A stretch of DNA of 64,000 bases from Cystobasidium ongulense (lineage: Eukaryota > Basidiomycota > Cystobasidiomycetes > Cystobasidiales > Cystobasidiaceae). The notes under the pieces were generated by a model. It was not told where the DNA came from. It did not search any database and saw only the letters and a list, made by a program, of their open reading frames with translations. The stretch spans positions 1,067,307 through 1,131,306 of the forward strand of contig BQUP01000006.1 in NCBI GenBank assembly GCA_022835595.1, in the 5' to 3' direction. The position numbers and the translations under genes are program-made. Positions 1 through 64,000 of the stretch are shown here, piece after piece. Within the stretch, counting starts at the first letter, position 1. Each line of letters begins with the position of its first letter.

Positions 1-1040
1 TACATTCCCTGGCGTGCCGTCACTATGGTCGTAGACGTCCAGGATATGAAACATACAATTGCGCATTGACTTGTGTTCTCCTCAAGACCGAACCAGAACG
101 ATATCTCGAGAAATGCTTGGCTAGCCCTTATCCAGCAGCACAGGCCGAGGCACTGGCATACGTTTCGAGCCAAGTTCTGCTCGCACACAAGCATCACTTA
201 TCTCTGCTCTTACAGATAGCAAGTGCTTCAGAAACGACCATAGCAAATAGAGTCGCGGCCGTAGAAATACTTGCGACGCGCAGCGATGCCGAATACAGCG
301 ACGAGGATCTCCGTGCCCTCATTAAACAGTACAGATCCAACAACGTGCCAGCTATCCGCCAAGCACTGCTTCCGCTGCTTGCAACGGCTATCGAGAAATC
401 CGAAGGCGACGCGACTTGTACTTCTTTCATCCGTCAGGAGATCAGCAGGTCAGCAGGCGACGAGTCAAGCGCGTCCAGAGAATCCGCTTGCAGGGCTATG
501 TCAAGCTCGCGAAGCTGGCTGGAAGAGCAGCCATTTCAGTACGGGCGCCAGCTACTGCAGTTCTTGCAAGATGACGATGTCGATGTCCGGATACTAGCGG
601 GTCATGTCACCTCCCAAAACTTTGCACAAGGGCAGTCGCTTTGCACGAGCCGTGCCATCGAGCTCACCTGGACTCTGTGCTTAGCAGCCGCAACGAAGGA
701 CCACGTACGACGGCTTCGTGAAGAGCTCATCTCGCAATTGATGCATACGACAGAACATGTAGAGGCGGGCTCTCAATTATTGTTCGCTGTCGAGCGACCC
801 AACATGCACATTGACATCACAACGAATCTATCGTCATATCGTCAACTCCTGGCGCAGTACAGACAGTATGAGCAGGTCGTAGACGAAGGCTTAGTGGCCC
901 AAGTAGCATCGTGCCGCGTGCGACTGGAGAACGTTAGCAAAGGCAAGAGCAACGTGTCATACTCCTCCGCCGATCAGCACGAGGTCAAGACTGCGTACAC
1001 TTTCGTTCAAGCTTTGCTTCTAGCCCAGACAAGTAGTTAG
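1..1040 (+). CDS. THADA/Trm732-like HEAT-repeat protein, C-terminal part
   Basis: The frame is open from the window edge to a TAG at 1038-1040, about 345 codons, so the 5' part lies outside. The protein is alpha-helical and HEAT-like, with Leu/Ala-rich helices and a segment reading LLQFLQDDDVDVRILAGHV, which resembles the C-terminal repeats of THADA/Trm732. In that family the protein partners a methyltransferase for tRNA 2'-O-methylation at position 32. The family call rests on the look of the repeats only. Other HEAT/ARM proteins remain possible. Its 3' end faces that of the NUP84 gene, 115 bp away. Confidence 0.45.
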   Translation, partial: HSLACRHYGRRRPGYETYNCALTCVLLKTEPERYLEKCLASPYPAAQAEALAYVSSQVLLAHKHHLSLLLQIASASETTIANRVAAVEILATRSDAEYSDEDLRALIKQYRSNNVPAIRQALLPLLATAIEKSEGDATCTSFIRQEISRSAGDESSASRESACRAMSSSRSWLEEQPFQYGRQLLQFLQDDDVDVRILAGHVTSQNFAQGQSLCTSRAIELTWTLCLAAATKDHVRRLREELISQLMHTTEHVEAGSQLLFAVERPNMHIDITTNLSSYRQLLAQYRQYEQVVDEGLVAQVASCRVRLENVSKGKSNVSYSSADQHEVKTAYTFVQALLLAQTSS

Positions 1041-1155
1041 GAACACAGAGTATAATTCGTGTACCTTGATCCTCCCTTGCTTGTTGTGTTTACTGTTGTT
1101 GTACACTTATCAAGATCGCTCATGCAACAACGCATCGTCAAAACGTAATCAGACA

Positions 1156-4081
1156 CTATGATTGTACATGAGCTCCTTCTTGCTTCAAGCGAAGTAAATT
1201 CGCATCTTTGACCATCGATAGATATGTTGGCAGGCGGTTCTCTTGCACAGCGGACGCGGCTCCGTTATCTAGAAATTCGAGGTAGATTTTGTATCTTTCG
1301 TCTGCGACTATTGTCGAAAGCTCGAGAGCCTTCTGTATGTTGCTGAAAATTCGAAGTATGGAAGAGGGTAAGCGTCGTTCGGTCTGGCAGACAAGTCATA
1401 GCAACCTACCTCGGTACGAACTCTTCGCCGGACAGGACTAAAGCTGTATGCAGTCGAAAAACGAGCTCCGGCAAGTACGCGCAACGAATGCGCTTGACTT
1501 CCAATCGACGACGTTCGGCTGAGCACATAGAGAAGTCATCAGTCGGCGAGTGATTGTTCTTAGGGCTGTCTCTAGTTACCATTTAAGAAGAGTATGTCAT
1601 CGGTATCCTCGTTCGAGTCAATAACGAGCCATTCGCTTGTAAGTAGTTCGACAAATACATTCCATAGCTCATCAGTGAGCTTTTGCAGCCCTTGCGCGAA
1701 TCTCATTTGCTCGCTCTTGGGTACTTGATCAGGCAATGGGCGTCGGCTCCACACTTGCGTGAATTGGAGGTGTAGGCGCAGCGCATCAAAGAAAGAGGTG
1801 TGGTCGAGATATTCGTCGATCTGTGAAGAGCTGACTCCCAGCGCTTCTTGCCCGGAGCCTGAACCTGCAAGCAATGCTTGTGGCACTTGAGCGAGAACAC
1901 GGCCTGCAAGAGACGGCGATCCCGCGCCTGTTTGAGAGATGTCAGCCAATGATAATAGTAGGCTGCGGTGCTCCTGACTCACAGAGGAAGTATCGGATTA
2001 AAGCGTTTGCATGCACAAGCGCTTCGGGGTAAGTTGAAACATCGAAGGTAAGCCATTCAACGCTGCGGATGAGGTCGACTTCTTTTTCACTAGCTTGATT
2101 GGAGGCAACCAGAGCATCCAGACCAAAGCTCGCTTTGGCGGCGCTGAAATCAGGCAATTCAGTGGAAATGCCTTCTACAGTCACTTCCGTCACACGCCTT
2201 GCTATCGAATCCATGTCGAGGCCATTGCTCGCAGCAGCCTGTAATGCATCATGCCGGCGAATGCGATCACTATGCTCATCGGAGGGTCCTTCTAGATTGC
2301 TGGATGTGAATTGTTGATGTAAATAGCGAGAGTATACATCCACTGCGTGCCCGACTTCTAGAGCTGCGCAGTAGAAGGCGATTAGCGAAGGTGGCTTGTC
2401 GTGAGCTTGAAGAACATCGATGTAGCCTTCGATAATGGAAGAGGAGGCATCTTCCGGCAAGGGAGGGAGAGCTTCGGCGGAGCTTGGAGCAATGAGACGG
2501 TAGAACAGGATGAGATGAGAGAAGAAACGCAAGAGCTGTGCGAGTTGACTGGAAGTGTGCGAGAAAAGGATGGAAGGAATTATATCAGCTCCATGCCCGG
2601 GGTATCAAGCCTTCATATTTATCAACCAGTCTGCTTACGGTTCGTCCAGGTCGTTATTAGATTGCTCCAGCTTTGAGGCGAAGGAATCCAGAAGATCAGA
2701 GACACGGTTCAAAATGACCCAGCTTTGAGCAACGCGAAAAGGAGACCTCGCTTCATTATGCAATTTCTGTTCGGCCAACAAGCCATTAAAGATTGTTTGC
2801 AATGTCTGAGGTATTGCCTTTTTGGCTAGCTGCTTTTCGGCGTCACTAAGTTCTTGTGCTTCCTGTTGACCAGTTGCGCTTGACTGGAAGTAATTGTCTT
2901 CCGCCTTTTCGAGAATCGCATCTATCTGTACTTCTATCAAAGCATTGATGCGCGTCCACAGGTGATCTTCCCAAGATTTTGCAACAGCTAGCACCGATTC
3001 TTCGTCCCCGGAAATAGCTCCATACAGTGCCTTCTCGTAGAGTTCGAGATGACCTGATTTAGCTATTGCTCTGCAGCTCTTCTTCCACAATTTGCGACGT
3101 AGATTGCCTTGTATCAGCGAGTCCTCCACTTCATGCGTACTTTGCATGTCCATAATGTCTTCACCCGGGTTCCCATTTCGCTCCTCACGGTCAAGACGTG
3201 CCGCATTAGACAATATGGCGTCCTCGAACAGCTTGCCTCCAGAAAGACTGGCAGCTCTCCATGAAGAATCGCTTTGTCTAGCCATGTCCATCGCTTGATC
3301 GAGCTCTCCAACGCGCACGTACTCGAACAAACTACGCAATAGCGCACGCTCGTAATTCGCATCTTCACTATCTATTGCTCTTCTTTTTCCTTGCGATATT
3401 GTCCTGTTCGGCGCATCTGGGTCTAGTTCGCGAACAAGCTTGTCGTTATTCAAAGAATCAGGATTTGTACGGAGTGCCTGCTTGAGCTGATTCTTGGTAT
3501 ACGGCAAGTATCCTCTTCTCACTTCTGCAGGTTGTAAAGAGGAGTATGCTGTCGTATGAAGCCAGTCGCGCACGACGGAGAGCTCGGAGAGTGAACCATC
3601 CTGGGCGATTGCTTGCTGGATGACGCTCAAGGGCGGGGTGTACTTGAATGCGCGTCCAGATGTAGATGTGGATGGTTTATTTGAAGGGACAAATTGTGTC
3701 CGATGGAGGTAAAGAGCTTGCAAGAGTAACCATGTATTCGCTTCCTGTATGTAGCTTGCTTGATCCTCTGGACTTGTCGCTTCATCGTCGGCGAGGTCTT
3801 CCAGGCTGTAAGAGCGGGTACAGGCATTCCAAGCAAAGCAATCAGACCTCGAGCTGGACCGCAGATTACACCTGGTCTGTGACTCACTATCTGCTGACCG
3901 AATTCGCCCATTGCAGTGCAACACCAGCTTCGCTATCGAGGTAATCGACCTCGCTGTCTTTTGCGTGCCGACTTGCCAGCGAGGCTTGCTGCAGCGGCGT
4001 GAAGAACGCCGTGAACAGGTCACGACTGCCTTCGCTATCTCGCTCTACTTCTCCATTCATCTCTCCTGCTGTTGCGGGCAA
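1156..4081 (-). CDS. NUP84: Nuclear pore protein Nup84/Nup107
   Basis: Scaffold nucleoporin of the Y-shaped Nup84/Nup107-160 complex. I assembled six exons: 4081-3888, 3805-2639, 2548-1983, 1927-1580, 1518-1410 and 1342-1156, giving 856 aa with all phases consistent. Diagnostic stretches are LWKKSCRAIAKSGHLELYEK followed by the YGAISGDEESVLAVAKSWED region (about residues 300-350), a later segment LPEDASSSIIEGYIDVLQ, and a C-terminal RIRCAYLPELVFRLHTAL helix pair typical of the family. Length is close to yeast and animal homologues. Introns are 55-90 nt with GT-AG ends. The start at 4081 is the first in-frame ATG of exon 1. The 547-bp gap upstream should hold its promoter. Confidence 0.9.
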
Positions 4082-4628
4082 CAGTCTTGCGCAGTGGTAA
4101 GAACAGAGTTGAACAAGTTGTTGACGAACATGCCGGCTCTTCTTTCTCTCGATATCAGTGAAATACAGGCACTGAACACAAAAATCTCCACCTCATTGTT
4201 CACGAAGAGCAGCTGTGAAGACGCAAGGGATGCCTATTCTGGGGAAGCTCCAGGCTCAGGCCGTTGTGTTGTAAGTTGTACGTGCTTTCGAGCTAGAGCT
4301 ACAAGCAATTTAAGCAGAATCAACAACAAAGCACGAATGCTGAGAATAAGAGAACAATTATGCTATCCGGGAGTTATTGGAGATGTCTTGTTAATCGCAA
4401 TGCAGAGGGTCGTATCATTCGTGAGCGTATCGAATTGCTATTTTCATGAGGCCGTAGGGTTAATTAGTACAAATAATCTGAAGGGCGTGTTGTCGAGGAG
4501 GCGCGCATTAGGCCATGTCATGTAAATTTGCACTTTTTCACAGCGCGTTCGTGAGTCGTGTCCGGGTTCTCATTGTTGATTGGTGTGTGGTGTATTTTCG
4601 TCCAGAGGTGAAGGGATAGAGGGAGTGA
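4082..4628. other. Intergenic, NUP84 upstream region
   Basis: Gap between the NUP84 start and the 3' end of the next minus-strand gene. An open frame on the plus strand (3911-4525) crosses NUP84 exon 1 and has no recognisable protein features. I see no RNA gene or repeat here. Confidence 0.5.
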
Positions 4629-7600
4629 CTACCAAACCGATACTCTCCCCTCATCGAATATATCTCTGGACCTGCCGCCATCGGTACTTCCACTCGAGGT
4701 GGCCGTGATCTCACTGTCATTACTTCCGTCTCTCCTTGCCCAACTGGCTATTCGAGACTGAGGCAAGCCATCGATGCTATCCAATCCTCGACTTGAAAGC
4801 AAGATATCGAAAGCGTTCTTTGGTCCATTTGGGTTGGAAATAGAAGATGCTGTCCTGTCCGAGGGTGAAGACCGGTGGAAGACAAGCTCTTGTGCAGTTT
4901 GCGCATTGCCAGTGTACGAAGCCAATCCGGCTCGAACAGGTGTGCCCATGTCCAGTATCCGAGCGCGAGTTTGAGTTCGAGGTTCAGTTGTTGAAGGGTG
5001 AGAATCAGCCGAGCTGGATGTTGCGTACGAAAGCTTTGGCGTTCTATGCATTTCAGGCGATAGTAGCTGATCTTCGGCCACATCCCTCGTCGGCTCGGAA
5101 CTGTACTCCGCACCATGATGTTCATCTTCGTCAACTGCATTTTCAAATTCTCTAGACTGGGTCATCAAGCGAAGCATCTTATCTTTGTCTTCGCGAGCGA
5201 CACTTTTGCGGATAGGCGTGTGTGCACCAGATTTGGAAGCAGGCACTGCAATGGGCGCTTGGCCCGTGGCGGCACCGAGTACTCTTGCAAATTTAGCTTG
5301 CGAAGCGTTCAACACCGAGCTCTCAGCTGCTCCCAAGCCCGAGATCTGCATCGCAGCATGATCAAGCTGCGGCACGGTAGGCATAGATTGAGTATGTCGA
5401 TGATGTTGCGAAGGGAGTAGAACGGGAAAAGGGCGGATGTTCGTGAGAGCATTCGGGGGAGAAAGTGAAGGACCCGGTGTATCGGGCCTTGAAGCGCTCA
5501 AGAGAGACGATTGTGAGATAGCTCTTGATCGAATAGGTGGGGATTCAGCTTGAGTAATGCTAGGATCCGATGAAGCTCGATGGAATCTAGACGGTGAGCC
5601 AAGTATGCCTAGTTGGGTTACAGATGTATCGTTTACGTTGACCGCTTTCTTGGAGAAGTCTAATCCCCCAGATTTCTCTTCAGCCTCGCTATGAGCATTG
5701 ACCTGACATTCGGCGACTGACGTTGGTTTGGTAGGAGTGGCCGTATTCAAAGCAGAGGTGGGAAGTAGTGTTGCGGTAGCAACACCGTGGGGGTACACAG
5801 GAGGCAGACCAAATATATCTGCAGCTGACATTCTCCTCTTTGATGCTACGGGTTTTCCTCTTAAGCTAGCCAACCAACTCTCTCTTCTGGTCTGAAGCTC
5901 TTGTTCATCCGCCTCGGGTATCTTCGTCAGATTCCTTGAAGGCGAAGGTGATGCCTGTCGAACTAGCGATTTGAGACCTCCACTGAATGAAGAAGCTTGA
6001 CGACCTGCGGTTGGGGCTGAAGTTGACAAGTTTACCACGCTTGCGCTAAACACTGAAGATTGTGAAGCGCTCGAGCGAGCTGCTAGTCCGCCATCGTCTG
6101 ATCTAGAATTTCGATAGAGCCTCGGTCTGCTTTCAACGCTGAAGCTCGCTTCAGTTTGACGTTGGGCTACAGCACGATCAGGACTGAGGAAGTCACTTTT
6201 CGTAGGTATGGCGAGGTATTCTTCATCGACATCTGAAACTACCGTTTGATGATCAGCGAAGAAAGCGTCTCCACGCAGGGCAATCTTTCCAAGTGGACTC
6301 TTGAATAGAACAGGTGAATGTGCTTTCGGCCCGTGCAGACCCTTCCCATTCCCACTCGTGTCCCAAGCAGGTGAAGGTGATGAGGGTGACAATGCCAGTG
6401 GCGAAGACGTTGCTGCGGGGTACGCACCATGTACCTTGAAAGACCACTGTACTTCATCGATTGTTGAAGAAGCGGTTGAAAGCGGACTACTACCAGATGG
6501 GGACTGCGTATTGTAGATTTGGTTGCTTGAACGACTCTTCCAAGGCCATTCTTTGCCTTTCATTCCAGTTTTCGGCGAAGGTGTCGGAGCGATGTCGCTG
6601 TCTGTCCTCTTCGGCTCAGGTGTAAGTTTCGACCCAAGTGTGGGCTTACCGTCCATCCCAAACTCGGAAGGTGATAGGACCGCTCCATTCTGACGAGCGG
6701 TTTCGAATGCTTGACTGTTGCCAAGGCTAGCCACTTTACGACCGAGATTCACAAAGCTAGCAGAAAGAGATCGCCTCGGAACACCAGAACCAGGTCTGCT
6801 CCTTCCATTCCGCCCTCGTACTGCCGAGTCTGGAGTGGCGGGCGATGCAATGTCGTCCGGCTCAAGTGCAGTTGTAGACAATTGAGAAAATGGAGAAGTT
6901 CGCAATGGTATATTAGGACTTGGCGTTCTTTTCGATCCCCCGAAAGCCAATTCGCCCAATGGAGCAATACCATGCAGATGACTTGTGGGGCTCAAAGATG
7001 TAGGTTCTTGGAATGCAAGCTTGATGGCATTGACATGCGAAGTAGGGTGCGAATCGGGAATACCAGCAGATGGTGAATTTGAGGGTGCATTTCCTTGTCT
7101 CCCTACTAGCCGCGGCGACAACAAGCTCGCAAGACTAGAATTACTGTTGCGTCTTTGCCAGGGCCACCCTGGAGAGAAGGGTTTACTGTCCCTATGCTCA
7201 TCACTACTTGCCCTCCTGGACTGGATTTGGAGTACATCCGCTCCACCTTGGACTCCAAAAGGAGCAGGCGAGGGTGTCCTCAGTCTAGATGCCCGATGCC
7301 CGGTCGGCGGTGGAGTTGGCATATTTGGCACGAAGGCGTATTTGAAGTCGTGCTTTGCTAGTTGTGCTTCGATCTCATGCTCCGGTGTCATTGAAGTGAC
7401 TATGTCTCTTGCTGTGTTTCCTGCCACTCTGTCCTGAGATGTGACATTTAGAGGGACAGGGCCCCATGTTATATCAGGGTCTTTAGCTGTCAGTATGACC
7501 GGAGAGTCAGGGGCGATTATGTTGTCCGTAACTTTGACACCATTGCGCTCATGGTGGCCTGGAGTTTTGAGCAACATGTCGTCCATGAACGACATGCTCC

Positions 7601-8608
7601 TAAGAGGTTGCTGCGGTCTCTGGTGCCCTTTTCCTTTTCCTTTGACCGAGCTTTTGGTAGAGCCTAGTATCGCTTCGCCACTCTTCGTTCTTCTCCTGCT
7701 TACTGGCCTACTAGACATGACTGAACGAGAGTGCTGTGCTTGTGCTAGCTTGCTACTTGAGAACGGGAGGCCCTTACTACCCTCGCCTGGAGTTGCTCCT
7801 GAGTGACTTTCAGTAACAGTCTTGATAGGAGTTCCATTTTCCTTCGCCGCATCAGATTGTCGAGTAGACAAAGAAAGAAGAGGCCCAGAGGATGTCTTAG
7901 GTCTTTTATGAGCACTTTCACGGTGCTGCCTGTTCGCGTACTTGGCGGGTAGTCTAGAGGAAGTGTATGATAGTCTTCTGACTAGTGCGGCGAACGGCAT
8001 GCCCGCCGGAGCTTGGTGATGGCCAAGTCCCCGTGGTCTTGTTGGATAGTCGGGAGAGGTAGGACTGAAAGGAGGCGTATTCACAGAGAGGCCTTCCTTC
8101 GATAGCTCTGGGTGAGAGAGGAGAACATATTCACCATCGTTTGTGAATGGAGGATGGACATATCCTGCCCATTCGACAGACTGCCGACGTGATGATATGT
8201 ATGATCCGGGAGAAAAGCAGTCGAAGGCCTGTGGAGATATGGACGATGAATGTGCAAGACAGGCCGTACCCAGTTGAGACAGGCAGGCGGCGTTCGGTTT
8301 CAGAGACAATGAGGGTGCGAGTGTGGCAATCACGTGATTGTTGAGAGGGCGAGGTGTCAGTGTGAGCTGATGCAATACGTCGAGAGGATGGTCGTACGCA
8401 CCTCCATATCTTCCTGCAAGGGAGTGGCATCTTCCAAATGCTCTACAAAGATGCTTGTCGAGGGCAGCTTGACCATGGCTGCCGAGTCCGGCTCGAGGAC
8501 TGCCGGCGCTTGCGATCGCGTTGGTGATGCGTCGGTGAATGTGGACGACGGAGCAGGCAGAGGTGGAGGGTGATTGCTGAATGGATCATCGTCGCTGCTG
8601 TCCTGCAT
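4629..8608 (-). CDS. Large disordered Ser/Pro-rich protein, unknown function
   Basis: I do not recognise this gene. Two exons (8608-8402 and 8228-4629) join in phase 0 and give 1268 aa. The first exon ends ..QEDME and the second begins AFDCFSP, after a CCACAG acceptor that removes a 173-nt intron. The start MQDSSDDDPFSNH is chosen because it precedes the donor and sits in an acidic N-terminus. Most of the chain is low-complexity Ser, Thr, Pro and basic residues with many SP/TP sites, so it is probably disordered and phosphorylated. Ordered islands may be the early VEWAGYVHPPFTNDGEYVLL and a later KRRMSAADIFGLPPVYP. No membrane segment or catalytic motif is visible. Confidence 0.75.
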
Positions 8609-9297
8609 GTTGCTGCTGTGGGTTGCGTCGAGTAGAGAGAGAGCAAGCTGTGGCGGAGACCGACGAGGGCTGAGAACGACGAGCGAAACGAGGCGGCCTG
8701 GGCGGAGCGAACAATTGAGATTAGACTGGACGACGATAAGAATGAGTGTGAGCTTGAGATGATCGCGCGCTGCAGTCTGTTCTGGGCTGACCTGCGCCTG
8801 AGATGGTGATGGTGATGGTGGTCGTGACGATGATGGTGATGAAGGGCATGAAAAGCGACGACTGGTGGAAGAATGGAATGGGAACTGAAAAGCAAGCATG
8901 AAAGGTCGGAGTGAGAAGAGAGAGCAAGCAGCGGGTGGAGAATGGACAGCAGCAGAGGCCGCTATCGATGACGCTACATCTGACCACTCAGGAGCTTTTC
9001 GATTCTAAAAAGCTGCTTCCTTGCAAGTCCAGAACGATGGGCCAATGTCTTGACTCTGACGGCTTCCTTTAGCCTGCGCATGGCTTTTCGGCGAAGACGG
9101 GCTTAATTCATTCGGCAGCACTACTGTCTCGCTATGGAGCGCAGCTATCATTCGGTCCGCGCTTGCTTGGTGTCTGTCGGCCTGCTGCGTGCTGCTGGTT
9201 TAGTGCGTGTGAAAGAAAGAAAGAAGCCTGAAGCTTGAGGTCAGCAGAGTCGCGATACCGCTTAGTCTTGCACTAATCACACACGCCGACATCAACC
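8609..9297. promoter_or_regulatory. Divergent upstream region, Ser-rich gene and TAP42
   Basis: A 689-bp gap between two divergently transcribed genes, so it should carry both promoters. It includes a GATGGT-type microsatellite near 8800-8845. Overlapping open frames on both strands are low-complexity and unconvincing. No specific factor site is identified. Confidence 0.5.
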
Positions 9298-10600
9298 ATG
9301 GACGACACTGAACAGCATGAAGATACGACGCTTGCACAGCTGCTCAAGCGCACCCTCGCTCAGTCAGAGGCCTACCTGGCGAATCCACCTCCAGCGACCG
9401 CGTCTGCACCTAGCGATCAGCACAACCATGCATCTACAAGCAACGCTCCCCCGACCCTCCCTTCGCTGCTAGCCAACCTCTCGCTCTGTGCATCTCTAGT
9501 CTCTCATCTCGCCTTGCTGTCCTCCAACGAGACTCTTGCTGAGCTGTCAACCCCAACCCTGCCATGTCTGCTCGTGCCCTATTATACCGGCATGCTCGAC
9601 CTACAATCGCGCACAAAGGACTACAAGTCGCGCATCCAGGTGCTGCAGAGAGCACAAGCGCAGTTACAGATGTATATTGAGAGATGCGACGAGTATGAAG
9701 TAATACCCGAAGAGAGGAGGAGAGAGCTGTCCATCCTTGCGACTAAAGGCTTGCCCTCTGATCCCATGTCAAGGAGGGATGCAAAGATAAGGCAATACAA
9801 GGAAGAAAAGGCTTTGAAGGAGAAGATGGAGGTGAGCTGTCATCTCTTCCAAGTACTTTTCTCGCCTTTCCACTCGATGCTGATTGTACGAGTACTCGTA
9901 GAACATAGAGCAACGCAGACAAGCACGTGCAGGACGACCATCGACAAGCTCCGGAGAGCAAGAAGACGAAGAAGACGAGGAGATCCTGCGTGCTTTATAT
10001 CTAACGCAGCTATCATTATGCTACATGCGAGCATTCAACGAACTCAATAGTATGAAAGGCGAAATAGAACTGTTACAAACCATGCCCAACATGTCTGAAC
10101 TACCATCCCACCACTCCTCATCAGATCCAAGACAGCGTGCGAGAGAAGAAGAAGATTCGCAATGGAAACTAGATAAAGTTTCAGCGAGCTTGACAAGTCC
10201 TGCCACTCATTCCCAATTAGTCGATTCATCAGGGCGTATATTGCGTCCATTTACGATACTTCCCTCCAATTCATCAGTATCGACTGGTAGCAACAACAAT
10301 ATAGATACGCGATTAAGATTACAGAATGAAGTATATGGACCAGGATATAAACTACCTACGATGAGTATAGATGATTATCTAACTTTGGAAAATGAGAGGG
10401 GAAACATCTTGAAAGGTGGAGGACCAAAAAATACTGCCGAAGTAAATCAAGAAAGAGAAGATAAGAAAGCATACGAAGAAGAAGAAGATAATATGCAAGG
10501 TGAATTCAGAAGGGACGAAAAGAGATTAAAAGATTTGGAATCAGATGAATGGAAAGACAGTCATAAGAAAGGTGAAGGAAATAGAATCAACATGGGCTGA
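9298..10600 (+). CDS. TAP42: TAP42/alpha4-family regulator of PP2A-type phosphatases
   Basis: Binds PP2A, PP4 and PP6 catalytic subunits downstream of TOR. Two exons (9298-9831, 9902-10600) give 410 aa, against 366 in budding yeast. The intron is phase 0 and 70 nt. Family marks are SRRDAKIRQYKEEKALKEKM in the helical N-terminal domain, EDEEILRALYLTQLSLCYM directly after an acidic stretch, and the C-terminal P-x-MSIDDYLTLENERG element. The tail is Lys/Glu-rich and ends NRINMG. The ATG is in good context (ACCATGG) and no earlier in-frame ATG is seen. The neighbouring disordered gene is divergent and unrelated. Confidence 0.92.
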
Positions 10601-11341
10601 TCGCGTTCCGAATGAAGTGAATCAAACGACACCCCCTTCGTATAAGGGACGACGCCGCTAATGCCCAACGCTACTATTTTCCGAAACTGCTGCCGACTCT
10701 CTCTCGATCAGCATTTACTTGACCGGGACGTCCGGGTTTGCATGAAACGTGACCTGCTTGGTTGAGCATCCAGCATCAGCTGACAGCTAAGCCGATGCGT
10801 AGTATCGAGAGCTTCGGCCAGCGGAGAATTCACAATGCACAGACCCTCACATCCACGATGAATCCTTGTGGCGAATTTTGTCTTCGTGAGAGGCGCTTGA
10901 CCGTGACGAACAAGATTGCCATGTGGAAAGACCACTGCTGTCTGTTACAGCAACCTAGACGCTCATCGCCAACCGGCGGAAATGATTTGGCTGTGACACC
11001 CTCATTTACGGTAGGGTTTCCATATGTTGTCGTTCGATGGGGGAAAAGATTCCACGATGGGTCGAGCGCTGACACTGAAACTCTGGGGCACGTTGACCGC
11101 AAAATCTCGCGATCCTCAACGACCACACCTCTTTTAGCCTTCGCCGCCGGAGGAGGTCCGACCAACGTCCCCTCTGAACCAAACAAGAAGTCTCGGGGTA
11201 ACATCTTGCGGGAACTTGTTCGATCCTCTCGACGCCGTGAAGCAAGCGTATGCCAATTTCTCTATTCTCTTCTCCTTCCTCTCGCTGGTCTACCCTACTT
11301 CACCACCTCTTCCTCTGTCTAGCTGCCTCGACTCATCAAAT
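10601..11341. other. Intergenic before the 7TM array
   Basis: A 741-bp gap. Overlapping open frames on both strands (for example 10762-11322 plus) have no domain, no splice logic and no counterpart upstream of the other paralogues. It probably holds the TAP42 3' UTR and the promoter of the first 7TM gene. Confidence 0.5.
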
Positions 11342-13322
11342 ATGGCGGATCAATGGATGCAGATGCTTGGGGATATGCCGCCCGGTGCTGATGTGTTCGA
11401 TTTCATCGGAGACATGCTCACGGATCAGATGTTCCCTCAGTTTGCAAAGGTGCGCAGAAAGAAGCAGCTTTATACTTCGCCTTTTACCTCAAGACATTCG
11501 AGAGATTACACATGTTTACTGATCTTCTGTCTAATCTACGATATCGATACAGGTCTACTGGATCATCATCTACGTCTGCATCGCTGTGTCTTCTTTGACC
11601 TTCCTCGCCATATTGCTCGCATTCTACATCAAAATACGCAATAAGGGCTTCGCTTGGATGATCGTGCAAGATGGAGCGTGTACTCACATCAGTCCCAAAG
11701 CATGGGTTCCTTTTTTCGTTGGACTGATGGCTCCTCGTACGTACACTTGTCTCACTATCTCTTTCCTACTTGCAAACGGTCGACTGACATGTACATCATT
11801 GCGTGCAGTTCTCATTGGGCAGATAGCTTGGACTTATATGACCCTGACCTACAAGAAGTACAGTGGCTCATTCACAGCCTACTCAGAGATAGTGGGAGCC
11901 ATACCCATCATCTCCTTTGCCGGCCTCACTTTACACGTCTTGACAAACGCACCACCTCTCCGACGATTCCTTATAAGAATAAGCACTGGTTCGAGAGGCG
12001 CCTACACACTGGGATACGATCGTGCTGTCATCTTCATCAATGCCTCCTTGTTCATTTGGTGCGCTTTCGCTGCAGGTATACTTGTCTTGCCTGCTAAAAC
12101 CGCCTACGAGCAAGGCGATACGGCTGGCAAGGTGTACGCAGCGGCAATGGACATCCTCGCCAAGGCCAAACCCACTCAAGATATAGCTGCGCTCGTCAAT
12201 TTGACCCCGATTATGGCACAATTTGGTGAGTTGATGACGCAGCTTCTGGTCGGACGATTACCCGGACAGAAGATTCAGTCTTACGATCTTGTCTCAATGT
12301 ACAGAGTCCATGGAAGCAACTCGGCATCGTGCGAATGACCAGACAGGTGCTGTGTTCAGCCCTTTCTTCATAATCTATCTATTCGGCGCAATCCTTCCAG
12401 CCGTACTCCTGAACATACATATCCGCAATCGTATCAAGGACTATGATCTCGGTTGTGAGTTGAAATATAGTTGTAGATCGCTATTGACATTTGCTAAGAG
12501 AAGTCCTCCGTTCAGTGTCCACAAACCAACCCTCCTTTGGTATGGCAAATTCGCATCTCGGCAATGCGTCAACCGTGCCTGCGGTGCCGACCGTTGATCA
12601 CGAGGAAGAGGACCAGCTCAAGGACGATACTCGACCTATCACCGTTCATCTCCCTCAGAAGCTACCAAAGGACAGACCTTTTGCAAATATCGTGGAAGTA
12701 AAGCATACTACGGCCGTACCTCAACATCTTCAACGTATTATGGACTTGAAGGGTGCCAAACCCGCTGACAAGTCTGCAAGACTAAAGGCAGCCCTCCGAC
12801 GTGATAATCAGGTCCTGTCTGCGTATTGTGTTCTACTATCGGGTAGGTTTATCCCGATTCACGAAACTGTGGAGGTCAAGCATCGTACTGATCAGACTGG
12901 TAACTTCTACCGCTGCAGGCATGGGCTCGCTGGCCTTCTGGCTTTTGACTGGAGGTGAGCGCGCAACATACAGCGCCAGGGGTGGAACTCAGCTGAGACG
13001 AAAAGAACTTACAGCTGCAAACAGAATGAATGCTGGCGCATCAATGCGCATCGCCCTTATGTGGGAAGTCCTCTCCTTTACCATCCCTGCAGCGTTCATG
13101 GCAGCCCTTTTCCTGTACGATGCTGTTCGTAATGAGAGATCAGACGACGAGATCTTTGATTCGGTCGTACCCCAGTCATTCTCTAGGCAAAACAACATTG
13201 CATCTGCTCCGAACATGATTATCCTAAGCCAGAATGTGAGCGTTGTGGAGGAGTATCCAATGGACAGCAAAGCGGAAAGCTCTGAAAACGAGAAAATCAA
13301 CAAACTCTATCGTTATCGTTGA
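11342..13322 (+). CDS. Seven-TM receptor-like protein A1 (array gene 1)
   Basis: First of six tandem paralogues of a family I do not recognise. Seven exons: 11342-11449, 11553-11736, 11809-12225, 12305-12454, 12516-12842, 12919-12954 and 13015-13322, total 509 aa. The N-terminus is short and has no signal peptide, with the motif MPPGADVFDFIGDMLTDQ. Seven hydrophobic segments follow. The loops after TM1, TM3 and TM5 are basic, which predicts N-out/C-in topology as in GPCRs. TM3 is followed by TNAPPLRRFLIRIST. The long TM5-TM6 loop carries QKLPKDRPFANIVEV and ..KAALRRDN. The tail carries IILSQNVSVVEEY. Exon structure matches A2 exactly in number and phase. The fold assignment rests on hydropathy and charge only. 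Confidence 0.85.
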
Positions 13323-14033
13323 GGGTGAGACGGTGTAGATTGCGGCAAGAAAGACGGTTGATGCAAGCGCAGTGCAAAGCAAGCAGCAGCGAATTAGCAA
13401 TACGGTGTATAAGTGGAGGAACAGATAAAACCAAGGTGAATTAACGAAGAGATAAGGAGTAATTGTGATTGAAGGGACAGCCATGAGAAAGGTGAACGAA
13501 ATCAACTTGATTCGGGCTGATACACATTCCCAAACGAAACACGAAATGAAACAGCCACGTCCACTATTTCTTTTGTAATCCCGCCACTCTTATTATTTAG
13601 ATTTCGTGCATACCGTATACTCTCAAGACTTGGCGCCAAAGAAAAATGCTCATCTCCTTCATTCGATTCGTCTTCAAACATCCGTCTGAAACCCATGCCC
13701 ACTGACCGCGCGCTATGGTCTTCGAAATCCAACGGCTTTCATCCTTCTCGATCCAAAGCCAACCAGCTGTTTCACAGGTTCGTGCGGACGGCATCCCGCC
13801 GCTTACTCCGAAGTCTGTCGAACACCAAGCTGCAATGTCCGACCAAGCTTTGGATGAGAGGGTATGTCCGCTCGATTGTCGACTGCATCCGAGCTGGAGT
13901 GCACTTCAGATCGAGCTCATCGTCGCTGCTCTCACTCTCTTCGTTCACTCTGTCCTTCTAATTGTCCTCTTCGCCCAGGTTCGAACTGCTGTTACAGTAC
14001 TGCATACTTCCAGTACCCTAAGAACAGTCGACG
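13323..14033. other. Intergenic between array genes 1 and 2
   Basis: A 711-bp gap. A plus-strand frame at 13715-14131 contains a hydrophobic stretch but overlaps the next gene in another frame and has no paralogous copy. It is more likely 5' UTR of A2, perhaps with a UTR intron ending near 13979. Confidence 0.45.
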
Positions 14034-16045
14034 ATGGCGGACCAGTGGATGCAAATGCTCGAGGCTATCCCACCCGGTGCGGATGTTTTCGACTACATCA
14101 AAAGCTTGCTCACATCGCAGATGTTCCCTGAGTTCGGAAAGGTGCGTTTAAGTCGAAACTACCTTTCTTTGCACAATTGGGAGGCTTCGACGGACGAGTA
14201 TGCTGACCTGCCTGCTGTGTACGCGCCCTATTTCATGCAGGGCTATTGGAGTGTAATCTACTTTCTGGTTGCATTACAATCTCTCTCTCTCCTGGCCATA
14301 TTGCTCGCTTTCTACCTCAAGATACGGAATAAAGGCTTCAGATGGATGATCGTGCAAGACGGGGCTTGTACTCACATCAGCCCTAAAGCTTGGCTTCCCC
14401 TGTGGTGGGGTGTAATGATGGCTCGTGAGTGTACAATCTTATCTTCGATCCTGTTTCTGCATCTTTTTCATATTCAAGAATGGCAAGCTGACAATTTTCA
14501 ACGATGCGAACAGTTCTAATCGGGCAAATAGCGTGGACTCGTATCACTTTTAACAGCCACCACTACACTGGAGCTTTCACAGGCTACTCAGTCGTAGTGG
14601 GGGCCATACCTATCATCTCGTTTGCATGTCTCACTTTACACGTATGGACCAACGCCCCGCCCTTCCGAAGGTTCCTCATACGCCTAAATACTTCAAGAGA
14701 CAAGGTTACACGTGGATTGGAGCGTTCTGTCATACTCATCAACGCTTCTCTATTCCTCTTCTGCGGTTTTGCTGGAGGGCTAATCACTCTGCCGGCTGTA
14801 GAGGCATATCGTCAAGGCAATACGGCGGGAAGGGTGTATGCGCAGGTTATAAAGATCCTTGACGATGCCAAAGTCACTCAGGACATGGCTGCGCTCATGA
14901 GTCTAGCGCCGATAATGGCCCAGTTTGGTGAGTATTATCATGTTAATCTTTCGCTCGGAACTGAATATCGGCTCCTCCATCTTTCTCGCTTTTACAGATT
15001 CTATGGAAGCGTCACGACACCATTCGAATAATCTATCGGGCTACGTATTCAGTCCGTTCTTTATCCTATATTTGTTCGGTGCAATCTTTCCAGCTATACT
15101 TCTCAACATATACATCCGAAATCGCATCAAAGAGTATGATTTAGGCCGTGGGTATAACCGCACTCGGAGATTCACTCGTTACAAGTATTCATGCATCTCT
15201 CATTGTATCAACAGTATCCACTTCACAACCCTCCTTTGTGCTGGCAAGCTCTCTACCGCGGCTTGGCAACGATCCTACTACACCCGCAGAATTACACATT
15301 GGTCAGGAACAGACGGAGCAGCTCAAGGATGCAGCACAACCCATTCCCATTCACCTGCCTCAGCCTCAGAAGCTGCCAAAAGATTTACCAAAAGACAGAC
15401 CCTTCGCAAATATCGTAGAAGTGAGACACACCACAGCCGCGCCGCAGCATCTTCAACGCATCATGGACCTGAAAGGTTCCAAGCCTGCCGATAAATCTGC
15501 AAAACTCAAGGCAGCACTTCTTCGAGATAATCAGGCACTAATCGCGTATTGTGCTCTGCTATTGGGTGAGCTCGTCCGAAGCTGTGCAGTTCCGGCTGGA
15601 TTTTGACCAATGATCTCTGCTGACCCTGCTCATGCATTTGCAGCTATGGGGTCGCTAGCATTTTATCAGTTGTCGGGTTGTGGGTCCACAGCATGACCCC
15701 AAATATCACGGTATAGCTGAAATAACAAACCACACAGATCCCAATCGCATTAGTGCTGGCGAATCATTGCGCATCGCCATGATATGGGAGTACCTAGCCT
15801 CTACTATCCCTGCAAGCTTCATGTCAGCAATCTTTCTGTACGATGCCATCCACAATGATAGATCAGAAGATGAAACTATTGAAGCCGTGGTACCACCAAC
15901 ATTCTCCAGGCAGAAGATTTTGGCATCCGTCCCGAATGTCATCACGCTAAGCCAAAATGTGAGCGTTGTCGAGGAGTACGCAATGGATAGCAAAGCGGAA
16001 CGCGCCGAGAACGAGAAAATGTTTAAAGCGTATCGCTATCGTTGA
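14034..16045 (+). CDS. Seven-TM receptor-like protein A2 (array gene 2)
   Basis: Closest relative of A1, 516 aa. Exons: 14034-14141, 14241-14424, 14514-14927, 14998-15147, 15215-15565, 15644-15679 and 15738-16045. Approximate segments: TM1 40-63, TM2 87-108, TM3 122-144, TM4 168-191, TM5 251-275, TM6 392-412, TM7 427-450, and a 65-residue tail. The TM4-TM5 loop is long (about 60 residues). The TM3 end reads TNAPPFRRFLIRLNT. The TM5-TM6 loop of about 110 residues holds LPKDLPKDRPFANIVEV, in which LPKD occurs twice. The tail holds VITLSQNVSVVEEY. Five of the seven exons have the same length as in A1. The 36-nt exon 6 encodes the end of TM6. Confidence 0.87.
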
Positions 16046-16623
16046 GGATGCGTCGTAGAAGAGTCGGGTGAATGTGGTACTGAACAAATTATTTGCAGCG
16101 AATTATCATCAATTACAGTAGTATTTAACGGAGGCCGATCACTGCGGATTATCTCTTATAAATGGGAACTTATAAAGCTTGGACTTTGTATCTGTTCTGT
16201 CATGTTGTAGGGGTACGTGCCATAGCACAAGTGATCTCGGAAGCGATGGCTTTTTAGCTGTTACCCTTCCACGTTCGTCCTCGCCCTTCCCCTTCGCCTC
16301 CAAATCAGCTGCCATGCGATTGTCAAACTGCGTGCTGGCGATTTATTTGGGAAGAACGGTGCTTCGGTGCACGACCGGCAACCTTCGAACAGGTGAAGGA
16401 CCACTTCCTAATCAAATCTCGTCGCTTCTTATGGCATGTACGGTACCGGGGAAGTCCTTGTAAAGGGCTGGGTCAGGTTCTGCACGGCGCTGCCCATAAC
16501 CGCCGCGTAAAACAGGATGCGCAGAAGAGCGGCTCTTTCGTCTTTTGTCTCCTGTGCCTCTTGTCTTTGCCGTCTCTTGTCTCTTCATTGAACAGATATA
16601 TACCCTCCACGAGCAACTGAAGT
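16046..16623. other. Intergenic between subfamily A and subfamily B
   Basis: A 578-bp gap marking the change from 7-exon to 9-exon gene structure. Short open frames on both strands have no recognisable content. Confidence 0.5.
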
Positions 16624-18679
16624 ATGGACATACCCACCCTCCTCCAGCAGATTCCGCCGGGCGTCGATGTCTTCGACTTCCTAGCTCAGGTGATAGAAGA
16701 TCAGGTGCGCTCAAGTGCGCGTTGGACTGCATCGTCACATGAGCTGACTACTTCACTGGTTACTCTCCAGGTCTACCCCAGCTTGGGCAAGGCTTTTGCT
16801 GTTCAGGTCTATGTGTGAGCACAACCTCCAGCCAGTCCGGGACAAGTCACGTGACTGAGATTCTCAGGCTGACTTCGCAACATGCTGTGCTTTCTCCTCC
16901 TCCAGCGTGCCGATACTCTGCTGTGCCGTAATAGCAATCATCAGTGCCGGACTATCCGTCCAACACCGCAAGGCCAGACTTCGCTTCTTGGTAGAGGACG
17001 GCCCCGCGACACGCCTCAATCCTCGGTTATTCGTTCCCGTGCTATGGCTCATTGGAGGTATATGTACGTCGAAGTCTTGTCTGTGCCTGTTATAACTCCT
17101 TGCCTAATCTAGTCTTTTTCTCTCCATCAGGTATGATCATTCACACGTTCTTGGTGCGCTCCACCATGGATTCGCGCCACTTGACGTATGCCTTGGGAGT
17201 CTATTGGGTTCGTGCGCGTCTCACTCGTAACATGCAGAGACCATCTGAGCTGATACGCAAGCTACGACAGTGGACGATGGCGACCCCTTTGTTGGTTTCC
17301 TATGCAATCATTTCTACATCCGCTATGTGCAGCGCTCCAATTATTCGTAGATGTCTTATGCGCCTGAACGCTGGTCACAGCACTGCTACAACCTTCACGC
17401 CATCCTTCATCGTTCTTCACACGACTATGGTCTTTGTGGTTGTTTTGATTACAGGCTCAACATTCGGTCCAGGTTGTATTCAAGGATCAGCCTTTAAAGG
17501 AGCTCACAAGGGTTATACAGGCATACAGTTATTACTTGCACAAGCTAAAGAGAGCCAGAGTATGGTTCTTCTGGCCTCAGCAGGTACCTGGGTATCCATT
17601 CTGGGTGAGTTGCTGACTATAAGCGCTTTAGGCGAAACCCTCTGACAACCCGCGCTATCTCGCTTTCAGAAAAGGCCACCGATGAAAATCGTCGCGCCAC
17701 ATACATCGGAGGTATTATCTTCAGTATCCACGTCACGTTCTTTGCTCTCTCTGGAATATTTCCTCTACTTTTCCTCAACATTTACATGAAAAAGCGTATC
17801 AATCGCCTTCAAAGAGATCTTAGTGAGGCTTGGTGCTTGAAAAGTGCTTGCATAGGAATTACTGAGACAGTTGTTTTTGCTCGTAGCTGCTTCCTCGCAA
17901 CAGAACTCTGCAAGCTTAGAAGCACAGTCAACATTTTCTGTACACAATCACAAGTTTGCGCACGAAACCTTCGAAAGTTCCAGCAAAGACCTGCCAATCA
18001 ATATACCGCAGATTATACCTCGAGTCGAATTGCCAAAAGATCGCCCATTTGCAAATCTCGCGCCTTCCCCAGCACTACCTCGAACCTACGCGAACATCTT
18101 TAAGTCACACGTAGATGGACAAGAAAAAGCAAGAAGACTGAAAGCGGCACTTCGTCGTGACAACACCTACTTGGCTGCGTATCTTCTCATGCTGTTTTCG
18201 TTAGGTAGCTGCAATTTCTTCCAGGCTGCGAAAGGTGAGCTTGATTTTAGGTACAGCCGGAATTGTGCACAAGCTGATACATCGCCACGCGGCAGGTCCA
18301 TGGGCTTTCGATATCAAGAACCAGTTCCTGATGGCGTACACCTGGGTGAGATACCTTAGACGGACACACCTGCATAGAAGGCCTGCACTGAGTTTCACCT
18401 TGCACCCTTTGTCGTGCGCAGGAAGTATGGGGTTATCTCGTTCCAGCTCTTATGCTGGCGGTTGGTTTTCTCTACGATGGTCTCACGAGCATCAGTACAG
18501 ACGAAGAAGTCGATTCGCCGACTTCAGTGCTATCAGGTCGCATGTTCCAAGCTCCGGCATTGGCCTCTATCCAGTTGTCTCAAACAGTACAGGTTGTAGA
18601 GGAGCATCAACTGGAAGAGAAGGTATTCTCGTCTGAGAAGAGGTCGATGTACGACAGGTTCGGGTCAGACCGTCACTGA
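16624..18679 (+). CDS. Seven-TM receptor-like protein B1 (array gene 3)
   Basis: Subfamily B member, 500 aa in nine exons: 16624-16704, 16771-16814, 16906-17063, 17131-17207, 17271-17604, 17670-17822, 17887-18234, 18296-18345 and 18422-18679. The N-terminal motif is QQIPPGVDVFDFLAQVIEDQ. The first cytoplasmic loop reads VEDGPATRLNPRLFVP. TM3 ends CSAPIIRRCLMRLNAGH. The TM5-TM6 loop holds RVELPKDRPFANLAPS and later KARRLKAALRRDN. TM6 is followed by AAKGPWAFD. The tail has IQLSQTVQVVEEHQLEEK. Compared with subfamily A, introns differ around TM1 and TM6-TM7, with extra introns before TM3 and before TM7. Introns are 61-91 nt. Confidence 0.87.
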
Positions 18680-19442
18680 TAGCTTGTGAGTGGACAGACT
18701 AGTTTTGCAGTATTTCAGCACGTCATGAATATAGTTTGTCAGGTGGCATCTTATGTAGTATTGTAGTATATTATAGACATCAGTCTTTATCAGTTATCTG
18801 GCTTGGACAGGCCGTGCACTATCAATTTCGGCTTCTGCAATGAACAATGCCATGTGCATCCAGGCTTTACCAGTTGCCAGTCTTTCTGCAGTTTTCCCGT
18901 CGCTCGATCTCTCCTCATCAATATTCATATTTCCCGCCTGCCAATCGGACACACTGATTAGCTTAATGACAATTGCGTAAATAGGAATGACCCTCACCAC
19001 TGCCTATTCTTTTTAGGGGTGTACAACAGCGTTGGCTTGCTGGATTGACTACGGTACTGCGTCCGCCTCAGAGCACCATGCACTCTGCCGCTGATCACCT
19101 CAGGCCTACTCTTGCTGCTAGCGCTACGATGAGCTGTGCGGCAGTGCTCGAACAGCGCGACATGCCGTATACTACAAGAGAGGGCTGATTCGGTGGATTA
19201 CCGACAACATCTGGCGCCTAAGTACCACGCTCTTAGACATGGACCACATCCATTGACATCTCGGGGCTATGCTCATCGCTTCGCCTTGGAAGGTAAACGG
19301 AAGCTGACCGACTTACCGAATTTTAAGCCGGGCTCCGAATTCTCACATAGCGGCAGGTCCATTCCAACGTCTCCCAGCTCTTCAACAGCCACATCTCTCG
19401 TGTTTCCTACTCCAGCTGCCGGCCCAGATACCTACCGCAAGA
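18680..19442. other. Intergenic between array genes 3 and 4
   Basis: A 763-bp gap. Part of it, around 19237-19282, is recognisably similar to the region upstream of array gene 5 (shared blocks ending in CATCTCG), which points to a duplicated promoter region. No gene is seen. Confidence 0.5.
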
Positions 19443-21508
19443 ATGGACCTGCCCGCGCTTCTTCAGCAGCTGCCGCCAGGCAAGGACCTTTTCGACTTTC
19501 TGGCTGAGACGGTCAACGAGCAGGTAGGCGGTAACGTAGACATTGCTGAAGCACCTAGAGCTAATCCGAACGCATTGACAGGTCTATCCGGATTTAGGCA
19601 GGGTGTTCTCAGTTCAAGTTTACCTGTGAGCGGCACATACGAGTGATAACGCCAGCGATCATGGCACCCTCCAAGAGCTTGCGCTGATCCCCAATCAAAC
19701 GCTCAACGCTCTCCCCTCGTGCACATTAGAGTAACAACGCTCTGCTGCCTCGTCATAGCGATCATCCTATCTGGACTCTTCATTCGATGGTACAAAGGTC
19801 GCCTGCGCTTTTTCGTTGCAGACGGTCCAGCTACGCGCCTAAGCCCTGCACTCTTCGTACCCCTCCTCTGGCTCGTATCTGGCATCTGTAAGGGCTTGCT
19901 TTCGCTATCAAGCCTCAGACCAAAACCCCGAATAATGACTAACGGTTTCCCTCCTGCTTCAGGCATGGTTATCCATACCTTCTGGTTGCGTTCTTCGATT
20001 CAAAACCGACATCTTACTTTTTCAATAGGAATGTTCTGGGTAAGGTTTTTCGCATCTCACAAAATGAAGTGACTACGGTCTAACAAGCGTCTCTTTTACG
20101 CAGTGGCTCGTTGCATGCGGTGTAACAGCCTCATATGCTGTCATCTCGACTTCCGTCATGTGCAGCGCGCCTATCGTGAGAAGAGGTCTCATGCGCTTGG
20201 ACGCTGGTCATCTTTCCTCCAAGTTATCACCTGCTTTCATCGTCCTGAATTCTGCAACAGTCGCGGTAGCTCTGCTAGCTGTAGGGACGGCGATCGTTCC
20301 GGCCAAACTACAAGGTGAAGCCTTCCAAACGGTCCACCGGGGTTACAGCGGTCTCCAGACTCTTATCGCGCAAGCTAAAGCGACCCAGAATGTGGCAGTC
20401 CTGGCCTCGGCAGGAATGTATGCAGATATCTTAGGTGTGTAACGTGCCGGCCTCTCACTATGCAATCAGATTACTTGACTGATCAATCCTCTGTAGCCGA
20501 AGCGCAGGACAAGACTCGACGAACTATCGTTGTAGGGGGAGCAGTATACTCAAGTCACATTGTTGTATTCTTCTTCTTTGGGCTCATTCCGGCGCTCTTT
20601 CTCAATGTTCACATGCGAAAGAGGATCGATCGTCTTGACAAAGGACTTGGTAAGCTCATTTATCGTGTCTACTATTGGACCCACCGGCTCGCTGACTTCT
20701 GCTTGGCCTCTGTAGATGTTTCTTCTCAGCAATACACAGGAAGTCTGACAAGCGCCTCAATCGTTCCAGTGCAGCTACCATTTAGACGCATGCCATCGTC
20801 ATCTGATGAGAATCTGGAGACTCTAGCGGACGGTGTATCGCAACCTGTTCGACGATCGCGCGTTGAACTTCCCAAGGATCGTCCATTTGCCAATTTAGCC
20901 CCAACTTCTAGTCTACCGCAGACTTATGCTACGATCTTGCGTGCGCGAGTTGATCCGCAAGAGAAGGCCAAAAGACTTAGAGCGGCCCTGCGTCGAGACA
21001 ATATTCAGCTCCTCGCCTACTTTCTGATGCTAGCCTCGATGGGCACTCTAGCTTTCTTCCATGCAGCGAAAGGTGATTGTCATCTTGAATTGAGGCCCTT
21101 CCGCTTTTGCTAATGCCACCTACGCCGGTAGGTCCCTGGCATTTCGACACCAAAAAGCAGTTCGTGGTGGCATACACCTGGGTGAGTGTGCTCACTAATA
21201 CTCTCATTTGGGAGGTCTCGCTGACCATCTTTTCATTATCGCTATGATAGGAAATGTGGAGTTACCTTGCTCCTGCACTCATCCTGGCAGTAACCTTTCT
21301 CTGGGATGCACTATCGACCTCCAGTCCGGGCGACGATGCTGATATGCCAGCTACATCCTTTTCGAGCCGCAACTTCCAAGCTCCAGCCTTAAATTCCGTT
21401 CAGCTTTCGCAAATGGTAGAGGTTGTCGAGGAGCATCAGCTTGAGGAGAAAACATTTGCATCCGAGAAGCGGTCAATGTATGGTAATTTCGGTAGGGAAT
21501 GCCCATGA
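19443..21508 (+). CDS. Seven-TM receptor-like protein B2 (array gene 4)
   Basis: 502 aa in nine exons: 19443-19523, 19582-19625, 19730-19887, 19963-20039, 20104-20434, 20497-20649, 20716-21072, 21132-21181 and 21251-21508. It looks closest to B3: both carry LPPG-x-DLFDFLAETV at the N-terminus and FVADGPATRLxPALFVP in loop 1. The TM3 end is CSAPIVRRGLMRLDAGH. The TM5-TM6 loop contains RVELPKDRPFANLAPT, a TYATILRARVDPQEKAKRLR stretch and AALRRDN. The tail motif is VQLSQMVEVVEEHQLEEK. The exon 3 acceptor (CACATTAG) was set by alignment of reading frame with B1 and B3. Confidence 0.86.
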
Positions 21509-22238
21509 TGAGTGTTCCGGAGAGAATAGTGAGACTCCGCAGTAAATAAATATTATTGTGGATGGTATATCGGATGCAGGGAACTTGATGTATTTACCCA
21601 TGTTTCACCAGGCAGGATTTGAGACTTTGCAGTAATTCAACAATATCGTAAAGAGTTGTTATAACCAGGCAGTATTGTATGTGCAATAAGCAAAGGTTGA
21701 CCGTCTGCCTGGTTCGCCCTCATCCGCCTCCGCGATGCTGCTGTAATCGGAACAGCGCGCAAAGCTCGGCTTTAGGCCAACTGTAATCTTCGCATTACCG
21801 ACGACCAACCCGTCATGTTCCTTTCACTGCGGTTACTACAATTCACCTGCGTGCCCATCCGCTTCATTGCAGAATCCACTTCCTTTCATGCGATGCGGAT
21901 GGTCTTCAAGGCCGCCATGTGCCGCGGACCTGGCTGTGAAGGGCTGCACCGGTGCAACACCGAGGACATCTGGCTATTGATGGGAAGGCCAGTCTTATGG
22001 GACCGCATCCATCACTCATCTCGAAGTCGCTCGGCAGGACTACAGTTCCTGCGAATGGGATGCTGACCGCGACTCAGCAGATGAGTTACCAGTGCCCAGA
22101 TTACGGCGCCTCCAGACTCGCTCTGTCTCTTGTCCTTCTATTCTCTAGATACTTCCTACCTCTTTCCGTTGAATATTGGTTCAGATACCCTGCCGAAGAA
22201 AGGACTTGCCCGCCCTCCTCCAGAAGCTGCCGCCTGGC
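21509..22238. other. Intergenic between array genes 4 and 5, with a 12-bp palindrome
   Basis: A 730-bp gap. It contains the perfect palindrome TGCACCGGTGCA at 21945-21956 and, at 22200-22238, sequence that aligns with the first 13 codons of array gene 4 but lacks its ATG (see array gene 5). Nothing else is recognised. Confidence 0.5.
21945..21956. other. 12-bp perfect palindrome upstream of array gene 5
   Basis: TGCACCGGTGCA is identical to its reverse complement. It lies about 290 bp before the proposed start of 7TM gene B3. A dimeric transcription factor site is possible, but a single occurrence proves nothing. Confidence 0.6.
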
Positions 22239-24208
22239 ATGGACCTCTTCGACTTTCTAGCTGAGACAGTTACGAACCAGGTAGGTGATGAGGCAAGTAC
22301 TATTGAAACAAGTGAGTTGACTGAACAGATATACAGGTCTACCCGGATCTAGGCAGGCCTTTCTCAGTTCAAGTCTACGTGTGAGCAGCATATACGAAGG
22401 AGATATAATCGGCGTCGAGCCCGACGGGCAGCCACGCTGATTCTTGTACTAACAAAATACACTTAACTGCACAGTGTACCAACTCTGTGCTGCCTCTCCA
22501 TAGCAATAATTATAGCTGGACTTCTCATTCGATGGTACAAGGGTCGCCTGCGCTTCTTCGTCGCGGACGGCCCAGCTACTCGACTGAATCCCGCCCTCTT
22601 CGTGCCCATTCTCTGGCTTGTATCGGGCGTCTGTAAGTACATAATCCCCCTTCTATGCTTGGATCCTCCGCCAGAATGTAGCTAAAACCTTTACTACTGC
22701 AGGCATGATTACCCACACGTTTTTGTTGCGGGCTGGACTGGCAAACAATCACTTTACTTATTCGCTTGGTGCGCTCTGGGTATGGGATCTTGTCTTCTGC
22801 TTTCATCAACCGCACTTCTGACAGTCTCGTTGTTCACAGTGGTTCGCTGCATGCGGTATAACAGCCTCCTATGCTGTCATCTCAGCTTCTGTCGTGTGCA
22901 ACGCGCCTATCGTACGAAGATGGCTTATGCGACTGGACGCCGGTCATCGTTCTTCTAGATTTTCTCTGGCTTTTATTGTCCTCAACTCGGCAACAGTGAT
23001 CACAGCTATAGCAGAGATATGCCTTTTGGTCGTACCAGCCAAAATGCAGGGTGAAGCCTTCCAATCTAGCCACCAGGGTTACAGCGGTCTTCAGACGCTC
23101 ATCGCACAAGCTAAGGCTAGCAATAATCTGGCAGCTTTAGCCTCAGCGGGGGTGTATACAGACATTTTGGGTACGTTACCCGTTGGCTCAGCTTCGCTTA
23201 TAAAGCGCCTCATCTGACTCCCCATCTCTAGCCAAAGCCCAAGATGATATCCGACGAATCGCAGTTATAGGGGGCGCAATATACACCGCTCAAGTGGTTG
23301 TCGCGTTTATCATTGGCGTCATTCCGGCGCTGTTTCTCAATGTTCACATGTTAAAGAGAATTGATCGCCTTGACAAGGGACTTGGTAATACCACTCCTTA
23401 TTCGTCCTGGGTAGTTTCAATGTGCTGAAAAATTGCCTTCTATAGATGTCTCTTCTCAACAATTTACAGCAAGTTTGACAGGTCCTTCAATCGTCCCAGT
23501 GCCTTTACCATTCAAAGGCATGCACTTGTCTGCAGATGCAGATTACGAGACTTTGGCAGACGGCATCACGCAGCCCGCTCTACCGCGCGTTGAACTTCCA
23601 AAAGATCGTCCATTTACCAATTTAGCATCGAACTCAAGTCTGCCACAAGCTTACGCTACAATTTTACGAGCGCAACTCGATCCGCAAGAAAAGGCGAAAA
23701 GACTCAGAGCGGCTTTGCGTCGAGACAATATTCAGCTCCTCGCCTACTTCCTGATGCTATCTTCCATGGGCAGCGTTGCTCTATTTATGGCATCAAAAGT
23801 GAGATTCTGTCAGCTTGAGAGTGATGTGCACATGCTTACTTCGATTCGGCAGGGCACGTATGGTCTCATAATGAAGGACCGATGCTTCCTATCATATACC
23901 TGGGTAAATTTCTTTGCTGTGATCTCTTTCCGAGGTGTTTCGCTGACTCCGTGTATATTGATACCATACAGGTGGTATGGAGTTACCTTGCTCCTGCTCT
24001 GTTTCTGGCAGTCGCCTTCCTGATCGATGCGATGCAACAACAATCTACTCCAAGCGACGATACCGATCTACCAGCAGCAGTGAGCCTCTCGGGTCTTAAT
24101 TTTCGAGCACCGCCCCTGGCAACAATCCAGCTATCGCAGACTGTACAAGTCGTGGAAGAGTATGCACTTGAAGAGAAGAAGACGATGCACGAGAACTATC
24201 GGAATTAG
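22239..24208 (+). CDS. Seven-TM receptor-like protein B3 (array gene 5), shifted start
   Basis: 481 aa from the proposed start. Exons: 22239-22280, 22337-22380, 22475-22632, 22703-22779, 22840-23170, 23232-23384, 23446-23798, 23853-23903 and 23972-24208. The position of the start ATG in B2 is AAG here (22200-22202), and no in-frame ATG lies between it and an upstream stop. Codon 14, AAG in B2, is ATG here in good context, so I start there, losing only the first 13 residues. The rest matches the family: CNAPIVRRWLMRLDAGH after TM3, RVELPKDRPFTNLASN in the TM5-TM6 loop, and IQLSQTVQVVEEYALEEK in the tail. The intron after exon 7 has slid by one base at both ends relative to the paralogues (phase 0 instead of 1). 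Confidence 0.82.
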
Positions 24209-24871
24209 GATCCTTGATGATGAGTCGACAAGGCGATGATGGACGCCGTCAAGTAGGATTGCTTTCCCGAAATGCACGAAATGACATATGTATCAGGTGG
24301 ACAGAGTGGTCTGCGGTAATGTACCGAATCATTGATATTGTTCTGGAAAGCGACGTGAGGTTAATCAAATTAGTGTTTAGTCTCCTGACTGTGCATTTTT
24401 ACATCCTAAACCATACTTTGTAATTGGCTTGCATAATATCCCACATAGGCTATAAAGCAATAAAAGATGTCCGTACCCGACGCACAAAGCTGACCGATAC
24501 TACGCAAAGCGGGCTGAAAGACAGCTAAGGGCGACTGCGCTCAAATCCATTCAAATCCATTGAGTCCGACGCGGTCTCGAAGCTTTGTCCTCGTGCGGCA
24601 GCCGACACCTTCCAGCTGGAAGGAGAACGGGCGTAAAGAGCCGTCACGCTGGCGCCCAGGCCATGCCATGCCAACATCTACTCGGATACCACATCGCCGT
24701 CAAGGGTCTTTGAACAACTAAGGATGGTCAAGAATAGTCTGAGGAGTACCAAATGTACTTTGGTTTCTTCTCCTGAAAGCACATCCGTGTTCAACTGCAA
24801 CCATTCATCACTTCTCACAAACGAACGCAAAGTCAATCATCACCTAGACGAACACGAGATAAAGTTAAGCC
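24209..24871. other. Intergenic between array genes 5 and 6
   Basis: A 663-bp gap with a tandem direct repeat of CAAATCCATT near 24543-24562. No gene or RNA is recognised; the downstream part should hold the promoter of array gene 6. Confidence 0.5.
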
Positions 24872-27005
24872 ATGGACAACTTCGCCAGCATCCTTCAGCA
24901 GATTCCACCAGGGGTAGATATTTATGACTTCTTGAGCAAGACTGTAGAAGACCAGGTAAGCTGGCATGCTCCGCCACTCGCAGTCCTCGCTACCTTTGTT
25001 GCCCATATTGAGCTGGATTGTGTGCAGGCCTATCCAGAACTTGGACGAGCATTTTGGGTACAAGCATACGTGTCAGTCTGAACCACAGTCTCGCAGCCTT
25101 GACAATACCCAGCTTCTTGTACTTCTTGGCCGCCACCACTTTGAAGGGAACCGGGCACGTGATATAGTACGAATGAATGATGCTGACGAGATCGGCTTAC
25201 TTGCATAGTGCTGTCGGCCTCTGCTCGCTGGTAATCTTGGCCATTTCCGGCAGTCTTTACGTACGGTGGCGTGCAAAACGATTGAACTTCTTAATAAGCG
25301 ATGGCCCGTTAAGTCGACCTGATCCTCGAACGGTCGTCCCGATACTCTGGCTCATAATGTCCGGCTGTAAGTATTCGTGGTTAGGCACTAGAATATATAT
25401 GCGACGCAGAACGAATTGAACTGACCTCCTTCCCAGCACTCATTGTTGTCACGTTCTGGTTTCGTTCGGCCTTGTCGTCTCGTCGTATGACCTATGGTTT
25501 CGGCGTATATTGGGTAAGGATCGAGGGCGGCGAACGGGTTTGAACGTCCGAATTGCTGATATGTATATGCCATTCAACAGCTTATGATAACCTGCCCACT
25601 GATGTGCTCATATGCCGTGATTTCAACTTCGATGATGTGTACGGCCCCAGGTATTCGCAAAGTCCTTATGCGCCTCAATAATAGTCATAGTGCCAGGCGA
25701 ACGTCACCTGCATTGATCATCGTCAATGGAATCCTGCTCTTCTTGTGCATCCTTGCTATCTGCTCGAGCTACCCGCCAGGTCGTTTATACGGTAAAGCCT
25801 TCGTTGCGCTTACCCAAGGCTACAATGGACTCCAGGAATCGATAGCAAGGGCTCGCGCCGAGCAGGACCTAATGATATTGACGACCGTCACTGAATATGT
25901 GGATCGCTTAGGTGAGTTGCACAAGGCTAAGACAGGTTCGCTCCAGCGAGAGCTGACGCACATTAATATTTTTGAAGCTGCTGGCCAAAACTACGTTCGT
26001 CGCGCTATCTTGATCACCGGCATCATCTACAGCACTTTCATAGTCTTCTTCTTCTTCACGGGCTTGCTTCCTGCGGTCTTTTTAAATATCTATTTGCGCA
26101 AGCGTATTGAGAGTTTGGACAAAGGCTTGTGTAAGTTATGCATGGACTCTCGATAACTTATAGAGAACCACCCACTCACGTTATTCGACGTTGGACAGAC
26201 GCCTCCACGTGGCACCATGCGAACAGTGTTCACTACCCAGATTTCGATAACATGCCGCCGACCTACAAAGATGATGATCCAAATCAAGATGTTGAAATTA
26301 TAGCGGACACCTTCCTGGCTCGGATTTCCCTCAAGGCTCCAATTCAGAAAGACAGCCCTTTTATGAATTTGACTCCGACGTCGATGCTACCCCATGCCTA
26401 TGCTTCCATCTTCAAGGCTAAAGTAGAGCCTCAAGAGAAAGCAAAGAGAATTAAAGCAGCACTAAGACGTGATAACCTTCGCTTGGGAGCGTATTGTCTG
26501 ATGCTTGCATCAATGGGTAGCTTAGCTCTGTTTCAAGCTGCGAAAGGTCAGTCATCCGTTGCGATCTCGACTTTCTCAGTTATTCTAGAAGCTGACCGTT
26601 CACCCATGCTTTCGAATTTCAGGGCCTTATAGATTCCAGCTTAGGAACCAGTACATTCAAGCATATGCATGGGTAAGCCTGTTTTCTCCTTGTTGCATCC
26701 GATATCTGGAAGGCTTGAGCTGACCGCAAAGTTCTACCAACTCAAAGGAGATGTGGAGCTACCTTGCCCCAGCTATCCTTCTAGCCGGTGCAACCTTGTA
26801 TGATGCTTTGAACGGTATGAACGGCGAAGACGATGTAGCCGAAGTACAGCTGTCATCATTTGGATCTAGAAGTTTTGCTGCGCCTCCGCTTTCTTCGATT
26901 CAGCTCTCACAGACTATTGAAGTGGTAGAGGAGCAGGGGCAAGAATTGAAGGAAACGATTTCCGTGTTCTGCATTGACAACAGCCAGCTATGTAAGAAGG
27001 GCTGA
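24872..27005 (+). CDS. Seven-TM receptor-like protein B4 (array gene 6)
   Basis: 500 aa in nine exons: 24872-24955, 25028-25071, 25209-25366, 25437-25513, 25581-25911, 25978-26130, 26199-26546, 26623-26672 and 26748-27005. It looks the most divergent of subfamily B. The N-terminus reads QQIPPGVDIYDFLSKTVEDQ. TM3 is followed by CTAPGIRKVLMRLNNSH. The TM5-TM6 loop motif is changed to QKDSPFMNLTPT, while KVEPQEKAKRIKAALRRDN is kept. The tail keeps IQLSQTIEVVEEQ and then diverges, ending CKKG. Two acceptors (before exons 6 and 9) are AAG rather than CAG/TAG, chosen because they alone keep the frame. Confidence 0.82.
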
Positions 27006-27455
27006 GTGAAACACGCCTGGACATAGAAATAGGCTGGATCGTCAATTAGCTTTTGTTGTGTTCCTACACCTAGAATTCAGAAAGACTTCACCTGCCTTAT
27101 CATAGTAATATTTCATACACGTTTTTCTTGTGAATATATCCTAGAGAGGGTGTTCTGTATGTAGGATCAATATCGGGGAGCAGTGGGTTATCAGCAGGGT
27201 AACACGGACAATCGTAACGAGGTATTCAAGCACAAATATAGCCGTTCTCTCCCTGTATCATTAGCTTTTAAGCGCAGTGGGAGTGTTATCCTAATCAGAA
27301 CATTGAAAGACAAGTGACAAACACAGTGAAAGCGTATGGCTATTGTTACAAACAGAAAGAGTAGCTAAGAGTACTGTTTCTACTGCTTTATTGTAAGACG
27401 AACAGAAAGAAAGAAAAGAAATAAATGCATGCTTTATGTCAATGTGATAGAAAGT
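27006..27455. other. Intergenic, end of the 7TM array
   Basis: A 450-bp, relatively AT-rich gap between convergent genes. It probably holds the two 3' UTRs. No gene or RNA is recognised. Confidence 0.5.
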
Positions 27456-30375
27456 TTAACCGAAGCTGGCCAGTGGGCGCTCCTCATCGTGTTCATGGTA
27501 TGTTCCCTTGACGAATGCATCCTGTGAAATAACGAACAGAGTGTCAGATGATATTGTGTCGGCAGCAACGCAGCAAGCCAGCGAAAGTAAGTTGTGAAAT
27601 AAGACGTACTGTGCACTTGGCCATTGTCACCGATGAGCGTGAGATAGGATCCGTTCTGTAAAAGTTCTCGATAGGATTTTGGAAAGCGCCCTTTATGCCT
27701 TGTGATACGGATTTTGGTTTCGAAGCGGCGAGCTGTTTGAATCCGACTAGAGGGTTGCTAGGTCTATCTACGACATCATAAGCGTTGAGAGTAGGTGAAA
27801 CTTCCCACATTCGATCTCTTAATCCAGATAGATCATCATAAGGTAACGTTTCTCCCATTACCTCTGATAAAGCTCGTAGAATCTTCCAATCTTCTCTGGC
27901 TGCTCCTGGCGGTCCTACCGCGGCTCGTGAGACTTGAACTCTGCCTTCAGTATTGACATACGTTGATGATTTTTCAGTGTATGCTGATCCTGGCAAGCAA
28001 ACGTCGGCGTATGAAGCACCAACGTCACCGTGGTGTCCCTGATAGACTACAAATGCGTCTTGAGGAATGGCAGATGATGGTATGTCATCGGCGTTGAGGA
28101 GGTAGACAAACTTAGGAGTGACGGAAGAGGAGGAAGCAGAGGGAGTGAAGCCAACATCGTAGGCAGCAGTATGTGAGATGGCCTTTTGTGACAAAAGAAG
28201 TAGAGCACAAAGTTAGCGATCTCTTCACTCTGTTATCTTGTAGGCGAAGAACAGAGACAAGCCAACTCACCCTTTGGAGTACGTTGAAACCATTCCAATC
28301 GGCATGAACGAATTTATCCTTATTCTTGACTACATAATCCGATAAAGCCGATAATACAGCTGGACCATCAGCATGATCATAGATACCACTTCCAACGATA
28401 ATCATAGGTTTCTTAGCATTCTTGAATTTCTCTGCGAATTCTCCTTTTCCAGAAGACAAGAATTTCTTAACTGCATTCAAATCTTGACCTAGATTTTCAT
28501 ATTCAAAAGTAGAATTGAAATCTTGTCCTATTAAACCAATATCTAATCCTGCATTGAGGTATGCTTTGCGTAAACGAGTATTGAGAATTGCACCTTCGTG
28601 TCTTGGGTTAGTTCCGACCAATAAAAGAGCATCTGCAGTTTCAGCGCCTGGAATGGTAGAGTTGAAAGTATAATTTGATCGAAGGTCGACTCCAGTTGCA
28701 GGTGGTACGGAAGCAGAAGCGACTGGAGTGTCGAGGGTAGTGTTATCGGAGCCTAGTTTATTGATGAGATCCTTCAGAGCGACTAGCGATTCTGTATCCG
28801 CTAATGAACCGGCGATTGCTTTGATTTCGTTCCCTTGAGCGCCTGAAGCTTGTAGTCCCTCTGCTATTCTCTCCAGAGCTTCAGGCCATGAAGCAGGAAC
28901 GAATCTATCACCTTCTCTAATTAAAGGTGTAGTAAGACGCTGATAACGTAGACCATCATGTGCCCATCTTGACTTATCATTCAACCATTCTTCATTAACA
29001 TCGTCATTTAATCTAGGTTGGATTCTCATGACTTGAGTACCTCTAGAGTCGATTCGAATATTTGAGCCAATACCATCTAGAACGTCTATCGATTCCGTTT
29101 TCTTCAATTCCCAAGGACGAGCTTGGAATGCATATGGTTTAGCAGTCAATGCTCCAACAGGGCATAGATCAACTACGTTTCCAGACATTTCGGTATTGAG
29201 TACCTTTTGAACGTATGTACCGATTTGCATTGAGTTTCCACGCCCTGTTGTACCTAGCTCGTCTACTCCTGCGACTTCATTCGCAAATCGTACGCATCGA
29301 GTGCAGTGGATACAGCGTGTCATGACTGTCTTGACAAGTGGACCGAGATCTTTATCTTCTACAGCACGTTTGCCTGTTATTTCGTGGAAACGACCTCTGT
29401 CGGAACCGTATCGCATTGATTGATCTTGGAGATCACATTGGCCACCCTGTTATTGCCACACACGGCGCGAGAGAAAATAATGAGTCAAGCCCGATGCTGG
29501 AACGGTACAAGGACGCACCTGGTCGCAAATGGGACAGTCCAATGGGTGATTCGCGAGTAAGAGTTCCATGACGCCCTCGCGCGCCTTATGCACGAGGGGA
29601 CTATTGGTTTTTACTTTCTGACCAGGCATTGCCGGCATGGCGCTGAAGGAGCAAGCTAATTAGCCAAGTAGTAAAACAAAGATCAAGGAATTGTTTTACC
29701 AAGAAGCCTGTAGTAATAACGATTGGTCGTCAGATGAATGCTCCCATGGTAACTGCCGACGAATGCTCGGCAAGATCAACATTGATCTTGACGCACCTGA
29801 GGTTTTGGAGGTCCGGGAGAGACTTCGACGAGACACATTCTGCAGTTACCTGCGATAGCCAGTCTATCGTGGCTGTAAGGAGAGATGGACGAGTCAGCCA
29901 CAGATTACTTTGCCCAGTACCTGCAAGCAGGAATCTTTCTCCGTCGCATTGCACTTTTGGGCGCTTCGAGGTTGGCTGCTTGCAGTTATGAGCAAGGAAG
30001 GACTCACTAGCAGAAGCGGGGAATGGTAGCGCCAGCTTGTTCGCATGCCTGGTGGGTGTGAATGTGTTAGTCTACTATACCAGGTGGGGTTGCTTCCTAT
30101 GCGCCGTGGGTTGCTCCTGCGAGATGGGTAGCCATGATCAATCAGCTTGTGCTTGCCGGCTTGTCGCTTGAGTGTAGGAAGTGAGCGTACACCTGGATAA
30201 GGGACGAGCCCTGTTCAACCTCTACCTGCTTTCCATCAATCTCGAGCTGGATGAGCTTGCTAGCGGGTCTCGTCGACGAAAAGGCTCTCGTTGCCGACTG
30301 AGGACCAGCGACATGGACCTTTGCGAGCGCGAGGACCCGCCTTCTTGCAGCGAGCATTGCAGCGACGTGGGGCAT
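27456..30375 (-). CDS. NDUFS1: NADH:ubiquinone oxidoreductase 75-kDa subunit (NDUFS1)
   Basis: Iron-sulfur subunit of the complex I N-module, mitochondrial matrix side. Eight exons: 30375-30193, 30048-30008, 29872-29797, 29707-29700, 29642-29519, 29446-28271, 28182-27610 and 27521-27456, giving 748 aa, close to other fungi. The N-terminus is a basic presequence. Cluster-binding segments are [17 protein letters not shown] and QASCAMPAMPG, then [20 protein letters not shown] and [20 protein letters not shown]. The fourth exon is only 8 nt (GCTTCTTG) and its last two bases start the Cys codon of ASCAMP. The last exon encodes [16 protein letters not shown]. The ATG at 30375 is the upstream of two candidates; the second is six codons on. 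Confidence 0.95.
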
Positions 30376-31119
30376 GAATCTGAGCGATGCTATGAAGCTG
30401 TGATCTCGTCTGTCTGCCTCGACCGCGTGCTGGATGGGATGGATGCAAGAAGTAGGCGAGTAAAAGCAAGCACGAGTTGTTGCAAGAAGTAGAAGAAGAT
30501 CGCAGACGCTTTCATTGGGCGGAAGGTGAGAGCACGCGGGCAACGCGAAGAAAGCACAGAGGTGAGAGTTGGACCTTGTGTGTGGTCTGTCCTGCACCCA
30601 CTCGGAGACGACTCATCCGCAGAACATGCTCTTTGTCATTTCACTGCGACATGTTCTGCAGCTATCCAAGTACAGGTAGGTGGATTGCAGCACTCCGCCA
30701 CAGGGCATCCATGAATCGACAATCCCTGCACAGCGAGTGTCTACCTGCCCGCCGTTCGCAGCCTGTATGCGTATGCCATGATGTGATGCTGAGCAAGCAT
30801 AGCCTCGCCTGGCTCAATGACACTCCTCATGCTGCACGAAGCTGCCTTCGACGCGATCACCTCCAGCGAGCATGAACTCGACACAATGTCCCGAGCCAGC
30901 CAGCCAGACCGACAGGCCTTTGCGACTGTAATGCTGTCCCCTCGGGCACGATACTGCGCTGTTGACCAGGCTGTGTCGAGACTGCCAGTCGGTGGCTGTC
31001 GAACCCGTCGTCGTCCATGCTGCTCCAAGTGACGCGGCCATGCTGCTGGCTGTTGCTCGCTGATTCGCACCAACAGACTGCATCTCGTCCAATTCACCGC
31101 AAGCACAGCTGCAGTCGCA
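30376..31119. promoter_or_regulatory. Divergent upstream region, NDUFS1 and RPN2
   Basis: A 744-bp gap between two divergent housekeeping genes, so it should contain both promoters. Several overlapping open frames here have no domain. I looked for the proteasome-type GGTGGCAAA element and did not find it. Confidence 0.5.
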
Positions 31120-34100
31120 ATGACAGTCTCTTCAGCTGGTAAGCAGGCTCGCTCGCTCTCTCTCGCTCTCGTCCCAGCTAGCCGTGGTCCCCATGTTCCT
31201 GGTGGTTCTCAAGCTCGAGGATGACGAGGCCGCAAGCGAGCGACATCAAGCTGACCACTGCCTTCATCTGTGTCTCCAGCGGGCATCCTAGCCCTTCTCT
31301 CCGAAGACGACCCAACCCTCATCCACTACGCCCTGCAACAGCTCAACACCAACCTCGTCAGCTCATTCTGGACCGAAATCAGCGACTATCTGAGCAGCAT
31401 AGAAGTCGTGTACGAGACCACTGATCTCCCCCTCGAGACGCGCCAACTAGCTGCATTACTCGCCTCCAAAGTATACTACCACTTGGATTCCCTAGATGAC
31501 GCTCTTACCTTTGCTCTCTCTGCCGGAGAGCTCTTCAATGTCGAATCGGAACAACCTGATCAACCTCCCAATGGAGACGTTGAATACACCGAAACGATAG
31601 TATCAACGTGCATTGATAGATATGTGGAGAATCGCATCGCTCAGGAAGAAGGAACGGCTCCTCCCACTACTACCTCTTCAACTGGCAAACAAGCTGAAGT
31701 AGTCACTCCCCCTTCACAAGAAGACATGGACAAGATGCAAGCTATAGTAGAGCGCATGTTCACTAGATGCATTCGAGACAACGAGAGCAAGCAAGCAGTC
31801 GGTATTGCACTCGAGGCAAGACGACTGGATGTCATTGAGCGCGTCTTCAACGAGACCAAAGACAGTTCCATTCTCACCTATACTCTTGAAGCTGCAATGA
31901 CGATCGTCATGAAGCTCGATTTCAGGAACAAGGTGAGTTTAAAGCGCTCTACATACATCATATCGTCTCCATCCGTTTTAAGACTAAGCCCTTGTACTTT
32001 ATCAGGTACTCCGCCTGCTGGTCCAGCTATTCTCTACCCTGCCCACTCCCGACCACTTCAGCATGGTTCAATGCTTTGTACACCTCAACGATCCAGTACT
32101 CGCAACCAACCTCCTCGCCGATCTACTATCTCCTTCTTCACTCAAGCGAGATCCAGACAATCTACTCAAAGCATATCAAATCGCATTCGACCTCGTCGAT
32201 ACCGCCTCGCAAGAATTCCTGGGCATCGTAGCTGGCGGCTTAGCTTCTTCTTCTCCTTCATCTTCAATCACGGAATCAACAAGCATTGAAACAGATCAAA
32301 AGCCATCTTCATCTTCGCTCGACTCGAAGTCTTCCGAAATAGACGCTGATATCCTCTCTAAACTTCAAGCTATCTTATCAGGACATGAAACTATTTCATT
32401 ACAATTGGAATTCTTACATTCACATGCAAAGACTGATTTACAAATAGTAACAAAAACAAAAGATACTTTGGAAGCAAGAAATAGTATTAATCATTCTGCA
32501 GTTACTTTTAACAATGCATTTATGAATGCAGGTACTTGTTCAGATAAATTCCTAAGAGACAATTTAGAATGGTTATCTAAAGCTTCCAATTGGTCTAAAT
32601 TTTCAGCTACTGCTGCTTTAGGTGTTATTCATCGTGGTAATTTAGAATATGGCTTTTCACTTTTACAACCTTATTTACCTAATCCAGATGGTGGGTCGGC
32701 TGGTGGTGCTGCTAGCGTTTATTCAGAAGGTGGTGCTCTATATGCTTTGGGTTTAGTACATGCCAATAATGGTGCGGCGGGTGGAAAGGCAAAGGAATCG
32801 CTGAGATTCCTCAGGACCTGCTTGAAAGCTGAAGGTGGAGAAGTCGTTCAACATGGTGCTGCTCTGGGTTTAGGTGTCGCTGCCATGGCAACTGGCAATG
32901 AAGGTGTGTCTTTATTCCTATTTACACTGTCATTGAAGTTACTGATAGGAACTTTCCGTTGGATGAATACAGAAATTTACGATGAACTTCGAGACATTCT
33001 CTTCCTAGATAGTGCAGTAGCAGGTGAAGCAGCAGGTTACGCGATGGGTCTCGTCATGCTGGGTACAGCGAGCACAAAGGCAATTGACGAAATGCTGCAA
33101 TACGCACATGAAACTCAACATGAGAAGATTATACGTGGTCTGGCTGTCGGATTGTCCCTGCTCATGTACGGCAAGCAAGAAGAAGCAGATGGTCTGATTG
33201 ATACGCTCATGGGTGATCAGGTGAGGCATTATTGACCTTGGCCTGTAAACTTTGAGACTTGAGCATCATGCTGATGAGAGACCACGCAAATCTGTTCTCA
33301 GGACCCCCTTCTCCGATATGGTGGTATTCACACCATTGCAATGGCATACGCAGGCACAGGAGCCAACTCTGCCATTCGTCGATTACTTCACGTGGCTGTA
33401 TCAGATGTCAACGATGACGTTCGCAGAGCAGCTGTTACCTCGCTCGGATTCATCCTCTTCCGATCTCCAGCTCAAGTACCTCGAATCGTCCAACTTCTTT
33501 CAGAATCTTACAATCCCCACGTCCGTTATGGTGCTACCATCGCTTTGGGAGTGTCATGCGCTGGAACTGGTCTCCCAGATGCGATTTCAATTCTTGAACC
33601 TCTCACCAAGGATCCTGTCGATTTCGTTCGTCAAGGTGCCTGCGTAGCTTTAGCCATGATTCTCATTCAACAAAATGCAACACTCAATCCTAAAGTTGAT
33701 GAAGCTAGGAAATTGTTTGAAAAGATCATTGCAGATAAACATGAAGATCCAATGGCCAAATTTGGTGCTTCTCTATCGCAGGGTATCATCGACGCTGGTG
33801 GAAGAAATGTTACTATCTCTCTAATGAGTAGGAATGGAAACATGTCTATGCCAGCTGTCGTTGGTCTCGCACTATTCACTCAATTCTGGTACTGGTTCCC
33901 AATGGCACACGCAGCTGTATTAGCATTCAGTCCAACTGCAATCATTGGAGTGAACTCGGAACTCAGATTACCCAAGTTTGAATTTAATTCAAATGTTAAA
34001 CCTTCAATCTTCGCTTATGTTCCTGAAATGAAAGCGCCTGAAAAGGAAACAGTTGAGATGGTCAAAACTGCCGTCCTTTCTACTACCGCTAAAGCTACCG

Positions 34101-34735
34101 CTAGGCAAAAGGAGAAGGAAAAAGAAAAGGCTATCGCTGAAGGTGGTGATGCTATGGATACGGATGAAAATGCAACCAAAGAAGCATCTACGTCTGAAAA
34201 GAAGGAGGGCGACGATGCTGATATGAAAGTTGATGGAGGTGACGACGAGAAGACCGAAGAAAAGAAGGTCAAGGAACCAGAACCGAATTACGAAACTCTT
34301 CCTAACTTGTCAAGGGTAGTACCAGCTCAGATGCCTTATATTTCCTTCCACTCCTCGTCCCGTTTCGTCCCCGTTCGACCACTGGTCTCTTCATCTTCAG
34401 CATCGGCTTCCGTCATCAATCAAGCTGCCAAAGCACCAAATTCGGCCGCTTTAATACTAGATGCTATTGTAGATGTCGGCATTGGTTTAGGAGCTGGAGG
34501 CGGTATTTTGGTTTTAAAAGATACAAAACCCGGTGAACCAGTAGAATATGTCGAAGAAGAAGCTAAGAAGGCTTTAGCTGCAGCTGCTGGCCCTGAAGAA
34601 ATCGCAGTTCCAGCAAACGCAACCAATGCAGGAGCGTTAGCACAACAATCACCCCAGTCTGCTTTAGGAATAGACTTGAACGCTCCAATAGCACCAATGC
34701 CATCTCCTTTCCAGTACGATGATTTTGAAGATTAG
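31120..34735 (+). CDS. RPN2: 26S proteasome regulatory subunit RPN2/PSMD1
   Basis: Scaffold of the 19S base. Five exons: 31120-31138, 31280-31932, 32006-32903, 32973-33220 and 33302-34735, giving 1083 aa, longer than yeast (945). The first coding exon is 19 nt (MTVSSA) and joins to [20 protein letters not shown]. The N-terminal rod holds [13 protein letters not shown]. The PC-repeat toroid is visible as repeated blocks such as [38 protein letters not shown] and [18 protein letters not shown]. Near the C-terminus there is a KEKE-like acidic and basic insert (about residues 860-940), then FVPVRP and a low-complexity tail ending FQYDDFED. The insert and tail account for the extra length. The intron before EIYDEL was set by the conserved repeat frame. 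Confidence 0.95.
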
Positions 34736-35123
34736 AAAAAGCATAGAAATTACGGAATGAGCAGAGGAAAAACAGGAAAGCAAGGCGCCGTTTGTGAAGA
34801 AAGACAATTCAGTAGGCTTTGGAATGCATGGCAGTATGCATTTCTCGTGTATCAAATGCAATGGAAAGTCACCACAAAAGATAGGCTCGTGAGATGTTCC
34901 TGGAGCTTTCTGGGTCCTGCTTGCATCGCCTTTTAAAATTATCACTGAGCAAGTCACTCCAAGTGCCTTGAAGTATTGACAACTGGTACTAAGGAAACTT
35001 CCGCTCTCAATGAGTTTAGACTTGACAAGATGATATGTTTATGAGGTCACATTAATCGATACAACGGTAACTTCATTTCAATAATTTGATAGGCTCAGTA
35101 CCTGCCCGCTGCAGGTCTTTCCA
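34736..35123. other. Intergenic between convergent genes
   Basis: A 388-bp gap holding the 3' ends of RPN2 and the M20 hydrolase. Nothing else is recognised. Confidence 0.5.
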
Positions 35124-36461
35124 TTATTGTTTATTGGCCTTTATGTCCAAGAAAGTTAAAGCCGCTACACACAATGCTTCTGTTCCTATTCGCATAGTAG
35201 GCTGTATAACTGGTGCAAAGTTGCTCGAATGATTACTCGGTACGTCCTCCATTATTCTACCCTGTTTCTTTTTCTCGGCGTAAAAGTCTGCATCTACACC
35301 TCCAAAGAACCAGAATAGGGAAGGTTTATTCTGACTGCTAGCTAGTATTGATACGTCTTCACTTGCGTTGGTACGATTTGTTCCTGCATCGAATGAATGA
35401 CCGAAATGAGCATTGAGAGAATGTGAGAGTGTAGCGTTGAGCTTGTCGTCGTTGTATGTTTCGGGGAAGAATCTAGTTTGCTCGATTGTAGGTTCTTTAG
35501 TTGCTCTAGAGGCTATATATTCAGCGTGTATAATTCGCTTCATTGATTCTATGATCTTCTTGCGGGTTTCTGTATTGATTGTGCGTATATCAAGTCCAAG
35601 TTCGGCATGGTCCACAATGATATTCTCCGTATGTCCCGCTTGTAGGTATCCCACTGTGACTACGGCCATATCGCTAGGGTCCGTTTCTCGGCTCACGATC
35701 TGTTGTAGTCTGATAACTACGTTTGAGGCCATTACTACTGGGTCTATAGTGAGATGAGGCATACTTCCATGTCCTCCTCTTCCGAATAGAGTAATCTTGA
35801 AGCTATCCGCAGCGGCCATGATTGTTCCTGGACGACTGCCCACAATTCCAGTTGGTAGAGCCATGACGTGCTGTCCTAGGACTATATCCGGTACTGGTAT
35901 GCTGAATTTGGTGTACAAGCCATCGTCGACCATAGCCTGTGCGCCTGTGCCTCGTTCTTCAGCGGGCTGAAACAGCACAATGAGCGTTCCAGACCATGAA
36001 CCCTTCAAAGCTACTAGTTGAGAAGCAGCGGCCAAGAGACATGTCATATGCATATCATGTCCACACGCATGCATTACAGGTTCTTCTTTCCCAGTTCTAG
36101 AACTCTTCATAATTTTGTTAGAAGCATAAGATAATCCAGTTGTTTCTTTGACGGGTAAAGCGTCCATATCAGCTCTCAAGAGAACAGTAGGACCTTTTCC
36201 ATTCTTCATCACTCCCACAAATCCATGTCCACCTATATCGGTTGTGATTTCAAATGCGGAGAGCTTCTCAAGTTCATTGGCTGCTGTCCGTGCTGTTTCT
36301 GCTTCTTGATCTGATAGCTCTGGATTCGTGTGGAAATGCTTGTATAGATCTTCATAAGGTCCGTATTCAACCTTGTTACTGGCCAGAAGGGAGCTTATGG
36401 TAGAAGCATCAACAGTGCTGCTTGAGCTTGAAGCTAGCGCTATCGTTGCAGTCGAGGACAT
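35124..36461 (-). CDS. M20D-type metallo-amidohydrolase
   Basis: Single-exon gene, 445 aa, of the M20 peptidase/amidohydrolase group that includes IAA-amino-acid and hippurate hydrolases, which cleave N-acyl amino acids. Metal-site motifs in order: LLRADMDALPVKE, then MHACGHDMHMTCLLAAA with Cys and His ligands, FQPAEERGTGA with the catalytic Glu, and LGQHVMALPTG. The dimerisation domain starts near FGRGGHGSMPHLTIDPV. A late His is in DVPSNHSSNFAPV. The start MSSTATIALASSSSS is preferred; the open frame extends 29 codons further upstream. No clear signal peptide is visible, so it may be cytosolic or weakly targeted. The natural substrate cannot be told from sequence. Confidence 0.9.
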   Translation of the reverse strand: MSSTATIALASSSSSTVDASTISSLLASNKVEYGPYEDLYKHFHTNPELSDQEAETARTAANELEKLSAFEITTDIGGHGFVGVMKNGKGPTVLLRADMDALPVKETTGLSYASNKIMKSSRTGKEEPVMHACGHDMHMTCLLAAASQLVALKGSWSGTLIVLFQPAEERGTGAQAMVDDGLYTKFSIPVPDIVLGQHVMALPTGIVGSRPGTIMAAADSFKITLFGRGGHGSMPHLTIDPVVMASNVVIRLQQIVSRETDPSDMAVVTVGYLQAGHTENIIVDHAELGLDIRTINTETRKKIIESMKRIIHAEYIASRATKEPTIEQTRFFPETYNDDKLNATLSHSLNAHFGHSFDAGTNRTNASEDVSILASSQNKPSLFWFFGGVDADFYAEKKKQGRIMEDVPSNHSSNFAPVIQPTMRIGTEALCVAALTFLDIKANKQ

Positions 36462-37058
36462 TTCGAGTGCTTTTACGGAACCGACAGGGCCTTGTACGTG
36501 GATGAAAAGGATGTGTGTGTACCTTGTGGATGAAGATAATCGTTTCACTCAAGTGGTTGATTGGAAGACAGCCATGTACGGCATTTTCGGCAAGGCACGC
36601 TCTGTGATAGCCGATGTCGGCCGATCAGTCTTCGGGAAGAGTGCACTGGCGAGTAAATTAGAGGAAAGGCAAGGCGGACGTCCCGATTTCAATTATCCTG
36701 GAGTGAGAATCCAGTAAGATAGACTTTGGAAGAACAAGTAAAATCATCTTTCATTTCTGTCACCCCTCTCGAAGGGAACCTTTGAAGCTGGATTTACAAA
36801 GAGAGAGAGGATGTGCGCATGCGCAAGACGACTTATAGCTACAGTTTCGAGTTTGAGGAGCGATACAATATAACAACAGCTACAAACGAAGCATTCGGTA
36901 CTTGGAGAAAATGAGACACTCGACTAACAGTAAGACGTGGGCATTCCGGAAGTTGTATGATTGCGATAGGGTATCATCAATGCAGCAGGAACGGACTGGA
37001 ATCTATGGGTGCTTGAAATAGATCTGAATGAATCGATTTGATTCGGAAGACGAGAGGC
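36462..37058. other. Intergenic, with a doubtful small ORF
   Basis: A 597-bp gap upstream of the M20 gene. It holds one plus-strand ORF described separately (36574-36717). The rest shows nothing recognisable. Confidence 0.45.
36574..36717 (+). CDS. Possible small protein, 47 aa (doubtful)
   Basis: An ATG-initiated frame starting MYGIFGKARSVIADVGRS and ending FNYPGVRIQ before TAA. It is not low-complexity, has mixed basic and hydrophobic character and lies on the strand opposite the M20 gene, just upstream of it. A GTAAGA directly at its end could equally be a splice donor, in which case this would be the first coding exon of a longer gene, but I found no convincing continuation. I do not recognise it. 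Confidence 0.2.
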   Translation: MYGIFGKARSVIADVGRSVFGKSALASKLEERQGGRPDFNYPGVRIQ

Positions 37059-38304
37059 CTATATGTCATCTCCAAATGGGTCGTCATGTTCGTGACCTGT
37101 TTGTAGGAAGGCATTGAAGTGAGACAATTCAGTTGGCCGAGGACTGTAAAGAGGGTTTCCTTTGTCTGGACTTACAATAATACGTTCCAGGGTTTATCGC
37201 CGTATCGCTGTGGCAGGTAGGTAGGAGTCAGTCTATTATGAAGCAAAGATACACGTAGAAATAGTCCACCCACCAGCCAGGTTGAAAGCATACCAATCCC
37301 TCAATATCATCAATGACAGCGCAGTCTTCTATGTTTTCATGCATACCAGCTGGGTATACGGATGCCGGGAAGGGAGGAACCGCAGTTAGAGGGGAGAAGA
37401 CATCGCTAGACGAAGAAGGTGATGAAGAGAGTGTGTGTGAAGGTGAAAGAACGGGTTTCACTGAATGTAAAGACAGTTTGTTGACGGACGTGTGGCTGCT
37501 GAATTGGTCAGCTTCACCATGTAGTGGACCTTCATTGATAGCCCAATCTCTGAACCGTGAAGCTAATGATGATGTCGATGAGTGTGAGTATACACTACTA
37601 CTTGTCCGTCTTGAGGATACAGATGATCTTGAACCGGTATAGGAGGAAGATGCAGACGAGGAAGACCGTGAAGGTAGATGACCTGAAGAAGAAGGACGTC
37701 TACTGTTTGATGATGCTGCGCTATTTATGCTCATACTTATGCTAGGACTAGATCTTCCCCTCCTGTTAATGTCACCATCGAATAGACCAGGTGAAGGGAG
37801 GCAATAAGCGAAATCAATCGCTCTGACGATTGAACTCGCACTTGAACTTGTACTCGAAGCACGACTTGAGCAAGATGACGTGCGAGAAATGGAGGGTAGA
37901 GAGGACATGGAAGAGGTATACGAGGATGAGGATAATGATGATGTGGCTGATGATGAGGATATCGAGGATGAAGATGATAAAGCTGAGGCGAAGATGGGAG
38001 ACCTGCTCCCACTTGCACTCGTACGTGCGACACCACCAGCAGCATCAAGGGATGTCCCTTGACCTATTCCAATGCTCATGCTGCTGCTGCTCGGAGAAGA
38101 GTGCCTTTGAATGTGTCCATGTCCGGTGTGCGTGGTTGACGGGACAAGCGGCGCGATTCCAGGTCGGACATGGTGCGTGGCGGCAGGCGGTCTGGCTGCA
38201 TGTATGGGGGATGGAGCGCTGCCATGATCACCATGATGGGAAGCGTGCCGTTCTTTCTTGTTGTTGTCTGTCATTGCTGCTGCTGCTGTTGTTGCTGCTG
38301 GCAT
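37059..38304 (-). CDS. Ser-rich low-complexity protein, unknown function
   Basis: I do not recognise this gene. Three exons, 38304-37274, 37207-37176 and 37096-37059, give 366 aa. The long first exon is mostly Ser runs with His/Pro at the N-terminus, so it is probably disordered. One less biased patch reads SIVRAIDFAYCLPSPGLFDG, and another is SLASRFRDWAINEGPLHGE. The end, ..EGLVCFQPGC then DTAINPGTYYC then HEHDDPFGDDI, is spread over two small exons whose phases fit (2, then 1). The start is uncertain: MTDNNKKERH, ten codons on, is an alternative, and the open frame extends to 38409. Confidence 0.6.
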
Positions 38305-38944
38305 CGTTGTGAATTCGGATGTGTGATATCGTGATTGAAGGGCGAGCGAGTTTGGTGACAGGCTGACCTGGGCTGGACGACGGGCTGGAGTAATTTGGAG
38401 CGGGACCAATCAAGCAGCCCTACTGCCTTTGATGTTGACTATAGCGATTCGATGCTCCTCTTGCTGCTGCCTCTGCTGCCATCGACGGCAGTCACCGCGG
38501 TGCTGGAGGTCTGCCGTGTCTGTCGGTTTGTCGGGCATAGACGACGGTCCAGGGCTAGACTGCGGGACTGCAGGACTGAATCACGTCGAGCAGTACTGCT
38601 GCTGCTACACGAGTGAACGAACAGGTTATTGTAAATAGCTGTAGGTGTGCGAATAACAACGACGACTTGCTTGCCAACTGCTCTGTTGTGGGACACTTCG
38701 GTAACCTGGAACCGACTGAAGAAATGGCCTGCTGCTTGGCGTGGCGTCGCCGACCGACCGGAGTGACCGGACGCAAGATGCCGAATCAGCTCGACGACGA
38801 CGAGGACCAAGTGACCGAAGTCGCGTGCGCGTGAGCTTGGGAAGGCAACGAAGAGCAAGCGATGCTCAAGGCGTGCATCATCATAAGTTACTGCCTTCAA
38901 GTAGTTCAAGATTGGGTGTCGTATCTGTACAACAGCCAGACTCG

Positions 38945-38964
38945 CCTTGCCTTGCCTTGCCTTG
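38945..38964. repeat. (CCTTG)4 tandem repeat
   Basis: Four perfect CCTTG units in a long gene-poor stretch. Confidence 0.85.
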
Positions 38965-39283
38965 TTCAGAGTGCAAAGATAAGCAAGCTTGCAAAGGTTG
39001 CTACAAACAAGGGCACGGCGAGCGAGCGAGCGAGCGAGCATGTTGTGCCGTACCAACGGAAGGGCTGTATGTGTACGATGAAGTGTGCAGTGGACAGCTG
39101 CGCGTTGGGGTGAACACAACGCCGGACGGCTGTGACCGCTCAAACCAGCGCCTCAAGCTTGCCTGCGTTCCAGCAGAAATTAAAGGCACTGTATCGAATC
39201 GAATGCATCGGTACATGTCCTTCACCGACGACACAACAGCGCAAGAGTAGTGTTACAAGCAGCGGCAAGACCGCCCATGCAAG

Positions 39284-39574
39284 TCAACCCGGGCTGTGCG
39301 GAGATGTGGTTTTATGCGGGTTTGGCTTTGCAAGACTGTTGGACGGATTGGCACGAGTGGACAGCCCATGCGGTGGAGTCACCGGAGGGGCTGTGATTTC
39401 TGGTCGAACTGACGATACAGGGCCCTCTGAAGTGGCCTCGTTGCAGTCGCCTTGGTCACCTTGACCGACGTCCAACTGCCGTGATCCTCCAGTCCATCCA
39501 TCTTGAAGCAAATCTCGTACCCCCGACAACTGATAGTTCAGCGTGAACCCCCCTCCTGCCTCGGAGTCAGACAT
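39284..39574 (-). CDS. Possible small protein, 96 aa (doubtful)
   Basis: Starts MSDSEAGGGFTLNYQLSGVR and is Pro/Thr-rich towards its end. It is divergent from the first LRR gene with only 66 bp between starts. The N-terminal part is not low-complexity, which is the only reason to list it. It could be a first exon or chance. Confidence 0.22.
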   Translation of the reverse strand: MSDSEAGGGFTLNYQLSGVRDLLQDGWTGGSRQLDVGQGDQGDCNEATSEGPVSSVRPEITAPPVTPPHGLSTRANPSNSLAKPNPHKTTSPHSPG

Positions 39575-39640
39575 AATCAAAGTCCCTATTCACGTCCGTA
39601 TACAAAGCACAGCCTGAAGTCATCCATCTCTCGCTGCAAG

Positions 39641-42127
39641 ATGGGCAACCGAGCCTCCTTGCCACAACCACATGTGCCGATGTTAACACAAACAGCACAA
39701 GAAGAGCTTAAAGCCTTACAGCCAGAACTCGTACCCAAGACTCAAAGCACTGTTATAAGAGCAACTGAAGAAGCTCCTGAACCTGCTCCCCGAGAATTAG
39801 CTATCTCAGCTCAATTGTTCCAAGTCAATCCTGGAATGATAGAGTTCAGTATGATTGAAGCGGTGGTTAGAAGGGGATGTAGGTCATCATAATTCTTTTC
39901 GTCTTTCATCTTAACTAATCTTAAGAGCAATGTTTATTATGCTGACACCCCTCGCATCTGGTAGACGTCGACAAAATACGTATACTCTTTGATGCGGAGG
40001 TGTACACGTGAGTTTCTGCGCCTCAGTTACTTTTTTCTGATTCTTGATGTGCGTGGGTGCTGACCACCAATATCCCAATGACAGCGACTTCATTGTATGT
40101 TGTTGGATCTTCACCATCATTTTATCATATGGGAAAGGCAACTAATTCAGATGATTTCCACCACTTGCTATAGCCAAAAATCACCCGAGTATTAAGTTAC
40201 TCAGATAAATTACACACCCTAGAGCTTTTCTCAGATCAAATGCCACGTAAACCTCTACTACCTTTTTATTCTTATCCTAATGTTCTGGATAATTTACCAC
40301 CTCGTATGCCAGCTTTAAGGTACGCCCTCTATCAGCAAGCTGATTACTACTTAAACTGTATAATCTTCTAAGTGAAGGCTGACTTTCACTTTCCTCTTCA
40401 CAAGTGGACTTCACATCGCTACAACACCACATCAGTGAGAGCCTTCAATATTCTCCCTTAATGCTTTCTCAATCAGTACTCACGTTGAATCAATTCTTCT
40501 GTTTATAAATGACGACCAGAACGTACGTGTTTCACTCCGACCTGCTCTTCTCGAATAATATCGACATCAAAGCTGACCCCTCTTGATGAACATCTCTTAC
40601 CAAACTACGTTTCTCAAACAGATTACATTGGGACATCGTAGCAAAAGTGATGGTAAGAGCAAGAGCATTGAAAGCTCTGAAATTAGAAGGACCACAATTG
40701 GTTTTCGTACAACCTTGGATAGATTATATAGGCTGTAATCTGAGATGTTTGATCTTGCGCTATGTCGATATGGGGGTAAGAATCTAACTCTGTGGTTCTT
40801 ATTTAGCGAAAAGAGATCACGACACTAATGAAGTTTTCTTTGGATTCGATTCCTGACCCTCCTTCCCTTCCCCCTTATATTTACCCCTCTGTATTGTTTG
40901 GACGCACGCATACTGCAGATGAACGTCCTACGCGAAATCTTGAGCCGTTCCGGAGCAAGTCTACGTATTTTGCACATTGAACACATCTCTTCATGTGAAC
41001 GTGAACCCCTCGGTATGTCTCATAAGTTTTCCCTTGATATGACAGACGCCAGCTTTCGCTGACCCACTTTGCTTTTACTTGTTGTTAGCGCAACTGATCA
41101 GTACAACCGTGCCAGAGTTAGAGCAGCTCACTGTAATCGTCCCAGACGCCACAGCTTTGGAACTTTACAGTCTAGAATTAGCAGGTGTACTTGACTCGGC
41201 ATTGGCGGCACCTCTACTCAGCGTCCAGTAAGTATGGAGATTTCATGCTATTCAGGTTAAATAGGACTTTCTTGTCATTAACGACAAATTTTATCTAGAT
41301 ATTTGTATTGCGCTGGACTGTGCATCTCGGACTGGTCGTTTCTTCGAGAACGAAACGCGCGAGCTACACTGGCGACTGTCGTTCCGAGTTTGCAGGTCAG
41401 ACACATGCACATCAGATCACCGTCCTAGATCGGAGCCCATCAGTCTGATTATAATTTTCAAACACAGAAACTCGTCTTGCATACTTGTCGCAAGGTTAGA
41501 CCAGGAGGCTTGACCTTGGCCATTGCACAAAATCGAATACCCAAGTTAGCCTATCTTGAAGCGTTATGGCGTAAGTCATATCGTGCTGTCCCCACTGCCT
41601 GCATTTCAAGCGAGACTTTGGCTGAATAAGAAAAAACAATCGCTTTTGGCAGCAATGGCAGATTCCAAAATTGAGGATATGGCAATGCTGTATCATGTCT
41701 GCAGTGAACGCAATATCATGCTCTCCCCTGCAATGACAGAGTATTATCGCGAATTAAACGCGAATCTAGTACTGGAAGAAGGACTGCAAGATAGTCGCCG
41801 ATGGACAGATAAAGCAGTAAGTTGATGAATGTGCCACGCGACCCGAATTCCCATTCGACTCACAACAATTTCTTATATTTTCAAAACCAGATTGATGAAG
41901 AGCGCAAAAGCGGTCGGCATTCTCACCACCACCACCACCATGAGGATTCGACTAGCAATCGTACCAGTCATTCGAGGAAATCTAAGAAGCATCGTAAACA
42001 TACAAGTAAACATGTACGCATGGACGGACACGACGAGGAATCCATGTCGGACGATGATGACAGTCATGGCCGTCGTAGTACGACAAAGTCACACGTTAGT
42101 AGACGTAGTCGACGGAATAACGCTTGA
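39641..42127 (+). CDS. LRR-type (RNI-like) protein 1 of a tandem pair
   Basis: 499 aa in thirteen exons: 39641-39878, 39965-40007, 40085-40094, 40174-40319, 40405-40434, 40520-40522, 40622-40775, 40919-41012, 41089-41227, 41299-41395, 41468-41570, 41611-41816 and 41891-42127. Leucine-rich strands recur, for example LHTLELFSDQ, LKALKLEGPQL, LRCLILRYVDM, LRILHIEHIS and LQKLVLHTCRKV, as in F-box/LRR proteins, but no F-box is evident at the N-terminus. The tail is very hydrophilic, with six consecutive His and a basic SRKSKKHRKHTSKHVR stretch that could be a nuclear signal. The 10-nt and 3-nt exons were found by comparison with the next gene; the 3-nt exon is not needed for frame. Function unknown. 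Confidence 0.75.
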
Positions 42128-42305
42128 TTTTGTAGGAACTGTAAAAGCCGTAAAACAAGTCCACTGCAAAAGCGCTGAACAAGTTTACCTTTCTCCATCT
42201 AACGCTTTGACCTAATGACAGAGCTGTCCCTCTTTGAAAGTGCTGCCCCCCATCTTGTCTCTTTACTCGTTGCAAACGCTTACCATCGATTATCCCCCTA
42301 AAGAG

Positions 42306-44713
42306 ATGGCAGGCATCTTCACCAAACTCGCAGCAGAAAAGAAGCTGGAAACATACAGGCCACCACCAAGGCTTGCTCCCCGACTCCTTGCAAATGAGCC
42401 CGTCCAAGCAACTCTACAGAGAGGATGGGCAGATGTTAGAGAAGTGGTTGTTAGTGCTGATGCCGCTCAAGAACGACCCAAAGAGGTCGATTTTCACATC
42501 CTGGATGTCATTGTCAGACTTGGTTGTAGGTTCTGTCTGCTCCCCTACGATTCGGTACGATAGGCGATTGACTTGCATCTCCAAAACCTCGCGTGACGAC
42601 AGATGTCAGTGGTTTGGTAAGCAGTCTCTACCGTCATTGTCATTGCAAACAAGTTCAGTCACTGATTACGGGCCTTGCCCCATGTAGATCATTCTTCTAG
42701 ATGCGGATGAATTTTTGTAAGGCAACTCATGTCCAAGCAAGGCAGAAAGAGCTAATATCTTCCATGCACACGACTAGATCTTTCATTGTGAGATCAGTTG
42801 GATACAATGTAGGGCTATTGACAAATGCTAAACCCTGCTTCTCTTGAGCACAGCCGAAAATTACTCGGTTGCTGTCATACGGACATCAACTCCGTACCTT
42901 GAGATTGTTTTCAGATCAAATTCCACAGAGGCCACTCCTTCCGTTCTACTCTAGGCCTAACATCCTCGATTCTCTTCCACCTCGATTGGAAGCTTTGACG
43001 TAAGTAAGTATCATGACATGCTACACTGAAAGCTGAGCTCGTAGCCACCGCCTGTAGAACTCTACACATCGCCACGTCCAGGGAACAGTAAGTACTGCAA
43101 AAAGCCTGTGCACGTCAAATAATGCTTGAACGAAAACTAATGACGAGTCAATTGCTCTCCATAGAGAGTAAGTAATCCGGTTCTCTGTTCTTCGGCACCT
43201 GTTCATAGTTGATAGACGCCAAAAAAAAAACCGTATAAACGGCAGCCTGGAATACGCCATCATCGCTCGCGTGATGATCCGAGCTCGAAATCTGCTGGCA
43301 TTAAAGATAGAGGGCCCCCGGGTAAGCACGGAAGCAGGCTCTAATTCATCTTTTTGAGTAATTCACCGTCTGATACACTCACCTCACCCCCAGCTTCTTT
43401 ATGTTGAACCACGGGACAAAAAGGATCAGTGGAAGACGTACATAGGTTGCAAATTGAGAACCCTCGTTTTGCGTTGGATGTCTCTAAAAATCCATACTTT
43501 GAAGGACATTCTTTCAAAGTCTGGTAGTACCTTGGAGACCTTGCATATCGAGAACATTCGTGAACTGAGGGCTATAGATGTTGGTATGTTTGAAGAAAGC
43601 ACCACCCCCACCACAACAACAACACTGACGAATGTCTCTTACTGCACCTTGTGAAACTTTTGCCAGGCCAACTCATCGGCGCGCACTTCGCCTACCTGGA
43701 AAGGTTGACAATCATTGATCCGCCTGCTAATGCGGCTATTAAGTCTGGTAGCAAGCTTGAATGGGTGCTTGACGTTGCGACGAAGGTACCGATGCTGTCT
43801 TGCAAGTAAGTACCAGCCCTTACGACATTGTGACAGCCGGAGTGAGTCAGAGGGGTCCAAAGAAAGGATGACTAAGCATCTGCTTTGTTATAGGTATCTC
43901 TATGCCGAAGGTCTCTGTTTGTCTGCAGACAGTTTCTCCAAGTCGGCAATTAATGCACGAGGTATCATGGCATCGCAGTGGCCTCTTCTAACGGTAAGCA
44001 CGAGCTCGACTCGCTGCGCCTCCCTGCGTATGCGCATGAGACTGTCGGAACGTTATCCTGATCTTCAAACCCACATTACTCCCCGCAGACATTGATCTTG
44101 CACGATTGTGTAAAGTTCACTGCCCAAGAATTGTACCAGGCAATTTCTATGTCAAAGCTTCCACAGTTAAGGCTTCTGGAAGCCATGTGGCGTAAGTATT
44201 TGATCTTTTCTGCCCAGAATATACCATCATAAAGCTGTTCCGACTATTCACTCTCGAATTCTTTTGCGCTTGTCCAGCTCGCGTTCCAGTTCCCGATAGC
44301 AGTGTACCCTATGAAATGAACGCTCGCTTGGATGAATACGATGTCATCCATAGACTTATCCAGGTCTGTAATACAACAACCAGAGCCAACTTCCGACTTG
44401 CTATTGAAATCACGGTCCCTATGGCAAGGTACTATTCGGATATTATTAAGTATTGGGCTTGGTACTCCCGGCTACCGGGAAACGCGGAAGAGATGGAGAA
44501 AAAGAATGAAGAGAGTGGAATTAGTAAAGAAGTAAGCTGATCAACGAATTGTTTTCATTCGGCATCCTACGCTGCTACAGCAAGCTGATGATTTGGAAAA
44601 CTTCGCTTTCCACCATAAACTTTCCGCAGATCGGTGATGAACTGGATGAAAGGGGAGAGGCTGCGGTCGGTGCACTAGAAGGCGGTAAGTGCTTTTACGA
44701 TTTAATCCGCTAG
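42306..44713 (+). CDS. LRR-type (RNI-like) protein 2 of a tandem pair
   Basis: Paralogue of the preceding gene, 465 aa in fourteen exons: 42306-42525, 42603-42616, 42688-42716, 42778-42787, 42854-42999, 43058-43087, 43165-43167, 43246-43321, 43394-43583, 43667-43805, 43894-43993, 44089-44191, 44278-44531 and 44630-44713. Shared blocks include PKITRLLSYGHQLRTLRLFS, LPFYSRPN, LHIATSR, ARVMIRARNLLALKIEGPRL and RLLEAMWPRVP. Four exons (10, 146, 30 and 103 nt) have the same length as in gene 1, plus the 3-nt one. A 14-nt exon interrupts what is one exon in gene 1. There is no His-rich tail. The 3' end is uncertain, since a donor-like GTAAGT lies just before the chosen stop. Function unknown. Confidence 0.72.
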
Positions 44714-44886
44714 TATAATCTAGCAGAGCCTTCTACTGACGCAAGACACACGGTCGCATACCGACCTATCCAGGGATACCGACCTATCAAGATCATTTTT
44801 CACAGAACTAACTTCCTTGCGTCTTCCAAAATTGCTGTCGTATGGACTAAACGGAAACATTGGAGGGCAAAGCAATGTAAAGCTCA

Positions 44887-45887
44887 TTACTCGTCTGCGC
44901 TTGGAGGGGGTATGTTGGCATGAGGATTGAAGAACTGTTGAAGGGAACACGCGTGGCGCATAGTAAATGTATCAGTACGAGATATTATCACTTGGTGTAA
45001 TGGGCATATGAACTCACCAGAGCTGCGGTTTCAAATGCATGACAGTCGATTCAAAAGCAGGGGAGAGACGGTCAGCTTGACATTTGTTAGTGCACATCAG
45101 ACTCCACGCACTCTTGTCACCCCATGGGAATTCCTGCAGCAGGAACAAGAGAAGGGCGCGTCAGAACAGGCACGACTTGCGTTGACGATACAGGCGCTGT
45201 CGTTATTGCTCACCTTGTCGCGCTGTTCACATTGGCGGCACAAACGAGTTGGTCAGCGAAAAGAACGCATGCCTCGTGCAAGCCTCTCGAAGCTAAGAAC
45301 CTACCTTGTTCATGTATCTGCGCAGTCATAGCCAGCACAATGTCAGCATCGTTGCTCTCTCGGAGGGCCATTCCAGCCTCGCCCATGCATGCCATGCATT
45401 GCTGTCAGGCAGGCCAATCGGGAAAGCAGCCAGCCTGGACAGCGTAGCACGACCGCAAAGAGCAGAGACGACGCAGAGCCAGAAGGAAGCGCACTCACGG
45501 GTACGAGATCCGCTCGGGGAGTTCTCCGCCGTGCTCCTCCTTGATGTGCTCGACGTGTGCTTCGTGTTCAGCCATCAGGTTGCTGGTGGATGGATGGATG
45601 GATGGATGGAAGCAACTGGAGGTCAGCCAGCGACGCAGCAGACACGAGACGGGGCGACAGAGCGACAGCTGGACGTACGCCGAGTTGAAGTAGCCCACAG
45701 CAACGAGCGGGATGGCGACGTAGAAGGAGATCTTCCTCCAGAGGTCCGCTGAGCCGGCAGCATGCTCCTTCTGCGCATGTCTCGCCTCGACGAAGGTGTT
45801 GCCAGTGTTGCCCGACTTTGCAGTAGCGACGCTGTAGTTGCGGCGCGCGACTCGTGGAGCTGTGCGTGCGAGTGCTGTGCGGAACAT
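44887..45887 (-). CDS. COX13: Cytochrome c oxidase subunit VIa (COX13)
   Basis: Small inner-membrane subunit of complex IV, 129 aa. Seven exons: 45887-45679, 45582-45499, 45317-45305, 45222-45214, 45133-45112, 45022-45018 and 44934-44887; four are 13, 9, 22 and 5 nt. The protein has a mitochondrial presequence (MFRTALARTAPRVARRNYS), then LWRKISFYVAIPLVAVGYF as the one membrane helix, an EHEAHVEHIKEEHGGEL stretch and the family block YPYMNKRDKEFPWGDKTLFF. Each small exon carries part of that block (YMNK, RDK, EFPWGDK, TL), which strongly supports the model. Compared with the usual WGDGxxTLF there seem to be two residues fewer. All six introns are GT-AG, 80-181 nt. It is convergent with LRR gene 2. 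Confidence 0.92.
45587..45610. repeat. (TGGA)6 microsatellite in a COX13 intron
   Basis: Six perfect TGGA units. On the COX13 strand it reads (TCCA)6 and ends just before the acceptor of exon 2, so it makes up most of the pyrimidine-rich tract of that intron. Confidence 0.9.
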
Positions 45888-46231
45888 GGCGACTTTGGTG
45901 GTTTCGTATGGGTGTCTGAACTTGAGTCCTGGTCGGAGTAGAGAAAGGCAGCTCGTGCAAAGGCCGAACGGATTACATAGTAGGCAAGAAGACCCAACTC
46001 TGGTCCAAAGGCACTTCCAGGCACATGAGTTATGGTACAATCATTCAATTCTTTCATAGAGATGATACTCTCTGCCAACGATGCAATCAGAAGGGGGGCT
46101 TTCAATGGCGGATCGCTTTTACAATCCGATGGGGCTTTGCTTGTAGAATATGTACATGCTTGCTAATGCTTCTCTACCTCTAATGGACTACTATGCTTCC
46201 CATTCACATGGAAGATGGTTCAATTACTGCA
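45888..46231. other. Intergenic, COX13 upstream region
   Basis: A 344-bp gap between the COX13 start and the 3' end of the ubiquitin protease gene. Nothing else is recognised. Confidence 0.5.
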
Positions 46232-49200
46232 TTACCTCTTCGCCGGTGGCTTTTCTGACGGATCGACCCTTTCGTACATCAGGAGATAGGCTTGACTCTT
46301 GAACACTTCGTCAACGCTGGCTGGTCTCACTATATCGTCGCTGCAGTATATCCACTGTCTAGCGGCTTCATGATCAGACCGCGTGACAGCATCCTGCTGG
46401 CCTCCAGACGTTGATGGCGCTTTGACTTGCGTTCCCTCGTGCTTTCTCTGAGAAGTATATGTCATGGCGACATAGTGACCTGATCCCATACTGCCTTTAT
46501 GTACTATCACTGCATACAAGCGATAGACACAGTTCGAGCGCATCTCAGCTGAGGGCGCTGAACGTCTGAACCAAGACTTGTGCTGGGCACGAGTCGATTT
46601 TGCGTTGTTGTCACTCTCATCTCCACTTTTACGGGAGCCACCTTCTACATCAGATGCTAGCACCCTCTCAACTGCACTGGGCTCAGTAGGTGTCAAGGGA
46701 GGCGGAGCCATAAAAGGGGCCATATCGAGGTATAGCGGAAAGGTAATCTTGTCATCTAGCTTTTTCAGATCGCCAAACGAGGAGAACATCGATTTATGGG
46801 TTTGCTGAAAACGTTTTAGATGAAGCACCAGAATAGGTGGTAGTGATGAAATCAAGTATCGTTTGTGAGCTCTTCTAGGCACAAAGCGCTGCGAACGCGG
46901 CGGTAGCGTAGGTGCCGGCATATGGGAAGGATTTGGCCGAGCCATTGCAGTCTTCTGTCTATTGCCAGGCGAAGAGACAGCTGTATTCGCCAAAGAGGCA
47001 GTCAAGCCATCAGGCGAATTCTTGATTGCTGAGCCTGTCGATATGTCTCCATTACTCTGGTCGATATCCGACAAATCGCTTCTGTCTTCTTCATCTGCCT
47101 CGGCTCCCAGGTCCGACACGGATGAAGTAGGTAATCCAAGGGATGCTTGTGAGCCTGGCATAGAGATACTTCCCGAAGATGTCCGACTTTCAGAGGTTGA
47201 TAATGAAGAAAAGGCGGATTGCAGTGGGTCGCTCGTAAGGGAGACGGGAGGTGAGTTGGCCGTGATCATGATGTCTGGAGCGAGCGAGTTAATCATGCCT
47301 TGCGGCGGGTGAGCCCCATGCACGCTCGCCGCAGACGAGGCTGGAGCAGCGGTGCCATTTGCCTCTGCAAGTTGGCGCTCTCTTTCTGCCAACAATTTCC
47401 GATTCTTGGCAATCATGCTCTCTTCGGGTGCAATGCGGCCTCCCAGCAAGTCGCTTCCAGCACTAAAGGAAGCACGAGGTGTATCATCCAGAAGGGGACT
47501 TTTCAGATTGACAAGACGTTTGTTCTCTGCTTCTTCTTTCTTTCGCATTGCTTTGGCTGCTCGCTTCCGACCAACTTGAGCTACCATTTCAGGTTGGAGC
47601 AATTTCCAACATCTTCGACATTGAAAGGCATTTTCACCATCTAGCAATTCAACCGAAGTGAATTGTACGAGACATTGGTAGAGTCCTGTTTCGGTCACAT
47701 CGGCCATTGCTAGTGGCGAGCCGTTCGTTTCTGCTGCTGTCGGAGTAGGAATGGAATGGTGCGTGTGGTGACCTCCAGGCTGTGCGATCCGAAGTTGGGC
47801 AAGTGGAGATGAGTTACTCGAAGGTAGCGGTATCTCAGCAAACAATTGTCGGATATAATCTTGTTGCTCCTTGGTAGGTTTGGCAAGGAGATTTGACTGC
47901 TTGCTCTTTTTTCGCGCAGTGGAAGTATCGCTCCCTTTGCTCTTGCCGCTTGCTATTGTTTTGCTGCTGTCGCTACCTCCACCGACACGGAGGGAAGCGC
48001 CTCTCGAAAGCATAGAACGTTCGCGAGAGCGAGATCTCGTATCATCCTTCGTGGACAGAAAACCTTTTCGCGGGCTTTGAGAACGCAAGGTAGCCGGATC
48101 TAAGCTTCTCCGTCGACGTACTTCTGCTGCGTGCTCATCTAAGTCTTCTTCCTTCGATGAAGACAATTGCTTTACCGCATTATTTCTGCCTGGTGAGGAT
48201 GTGGCCGCACCTCCCGAGCTGATGCTAGCGTTGCTACTAGCTTGATATTCTAGAGCAGACGTAGCTCCGCCATCTTCAGATTCTGAAACTTCAGACTCGG
48301 AGGGATTGAGAATATTGGTTGGCGCACGCGGCGCCATTCTAGGTCGCTCGGCGTCCTTGCTGAGACTGCTACTGGACCCAAGAAACTTGAGTAGGCGATC
48401 ACGCTGCAATACACTGGCGAATTAGGCAGAGGTCAAGGGAAGGACAAGACATGATACTTACCCGTCGCACCTTGCCATCATCTCCCTTGATCGGCAAACT
48501 GATGTCTAGAAAATCTTCCTCTATCCGACTAACTCCTCTGCACTCTTCGCAAACAATGACACTCGCCAATTTCCCTCCAAAGATAGTATCGATAAAAGGC
48601 GTATATCTCGGCGGAGGTGGGTCACGTGGAGGCAGCCGGTAAGAGGGATCTTCAGCTAAAAGCGATTCAGCTTCAGAGGACGATATATCGTCCTCATCAG
48701 AGGAAGTGTCGTCGGATTCGCTAGATGAGATGTTTTCGCCTGCTGCCTGCGCTGCTTTTCTGCGGAGTACTTCAGCCACGGGACGCGAGCCTTTCCGTTT
48801 CTTCTTCTTTTGCTTGGCTTTCGTGTCAGGTTGCGGTTGAAGCTTTTTGATGAGCTGCACGAGGTTGCATGAACGGATCAATCTCCTGCACTTGTCACCG
48901 AACAGATTGCGACTCACGTCGATCTCTTCCATAGACACGCCATCAAGCAAGAAGCGAAGCAACTCGTGAGCATCCATCTGGTCCCATTCATTCCAATCTT
49001 CATTCCTTCGGTTTCTATAGACGAATTCAGCAGACGATCAGATTAGTTTGACTTGATGAAACTTCCTGAGACGTACAGCTCTCTCATAAGATTCTTAACA
49101 TTGATAGTCGACTGTTTCCCGCTCCACAGCTTGACGAGTGTGTTTGCCAAGGCCGAAGAGCTACGGTACATTTGGAATGGTCAGCATATGTGCGGGCATT

Positions 49201-49766
49201 CGTGCATATGATACAAGTAGGTTCGGTTCCCCTTCGGCGACCGAACCTTGGACGAGCAAGCACAACACACCCAACACAACTTACAGCGGGAGGGAGTCGG
49301 GAAATGGATCTTCAGTGAGAAGCTGAAGGGCTGGCGAGGTCTCTGTAGTTGGTGTCCCAGGTGTGAGAACGGTTGGGCTGCTTAGACCATGCTCCAGTCC
49401 CTGCCGTTGCTGCTCCGCTACAGCCGATATTCTGTCCATCTCGGCGGAGTCTGGATTATCGCCTGAAGATGACACAGAAGCACCGCCATCGTTGTTCGCT
49501 GGTTTGCTATCAGCTTGATCCGAGCTGCCCGTAGATTGACTCGTATGGCTAGCCTTGAGTACGCGCTCAGCTCCAGGATAGGCAGCAAGTGCGTCCCTCA
49601 GCGGCCGGCTAGCTGCGAGGCCTTGGATGACAGAGTTGAGGAAGCACGAGTTGCCGAGGTTATTGATTCCAGGGTTCGGATAGAAGCCCGAGGCAATGCT
49701 CGAATTGCTTGCACTGTTGCTGCTGCTGCCAGTTTTCTCCCGGTCCCGGTGGTGGTGCTTGAACAT
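46232..49766 (-). CDS. Ubiquitin-specific protease (C19/USP family)
   Basis: Cysteine protease removing ubiquitin from conjugates. Four exons: 49766-49285, 49160-49077, 49014-48462 and 48403-46232, giving 1096 aa. The Cys box GINNLGNSCFLNSVIQGLA is near the N-terminus (Cys about residue 41). QMDAHELLRFLLDGV is the following catalytic-domain element. A paired-Cys segment VIVCEECRGVSR and a later CRRCW suggest a zinc site. The C-terminal half holds YLISSLPPILVLHLKRFQQT and the His box MGSGHYVAMTYTS, then WIYCSDDIVRPAS and AYLLMYERV. Long Ser-rich and basic insertions split the domain. Arrangement resembles the USP16/UBP1-type enzymes, but the exact orthologue is not settled. The start could also be ATG at 49832. 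Confidence 0.9.
49219..49248. other. Perfect 9-bp inverted repeat in an intron
   Basis: AGGTTCGGT (49219-49227) and ACCGAACCT (49240-49248) are exact reverse complements around a 12-nt loop. The element lies inside the 124-nt first intron of the ubiquitin protease gene. Confidence 0.85.
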
Positions 49767-50223
49767 GCTTTCGCCGGGAGAAGCGCTGTCCCAGCCGCGA
49801 CCTCGAGCTCTTCGACAGTCGAGAGAGCGCAAGCCTGGCCTTGAGACGCTGTGCGGAGGTGACTATGCAAACGCTGCGTTGTCAAACAAGTAGCAATGCC
49901 ACAGAAGAGCCGCTCGAGAATCCCGTTACGTGATGATCAAGGAATGGGTGGCGGATCTAACCAAGGCCATACGGTAAGTTAGTGAAGATACTTGGGGCCA
50001 TCTAGAGTAGGCAAAGGACTCTCTAGATGGCCAGAGTTGTTTCAAGACAGCTTCAATCATGGCATAGGGATATGATCACCTGATCAGTAGACTTTTCAAG
50101 TGTTTGAAGCTTATCAAGGTAATTTGTAGTATTGATCTTTATGACAATATATTTCGGAACCACATTCACAACGCACAACAACGAATGCTCCCTCATAGAA
50201 GATTAGCAAGACACGCGATCTGA
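49767..50223. other. Intergenic between the ubiquitin protease and UTP21
   Basis: A 457-bp gap with a 12-bp perfect inverted repeat (listed separately). It should contain the protease promoter and the UTP21 3' UTR. Confidence 0.5.
49996..50032. other. Perfect 12-bp inverted repeat
   Basis: GGCCATCTAGAG (49996-50007) and CTCTAGATGGCC (50021-50032) are exact reverse complements with a 13-nt spacer. It lies about 190 bp past the UTP21 stop and about 230 bp before the protease start. It could be a 3' UTR hairpin or a protein-binding site. Confidence 0.9.
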
Positions 50224-53200
50224 TTACACAACGGGAACACCTCTAGCCCAAGCGACCATGCCCAGGCTTGACCGGACAAGGTTTCCAATCGCCTTCGTCT
50301 CCCTCACCTGAGCAGCAAGCATGCCTTGCAAGGCCTGTTTGAGCTCATCACCTCCCGTCTCTCCTTCGGCTCCATCCTCGTCCATTCCGTTGGCGAAAGA
50401 AGGATCCTCTCCCTCGCCAATGAGCACTTCTGAATGGGCAGAAAGGAAGACATTCATAACAGCTTGGACTGCTTCAAAGTCTTTTCGTGATGCCAGACGC
50501 GCAGTGAGAGCTTCGATGAAGAGTATGAGTTCCCTCTCGGTAGATAACGAGCGGATCTCAACGTCCAAAGCGGAAGGTGTTAGACTGAATAAGCGGGTAA
50601 AGAACGCTTCATCTGTAGAAAACGATCATTGATCAGTACAAACACGAGCTGGTATCCGTTCTTGCATAATGTATACTCACAAGCGTCATCAGTTGATCCC
50701 TGCCTCAGCATGCTGACCAATTGGCTGTCAATTTCCATATCCTGATACCCAAGTTTCCTGCCCTTTCTTTCATCCTCTCTGTCCTGCTCAGTGCTAGACT
50801 TCTTGCCAGCCTCAACAGTACTAGCGAAATCATATCTAGTCTCGGTACCAGGTAACGTAGGTAAAAAGAATGGAGCAGCTTCGGGAGCTTTAGGTGCTTC
50901 CTTGGGTTTATTCCTTGCTGTTATAGTTTCTAGATTGATCAAAGTTTGCCATTTGTGTCGCGGCATGAGTGTCAATGTAACTAGAGAAGATTCCAGTTGT
51001 CCTTCCGAGGCTATGTCTTGCAATAAGTGTATATGGTCCGCTTCCTCTTCTGTAAGCTCTGTTGGCAGATCTGCCATATCACCTTCTTCACCTTGCAACG
51101 TAGGCAGCGAAGCATACGCGGCGTATGTGCGCAGAACCTCATCCTCGTCGATGGTTCGGAGTGAGACCTCGGTGAATTGTGCTCGATTAGTCCTGTTGAC
51201 CGACGTGTTAGTATCAAATCAAAGATCAGAAACTGGTAGTCAATTGGCTTACCATAGATATACACCGACACTATCGACGTGCGATGTAGCAAGGAAATCT
51301 CCAGTAGGCGAAAAAGTGATGCTTGTAGCCATGCTTGGTGTTTTAAATGCATCGACGAGCTGCCCAGTCGGAATGTCGAATGTACGAATGATAGAGTCCG
51401 TTGATGTTGTCAAGAGCCAGCGCGAATCATTCGAGAAAGCCTATCGCGAGTTGAAGGCGGTTAGAAGAAAAGAATTGGCGAATTGAAAGCTTGCAATGGT
51501 GACTCACCATATCAACGACCCTGCCTCGGAAACCTGCAAACTCTCGGACTATTCGCTTTGTTTCAATGTCGACGAGGCGTACTGTAAGGTCATCGCACAC
51601 ACATGCAAGGAGATTGTTGTCCCTTTGAAGCTGTGTTGACACGATGCCCGCTGGCAGAGCTATACTTTCTAGATGTTTGGCATTGTGGAAGTCGAAAAAC
51701 TAGCATGCAAGACTTTGTCAGCCACGAAGCGAGTCAATTAAGATACTGGGCAGACTTACGTGAATATCACCACCCAGTGTAGCAACTATTGTAAGCGTGT
51801 TGAGAGAATCAGTCTCGATACCTGTCACATGCCGTGATCTCTTGTAAGTCGAGCCAGCGGACCGTTTCGCGCTTGTAAATTGATAGTCCCTCCTCTTGAT
51901 GCCGGATTGCATATTCCACATAGCAACACTGTCGTGTTTCTCAAAGCCGATCAGACCAAAATTGCCGCATGCGGTTACGCAGACAGACTAAGAAGCGCCG
52001 ATATCAATGGGTTGCCCTTTCGACGATTATGGCTAGAAAGCGAGAACGTACCTTGACTGCACCAGTATCGACTTTTGGCCCGTCAACGCCAAAGCGATGC
52101 TTGCCAAGCCTTTTATTTTCCACACTCCAAGACCTTGCGTACACATCCCCATCCGCGTGTGCAGTCAGGACATCATCCCATTCGCGCTTAACTATGCTTG
52201 CATTACCAGCTCCACCAATGCCAGATGAGTTGCCGACACCGACGAAAGCTAGGCGTTCAACAGCAGGAAGCTTGAGTTCATTGATAGTCAAGTTCAGGTT
52301 TTTGGCTTTCTTAGAATGTATGCCAGTGCCGCTGCCCTGTGAAAGTTCAAAAGAACGTGATTCACGTACGATACTTGTGTACCGAAGAGAGCGGTCTCCT
52401 TTGCTTGAAGAGAGCATACTCTTGCCATCGCTTCCGTAATAGCGAATGGTTGAAGGCGGACTAGCGTGACCAGATCGCTCTTTCAGCAAGCGAGGAGGCG
52501 AAGCAGGAGTTTCAAAGAACCATTCTCGGACAGAATTGTCGGCTCCTGAAGATACGAGTATGGCTTGGCCTGGGAAGAAGTGCAGCCCGCCGATCCGGCT
52601 TTCATGCGCTCTTCGAACTACAGATGTCAAAGTTCCTCCGTTATCGAGATTCCACAATGCAATGTTTCCATGAACGTCGGCGCTTGCCAGAGTTTGCGCT
52701 TCATTGTCTGTTCGAAAGGACAGAGCTGTTATAGAGGCCAGATGCGAGGGCGAATCAGAAGACATCTGAAACTGGAGGAGACTTTCGCCTGACCGGATGT
52801 CGAAGATGAGAATTCGACCGTCATTGAGTCCAAGAGCGAGCACATCGATGGCTGGAGATTGTACAGCGCAGGTTATGGCTGAACGGGTCATAGAAGATGC
52901 GTCTTGAAATGTGTCGGGTGGAAAAGAGTGCACAATCTGTCGCGTTTGCACATTGATAATTTGCAGGCCGCCTTCCTTGCTTGTCACGACTATCTTATTG
53001 AGATATGTCGAGGGATGTACGACGTGAGTTGCCGTGAAATCGCCCTCGAACTCGACGGTTGTGGTAAGTTCCTTTTCTTGTACATCCCAAACGAACAGTC
53101 GTCGACCGTCTTCGGAGAGACCGCAGAGGGTATTGCCAAAAAGAATGATCTCGGAGATATTGTAGGCAGACGATGACGATGTGCTAGCTGTTGAAGCGTT

Positions 53201-53711
53201 CGACTCTTCTATCGAACTGATGCTCGACACTTGCTTGCCACGCACATACTCGTACACAAAATTTCCAGCAGCCGCAAAGACTGAGTTGCCTTGTACGAGC
53301 AGCGAGGTGATCTCAACAGGCGTTTCGGGACCTTAGAGACACGTAGAAGCGGTTGGAAAGATCAGCACGGCCGCTCCTGTCGTCGTCTGGCCAGCAATGC
53401 CATGTGTCTAGCAATGCTGTCGATCACGCCCGCTCACCGACGAAAAGAAGTCTCAGACTGCCTGCTGCATCCCACATCGCCCATGACTTGCCCAGCGATG
53501 TGACGACGTTGACAACTGGCTTGTCGACATTTTTTGCGCTCCTTGTCTGCAGAGCGAGTGGTACATGGTTCGAAATTACGCCTAGGGCGCGGAAAGGTGT
53601 GAAGAGCCTGCGGTCTTTGGAAGCCTTGTCGGCTTGTCTTGCTTTCTTGACTGGACGGAGCCCTGAGACGCTGGATGAGGGTATATCCCCGCTAGACAGT
53701 TCGGCAGCCAT
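50224..53711 (-). CDS. UTP21: U3 snoRNP WD40 protein Utp21/WDR36
   Basis: Component of the small-subunit processome acting in 18S rRNA maturation in the nucleolus. Seven exons: 53711-53438, 53331-52052, 51987-51760, 51699-51508, 51440-51253, 51192-50681 and 50612-50224, giving 1020 aa with consistent phases. The N-terminus has the family start RRLFTPFRALGVISNHVPLA and VTSLGKSWAMWDAAGSLRLL. WD40 blades follow, for example ASADVHGNIALWNLD, FFPGQAILVSSGADNSVREW and LLTTSTDSIIRTFDIPTG. The C-terminal Utp21-specific domain is visible as HLLQDIASEGQLESSLVTLT, MPRHKWQTLINLETI and a final helical pair. The gene is divergent from a small membrane-protein gene, with a 164-bp shared upstream region. Confidence 0.95.
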
Positions 53712-53875
53712 GTTGATGCGATCCAGTCGTCGGCGGTGAGTTGTCAAGCATGACAGTGATGGAAGCTGGTCTGCAGAATGGTGGCTAGAATTCCCTCGAT
53801 CACGTTTTCTGCAGGTGGCTTCTGCATGGACTCACTCGCCTCTGTTCTGAAGCCTTCGAACACACACCCATACAG

Positions 53876-54804
53876 ATGTCACAAGATGGTGCTGGCATCT
53901 CCCCTGTGCCGGCCGACACAGGCTCCAAGTCGGATGATGAGGTATTCAAATTCGACTGGCGAAAGAAGGCAACCCTCATATTTCTAGGCTCGGTCGGCGT
54001 GACACTTCTTCTCACCGGCGCAACAGGCAGGCGCATGATAAAGAAGCCTCCTAGTGTTGCTCCGCACGCACCTTCCACTTCAACGTTTATGCCTCCTGCC
54101 AAGCAAGCCATACCTAAATCATCAAAGCAGCCGCCTCTTGCTTTCATTAAACGTATACCTGGCGTCTCGGCACCACCTCCTAGAAGATCGTCCTCGCGAC
54201 TGCGGCAGTTATTCCAGACTTCTCCAGCTCCTTCAACGCCCTTGAATTTCCTCGCAAATGAGCATGCGCCGTGGAAGAAGGAACTGCCAACACCGACCTT
54301 GGTAGAAAGTATGGTAGATGCCGAAGAAGTTGGCCCAGAACCTGCGCCCGAAGACAAGGCGAACGCCCTTCTTGACGCAATTAAAGCATTCACATTGGCT
54401 ACGACAATTACTGTGGGAACGGCGGCTGCTGGCGTTTACTTTCTGACGCGCTATCTTGGTGCAGACGATGTAAGGCTTGTTGCTAGCAAAAGACATTGGT
54501 CCATCAATACTGACTGCTTTCATGCCCATCTCAGATCCCTAGCTTCATGCACGAGCTGAGAGAACAGATAATGCAGCCCTTCGCAAGATCAGTAGCCAGT
54601 AGTGACTTTCTTCCCAATTTCATGAAGCTGAAAGAAAGACCTAGAACACCAGAGTCTTTGCGTTCAGAACAAGAGGACGAAGAGGAATTAAGACAGATCT
54701 TCGAACGTGGCTGGAGGGATCTTCTTAAACAAACAGGCCAAAGCGAAGACGAGACCAACGCTTCTCAACCTGGCGATAGCGTAGTAGAAATACGGAAAAC
54801 GTAG
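53876..54804 (+). CDS. Two-TM TMEM242/AIM11-like protein
   Basis: Two exons, 53876-54469 and 54535-54804, phase 0, 287 aa. There are two hydrophobic segments: ATLIFLGSVGVTLLLTGATG (about 32-51), preceded by a basic WRKK, and one around AFTLATTITVGTAAAGVYFL (about 170-190). The second is followed at once by an amphipathic GADDVIPSFMHELREQI. That order (TM, polar loop, TM, a motif with V-x-x-F-x-x-x-x-R) resembles TMEM242 and fungal AIM11, small mitochondrial membrane proteins. Here the loop is longer and Pro/Ser-rich, and there is an extra acidic C-terminal region. Identity is tentative. Confidence 0.7.
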
Positions 54805-55062
54805 ATGCCTCAAACGGTTCAAGCGGAATGCTTGTGGGCCGGATGGAAGTTCAGTTTGCTGAGTCTTTTTCGTATATTATGTTGTTGTACTATTACTATC
54901 GAGTTCTTTCAGAAACTGGGACTCCAACAACGACTACGTGCGTCCAGCAACAAATAACCCTAAGAATATAACGACTCGAGTGTGCTAAGAACTGCCTAAA
55001 GACGAATATATACCATATGAGCTCGCAGAGCAGGGATACCCGCTGTTCGAACCAAGCCGTTA

Positions 55063-57315
55063 TCAGGTGTGACGGCTTGCGCTTTTGCTAAGGTCTACAC
55101 TGTTGCGATTTGGGCCAGAACTACCTTTACCAGCCTTATCTTTCCTATCAGCAAGCAAGCTCTGGAAGAAGTTTGCCAGTACTTCATTCTGGGTGCCGCC
55201 ACTTGAAGGAGTGGGTGAATTGGGAAGGGGAGGCGAAGTTGACTGGCTCGGCAGCGGCGGAGAGAGTACCTTTCCATTCAAGGTTGCCGTCGTCGGACGT
55301 GCAGAATCCTGTTCGTCATAAATTTCAGTAAGCTCAAAAGGCTTACTTTCAAACGTTTTCAGCACTTACCCTACGCTCTAAGCCAGACCTTTTGGAGTTG
55401 GCGTCGACTGGCAAGTTGCCTCCTTCCCTATCTAGAGCGCGTTCTACAGTAGGCAGCGATAGACCGCTACTGGCCATAGGTCCCACTACCCCAGCCGATC
55501 CGAAGAATTTCTTGGCCATGTCCGTGATGTCGGGTGATTGCAACGCAGGGAGAGCATTTCCTGACGCTTGCGCTAGCTGTTGTTGCTGTTGTCGTACTTT
55601 GGCAGCTTCCCGAGCTAGCATATCGTGATGGGCACGCAGGAAGTCCTGCTCATTTTGCACATCCATATAGCCTTCTGCATTGGCATGGGGGTTCTGCAGT
55701 GTTTCTATATCTGCCACAATTCTTTCATATGCCGATAGTGTGGATGCGGCAGCCTCAGCTTCGTTGCCGTCCTGGTGGATAGTCGCACCCAAGTCAAATT
55801 GCCATCCTCTGGCTATAGCTGCACAGTCAAAGCCGTCCCGCAGCACACGAATCTTGCCGAATGAGTCCCACCCAGTCGGTATGCGTATCTGTTCTCGATC
55901 AACGGCATTTGCTCTATATAAGAATGGGTACCGCGATGAGCGGGCCACTATTGCTGGCGCTGTCGAAGCTGGTGCTGTATCCATATGCGCAGAAGCGTGC
56001 GAGGATTGCAGGGAAGTGGATGCATGTATGCGATGAAGAATATAAGATCGCAGGCTGGCAAAGGTCGAGGGATGATAGTGTGAGGTGAAAAACAGTGCTG
56101 CTCCGTCTATCATAGATCGCAATCAATATCGCGCAACGTCAGTTCGTGCTGATAATCTACTCACATTGTAAGCAGATGGTGCGTAATGTCTGTTGAATAT
56201 ATTCGACCGTTTCTTCATTTAGCCGAGCGTCTCTTTCGAGTGCTTGTATGCAGTCGGACTTCATCACATAATCTGACATCAGAAAGGGACAATTTCGTCT
56301 TGGGCCTTAGAAAGCGTACCTTGTTACAAACAACAACGATGTTGCATCCTAGATTGACTTGAAGAGTGCCTTCGGGCAAATCCGAAACCGCTGCCAGTGG
56401 AAACACCGTTGATGCACTCCCTGAGCTAGGATCTTGCGGTCTTGGTTCTTGGTAGCTCCGCACATATGCTTCCACTGGTTGCACCCACCTCAGTATAGGC
56501 AAGTTTTACAGGATATCGCTGCTTGAGACTTACGGAGTTCTCGACCCTCTTCTACAACATATTTGCCTTTCCGCCGACGATTATCTTGCGAGAATGCATT
56601 AGCATCATTTTCGATATCCGAGATCACTTTAATCAACGCTTGGAACCATGTTCTGAGGTCCCGCAAGAAAGTCCACGGTTTCTCCCAGTCTAGTACTATT
56701 AGCACCAGCGAGTCGACTAGTGCTTCTCGCGTCAAGGCCATTGGCATCAAGGCAGTATGCAGGGCGTTGTCCATGGGCGGCACTTGATATATTGACAGCC
56801 GCGAGGACGCATCTATATCAACGACGTGGTGTGAAATTGGAAAGTGGGCGTTATGAAAGCTCAGCATTGGGTGAATCATTGGGCACGCGCCTGGTCATGT
56901 GAAAACACACCTTCGCCGCTTTCGCCGTCATCTGCAACGTCAATATACTGGAAGTTGATTCCAAGGTCAGGCGTGTCCCTTTCCGATGTAGCAACGGCTT
57001 TGCCTTTATCCTTCCTGTTATTGTGGTTATTGCTGCTGCTGCTTGTTCTGTCGCCGCTGTCTGACCGTGCAAGTGCCCTGATCACGGTCGATTTGCCAGA
57101 GTCGTGATTGCCTGCATGCAACGAGACGGACGAGCGGTATCAGTAGCTAGTCTGTCTTGTAGTAGCCTCAACGTGGTCTCACCCAGTACCACAATGCGTC
57201 TGCTGGACCCAGCGTGGTCAGATGCACCCGACCCTCGGGCGCTGTTGCGGTCTGTCGATGCCAATATCCTTGACCAGAGCGTGCCCTCCGAGCTCTCTGC
57301 GGCATTCTGATCCAT
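55063..57315 (-). CDS. Dynein light intermediate chain
   Basis: Cargo-linking subunit of cytoplasmic dynein. Seven exons: 57315-57183, 57111-56911, 56812-56534, 56474-56320, 56258-56165, 56106-55370 and 55308-55063, giving 614 aa. The N-terminal GTPase-like domain has a P-loop GNHDSGKSTVIRAL, DWEKPWTF after LVDSLVLIVL, then NIVVVCNKSD as the NKxD-like element, and YGAALFFTSHYHPS. Later, IPTGWDSFGKIRVLRDGFD matches the D1LIC family. The C-terminal third is Gln/Ser-rich and carries a helix LANFFQSLLADRKDKA, as expected for the adaptor-binding region. Exon 5 uses an AAG acceptor and the last intron ends at GAACAG; these choices alone restore frame. The ATG at 57315 lies 180 bp from the NAA40 start, so the promoter is shared. 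Confidence 0.92.
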
Positions 57316-57495
57316 CCTCCTGCCTCCTGCACTGTCTATCGTCAAGGCTGCGCTGTCTCTTCAGTCTGCGTGTCTGGGGTGTATGTATGAGTATAAGAGA
57401 AGAGTCGAGGCAATCGGGGTGGCCATGTGTCCAGTCTGCCTCCGCTCAACGCTGTTCACGATACATGACATTGAACCATTATCAGTCCTGCTGAA

Positions 57496-58514
57496 ATGTC
57501 GACTCGGCCGTTGCTCGATGCCGCACGCAATGTGAGCGAGCAAGGCAAGCGGTGTAGCTGATTTATACGCGCTGATGTTTACGGCGCGTGATTCACGCAG
57601 GCCACCGCTGAGGAGCTTCTCCAAAAGCTGCAAAAGGAAGACTACCTCACGAAGCTTCTTCAGAACGCAGATGGGAGTCTTACTGATGGAAGTTCAAGCG
57701 TTGACATTCGACTTGCCGGCAATAGGCAGGTTCTTCACAGCTCTCGAATACTGGCAAGCTCTGACACCTCGCTGAAATACAGATCAGCTACTCTTTCGGT
57801 CCACAAGGCACCTGATCTGTCTTCCGAGACAAAGGACGCCATCTTCCAGCTATTCGAAAGCAACATGAAAGAAAAGTACTCGAGCTTCACTTAAGTGTCT
57901 GTTTTCTGACCTTTCGCCTAATAGGTTTCCATCACAGATATCTCAAATCAAAGAACGGCTATGCGCCTGAGGACAAACGCGAAGAGCTCTTTGACGAAGA
58001 GAGTAGATTTATTCTCATCCGTGAAACAAGCAGCCCGCGTATTATTGGCTTCACGTCCTTTCGGTTCGATTTAGAAGATACTGCTGACGACGACGTACAA
58101 GTCGAGGTCGTCTACTGGTAGGATAGGCCAATTAGAAGAGCCGTGATGCATGCTGATCGCGACCCTAGCTACGAAGTCCAAGTCAGCTCTGTGCTCCGCG
58201 GAGCTGGTCTAGGCCGTCTCCTCATGCGGTGTCTAGAAACCTTAGCTCGGTCTTACAGTCTTACAAAAGTAATGCTGACTGTTTTCGAGGGTGAGTCCAG
58301 ACCTTTTACTGTCCTAATGCGCTGTTCTAACCAATATACAGCCAACACTGAAGCACGAATGTTTTACAAACGAATAAATTACGAGAGCGACGAGATTTGT
58401 CCATCTAATTACGAATACAATCAAGAACAGGAGAAGCCTGACTATCGCATACTCAGCCGTAGCATAAAAGCTAGGTCTAGTCGTAACAAGAAGAAGAAGA
58501 AGCCTGCCAACTAG
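57496..58514 (+). CDS. NAA40: N-alpha-acetyltransferase 40 (NatD, histone H4/H2A)
   Basis: GNAT enzyme that acetylates the N-terminal Ser of histones H4 and H2A. Five exons: 57496-57531, 57601-57875, 57938-58117, 58169-58290 and 58342-58514, giving 261 aa. The catalytic part reads IFQLFESNMKEKYLKSKNGY, then SRFILIRE, VEVVYCYEVQVSSVLRGAGL and GRLLMRCLETLA. The acetyl-CoA loop is R-G-A-G-L-G. VMLTVFEANTEARMFYKRIN and DYRILSRS match the human NAA40 order. The donor of exon 2 is GTACTC inside a frame that otherwise reaches a stop. The C-terminus is Lys-rich and could be a nuclear signal. Introns are 51-69 nt. Confidence 0.93.
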
Positions 58515-59038
58515 TATGGCCGGATATTTGCAGCAATGTTGAGTCACCCTTATTGCAGATACGCTGCGACGAGCTCCCTTCGCAACGATATGGCATCAAA
58601 GATACAACAGCTACTTCACAACTTTCCCGGAATAGTGTGGAGGGTCGCGAAAAGCAGAAACGGTCTCTAAAACGGATCCGCGATGCCTCCTATCATGCAG
58701 GAGTTCCCAGCTAAGTCAATTCATAGGCAATAGATGGGAAACAACGCCAGACACATGCATAACGGATCCTATAGCAGCAGGCATGGCTGTCTGGCGTGAT
58801 ACGCAGTTATTCATACACAGAGATGCATGGGAGGGACGTCAAGAATGACGGATCCAGCTCCTTCCGATGTAAATTTAGCTAATGATATTTCAAGGATATT
58901 TATGCACGTGCCCGTCCAGCGGCGACTCGGAGATGGGCGGCTCTGCGGCCCCTTGCTCTCACTCTAACCGTTTCTGGCTTCTCCGTCGACCGCATGCAAT
59001 GATTGCGCTCGCCAGCCCGTCGAGTACATACTGCAATA
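58515..59038. other. Intergenic, NAA40 3' side and carrier upstream region
   Basis: A 524-bp gap containing an imperfect inverted repeat at 58744-58797 (listed separately) and the direct repeat AACGGATCC near 58672 and 58761. No gene is recognised. Confidence 0.5.
58744..58797. other. Stem-loop-forming inverted repeat, 54 nt
   Basis: ACGCCAGACA (58744-58753) and TGTCTGGCGT (58788-58797) are perfect reverse complements. Inside them CATGC (58754-58758) pairs with GCATG (58781-58785) after a 2-nt bulge, leaving a loop of 22 nt. Confidence 0.85.
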
Positions 59039-60973
59039 ATGGGCGGTGACACCGGTTCGCTGGCCCTGTTGCAGGCGCCAGCTTCAGTTGCTGTCAAATC
59101 TGGCTCGTCAAGCAATGATGTCGGCACAAGCAGCACGGCCACAACGGGGCAAGGAGCCAAGTCGGCGCTGGCAAGGTCCCTCACAGGTACTCTAGCTTTC
59201 TACTTGTAGGTCCCTCTGCCATCGCTTTGCTGTTTCGCCCAGCTGACGCTCTGTCGATCATCCAGCAAGGTGCGAAAGTGTTCAACAGATGCTTCTGCAA
59301 GAGCAAGCATGGCTGATCCATCCTGTTCAAACCTCATAGCGCCCCGTTAAGCTCTTCAGACCGACTCGTATTTCAGCATGGACAGCCTTTACCGAAATGT
59401 CAGCCGCGCAGGGACACAGCTCTGTCAATGCAGGCTTCTTGCGTACTCTCATCAGCAAGCAAGGCGTGAGTCTAGTCTGAATCTTCAAGGTGGCTCAGAA
59501 CAAGCTGATTCAATGTGCATGCAGTGGTCTTTCTTCTTTCGGGAAGCCTTTCCTCCTCTCCTCGCCAACTCCATCGTAGGATTCACGCTATTCACTACAT
59601 ACACAATAACGGAAGCTGGATTGAAATACTTTCCATCGGAACCCATCAATCCTTACTATATCCCTTTCATCTCTGGTGCTACAGCTGGAGCAGCGCAATC
59701 GTTGATCTCCTCGCCATTGGACAATGTACGAGCAGTCTTGGCCGCACGATCCGCTAATCCGAAGACGGTAGAATGGAAGGGTTGGAGACACGTTGCAGTC
59801 GAAGCTCTCTTCCCCAAGTGGCTAACGACAACCATACCCTTCAAAGAATCCCCATTGCGGTTCATACTGTACTGGTTTCGCTCGACTGGATCTCTCTTCC
59901 AATTTACTCTTCTTCGAGACTCCCTAGGATTCGCCGTATTCTTTTCCATATTTGAGCTGTCTCGGTCACTAGCCAAGCGTGCTGGTAAGGCCGTAGATCG
60001 CTTCCAAGCAAACTTCAAGAAGCGCACCCAGGATTTCGGATTCAGCATTGACATCGACGCGATGCTCGAAAATGATCTGGTACCGCGTGGCTGGACAGGG
60101 AGAGTAGTACAAGCATTCGTCATTGTTATGACCGGGATCTTTGCTGGCGTAGGGTATGGCATAGTTGGACGGCCATTCGACAAAGCAAGAACAGTGGTAT
60201 GGAATGGTTTGGAAGAATGGTCAAGACGAAGCAGGCGACATTCGGAGCAGTCGGACGAAGTGAAGCGAGAACAGGCTATAGAGAAGGATTCAGTACGCCC
60301 GGCACCCAGATCGGCATCACAAGCTTCGAAGACCGTCACACTCCTTTCGCATCGGAGCAAGCATTCGAGAATGACAACGCACGAACACCGGTTACCACTG
60401 CCTCCGCCTCGACCTACTCAGCCTCCTAAGCACCCGCTCAAGGAACCATCTATCATGTACGAAGACAGTGGATCGGGACCATCAAAGCCGCCTTCGGTGA
60501 CTGCTCTGCTTCGAGCAGCTTACAAGCGGGAAGGCGTTTTATCGATGCTCGGCTTCAGCATGTCCAGTGTCAGCAGCAAGACCCTTGAACATTCGGTTAC
60601 TTCTCGTTCACAATTCAGCAAAACAGCGAGCGAACGGAAGTCCTCCAAACCGATACCCTCCGTAACATCCACAGCAGCGTCGCTACTGGAGCACTTGGCA
60701 GAGCATCCGGCCTTAGGAGGAACAGCAGTGTTCGACAATCTACCCAAGGCACCGAAGCAAGCGGAAGGGGCACAGCCGGAAAGCAAATCGCATCGCAAAG
60801 CTAGGTTGTGGGCCAAGGCTCGAATCCGACAGCAACAGGTTCAAGACGCGACGGCTTCGCATGCTCGTAGATGGGCGAAGAGCATCACTGTCGCAAATGT
60901 ATTCAGAGTCATCCCTCCGTACTGCTTTGGCTTTCTTGTGTATTCTATAATGGCAGGTGACTTGTCTGCTTAA
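59039..60973 (+). CDS. Mitochondrial carrier-like protein (SLC25 family), with 4-nt exon
   Basis: Membrane transporter-like protein, 581 aa. Four exons: 59039-59205, 59266-59269, 59340-59465 and 59525-60973. The second exon is four bases (CAAG) and is needed to join ..TLAFYF to KRPVKLFRPTRIS in frame. Carrier features: FPPLLANSIVGFTLFTTYT as a helix, ISGATAGAAQSLISSPLDNVR (about 143-163) with the P-x-D-x-x-R signature, then FAGVGYGIVGRPFDKARTVV with a second P-x-D-x-x-R. A long Ser/Lys-rich insert of about 200 residues follows (roughly 330-545), before a final hydrophobic end IPPYCFGFLVYSIMAGDL. The third canonical repeat is therefore interrupted or lost. The cargo cannot be predicted. Confidence 0.85.
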
Positions 60974-61370
60974 GCAGTGCATATGTATTACTGTTGTAGT
61001 CTCTGACAATCATCGCAGCATCCCTGGGATCAGTAGACCAGCTCCAGCTTCAGTGCTATTGCTATTGCTATTCCTGCCTTGCTCAAGCAGTCGCAGTACA
61101 CTTGCATGGCTTGAAGAGAAGCATCACGCCACACTCCTCACCATCATCCAGATCACGCAGCTCGCGAAGACTTCGCATTCAGGACAACTCAGGAACTGCA
61201 GCAGCAAGGCACACAAGCTACAACAAGAGTTGGAGGATATATCGAGCGCTCAGACGACAGAATACTGCCCGGTTGAAGAGCTACCGCTCTAGATAGCGTG
61301 GCAGCTCTTAGGCGCGTGCGGTCTGGTCAAGCAAGCATCAGCAAGGCCCAGATAGAACAGAGTGCTGAGC
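60974..61370. other. Intergenic, ChAPs upstream region
   Basis: A 397-bp gap. A plus-strand frame at 60957-61292 has no domain and overlaps the carrier end. Nothing else is recognised. Confidence 0.5.
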
Positions 61371-64000
61371 ATGTCGTCAGACTGTCTCAAGGATGTTCCC
61401 GAGTTCTTTGAGGTGAATACTCCGTTTTCAACCAGCTTCGTGCTGTGTTTGCCTTGTTACTACGACTCAGTTCATGCTGATGCTGTCTTGGTGGCCACGC
61501 TTGCTCCAGGTTGACCTCGGCGAATCCATCCTCGCAAGGACAGAGGCTTTGAGTAGGTGCAACTGAGTCTTCCAGCTTGGCAATGACCTGTTACTTACCA
61601 AGCACCTGTGCTGCCTTGCACGACTAGCCACTTTTCGAGAACTAGGGCCTCCAGACCTCTGCCATGTAACAAAGACGACCGGACGGAATGGCAGCAAAGA
61701 CGTGAGCTTGACCGGCCCAACCATGAATGAGACTTCTCAAATAGAAATTGTGTTCTCCATCCATCCTAGATTGGCTCCTACCACTTCGTCTCAGGCATAG
61801 ATGCGAGTTCGTCTGCGTCATTGGCAGCCTACATCAACTCTCTCACCTATTCAATAGAAGAAACGCCAGGCTGGTTCGGTGGAAAGAGCAGGAGTGAATG
61901 GAAAGTCAAACATGGCGTATACTGGTATGCGCTTTGATCCTCGTCCGCCAGCCACTGTTCAAAGCTGATTAATGTCGACAGTGCCTATAATGCCTTCTCA
62001 CGAGTGGATGTACGCGTTGACGTGAAGATTCCAGGCGGTGTCGAAGCATACATTGTAGATTCAAGAGGCGAACGGCATGCACCTACACCGGCAATTTGGA
62101 CAGAGGTCTACTTGACAAGCGCTTTACGTTCGATCCTATATGCGGATGATCCAAACTACAAGATAGCCGGATACAGGAAGCTTGATCCCATCAAGACTCT
62201 GGAAGATGAAGTACGCTTTGTAGCAGCAGCGGATGCATGCTACTCGAAAGGTTCGTCTTTACCAAACTCCAAGATAGACGCCTTTGCTGATGTTATCGGC
62301 ACGCAGGATGGTCGCTCGGATCGGATCCTGAAATTCAAGTAGCTACCAACGTCTCGAACCACCTCATGTCGGGAATAATGAAGTATTTTGGCGATTCCGG
62401 GAGGTGAGTAAGCATCAGCTTGATGCTAGAAGTACTGCATTGACGCAGGCACATTTGCAGATACGGCCCCGCGGTCAATCTGTTTGAAAAGCTCGTTGTC
62501 CGTGATGGCGAGATCGCTAGCCTGTTGGCCAGTGCATATATTGGCATGGGTACGAGACGCGCTTTTTCCGCGACGGCCACAGATTAATATCTTCTCTTCT
62601 CACAGACGAGGAAGTAAAGGCAGTTCAGGTCCTTCACCGAGCGATACTGGAGCATCCGCAATCGTATCCTCTGCTCCATGTACAGGCTGATTTATTACGC
62701 AAAAAGGTAGGTTCTAAACAGAGATTGTATTTTGAGCGAATTACCGACCATTTCATTCCATATTTCCAGAACAAAGCAGATTGGGCATTCAAGCTGGCGA
62801 GACAAGCTGTCAACTGTGCACCGTCCGAATTCATTACCTGGTCAAAGTTGACTGAAGTCAATATTGAATTGAAGGACTATGATGCTGCACTGCTTGCGCT
62901 TAACTCTTGTCCCATGTTCACATACAACGAGCGGGATATGCACCGGATGCCTACCCCTCAAAGAACCCATCTACCTGTCAAGCAATTTATCACGGAATCA
63001 GGGGTGCTCCCAGCAGACTCGAGCAACGATCCAAATAGTAGCGAGCACGATCAAGCAGACATTGCTCTGCTGCGTCTGCCCGCCCCAAATCTCAAAGGAA
63101 CATGGAAGAAAGCATACGATCTGCTAACGCAGATTGTTGCGCAGGTCGGATGGGATGAGCTGCTGCGAGCGCGGTCAGAAGTATTTGTGATGGAAGAAGA
63201 GTACAGGATGCAAAAGCAGCTGCAAGACGGATCTCCAATGCCTGAAAACGCTGATACAGGCAACGACGAGCCAGATGAGAATGGAGCCGACGATAACGCT
63301 AGTACGCATGCCTTGAGATCATCCGTTACCGAATCGAACCGGCCTTCTTCGCAATCGAAACAGCGAACCCAAACAAACGGTTCTATCTCTCCTGCCGATG
63401 ACCCTCACAAACAGTTGCAGAGGTCTCCCGAACCCCCGGCTTCACCAATACCGGAAATTAGGATCTCAGAGCATAACGAAGAGGATGAATCAGCAGAAGA
63501 AATGGAAGAAGATCGATCAGAGCCAGCCAAAGAAGCAGCTCAGAGCAGTATGACCGGCCCAGCACCAGGAGTGGGAAAGCCAGCTACGACACATTTGAGC
63601 GAGGCGCACGATGCCACCGAGGACGAGATTGCCAAGGGGGCTGGCGCTTCGCAGTCAGATCTTGACGAACCTGCGAGTGCACCAGCAGCCTTGCAGGAAG
63701 CAAATAAACAAAGTTCTTCGAGCCCTTCGCTAGTAGACAAGCGACTCTGTGAGCGCTGGCTGGACAATCTGTTCATGGTCCTATATGAGGTGAGTCCTCC
63801 GCGTGTAACAATGAACCGCCGTACCTGCTGACGTGAAATGCTTGGCAGGATTTACGAGTATACACGATTTGGCGATCTGAGATTGCGCACTTCAAAGCAC
63901 AACACCTGCCATACCGCAAAACACCGACGGAATGGGAAATCCTAGGTGATCTAGCGCAGCGTCTGCATCATCGCGAAGAGGCAAAAGATGCATATCAGCG
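61371..64000 (+). CDS. ChAPs family exomer cargo adaptor (Chs5-Arf1-binding), 3' end outside
   Basis: Related to budding yeast BCH1/BUD7/CHS6, which with Chs5 form exomer and carry cargo such as chitin synthase from the trans-Golgi to the surface. Ten exons are visible: 61371-61412, 61510-61552, 61628-61701, 61770-61924, 61982-62250, 62307-62403, 62461-62549, 62606-62706, 62770-63789 and 63849 onward, about 630 codons, cut by the window end. Diagnostic parts: IGSYHFVSGIDASSSASLAA with YINSLTYSIEETPGWFGGK; then GWSLGSDPEIQVATNVSNHL and MSGIMKYFGDSGRYGPAVNL. TPR-like helices such as NKADWAFKLARQAVNCAPSE and FITWSKLTEVNIELKDYDAA follow. An acidic Ser-rich insert occupies about 63220-63750. Two introns (after GSKD and after YSKG) use donors hidden inside open frames. 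Confidence 0.92.

Follow-up and report, generated by a model that had tools for sequence, protein, structure and literature searches.

Class A G-protein-coupled receptors (GPCRs) carry as hallmarks the DRY, CWxP and NPxxY motifs and a disulphide bond linking TM3 to extracellular loop 2. In fungi, a current census counts 17 GPCR classes, mainly by homology to known receptors, and in the same paper 141,666 seven-TM fungal proteins in 1969 clusters were not identified as GPCRs (PMC12842992), so that a seven-TM family without a name is, as such, no rarity. Among the proposed receptors are the DUF6534 proteins, uncharacterised seven-TM proteins of basidiomycetes, for which the same paper gives 767 consensus candidates in Agaricomycotina and not in Pucciniomycotina (PMC12842992). 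Fungal seven-TM membrane proteins also take part in sensing as the pH sensors Rra1 and Rim21-PalH, of which Rra1 is described as widely conserved in Basidiomycota (PMC4393102).

Here we describe an array of six genes within a window of 64,000 nucleotides from Cystobasidium ongulense. On balance, and with moderate confidence, we read the array as probably encoding six seven-helix sensors of GPCR type, belonging to a family so far found only in Cystobasidium and its relatives, which grew through old tandem duplication. Literature searches aimed at the family or at receptor arrays listed no report of it. A family of this kind, arrayed in tandem, held by purifying selection, predicted to fold like GPCRs and bearing a new extracellular element, would give Pucciniomycotina a testable set of orphan receptors and would reveal the extent of what the 17-class census leaves out.

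Gene models, subfamilies and relatives

Six same-strand paralogues closing in frame had been proposed, and hand-drawn GT..AG exon chains, checked by script, bear this out with continuous open reading frames for all six (Table 1); every redrawn protein has the length originally given, g2 being taken in its 516-aa form. An alternative last exon of g2 (15717-16045) yields 523 aa and a last intron of 37 bp, against 58 bp in the 516-aa form, which is without insertion relative to C. minutum. In g5 the frame conserved with g4 starts 13 codons upstream of the first in-frame ATG, at a point lacking the siblings' start codon, and is 85% identical to g4 residues 2-27. The spliced g4 protein recovered its own exons in a whole-genome search. 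From g1 to g6 the coding regions are spaced by 711, 578, 763, 730 and 663 bp; the first of these gaps contains a frame that has an early ATG and codes for a hydrophobic stretch.

Table 1. Genes of the array and two features exemplified by g4 (window positions).
Feature	Position	Strand	Subfamily	Exons	Product	Remark
g1	11342-13322	+	A	7: 11342-11449, 11553-11736, 11809-12225, 12305-12454, 12516-12842, 12919-12954, 13015-13322	509 aa	seven TM
g2	14034-16045	+	A	7: 14034-14141, 14241-14424, 14514-14927, 14998-15147, 15215-15565, 15644-15679, 15738-16045	516 aa	
g3	16624-18679	+	B	9: 16624-16704, 16771-16814, 16906-17063, 17131-17207, 17271-17604, 17670-17822, 17887-18234, 18296-18345, 18422-18679	500 aa	
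g4	19443-21508	+	B	9: 19443-19523, 19582-19625, 19730-19887, 19963-20039, 20104-20434, 20497-20649, 20716-21072, 21132-21181, 21251-21508	502 aa	
g5	22239-24208	+	B	9: 22239-22280, 22337-22380, 22475-22632, 22703-22779, 22840-23170, 23232-23384, 23446-23798, 23853-23903, 23972-24208	481 aa	from first in-frame ATG
g6	24872-27005	+	B	9: 24872-24955, 25028-25071, 25209-25366, 25437-25513, 25581-25911, 25978-26130, 26199-26546, 26623-26672, 26748-27005	500 aa	
Loop 4 coding stretch (g4)	20302..20519	+			residues 187-238	split by intron 20435-20496; coordinates worked out by hand from exon lengths
KDRPFA motif (g4)	20874..20890 (G000:C6:1088180-1088196)	+				predicted cytoplasmic TM5-TM6 loop

The genes are related, as claimed, but the picture of a single six-paralogue array needs amending, for there are two subfamilies within it and a seventh, dispersed member elsewhere in the same genome. 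The two genes of subfamily A are 68% identical (computed on the 523-aa form of g2), those of subfamily B 43-70%, and identity between the subfamilies is 25-29%. In the tree the dispersed copy sits on a long branch, and its position is therefore unsure. Introns match in alignment column and phase at 6/6 sites between g1 and g2 and at 8/8 both between g3 and g4 and between g4 and g6, and four of the six introns of g1 agree in both respects when set against the eight of g4. Two gene pairs give dN/dS values, 0.15 for g1/g2 and 0.20 for g4/g5; in the remaining 13 pairs synonymous sites are saturated. The six genes are spliced and under purifying selection; homology to C. minutum, shared intron positions and phases and low dN/dS show that they are not chance frames.

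All 593 candidates of the region search for homologues were scored. Among the matches listed, C. minutum and two further contigs are the sole places where family members occur, in a search blind to very distant relatives. A search with g4 as the single query recovered none of them, P0001 included, probably owing to a ceiling of 8000 on its candidates; the first search had such a ceiling as well. Two hypothetical proteins of Cystobasidium minutum MCA 4210, P389DRAFT_165385 and P389DRAFT_9126, are true homologues, whose identity to g1 across 98% is 55% and 53% (the annotated C. minutum protein P0001 being the one with the 55% match); neither has a Pfam domain, both belong to subfamily A, and they pair together in the tree rather than with g1 or g2. 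P0003, on another contig, is a near-copy of P389DRAFT_165385 that, judged by eye, carries extra stretches read through where g1 has its introns 2, 3 and 4. For subfamily B no complete protein turned up in C. minutum, the one match being the fragment P0004, on another contig. Two possible further members were dropped on inspection by eye: a weak match at G000:C3:1478696 (E 0.011) sits among frames resembling elongation-factor-type GTPases, and one at G000:C1:3081675, showing the KDRPFA pattern, is antisense to a kinase-like frame. The pattern matched six times, five of them within the family, and its backward control once.

Predicted topology and fold

Seven hydrophobic segments are present in all six array genes on the Kyte-Doolittle scale, and in nine of nine family members by both the Kyte-Doolittle and the Wimley-White scales; the dispersed copy alone has a doubtful eighth Kyte-Doolittle peak, at loop 4, a loop that is unfavourable by Wimley-White in all nine. 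The charge pattern is of the N-outside type throughout: basic residues are about twofold commoner on the predicted cytoplasmic side, and the positive-inside count (15-19 against 7-11) favours an N-out/C-in prediction in 9/9 members. Neither a helix count other than seven nor a predicted N-in topology, each of which had been named as evidence against a receptor, was encountered.

Part of the alignment of all exon fragments to the C. minutum proteins was in error, and 20 well-placed stretches were therefore used for folding; of their residues, 1252 kept the placement of the full alignment and 4 did not, and one stretch was afterwards shortened by one codon. The predicted models of P0001 and P0002 (pLDDT 64-65, pTM 0.49-0.50) both show seven long helices. 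In P0001, helices 162-221 and 224-285 reach ten-residue pLDDT means of up to 91, a feature repeated in P0002. Loop 4 is a predicted extracellular TM4-TM5 helical hairpin with a constant length of 52 aa in all nine members. Structural re-alignment (VIA-align) listed GPCRs in 50 of 50 entries in each of two runs, from lists pre-selected by Foldseek itself and with model pTM of about 0.5; a family's absence from these lists does not count against it. Foldseek gave a best E-value of 0.25 and none at E <= 0.001, and a BFVD structure search returned nothing at 0.001. The expectation of a GPCR fold with homologues in related fungi only thus gains from the re-alignments and from the narrow range so far found, but is weakened by the low model scores and the poor Foldseek E-value. 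By these models the helices would be arranged much as in GPCRs, with a hairpin added, a reading that they support but do not prove.

The weak Foldseek matches include ABC exporters and TTYH2, which, with the missing receptor signature and an Asp in TM7 kept in 8/9 members, would suit a lipid or ion transporter, scramblase or structural membrane protein having seven helices by coincidence. We regard this as unlikely: no charged residue within the TM cores as drawn is invariant among the nine members, no transporter profile scored better than NrfD (E 0.012, and that for a single member of the six), and the re-alignments, though drawn from that pre-selection, list only GPCRs.

Comparison with named receptor families

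The family had been thought to match no named receptor, and indeed no Pfam receptor profile (STE3, Git3, Dicty_CAR, Fung_rhodopsin, DUF6534 and others) was matched in a Pfam-A search run to E <= 1 for six members and to E <= 10 for three, in which HMMER filters drop most weak matches. A strong non-receptor profile was equally absent, the best, NrfD, being no better than chance. It was set aside as a chance match together with DUF7311, TMEM62, Papilloma_E5, poxvirus L1, Tim23 and BorA (0.13-0.63), as were the PDB matches PvuII and cytochrome b6f subunit 5 (0.33-0.73).

These proteins could instead belong to a fungal class that already has a name, such as the STE3-like or DUF6534 proteins, as a branch so diverged that it drifted past profile detection, which would agree with our preferred reading on function and not on novelty. 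The number of TM segments is equal, the phylum is shared, fast-evolving receptors can escape profile search, and the DUF6534 proteins are themselves proposed novel Agaricomycotina GPCRs (PMC12842992). This seems improbable given the empty receptor-profile searches at E <= 1 and, for three members, E <= 10, the presence of STE3 elsewhere in the genome, and a search, lacking a working control, that did not find DUF6534 there. Genome searches with PF00001 and PF20152, lacking a working control, gave no match.

Class A and class T (TAS2R) receptors are like the array family in having seven helices, an N-out pattern and, as structural alignment of the predicted models suggests, a similar arrangement. 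The family differs from them in having no detectable sequence similarity, no class A micro-switches and no conserved disulphide pair, and in its long predicted hairpin. NPxxY and CWxP occur in 0/9 members, as does a DRY-type triplet at TM3; only two cysteine columns reach 5/9, in loop 1 and TM6, leaving the pair between TM3 and extracellular loop 2 unconserved.

A candidate mechanism

The original suggestion of GPCR-like receptors is upheld in part, the findings named against it being absent and the support from the fold qualified. Since these are seven-TM proteins with a predicted fold somewhat like that of receptors, they may form a receptor family peculiar to this fungal group. The proteins would lie in the plasma membrane, where different cues would bind the predicted outer face, divergent in ECL1, the hairpin and ECL3; the helix bundle would then rearrange, and the conserved inner face would engage a single cytosolic partner common to the paralogues, in the simplest case a heterotrimeric G protein. 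G-alpha-like genes are present in this genome. The predicted inner face carries AP..R..L.R in ICL2, in most members the KDRPFAN block and, ahead of TM6, AALRRDN, and an LSQ.V.VVEE tail.

More speculatively, and we think doubtfully, the family might be a further GPCR class beyond the 17 counted, born in the Cystobasidiomycetes lineage, with the fixed-length, sequence-variable hairpin as a ligand-binding or dimerising module, and with one genome's six-fold sensor array sharing a cytoplasmic coupling code (ICL2, KDRPFAN, AALRRDN, LSQxVxVVEE).

Some conserved motifs lie in the TM5-TM6 loop, which is disordered, and in the tail; with the GPCR micro-switches absent, this would also fit sensors working without G proteins, in the manner of Rim21/PalH or Rra1, that recruit arrestin-like or ESCRT-type partners through this long loop and the tail. 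That is not a likely account, if a shade less unlikely than a transporter: Rra1 homologues span Cryptococcus to Ustilago and Puccinia (PMC4393102), whereas the array family lies in one named genus among the matches listed, a separation drawn from published description.

Gene models and genomic setting

We reconstructed the six array genes (g1–g6) through GT-AG introns, and their open frames are uninterrupted in every case; the rebuilt models reproduce the protein lengths of the original prediction (see table). For g2, a 37-bp last intron gives 523 aa, while an acceptor 21 bp downstream gives a 58-bp intron and a 516-aa form without insertion relative to the Cystobasidium minutum protein; apart from this comparison and the gap lengths, figures for g2 were computed on the 523-aa form. 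Coding regions are separated by 578–763 bp. In the g1-g2 gap, an open frame at 13715-14131 with an early ATG and one strongly hydrophobic stretch (IELIVAALTLFVHSVLLIVLFAQ) enters the first exon of g2 in a different frame; a small membrane protein may be encoded here, or the frame may have arisen by chance. In the region 22200-22280, the g4 N-terminal frame is kept upstream of the first in-frame ATG of g5, with 85% identity across residues 2–27. There, the start codon of the siblings is missing, and the frame meets a stop ten codons further upstream; g5 may have a late start, a non-AUG start codon or be undergoing gene decay.

The genome comprises 19.77 Mb in 19 contigs, with the window at G000:C6:1067307-1131306 having a GC content of 43–54% in 2-kb blocks; a published Cystobasidium genome is similar, at 20.99 Mb and 48.8% GC (PMC10422843). 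Profile matches were obtained in seven of the ten flanking frames scanned; of the others, one was without a match and two matched weakly, to DUF6827 and a mitochondrial carrier. From these predicted products, the neighbourhood is one of ordinary housekeeping genes.

Positions of array genes and matched flanking frames (in the window), and of the seventh family member
Feature	Position	Strand	Protein
g1	11342-13322	+	509 aa
g2	14034-16045	+	516 aa
g3	16624-18679	+	500 aa
g4	19443-21508	+	502 aa
g5	22239-24208	+	481 aa
g6	24872-27005	+	500 aa
Flank	9277-10047		TAP42
Flank	28115-29449		complex I large Fe-S subunit
Flank (2 frames)	31255-34732		proteasome RPN2
Flank	35127-36548		M20 peptidase
Flank	46235-48421		ubiquitin hydrolase
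Flank	52007-53332		WDR36/Utp21
Seventh member	G000:C1:161722-163489 (locus L027, 497-2264)	minus	491 aa, four introns

Subfamilies, introns and relatives

Beyond the original prediction, the family has two subfamilies and a dispersed seventh copy. Subfamily A contains g1, g2 and two annotated C. minutum homologues, P0001 and P0002; subfamily B contains g3–g6, and identity between A and B is 25–31%. The seventh member shares 25–29% identity with the others, has a long branch in the tree and carries one intron at a site absent from the array. Since g1 pairs with g2 and P0001 with P0002, each within its own species, either there were two separate duplications or the copies have undergone homogenisation. 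Within subfamily B, g4 and g5 are paired and g6 falls outside g3, g4 and g5. The g1/g2 and g4/g5 pairs have dN/dS values of 0.15 and 0.20, respectively; the remaining 13 pairs are saturated.

Introns were matched when in the same phase and at most two alignment columns apart. Column and phase agree for g3/g4 (8/8), g4/g6 (8/8) and g1/g2 (6/6), and four of the six g1 introns match among the eight of g4, an agreement reached by none of 20,000 random placements. Three of the dispersed copy's introns are matched in g4 and two in g1, the latter agreement being reached in 0.26% of random placements.

Three protein searches returned P0001, P0002 and the fragments P0003 and P0004 as sole relatives; the nearest named relatives among the best 8000 candidates scored were from C. 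minutum (Cystobasidiomycetes, Pucciniomycotina). P0004, a subfamily B fragment, is 72% identical to g4 across 69% of the query stretch. Compared by eye, P0003 retains extra stretches at the sites of g1 introns 2, 3 and 4 and appears to be a near-copy of P0001 in unspliced form. Each search depends on five-residue words in common with the query, and in the first two scoring was limited to the best 8000 candidates; remote relatives may therefore have escaped detection. The third, querying 100 conserved residues, scored all 593 candidates and recovered P0004, P0001 and P0002.

Predicted topology and conservation

Kyte-Doolittle plots have seven peaks in all six array members, and combined with the Wimley-White scale give seven segments in all nine members (g1–g6, the dispersed copy, P0001 and P0002). 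The original observation of a six-gene, seven-TM array was right. Only the dispersed copy has an eighth peak on the Kyte-Doolittle scale, located in loop 4 between TM4 and TM5; this loop is unfavourable on the Wimley-White scale in all nine. Under an N-outside topology, each member has 15–19 basic residues inside versus 7–11 outside. No invariant charged residue lies within the TM cores as drawn across the nine members; an Asp immediately preceding TM6 is invariant, and TM7 has Asp in eight and Glu at its start in seven. Also beyond the original prediction are a predicted TM4-TM5 helical hairpin of fixed length and conserved motifs on the putative cytoplasmic side.

Identity between A and B is highest on the predicted inner side (ICL2 44%, C-tail 31%, ICL1 30%, and ICL3, with its invariant KD.PF core, 29%) and in TM6 (40%) and TM7 (36%). 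The outer loops have the lowest values (ECL3 9%, ECL1 and ECL2 19%); the N-terminus (37%) and TM3 and TM4 (20%) are exceptions. This pattern fits putative sensors that would differ in the cue detected and share a signalling target.

Receptor interpretation

A 2025 census describes 17 classes of fungal GPCR, proposes Agaricomycotina DUF6534 proteins as possible new classes and leaves 141,666 seven-TM sequences unassigned to GPCRs by its profile searches (PMC12842992); a 2026 review regards the majority of fungal GPCRs as orphans (PMC13308352). The array family is unreported in the literature surveyed on Cystobasidium GPCRs or Pucciniomycotina seven-TM GPCRs, which covered few subscription journals. 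The original reading as GPCR-like receptors is reasonable and has gained support, short of proof. A STE3 locus is present on a contig other than that of the array, and about seven G-alpha-like loci, one borderline, were grouped by eye (five places on G000:C4, and C1 and C8). This seems many for a yeast-like fungus.
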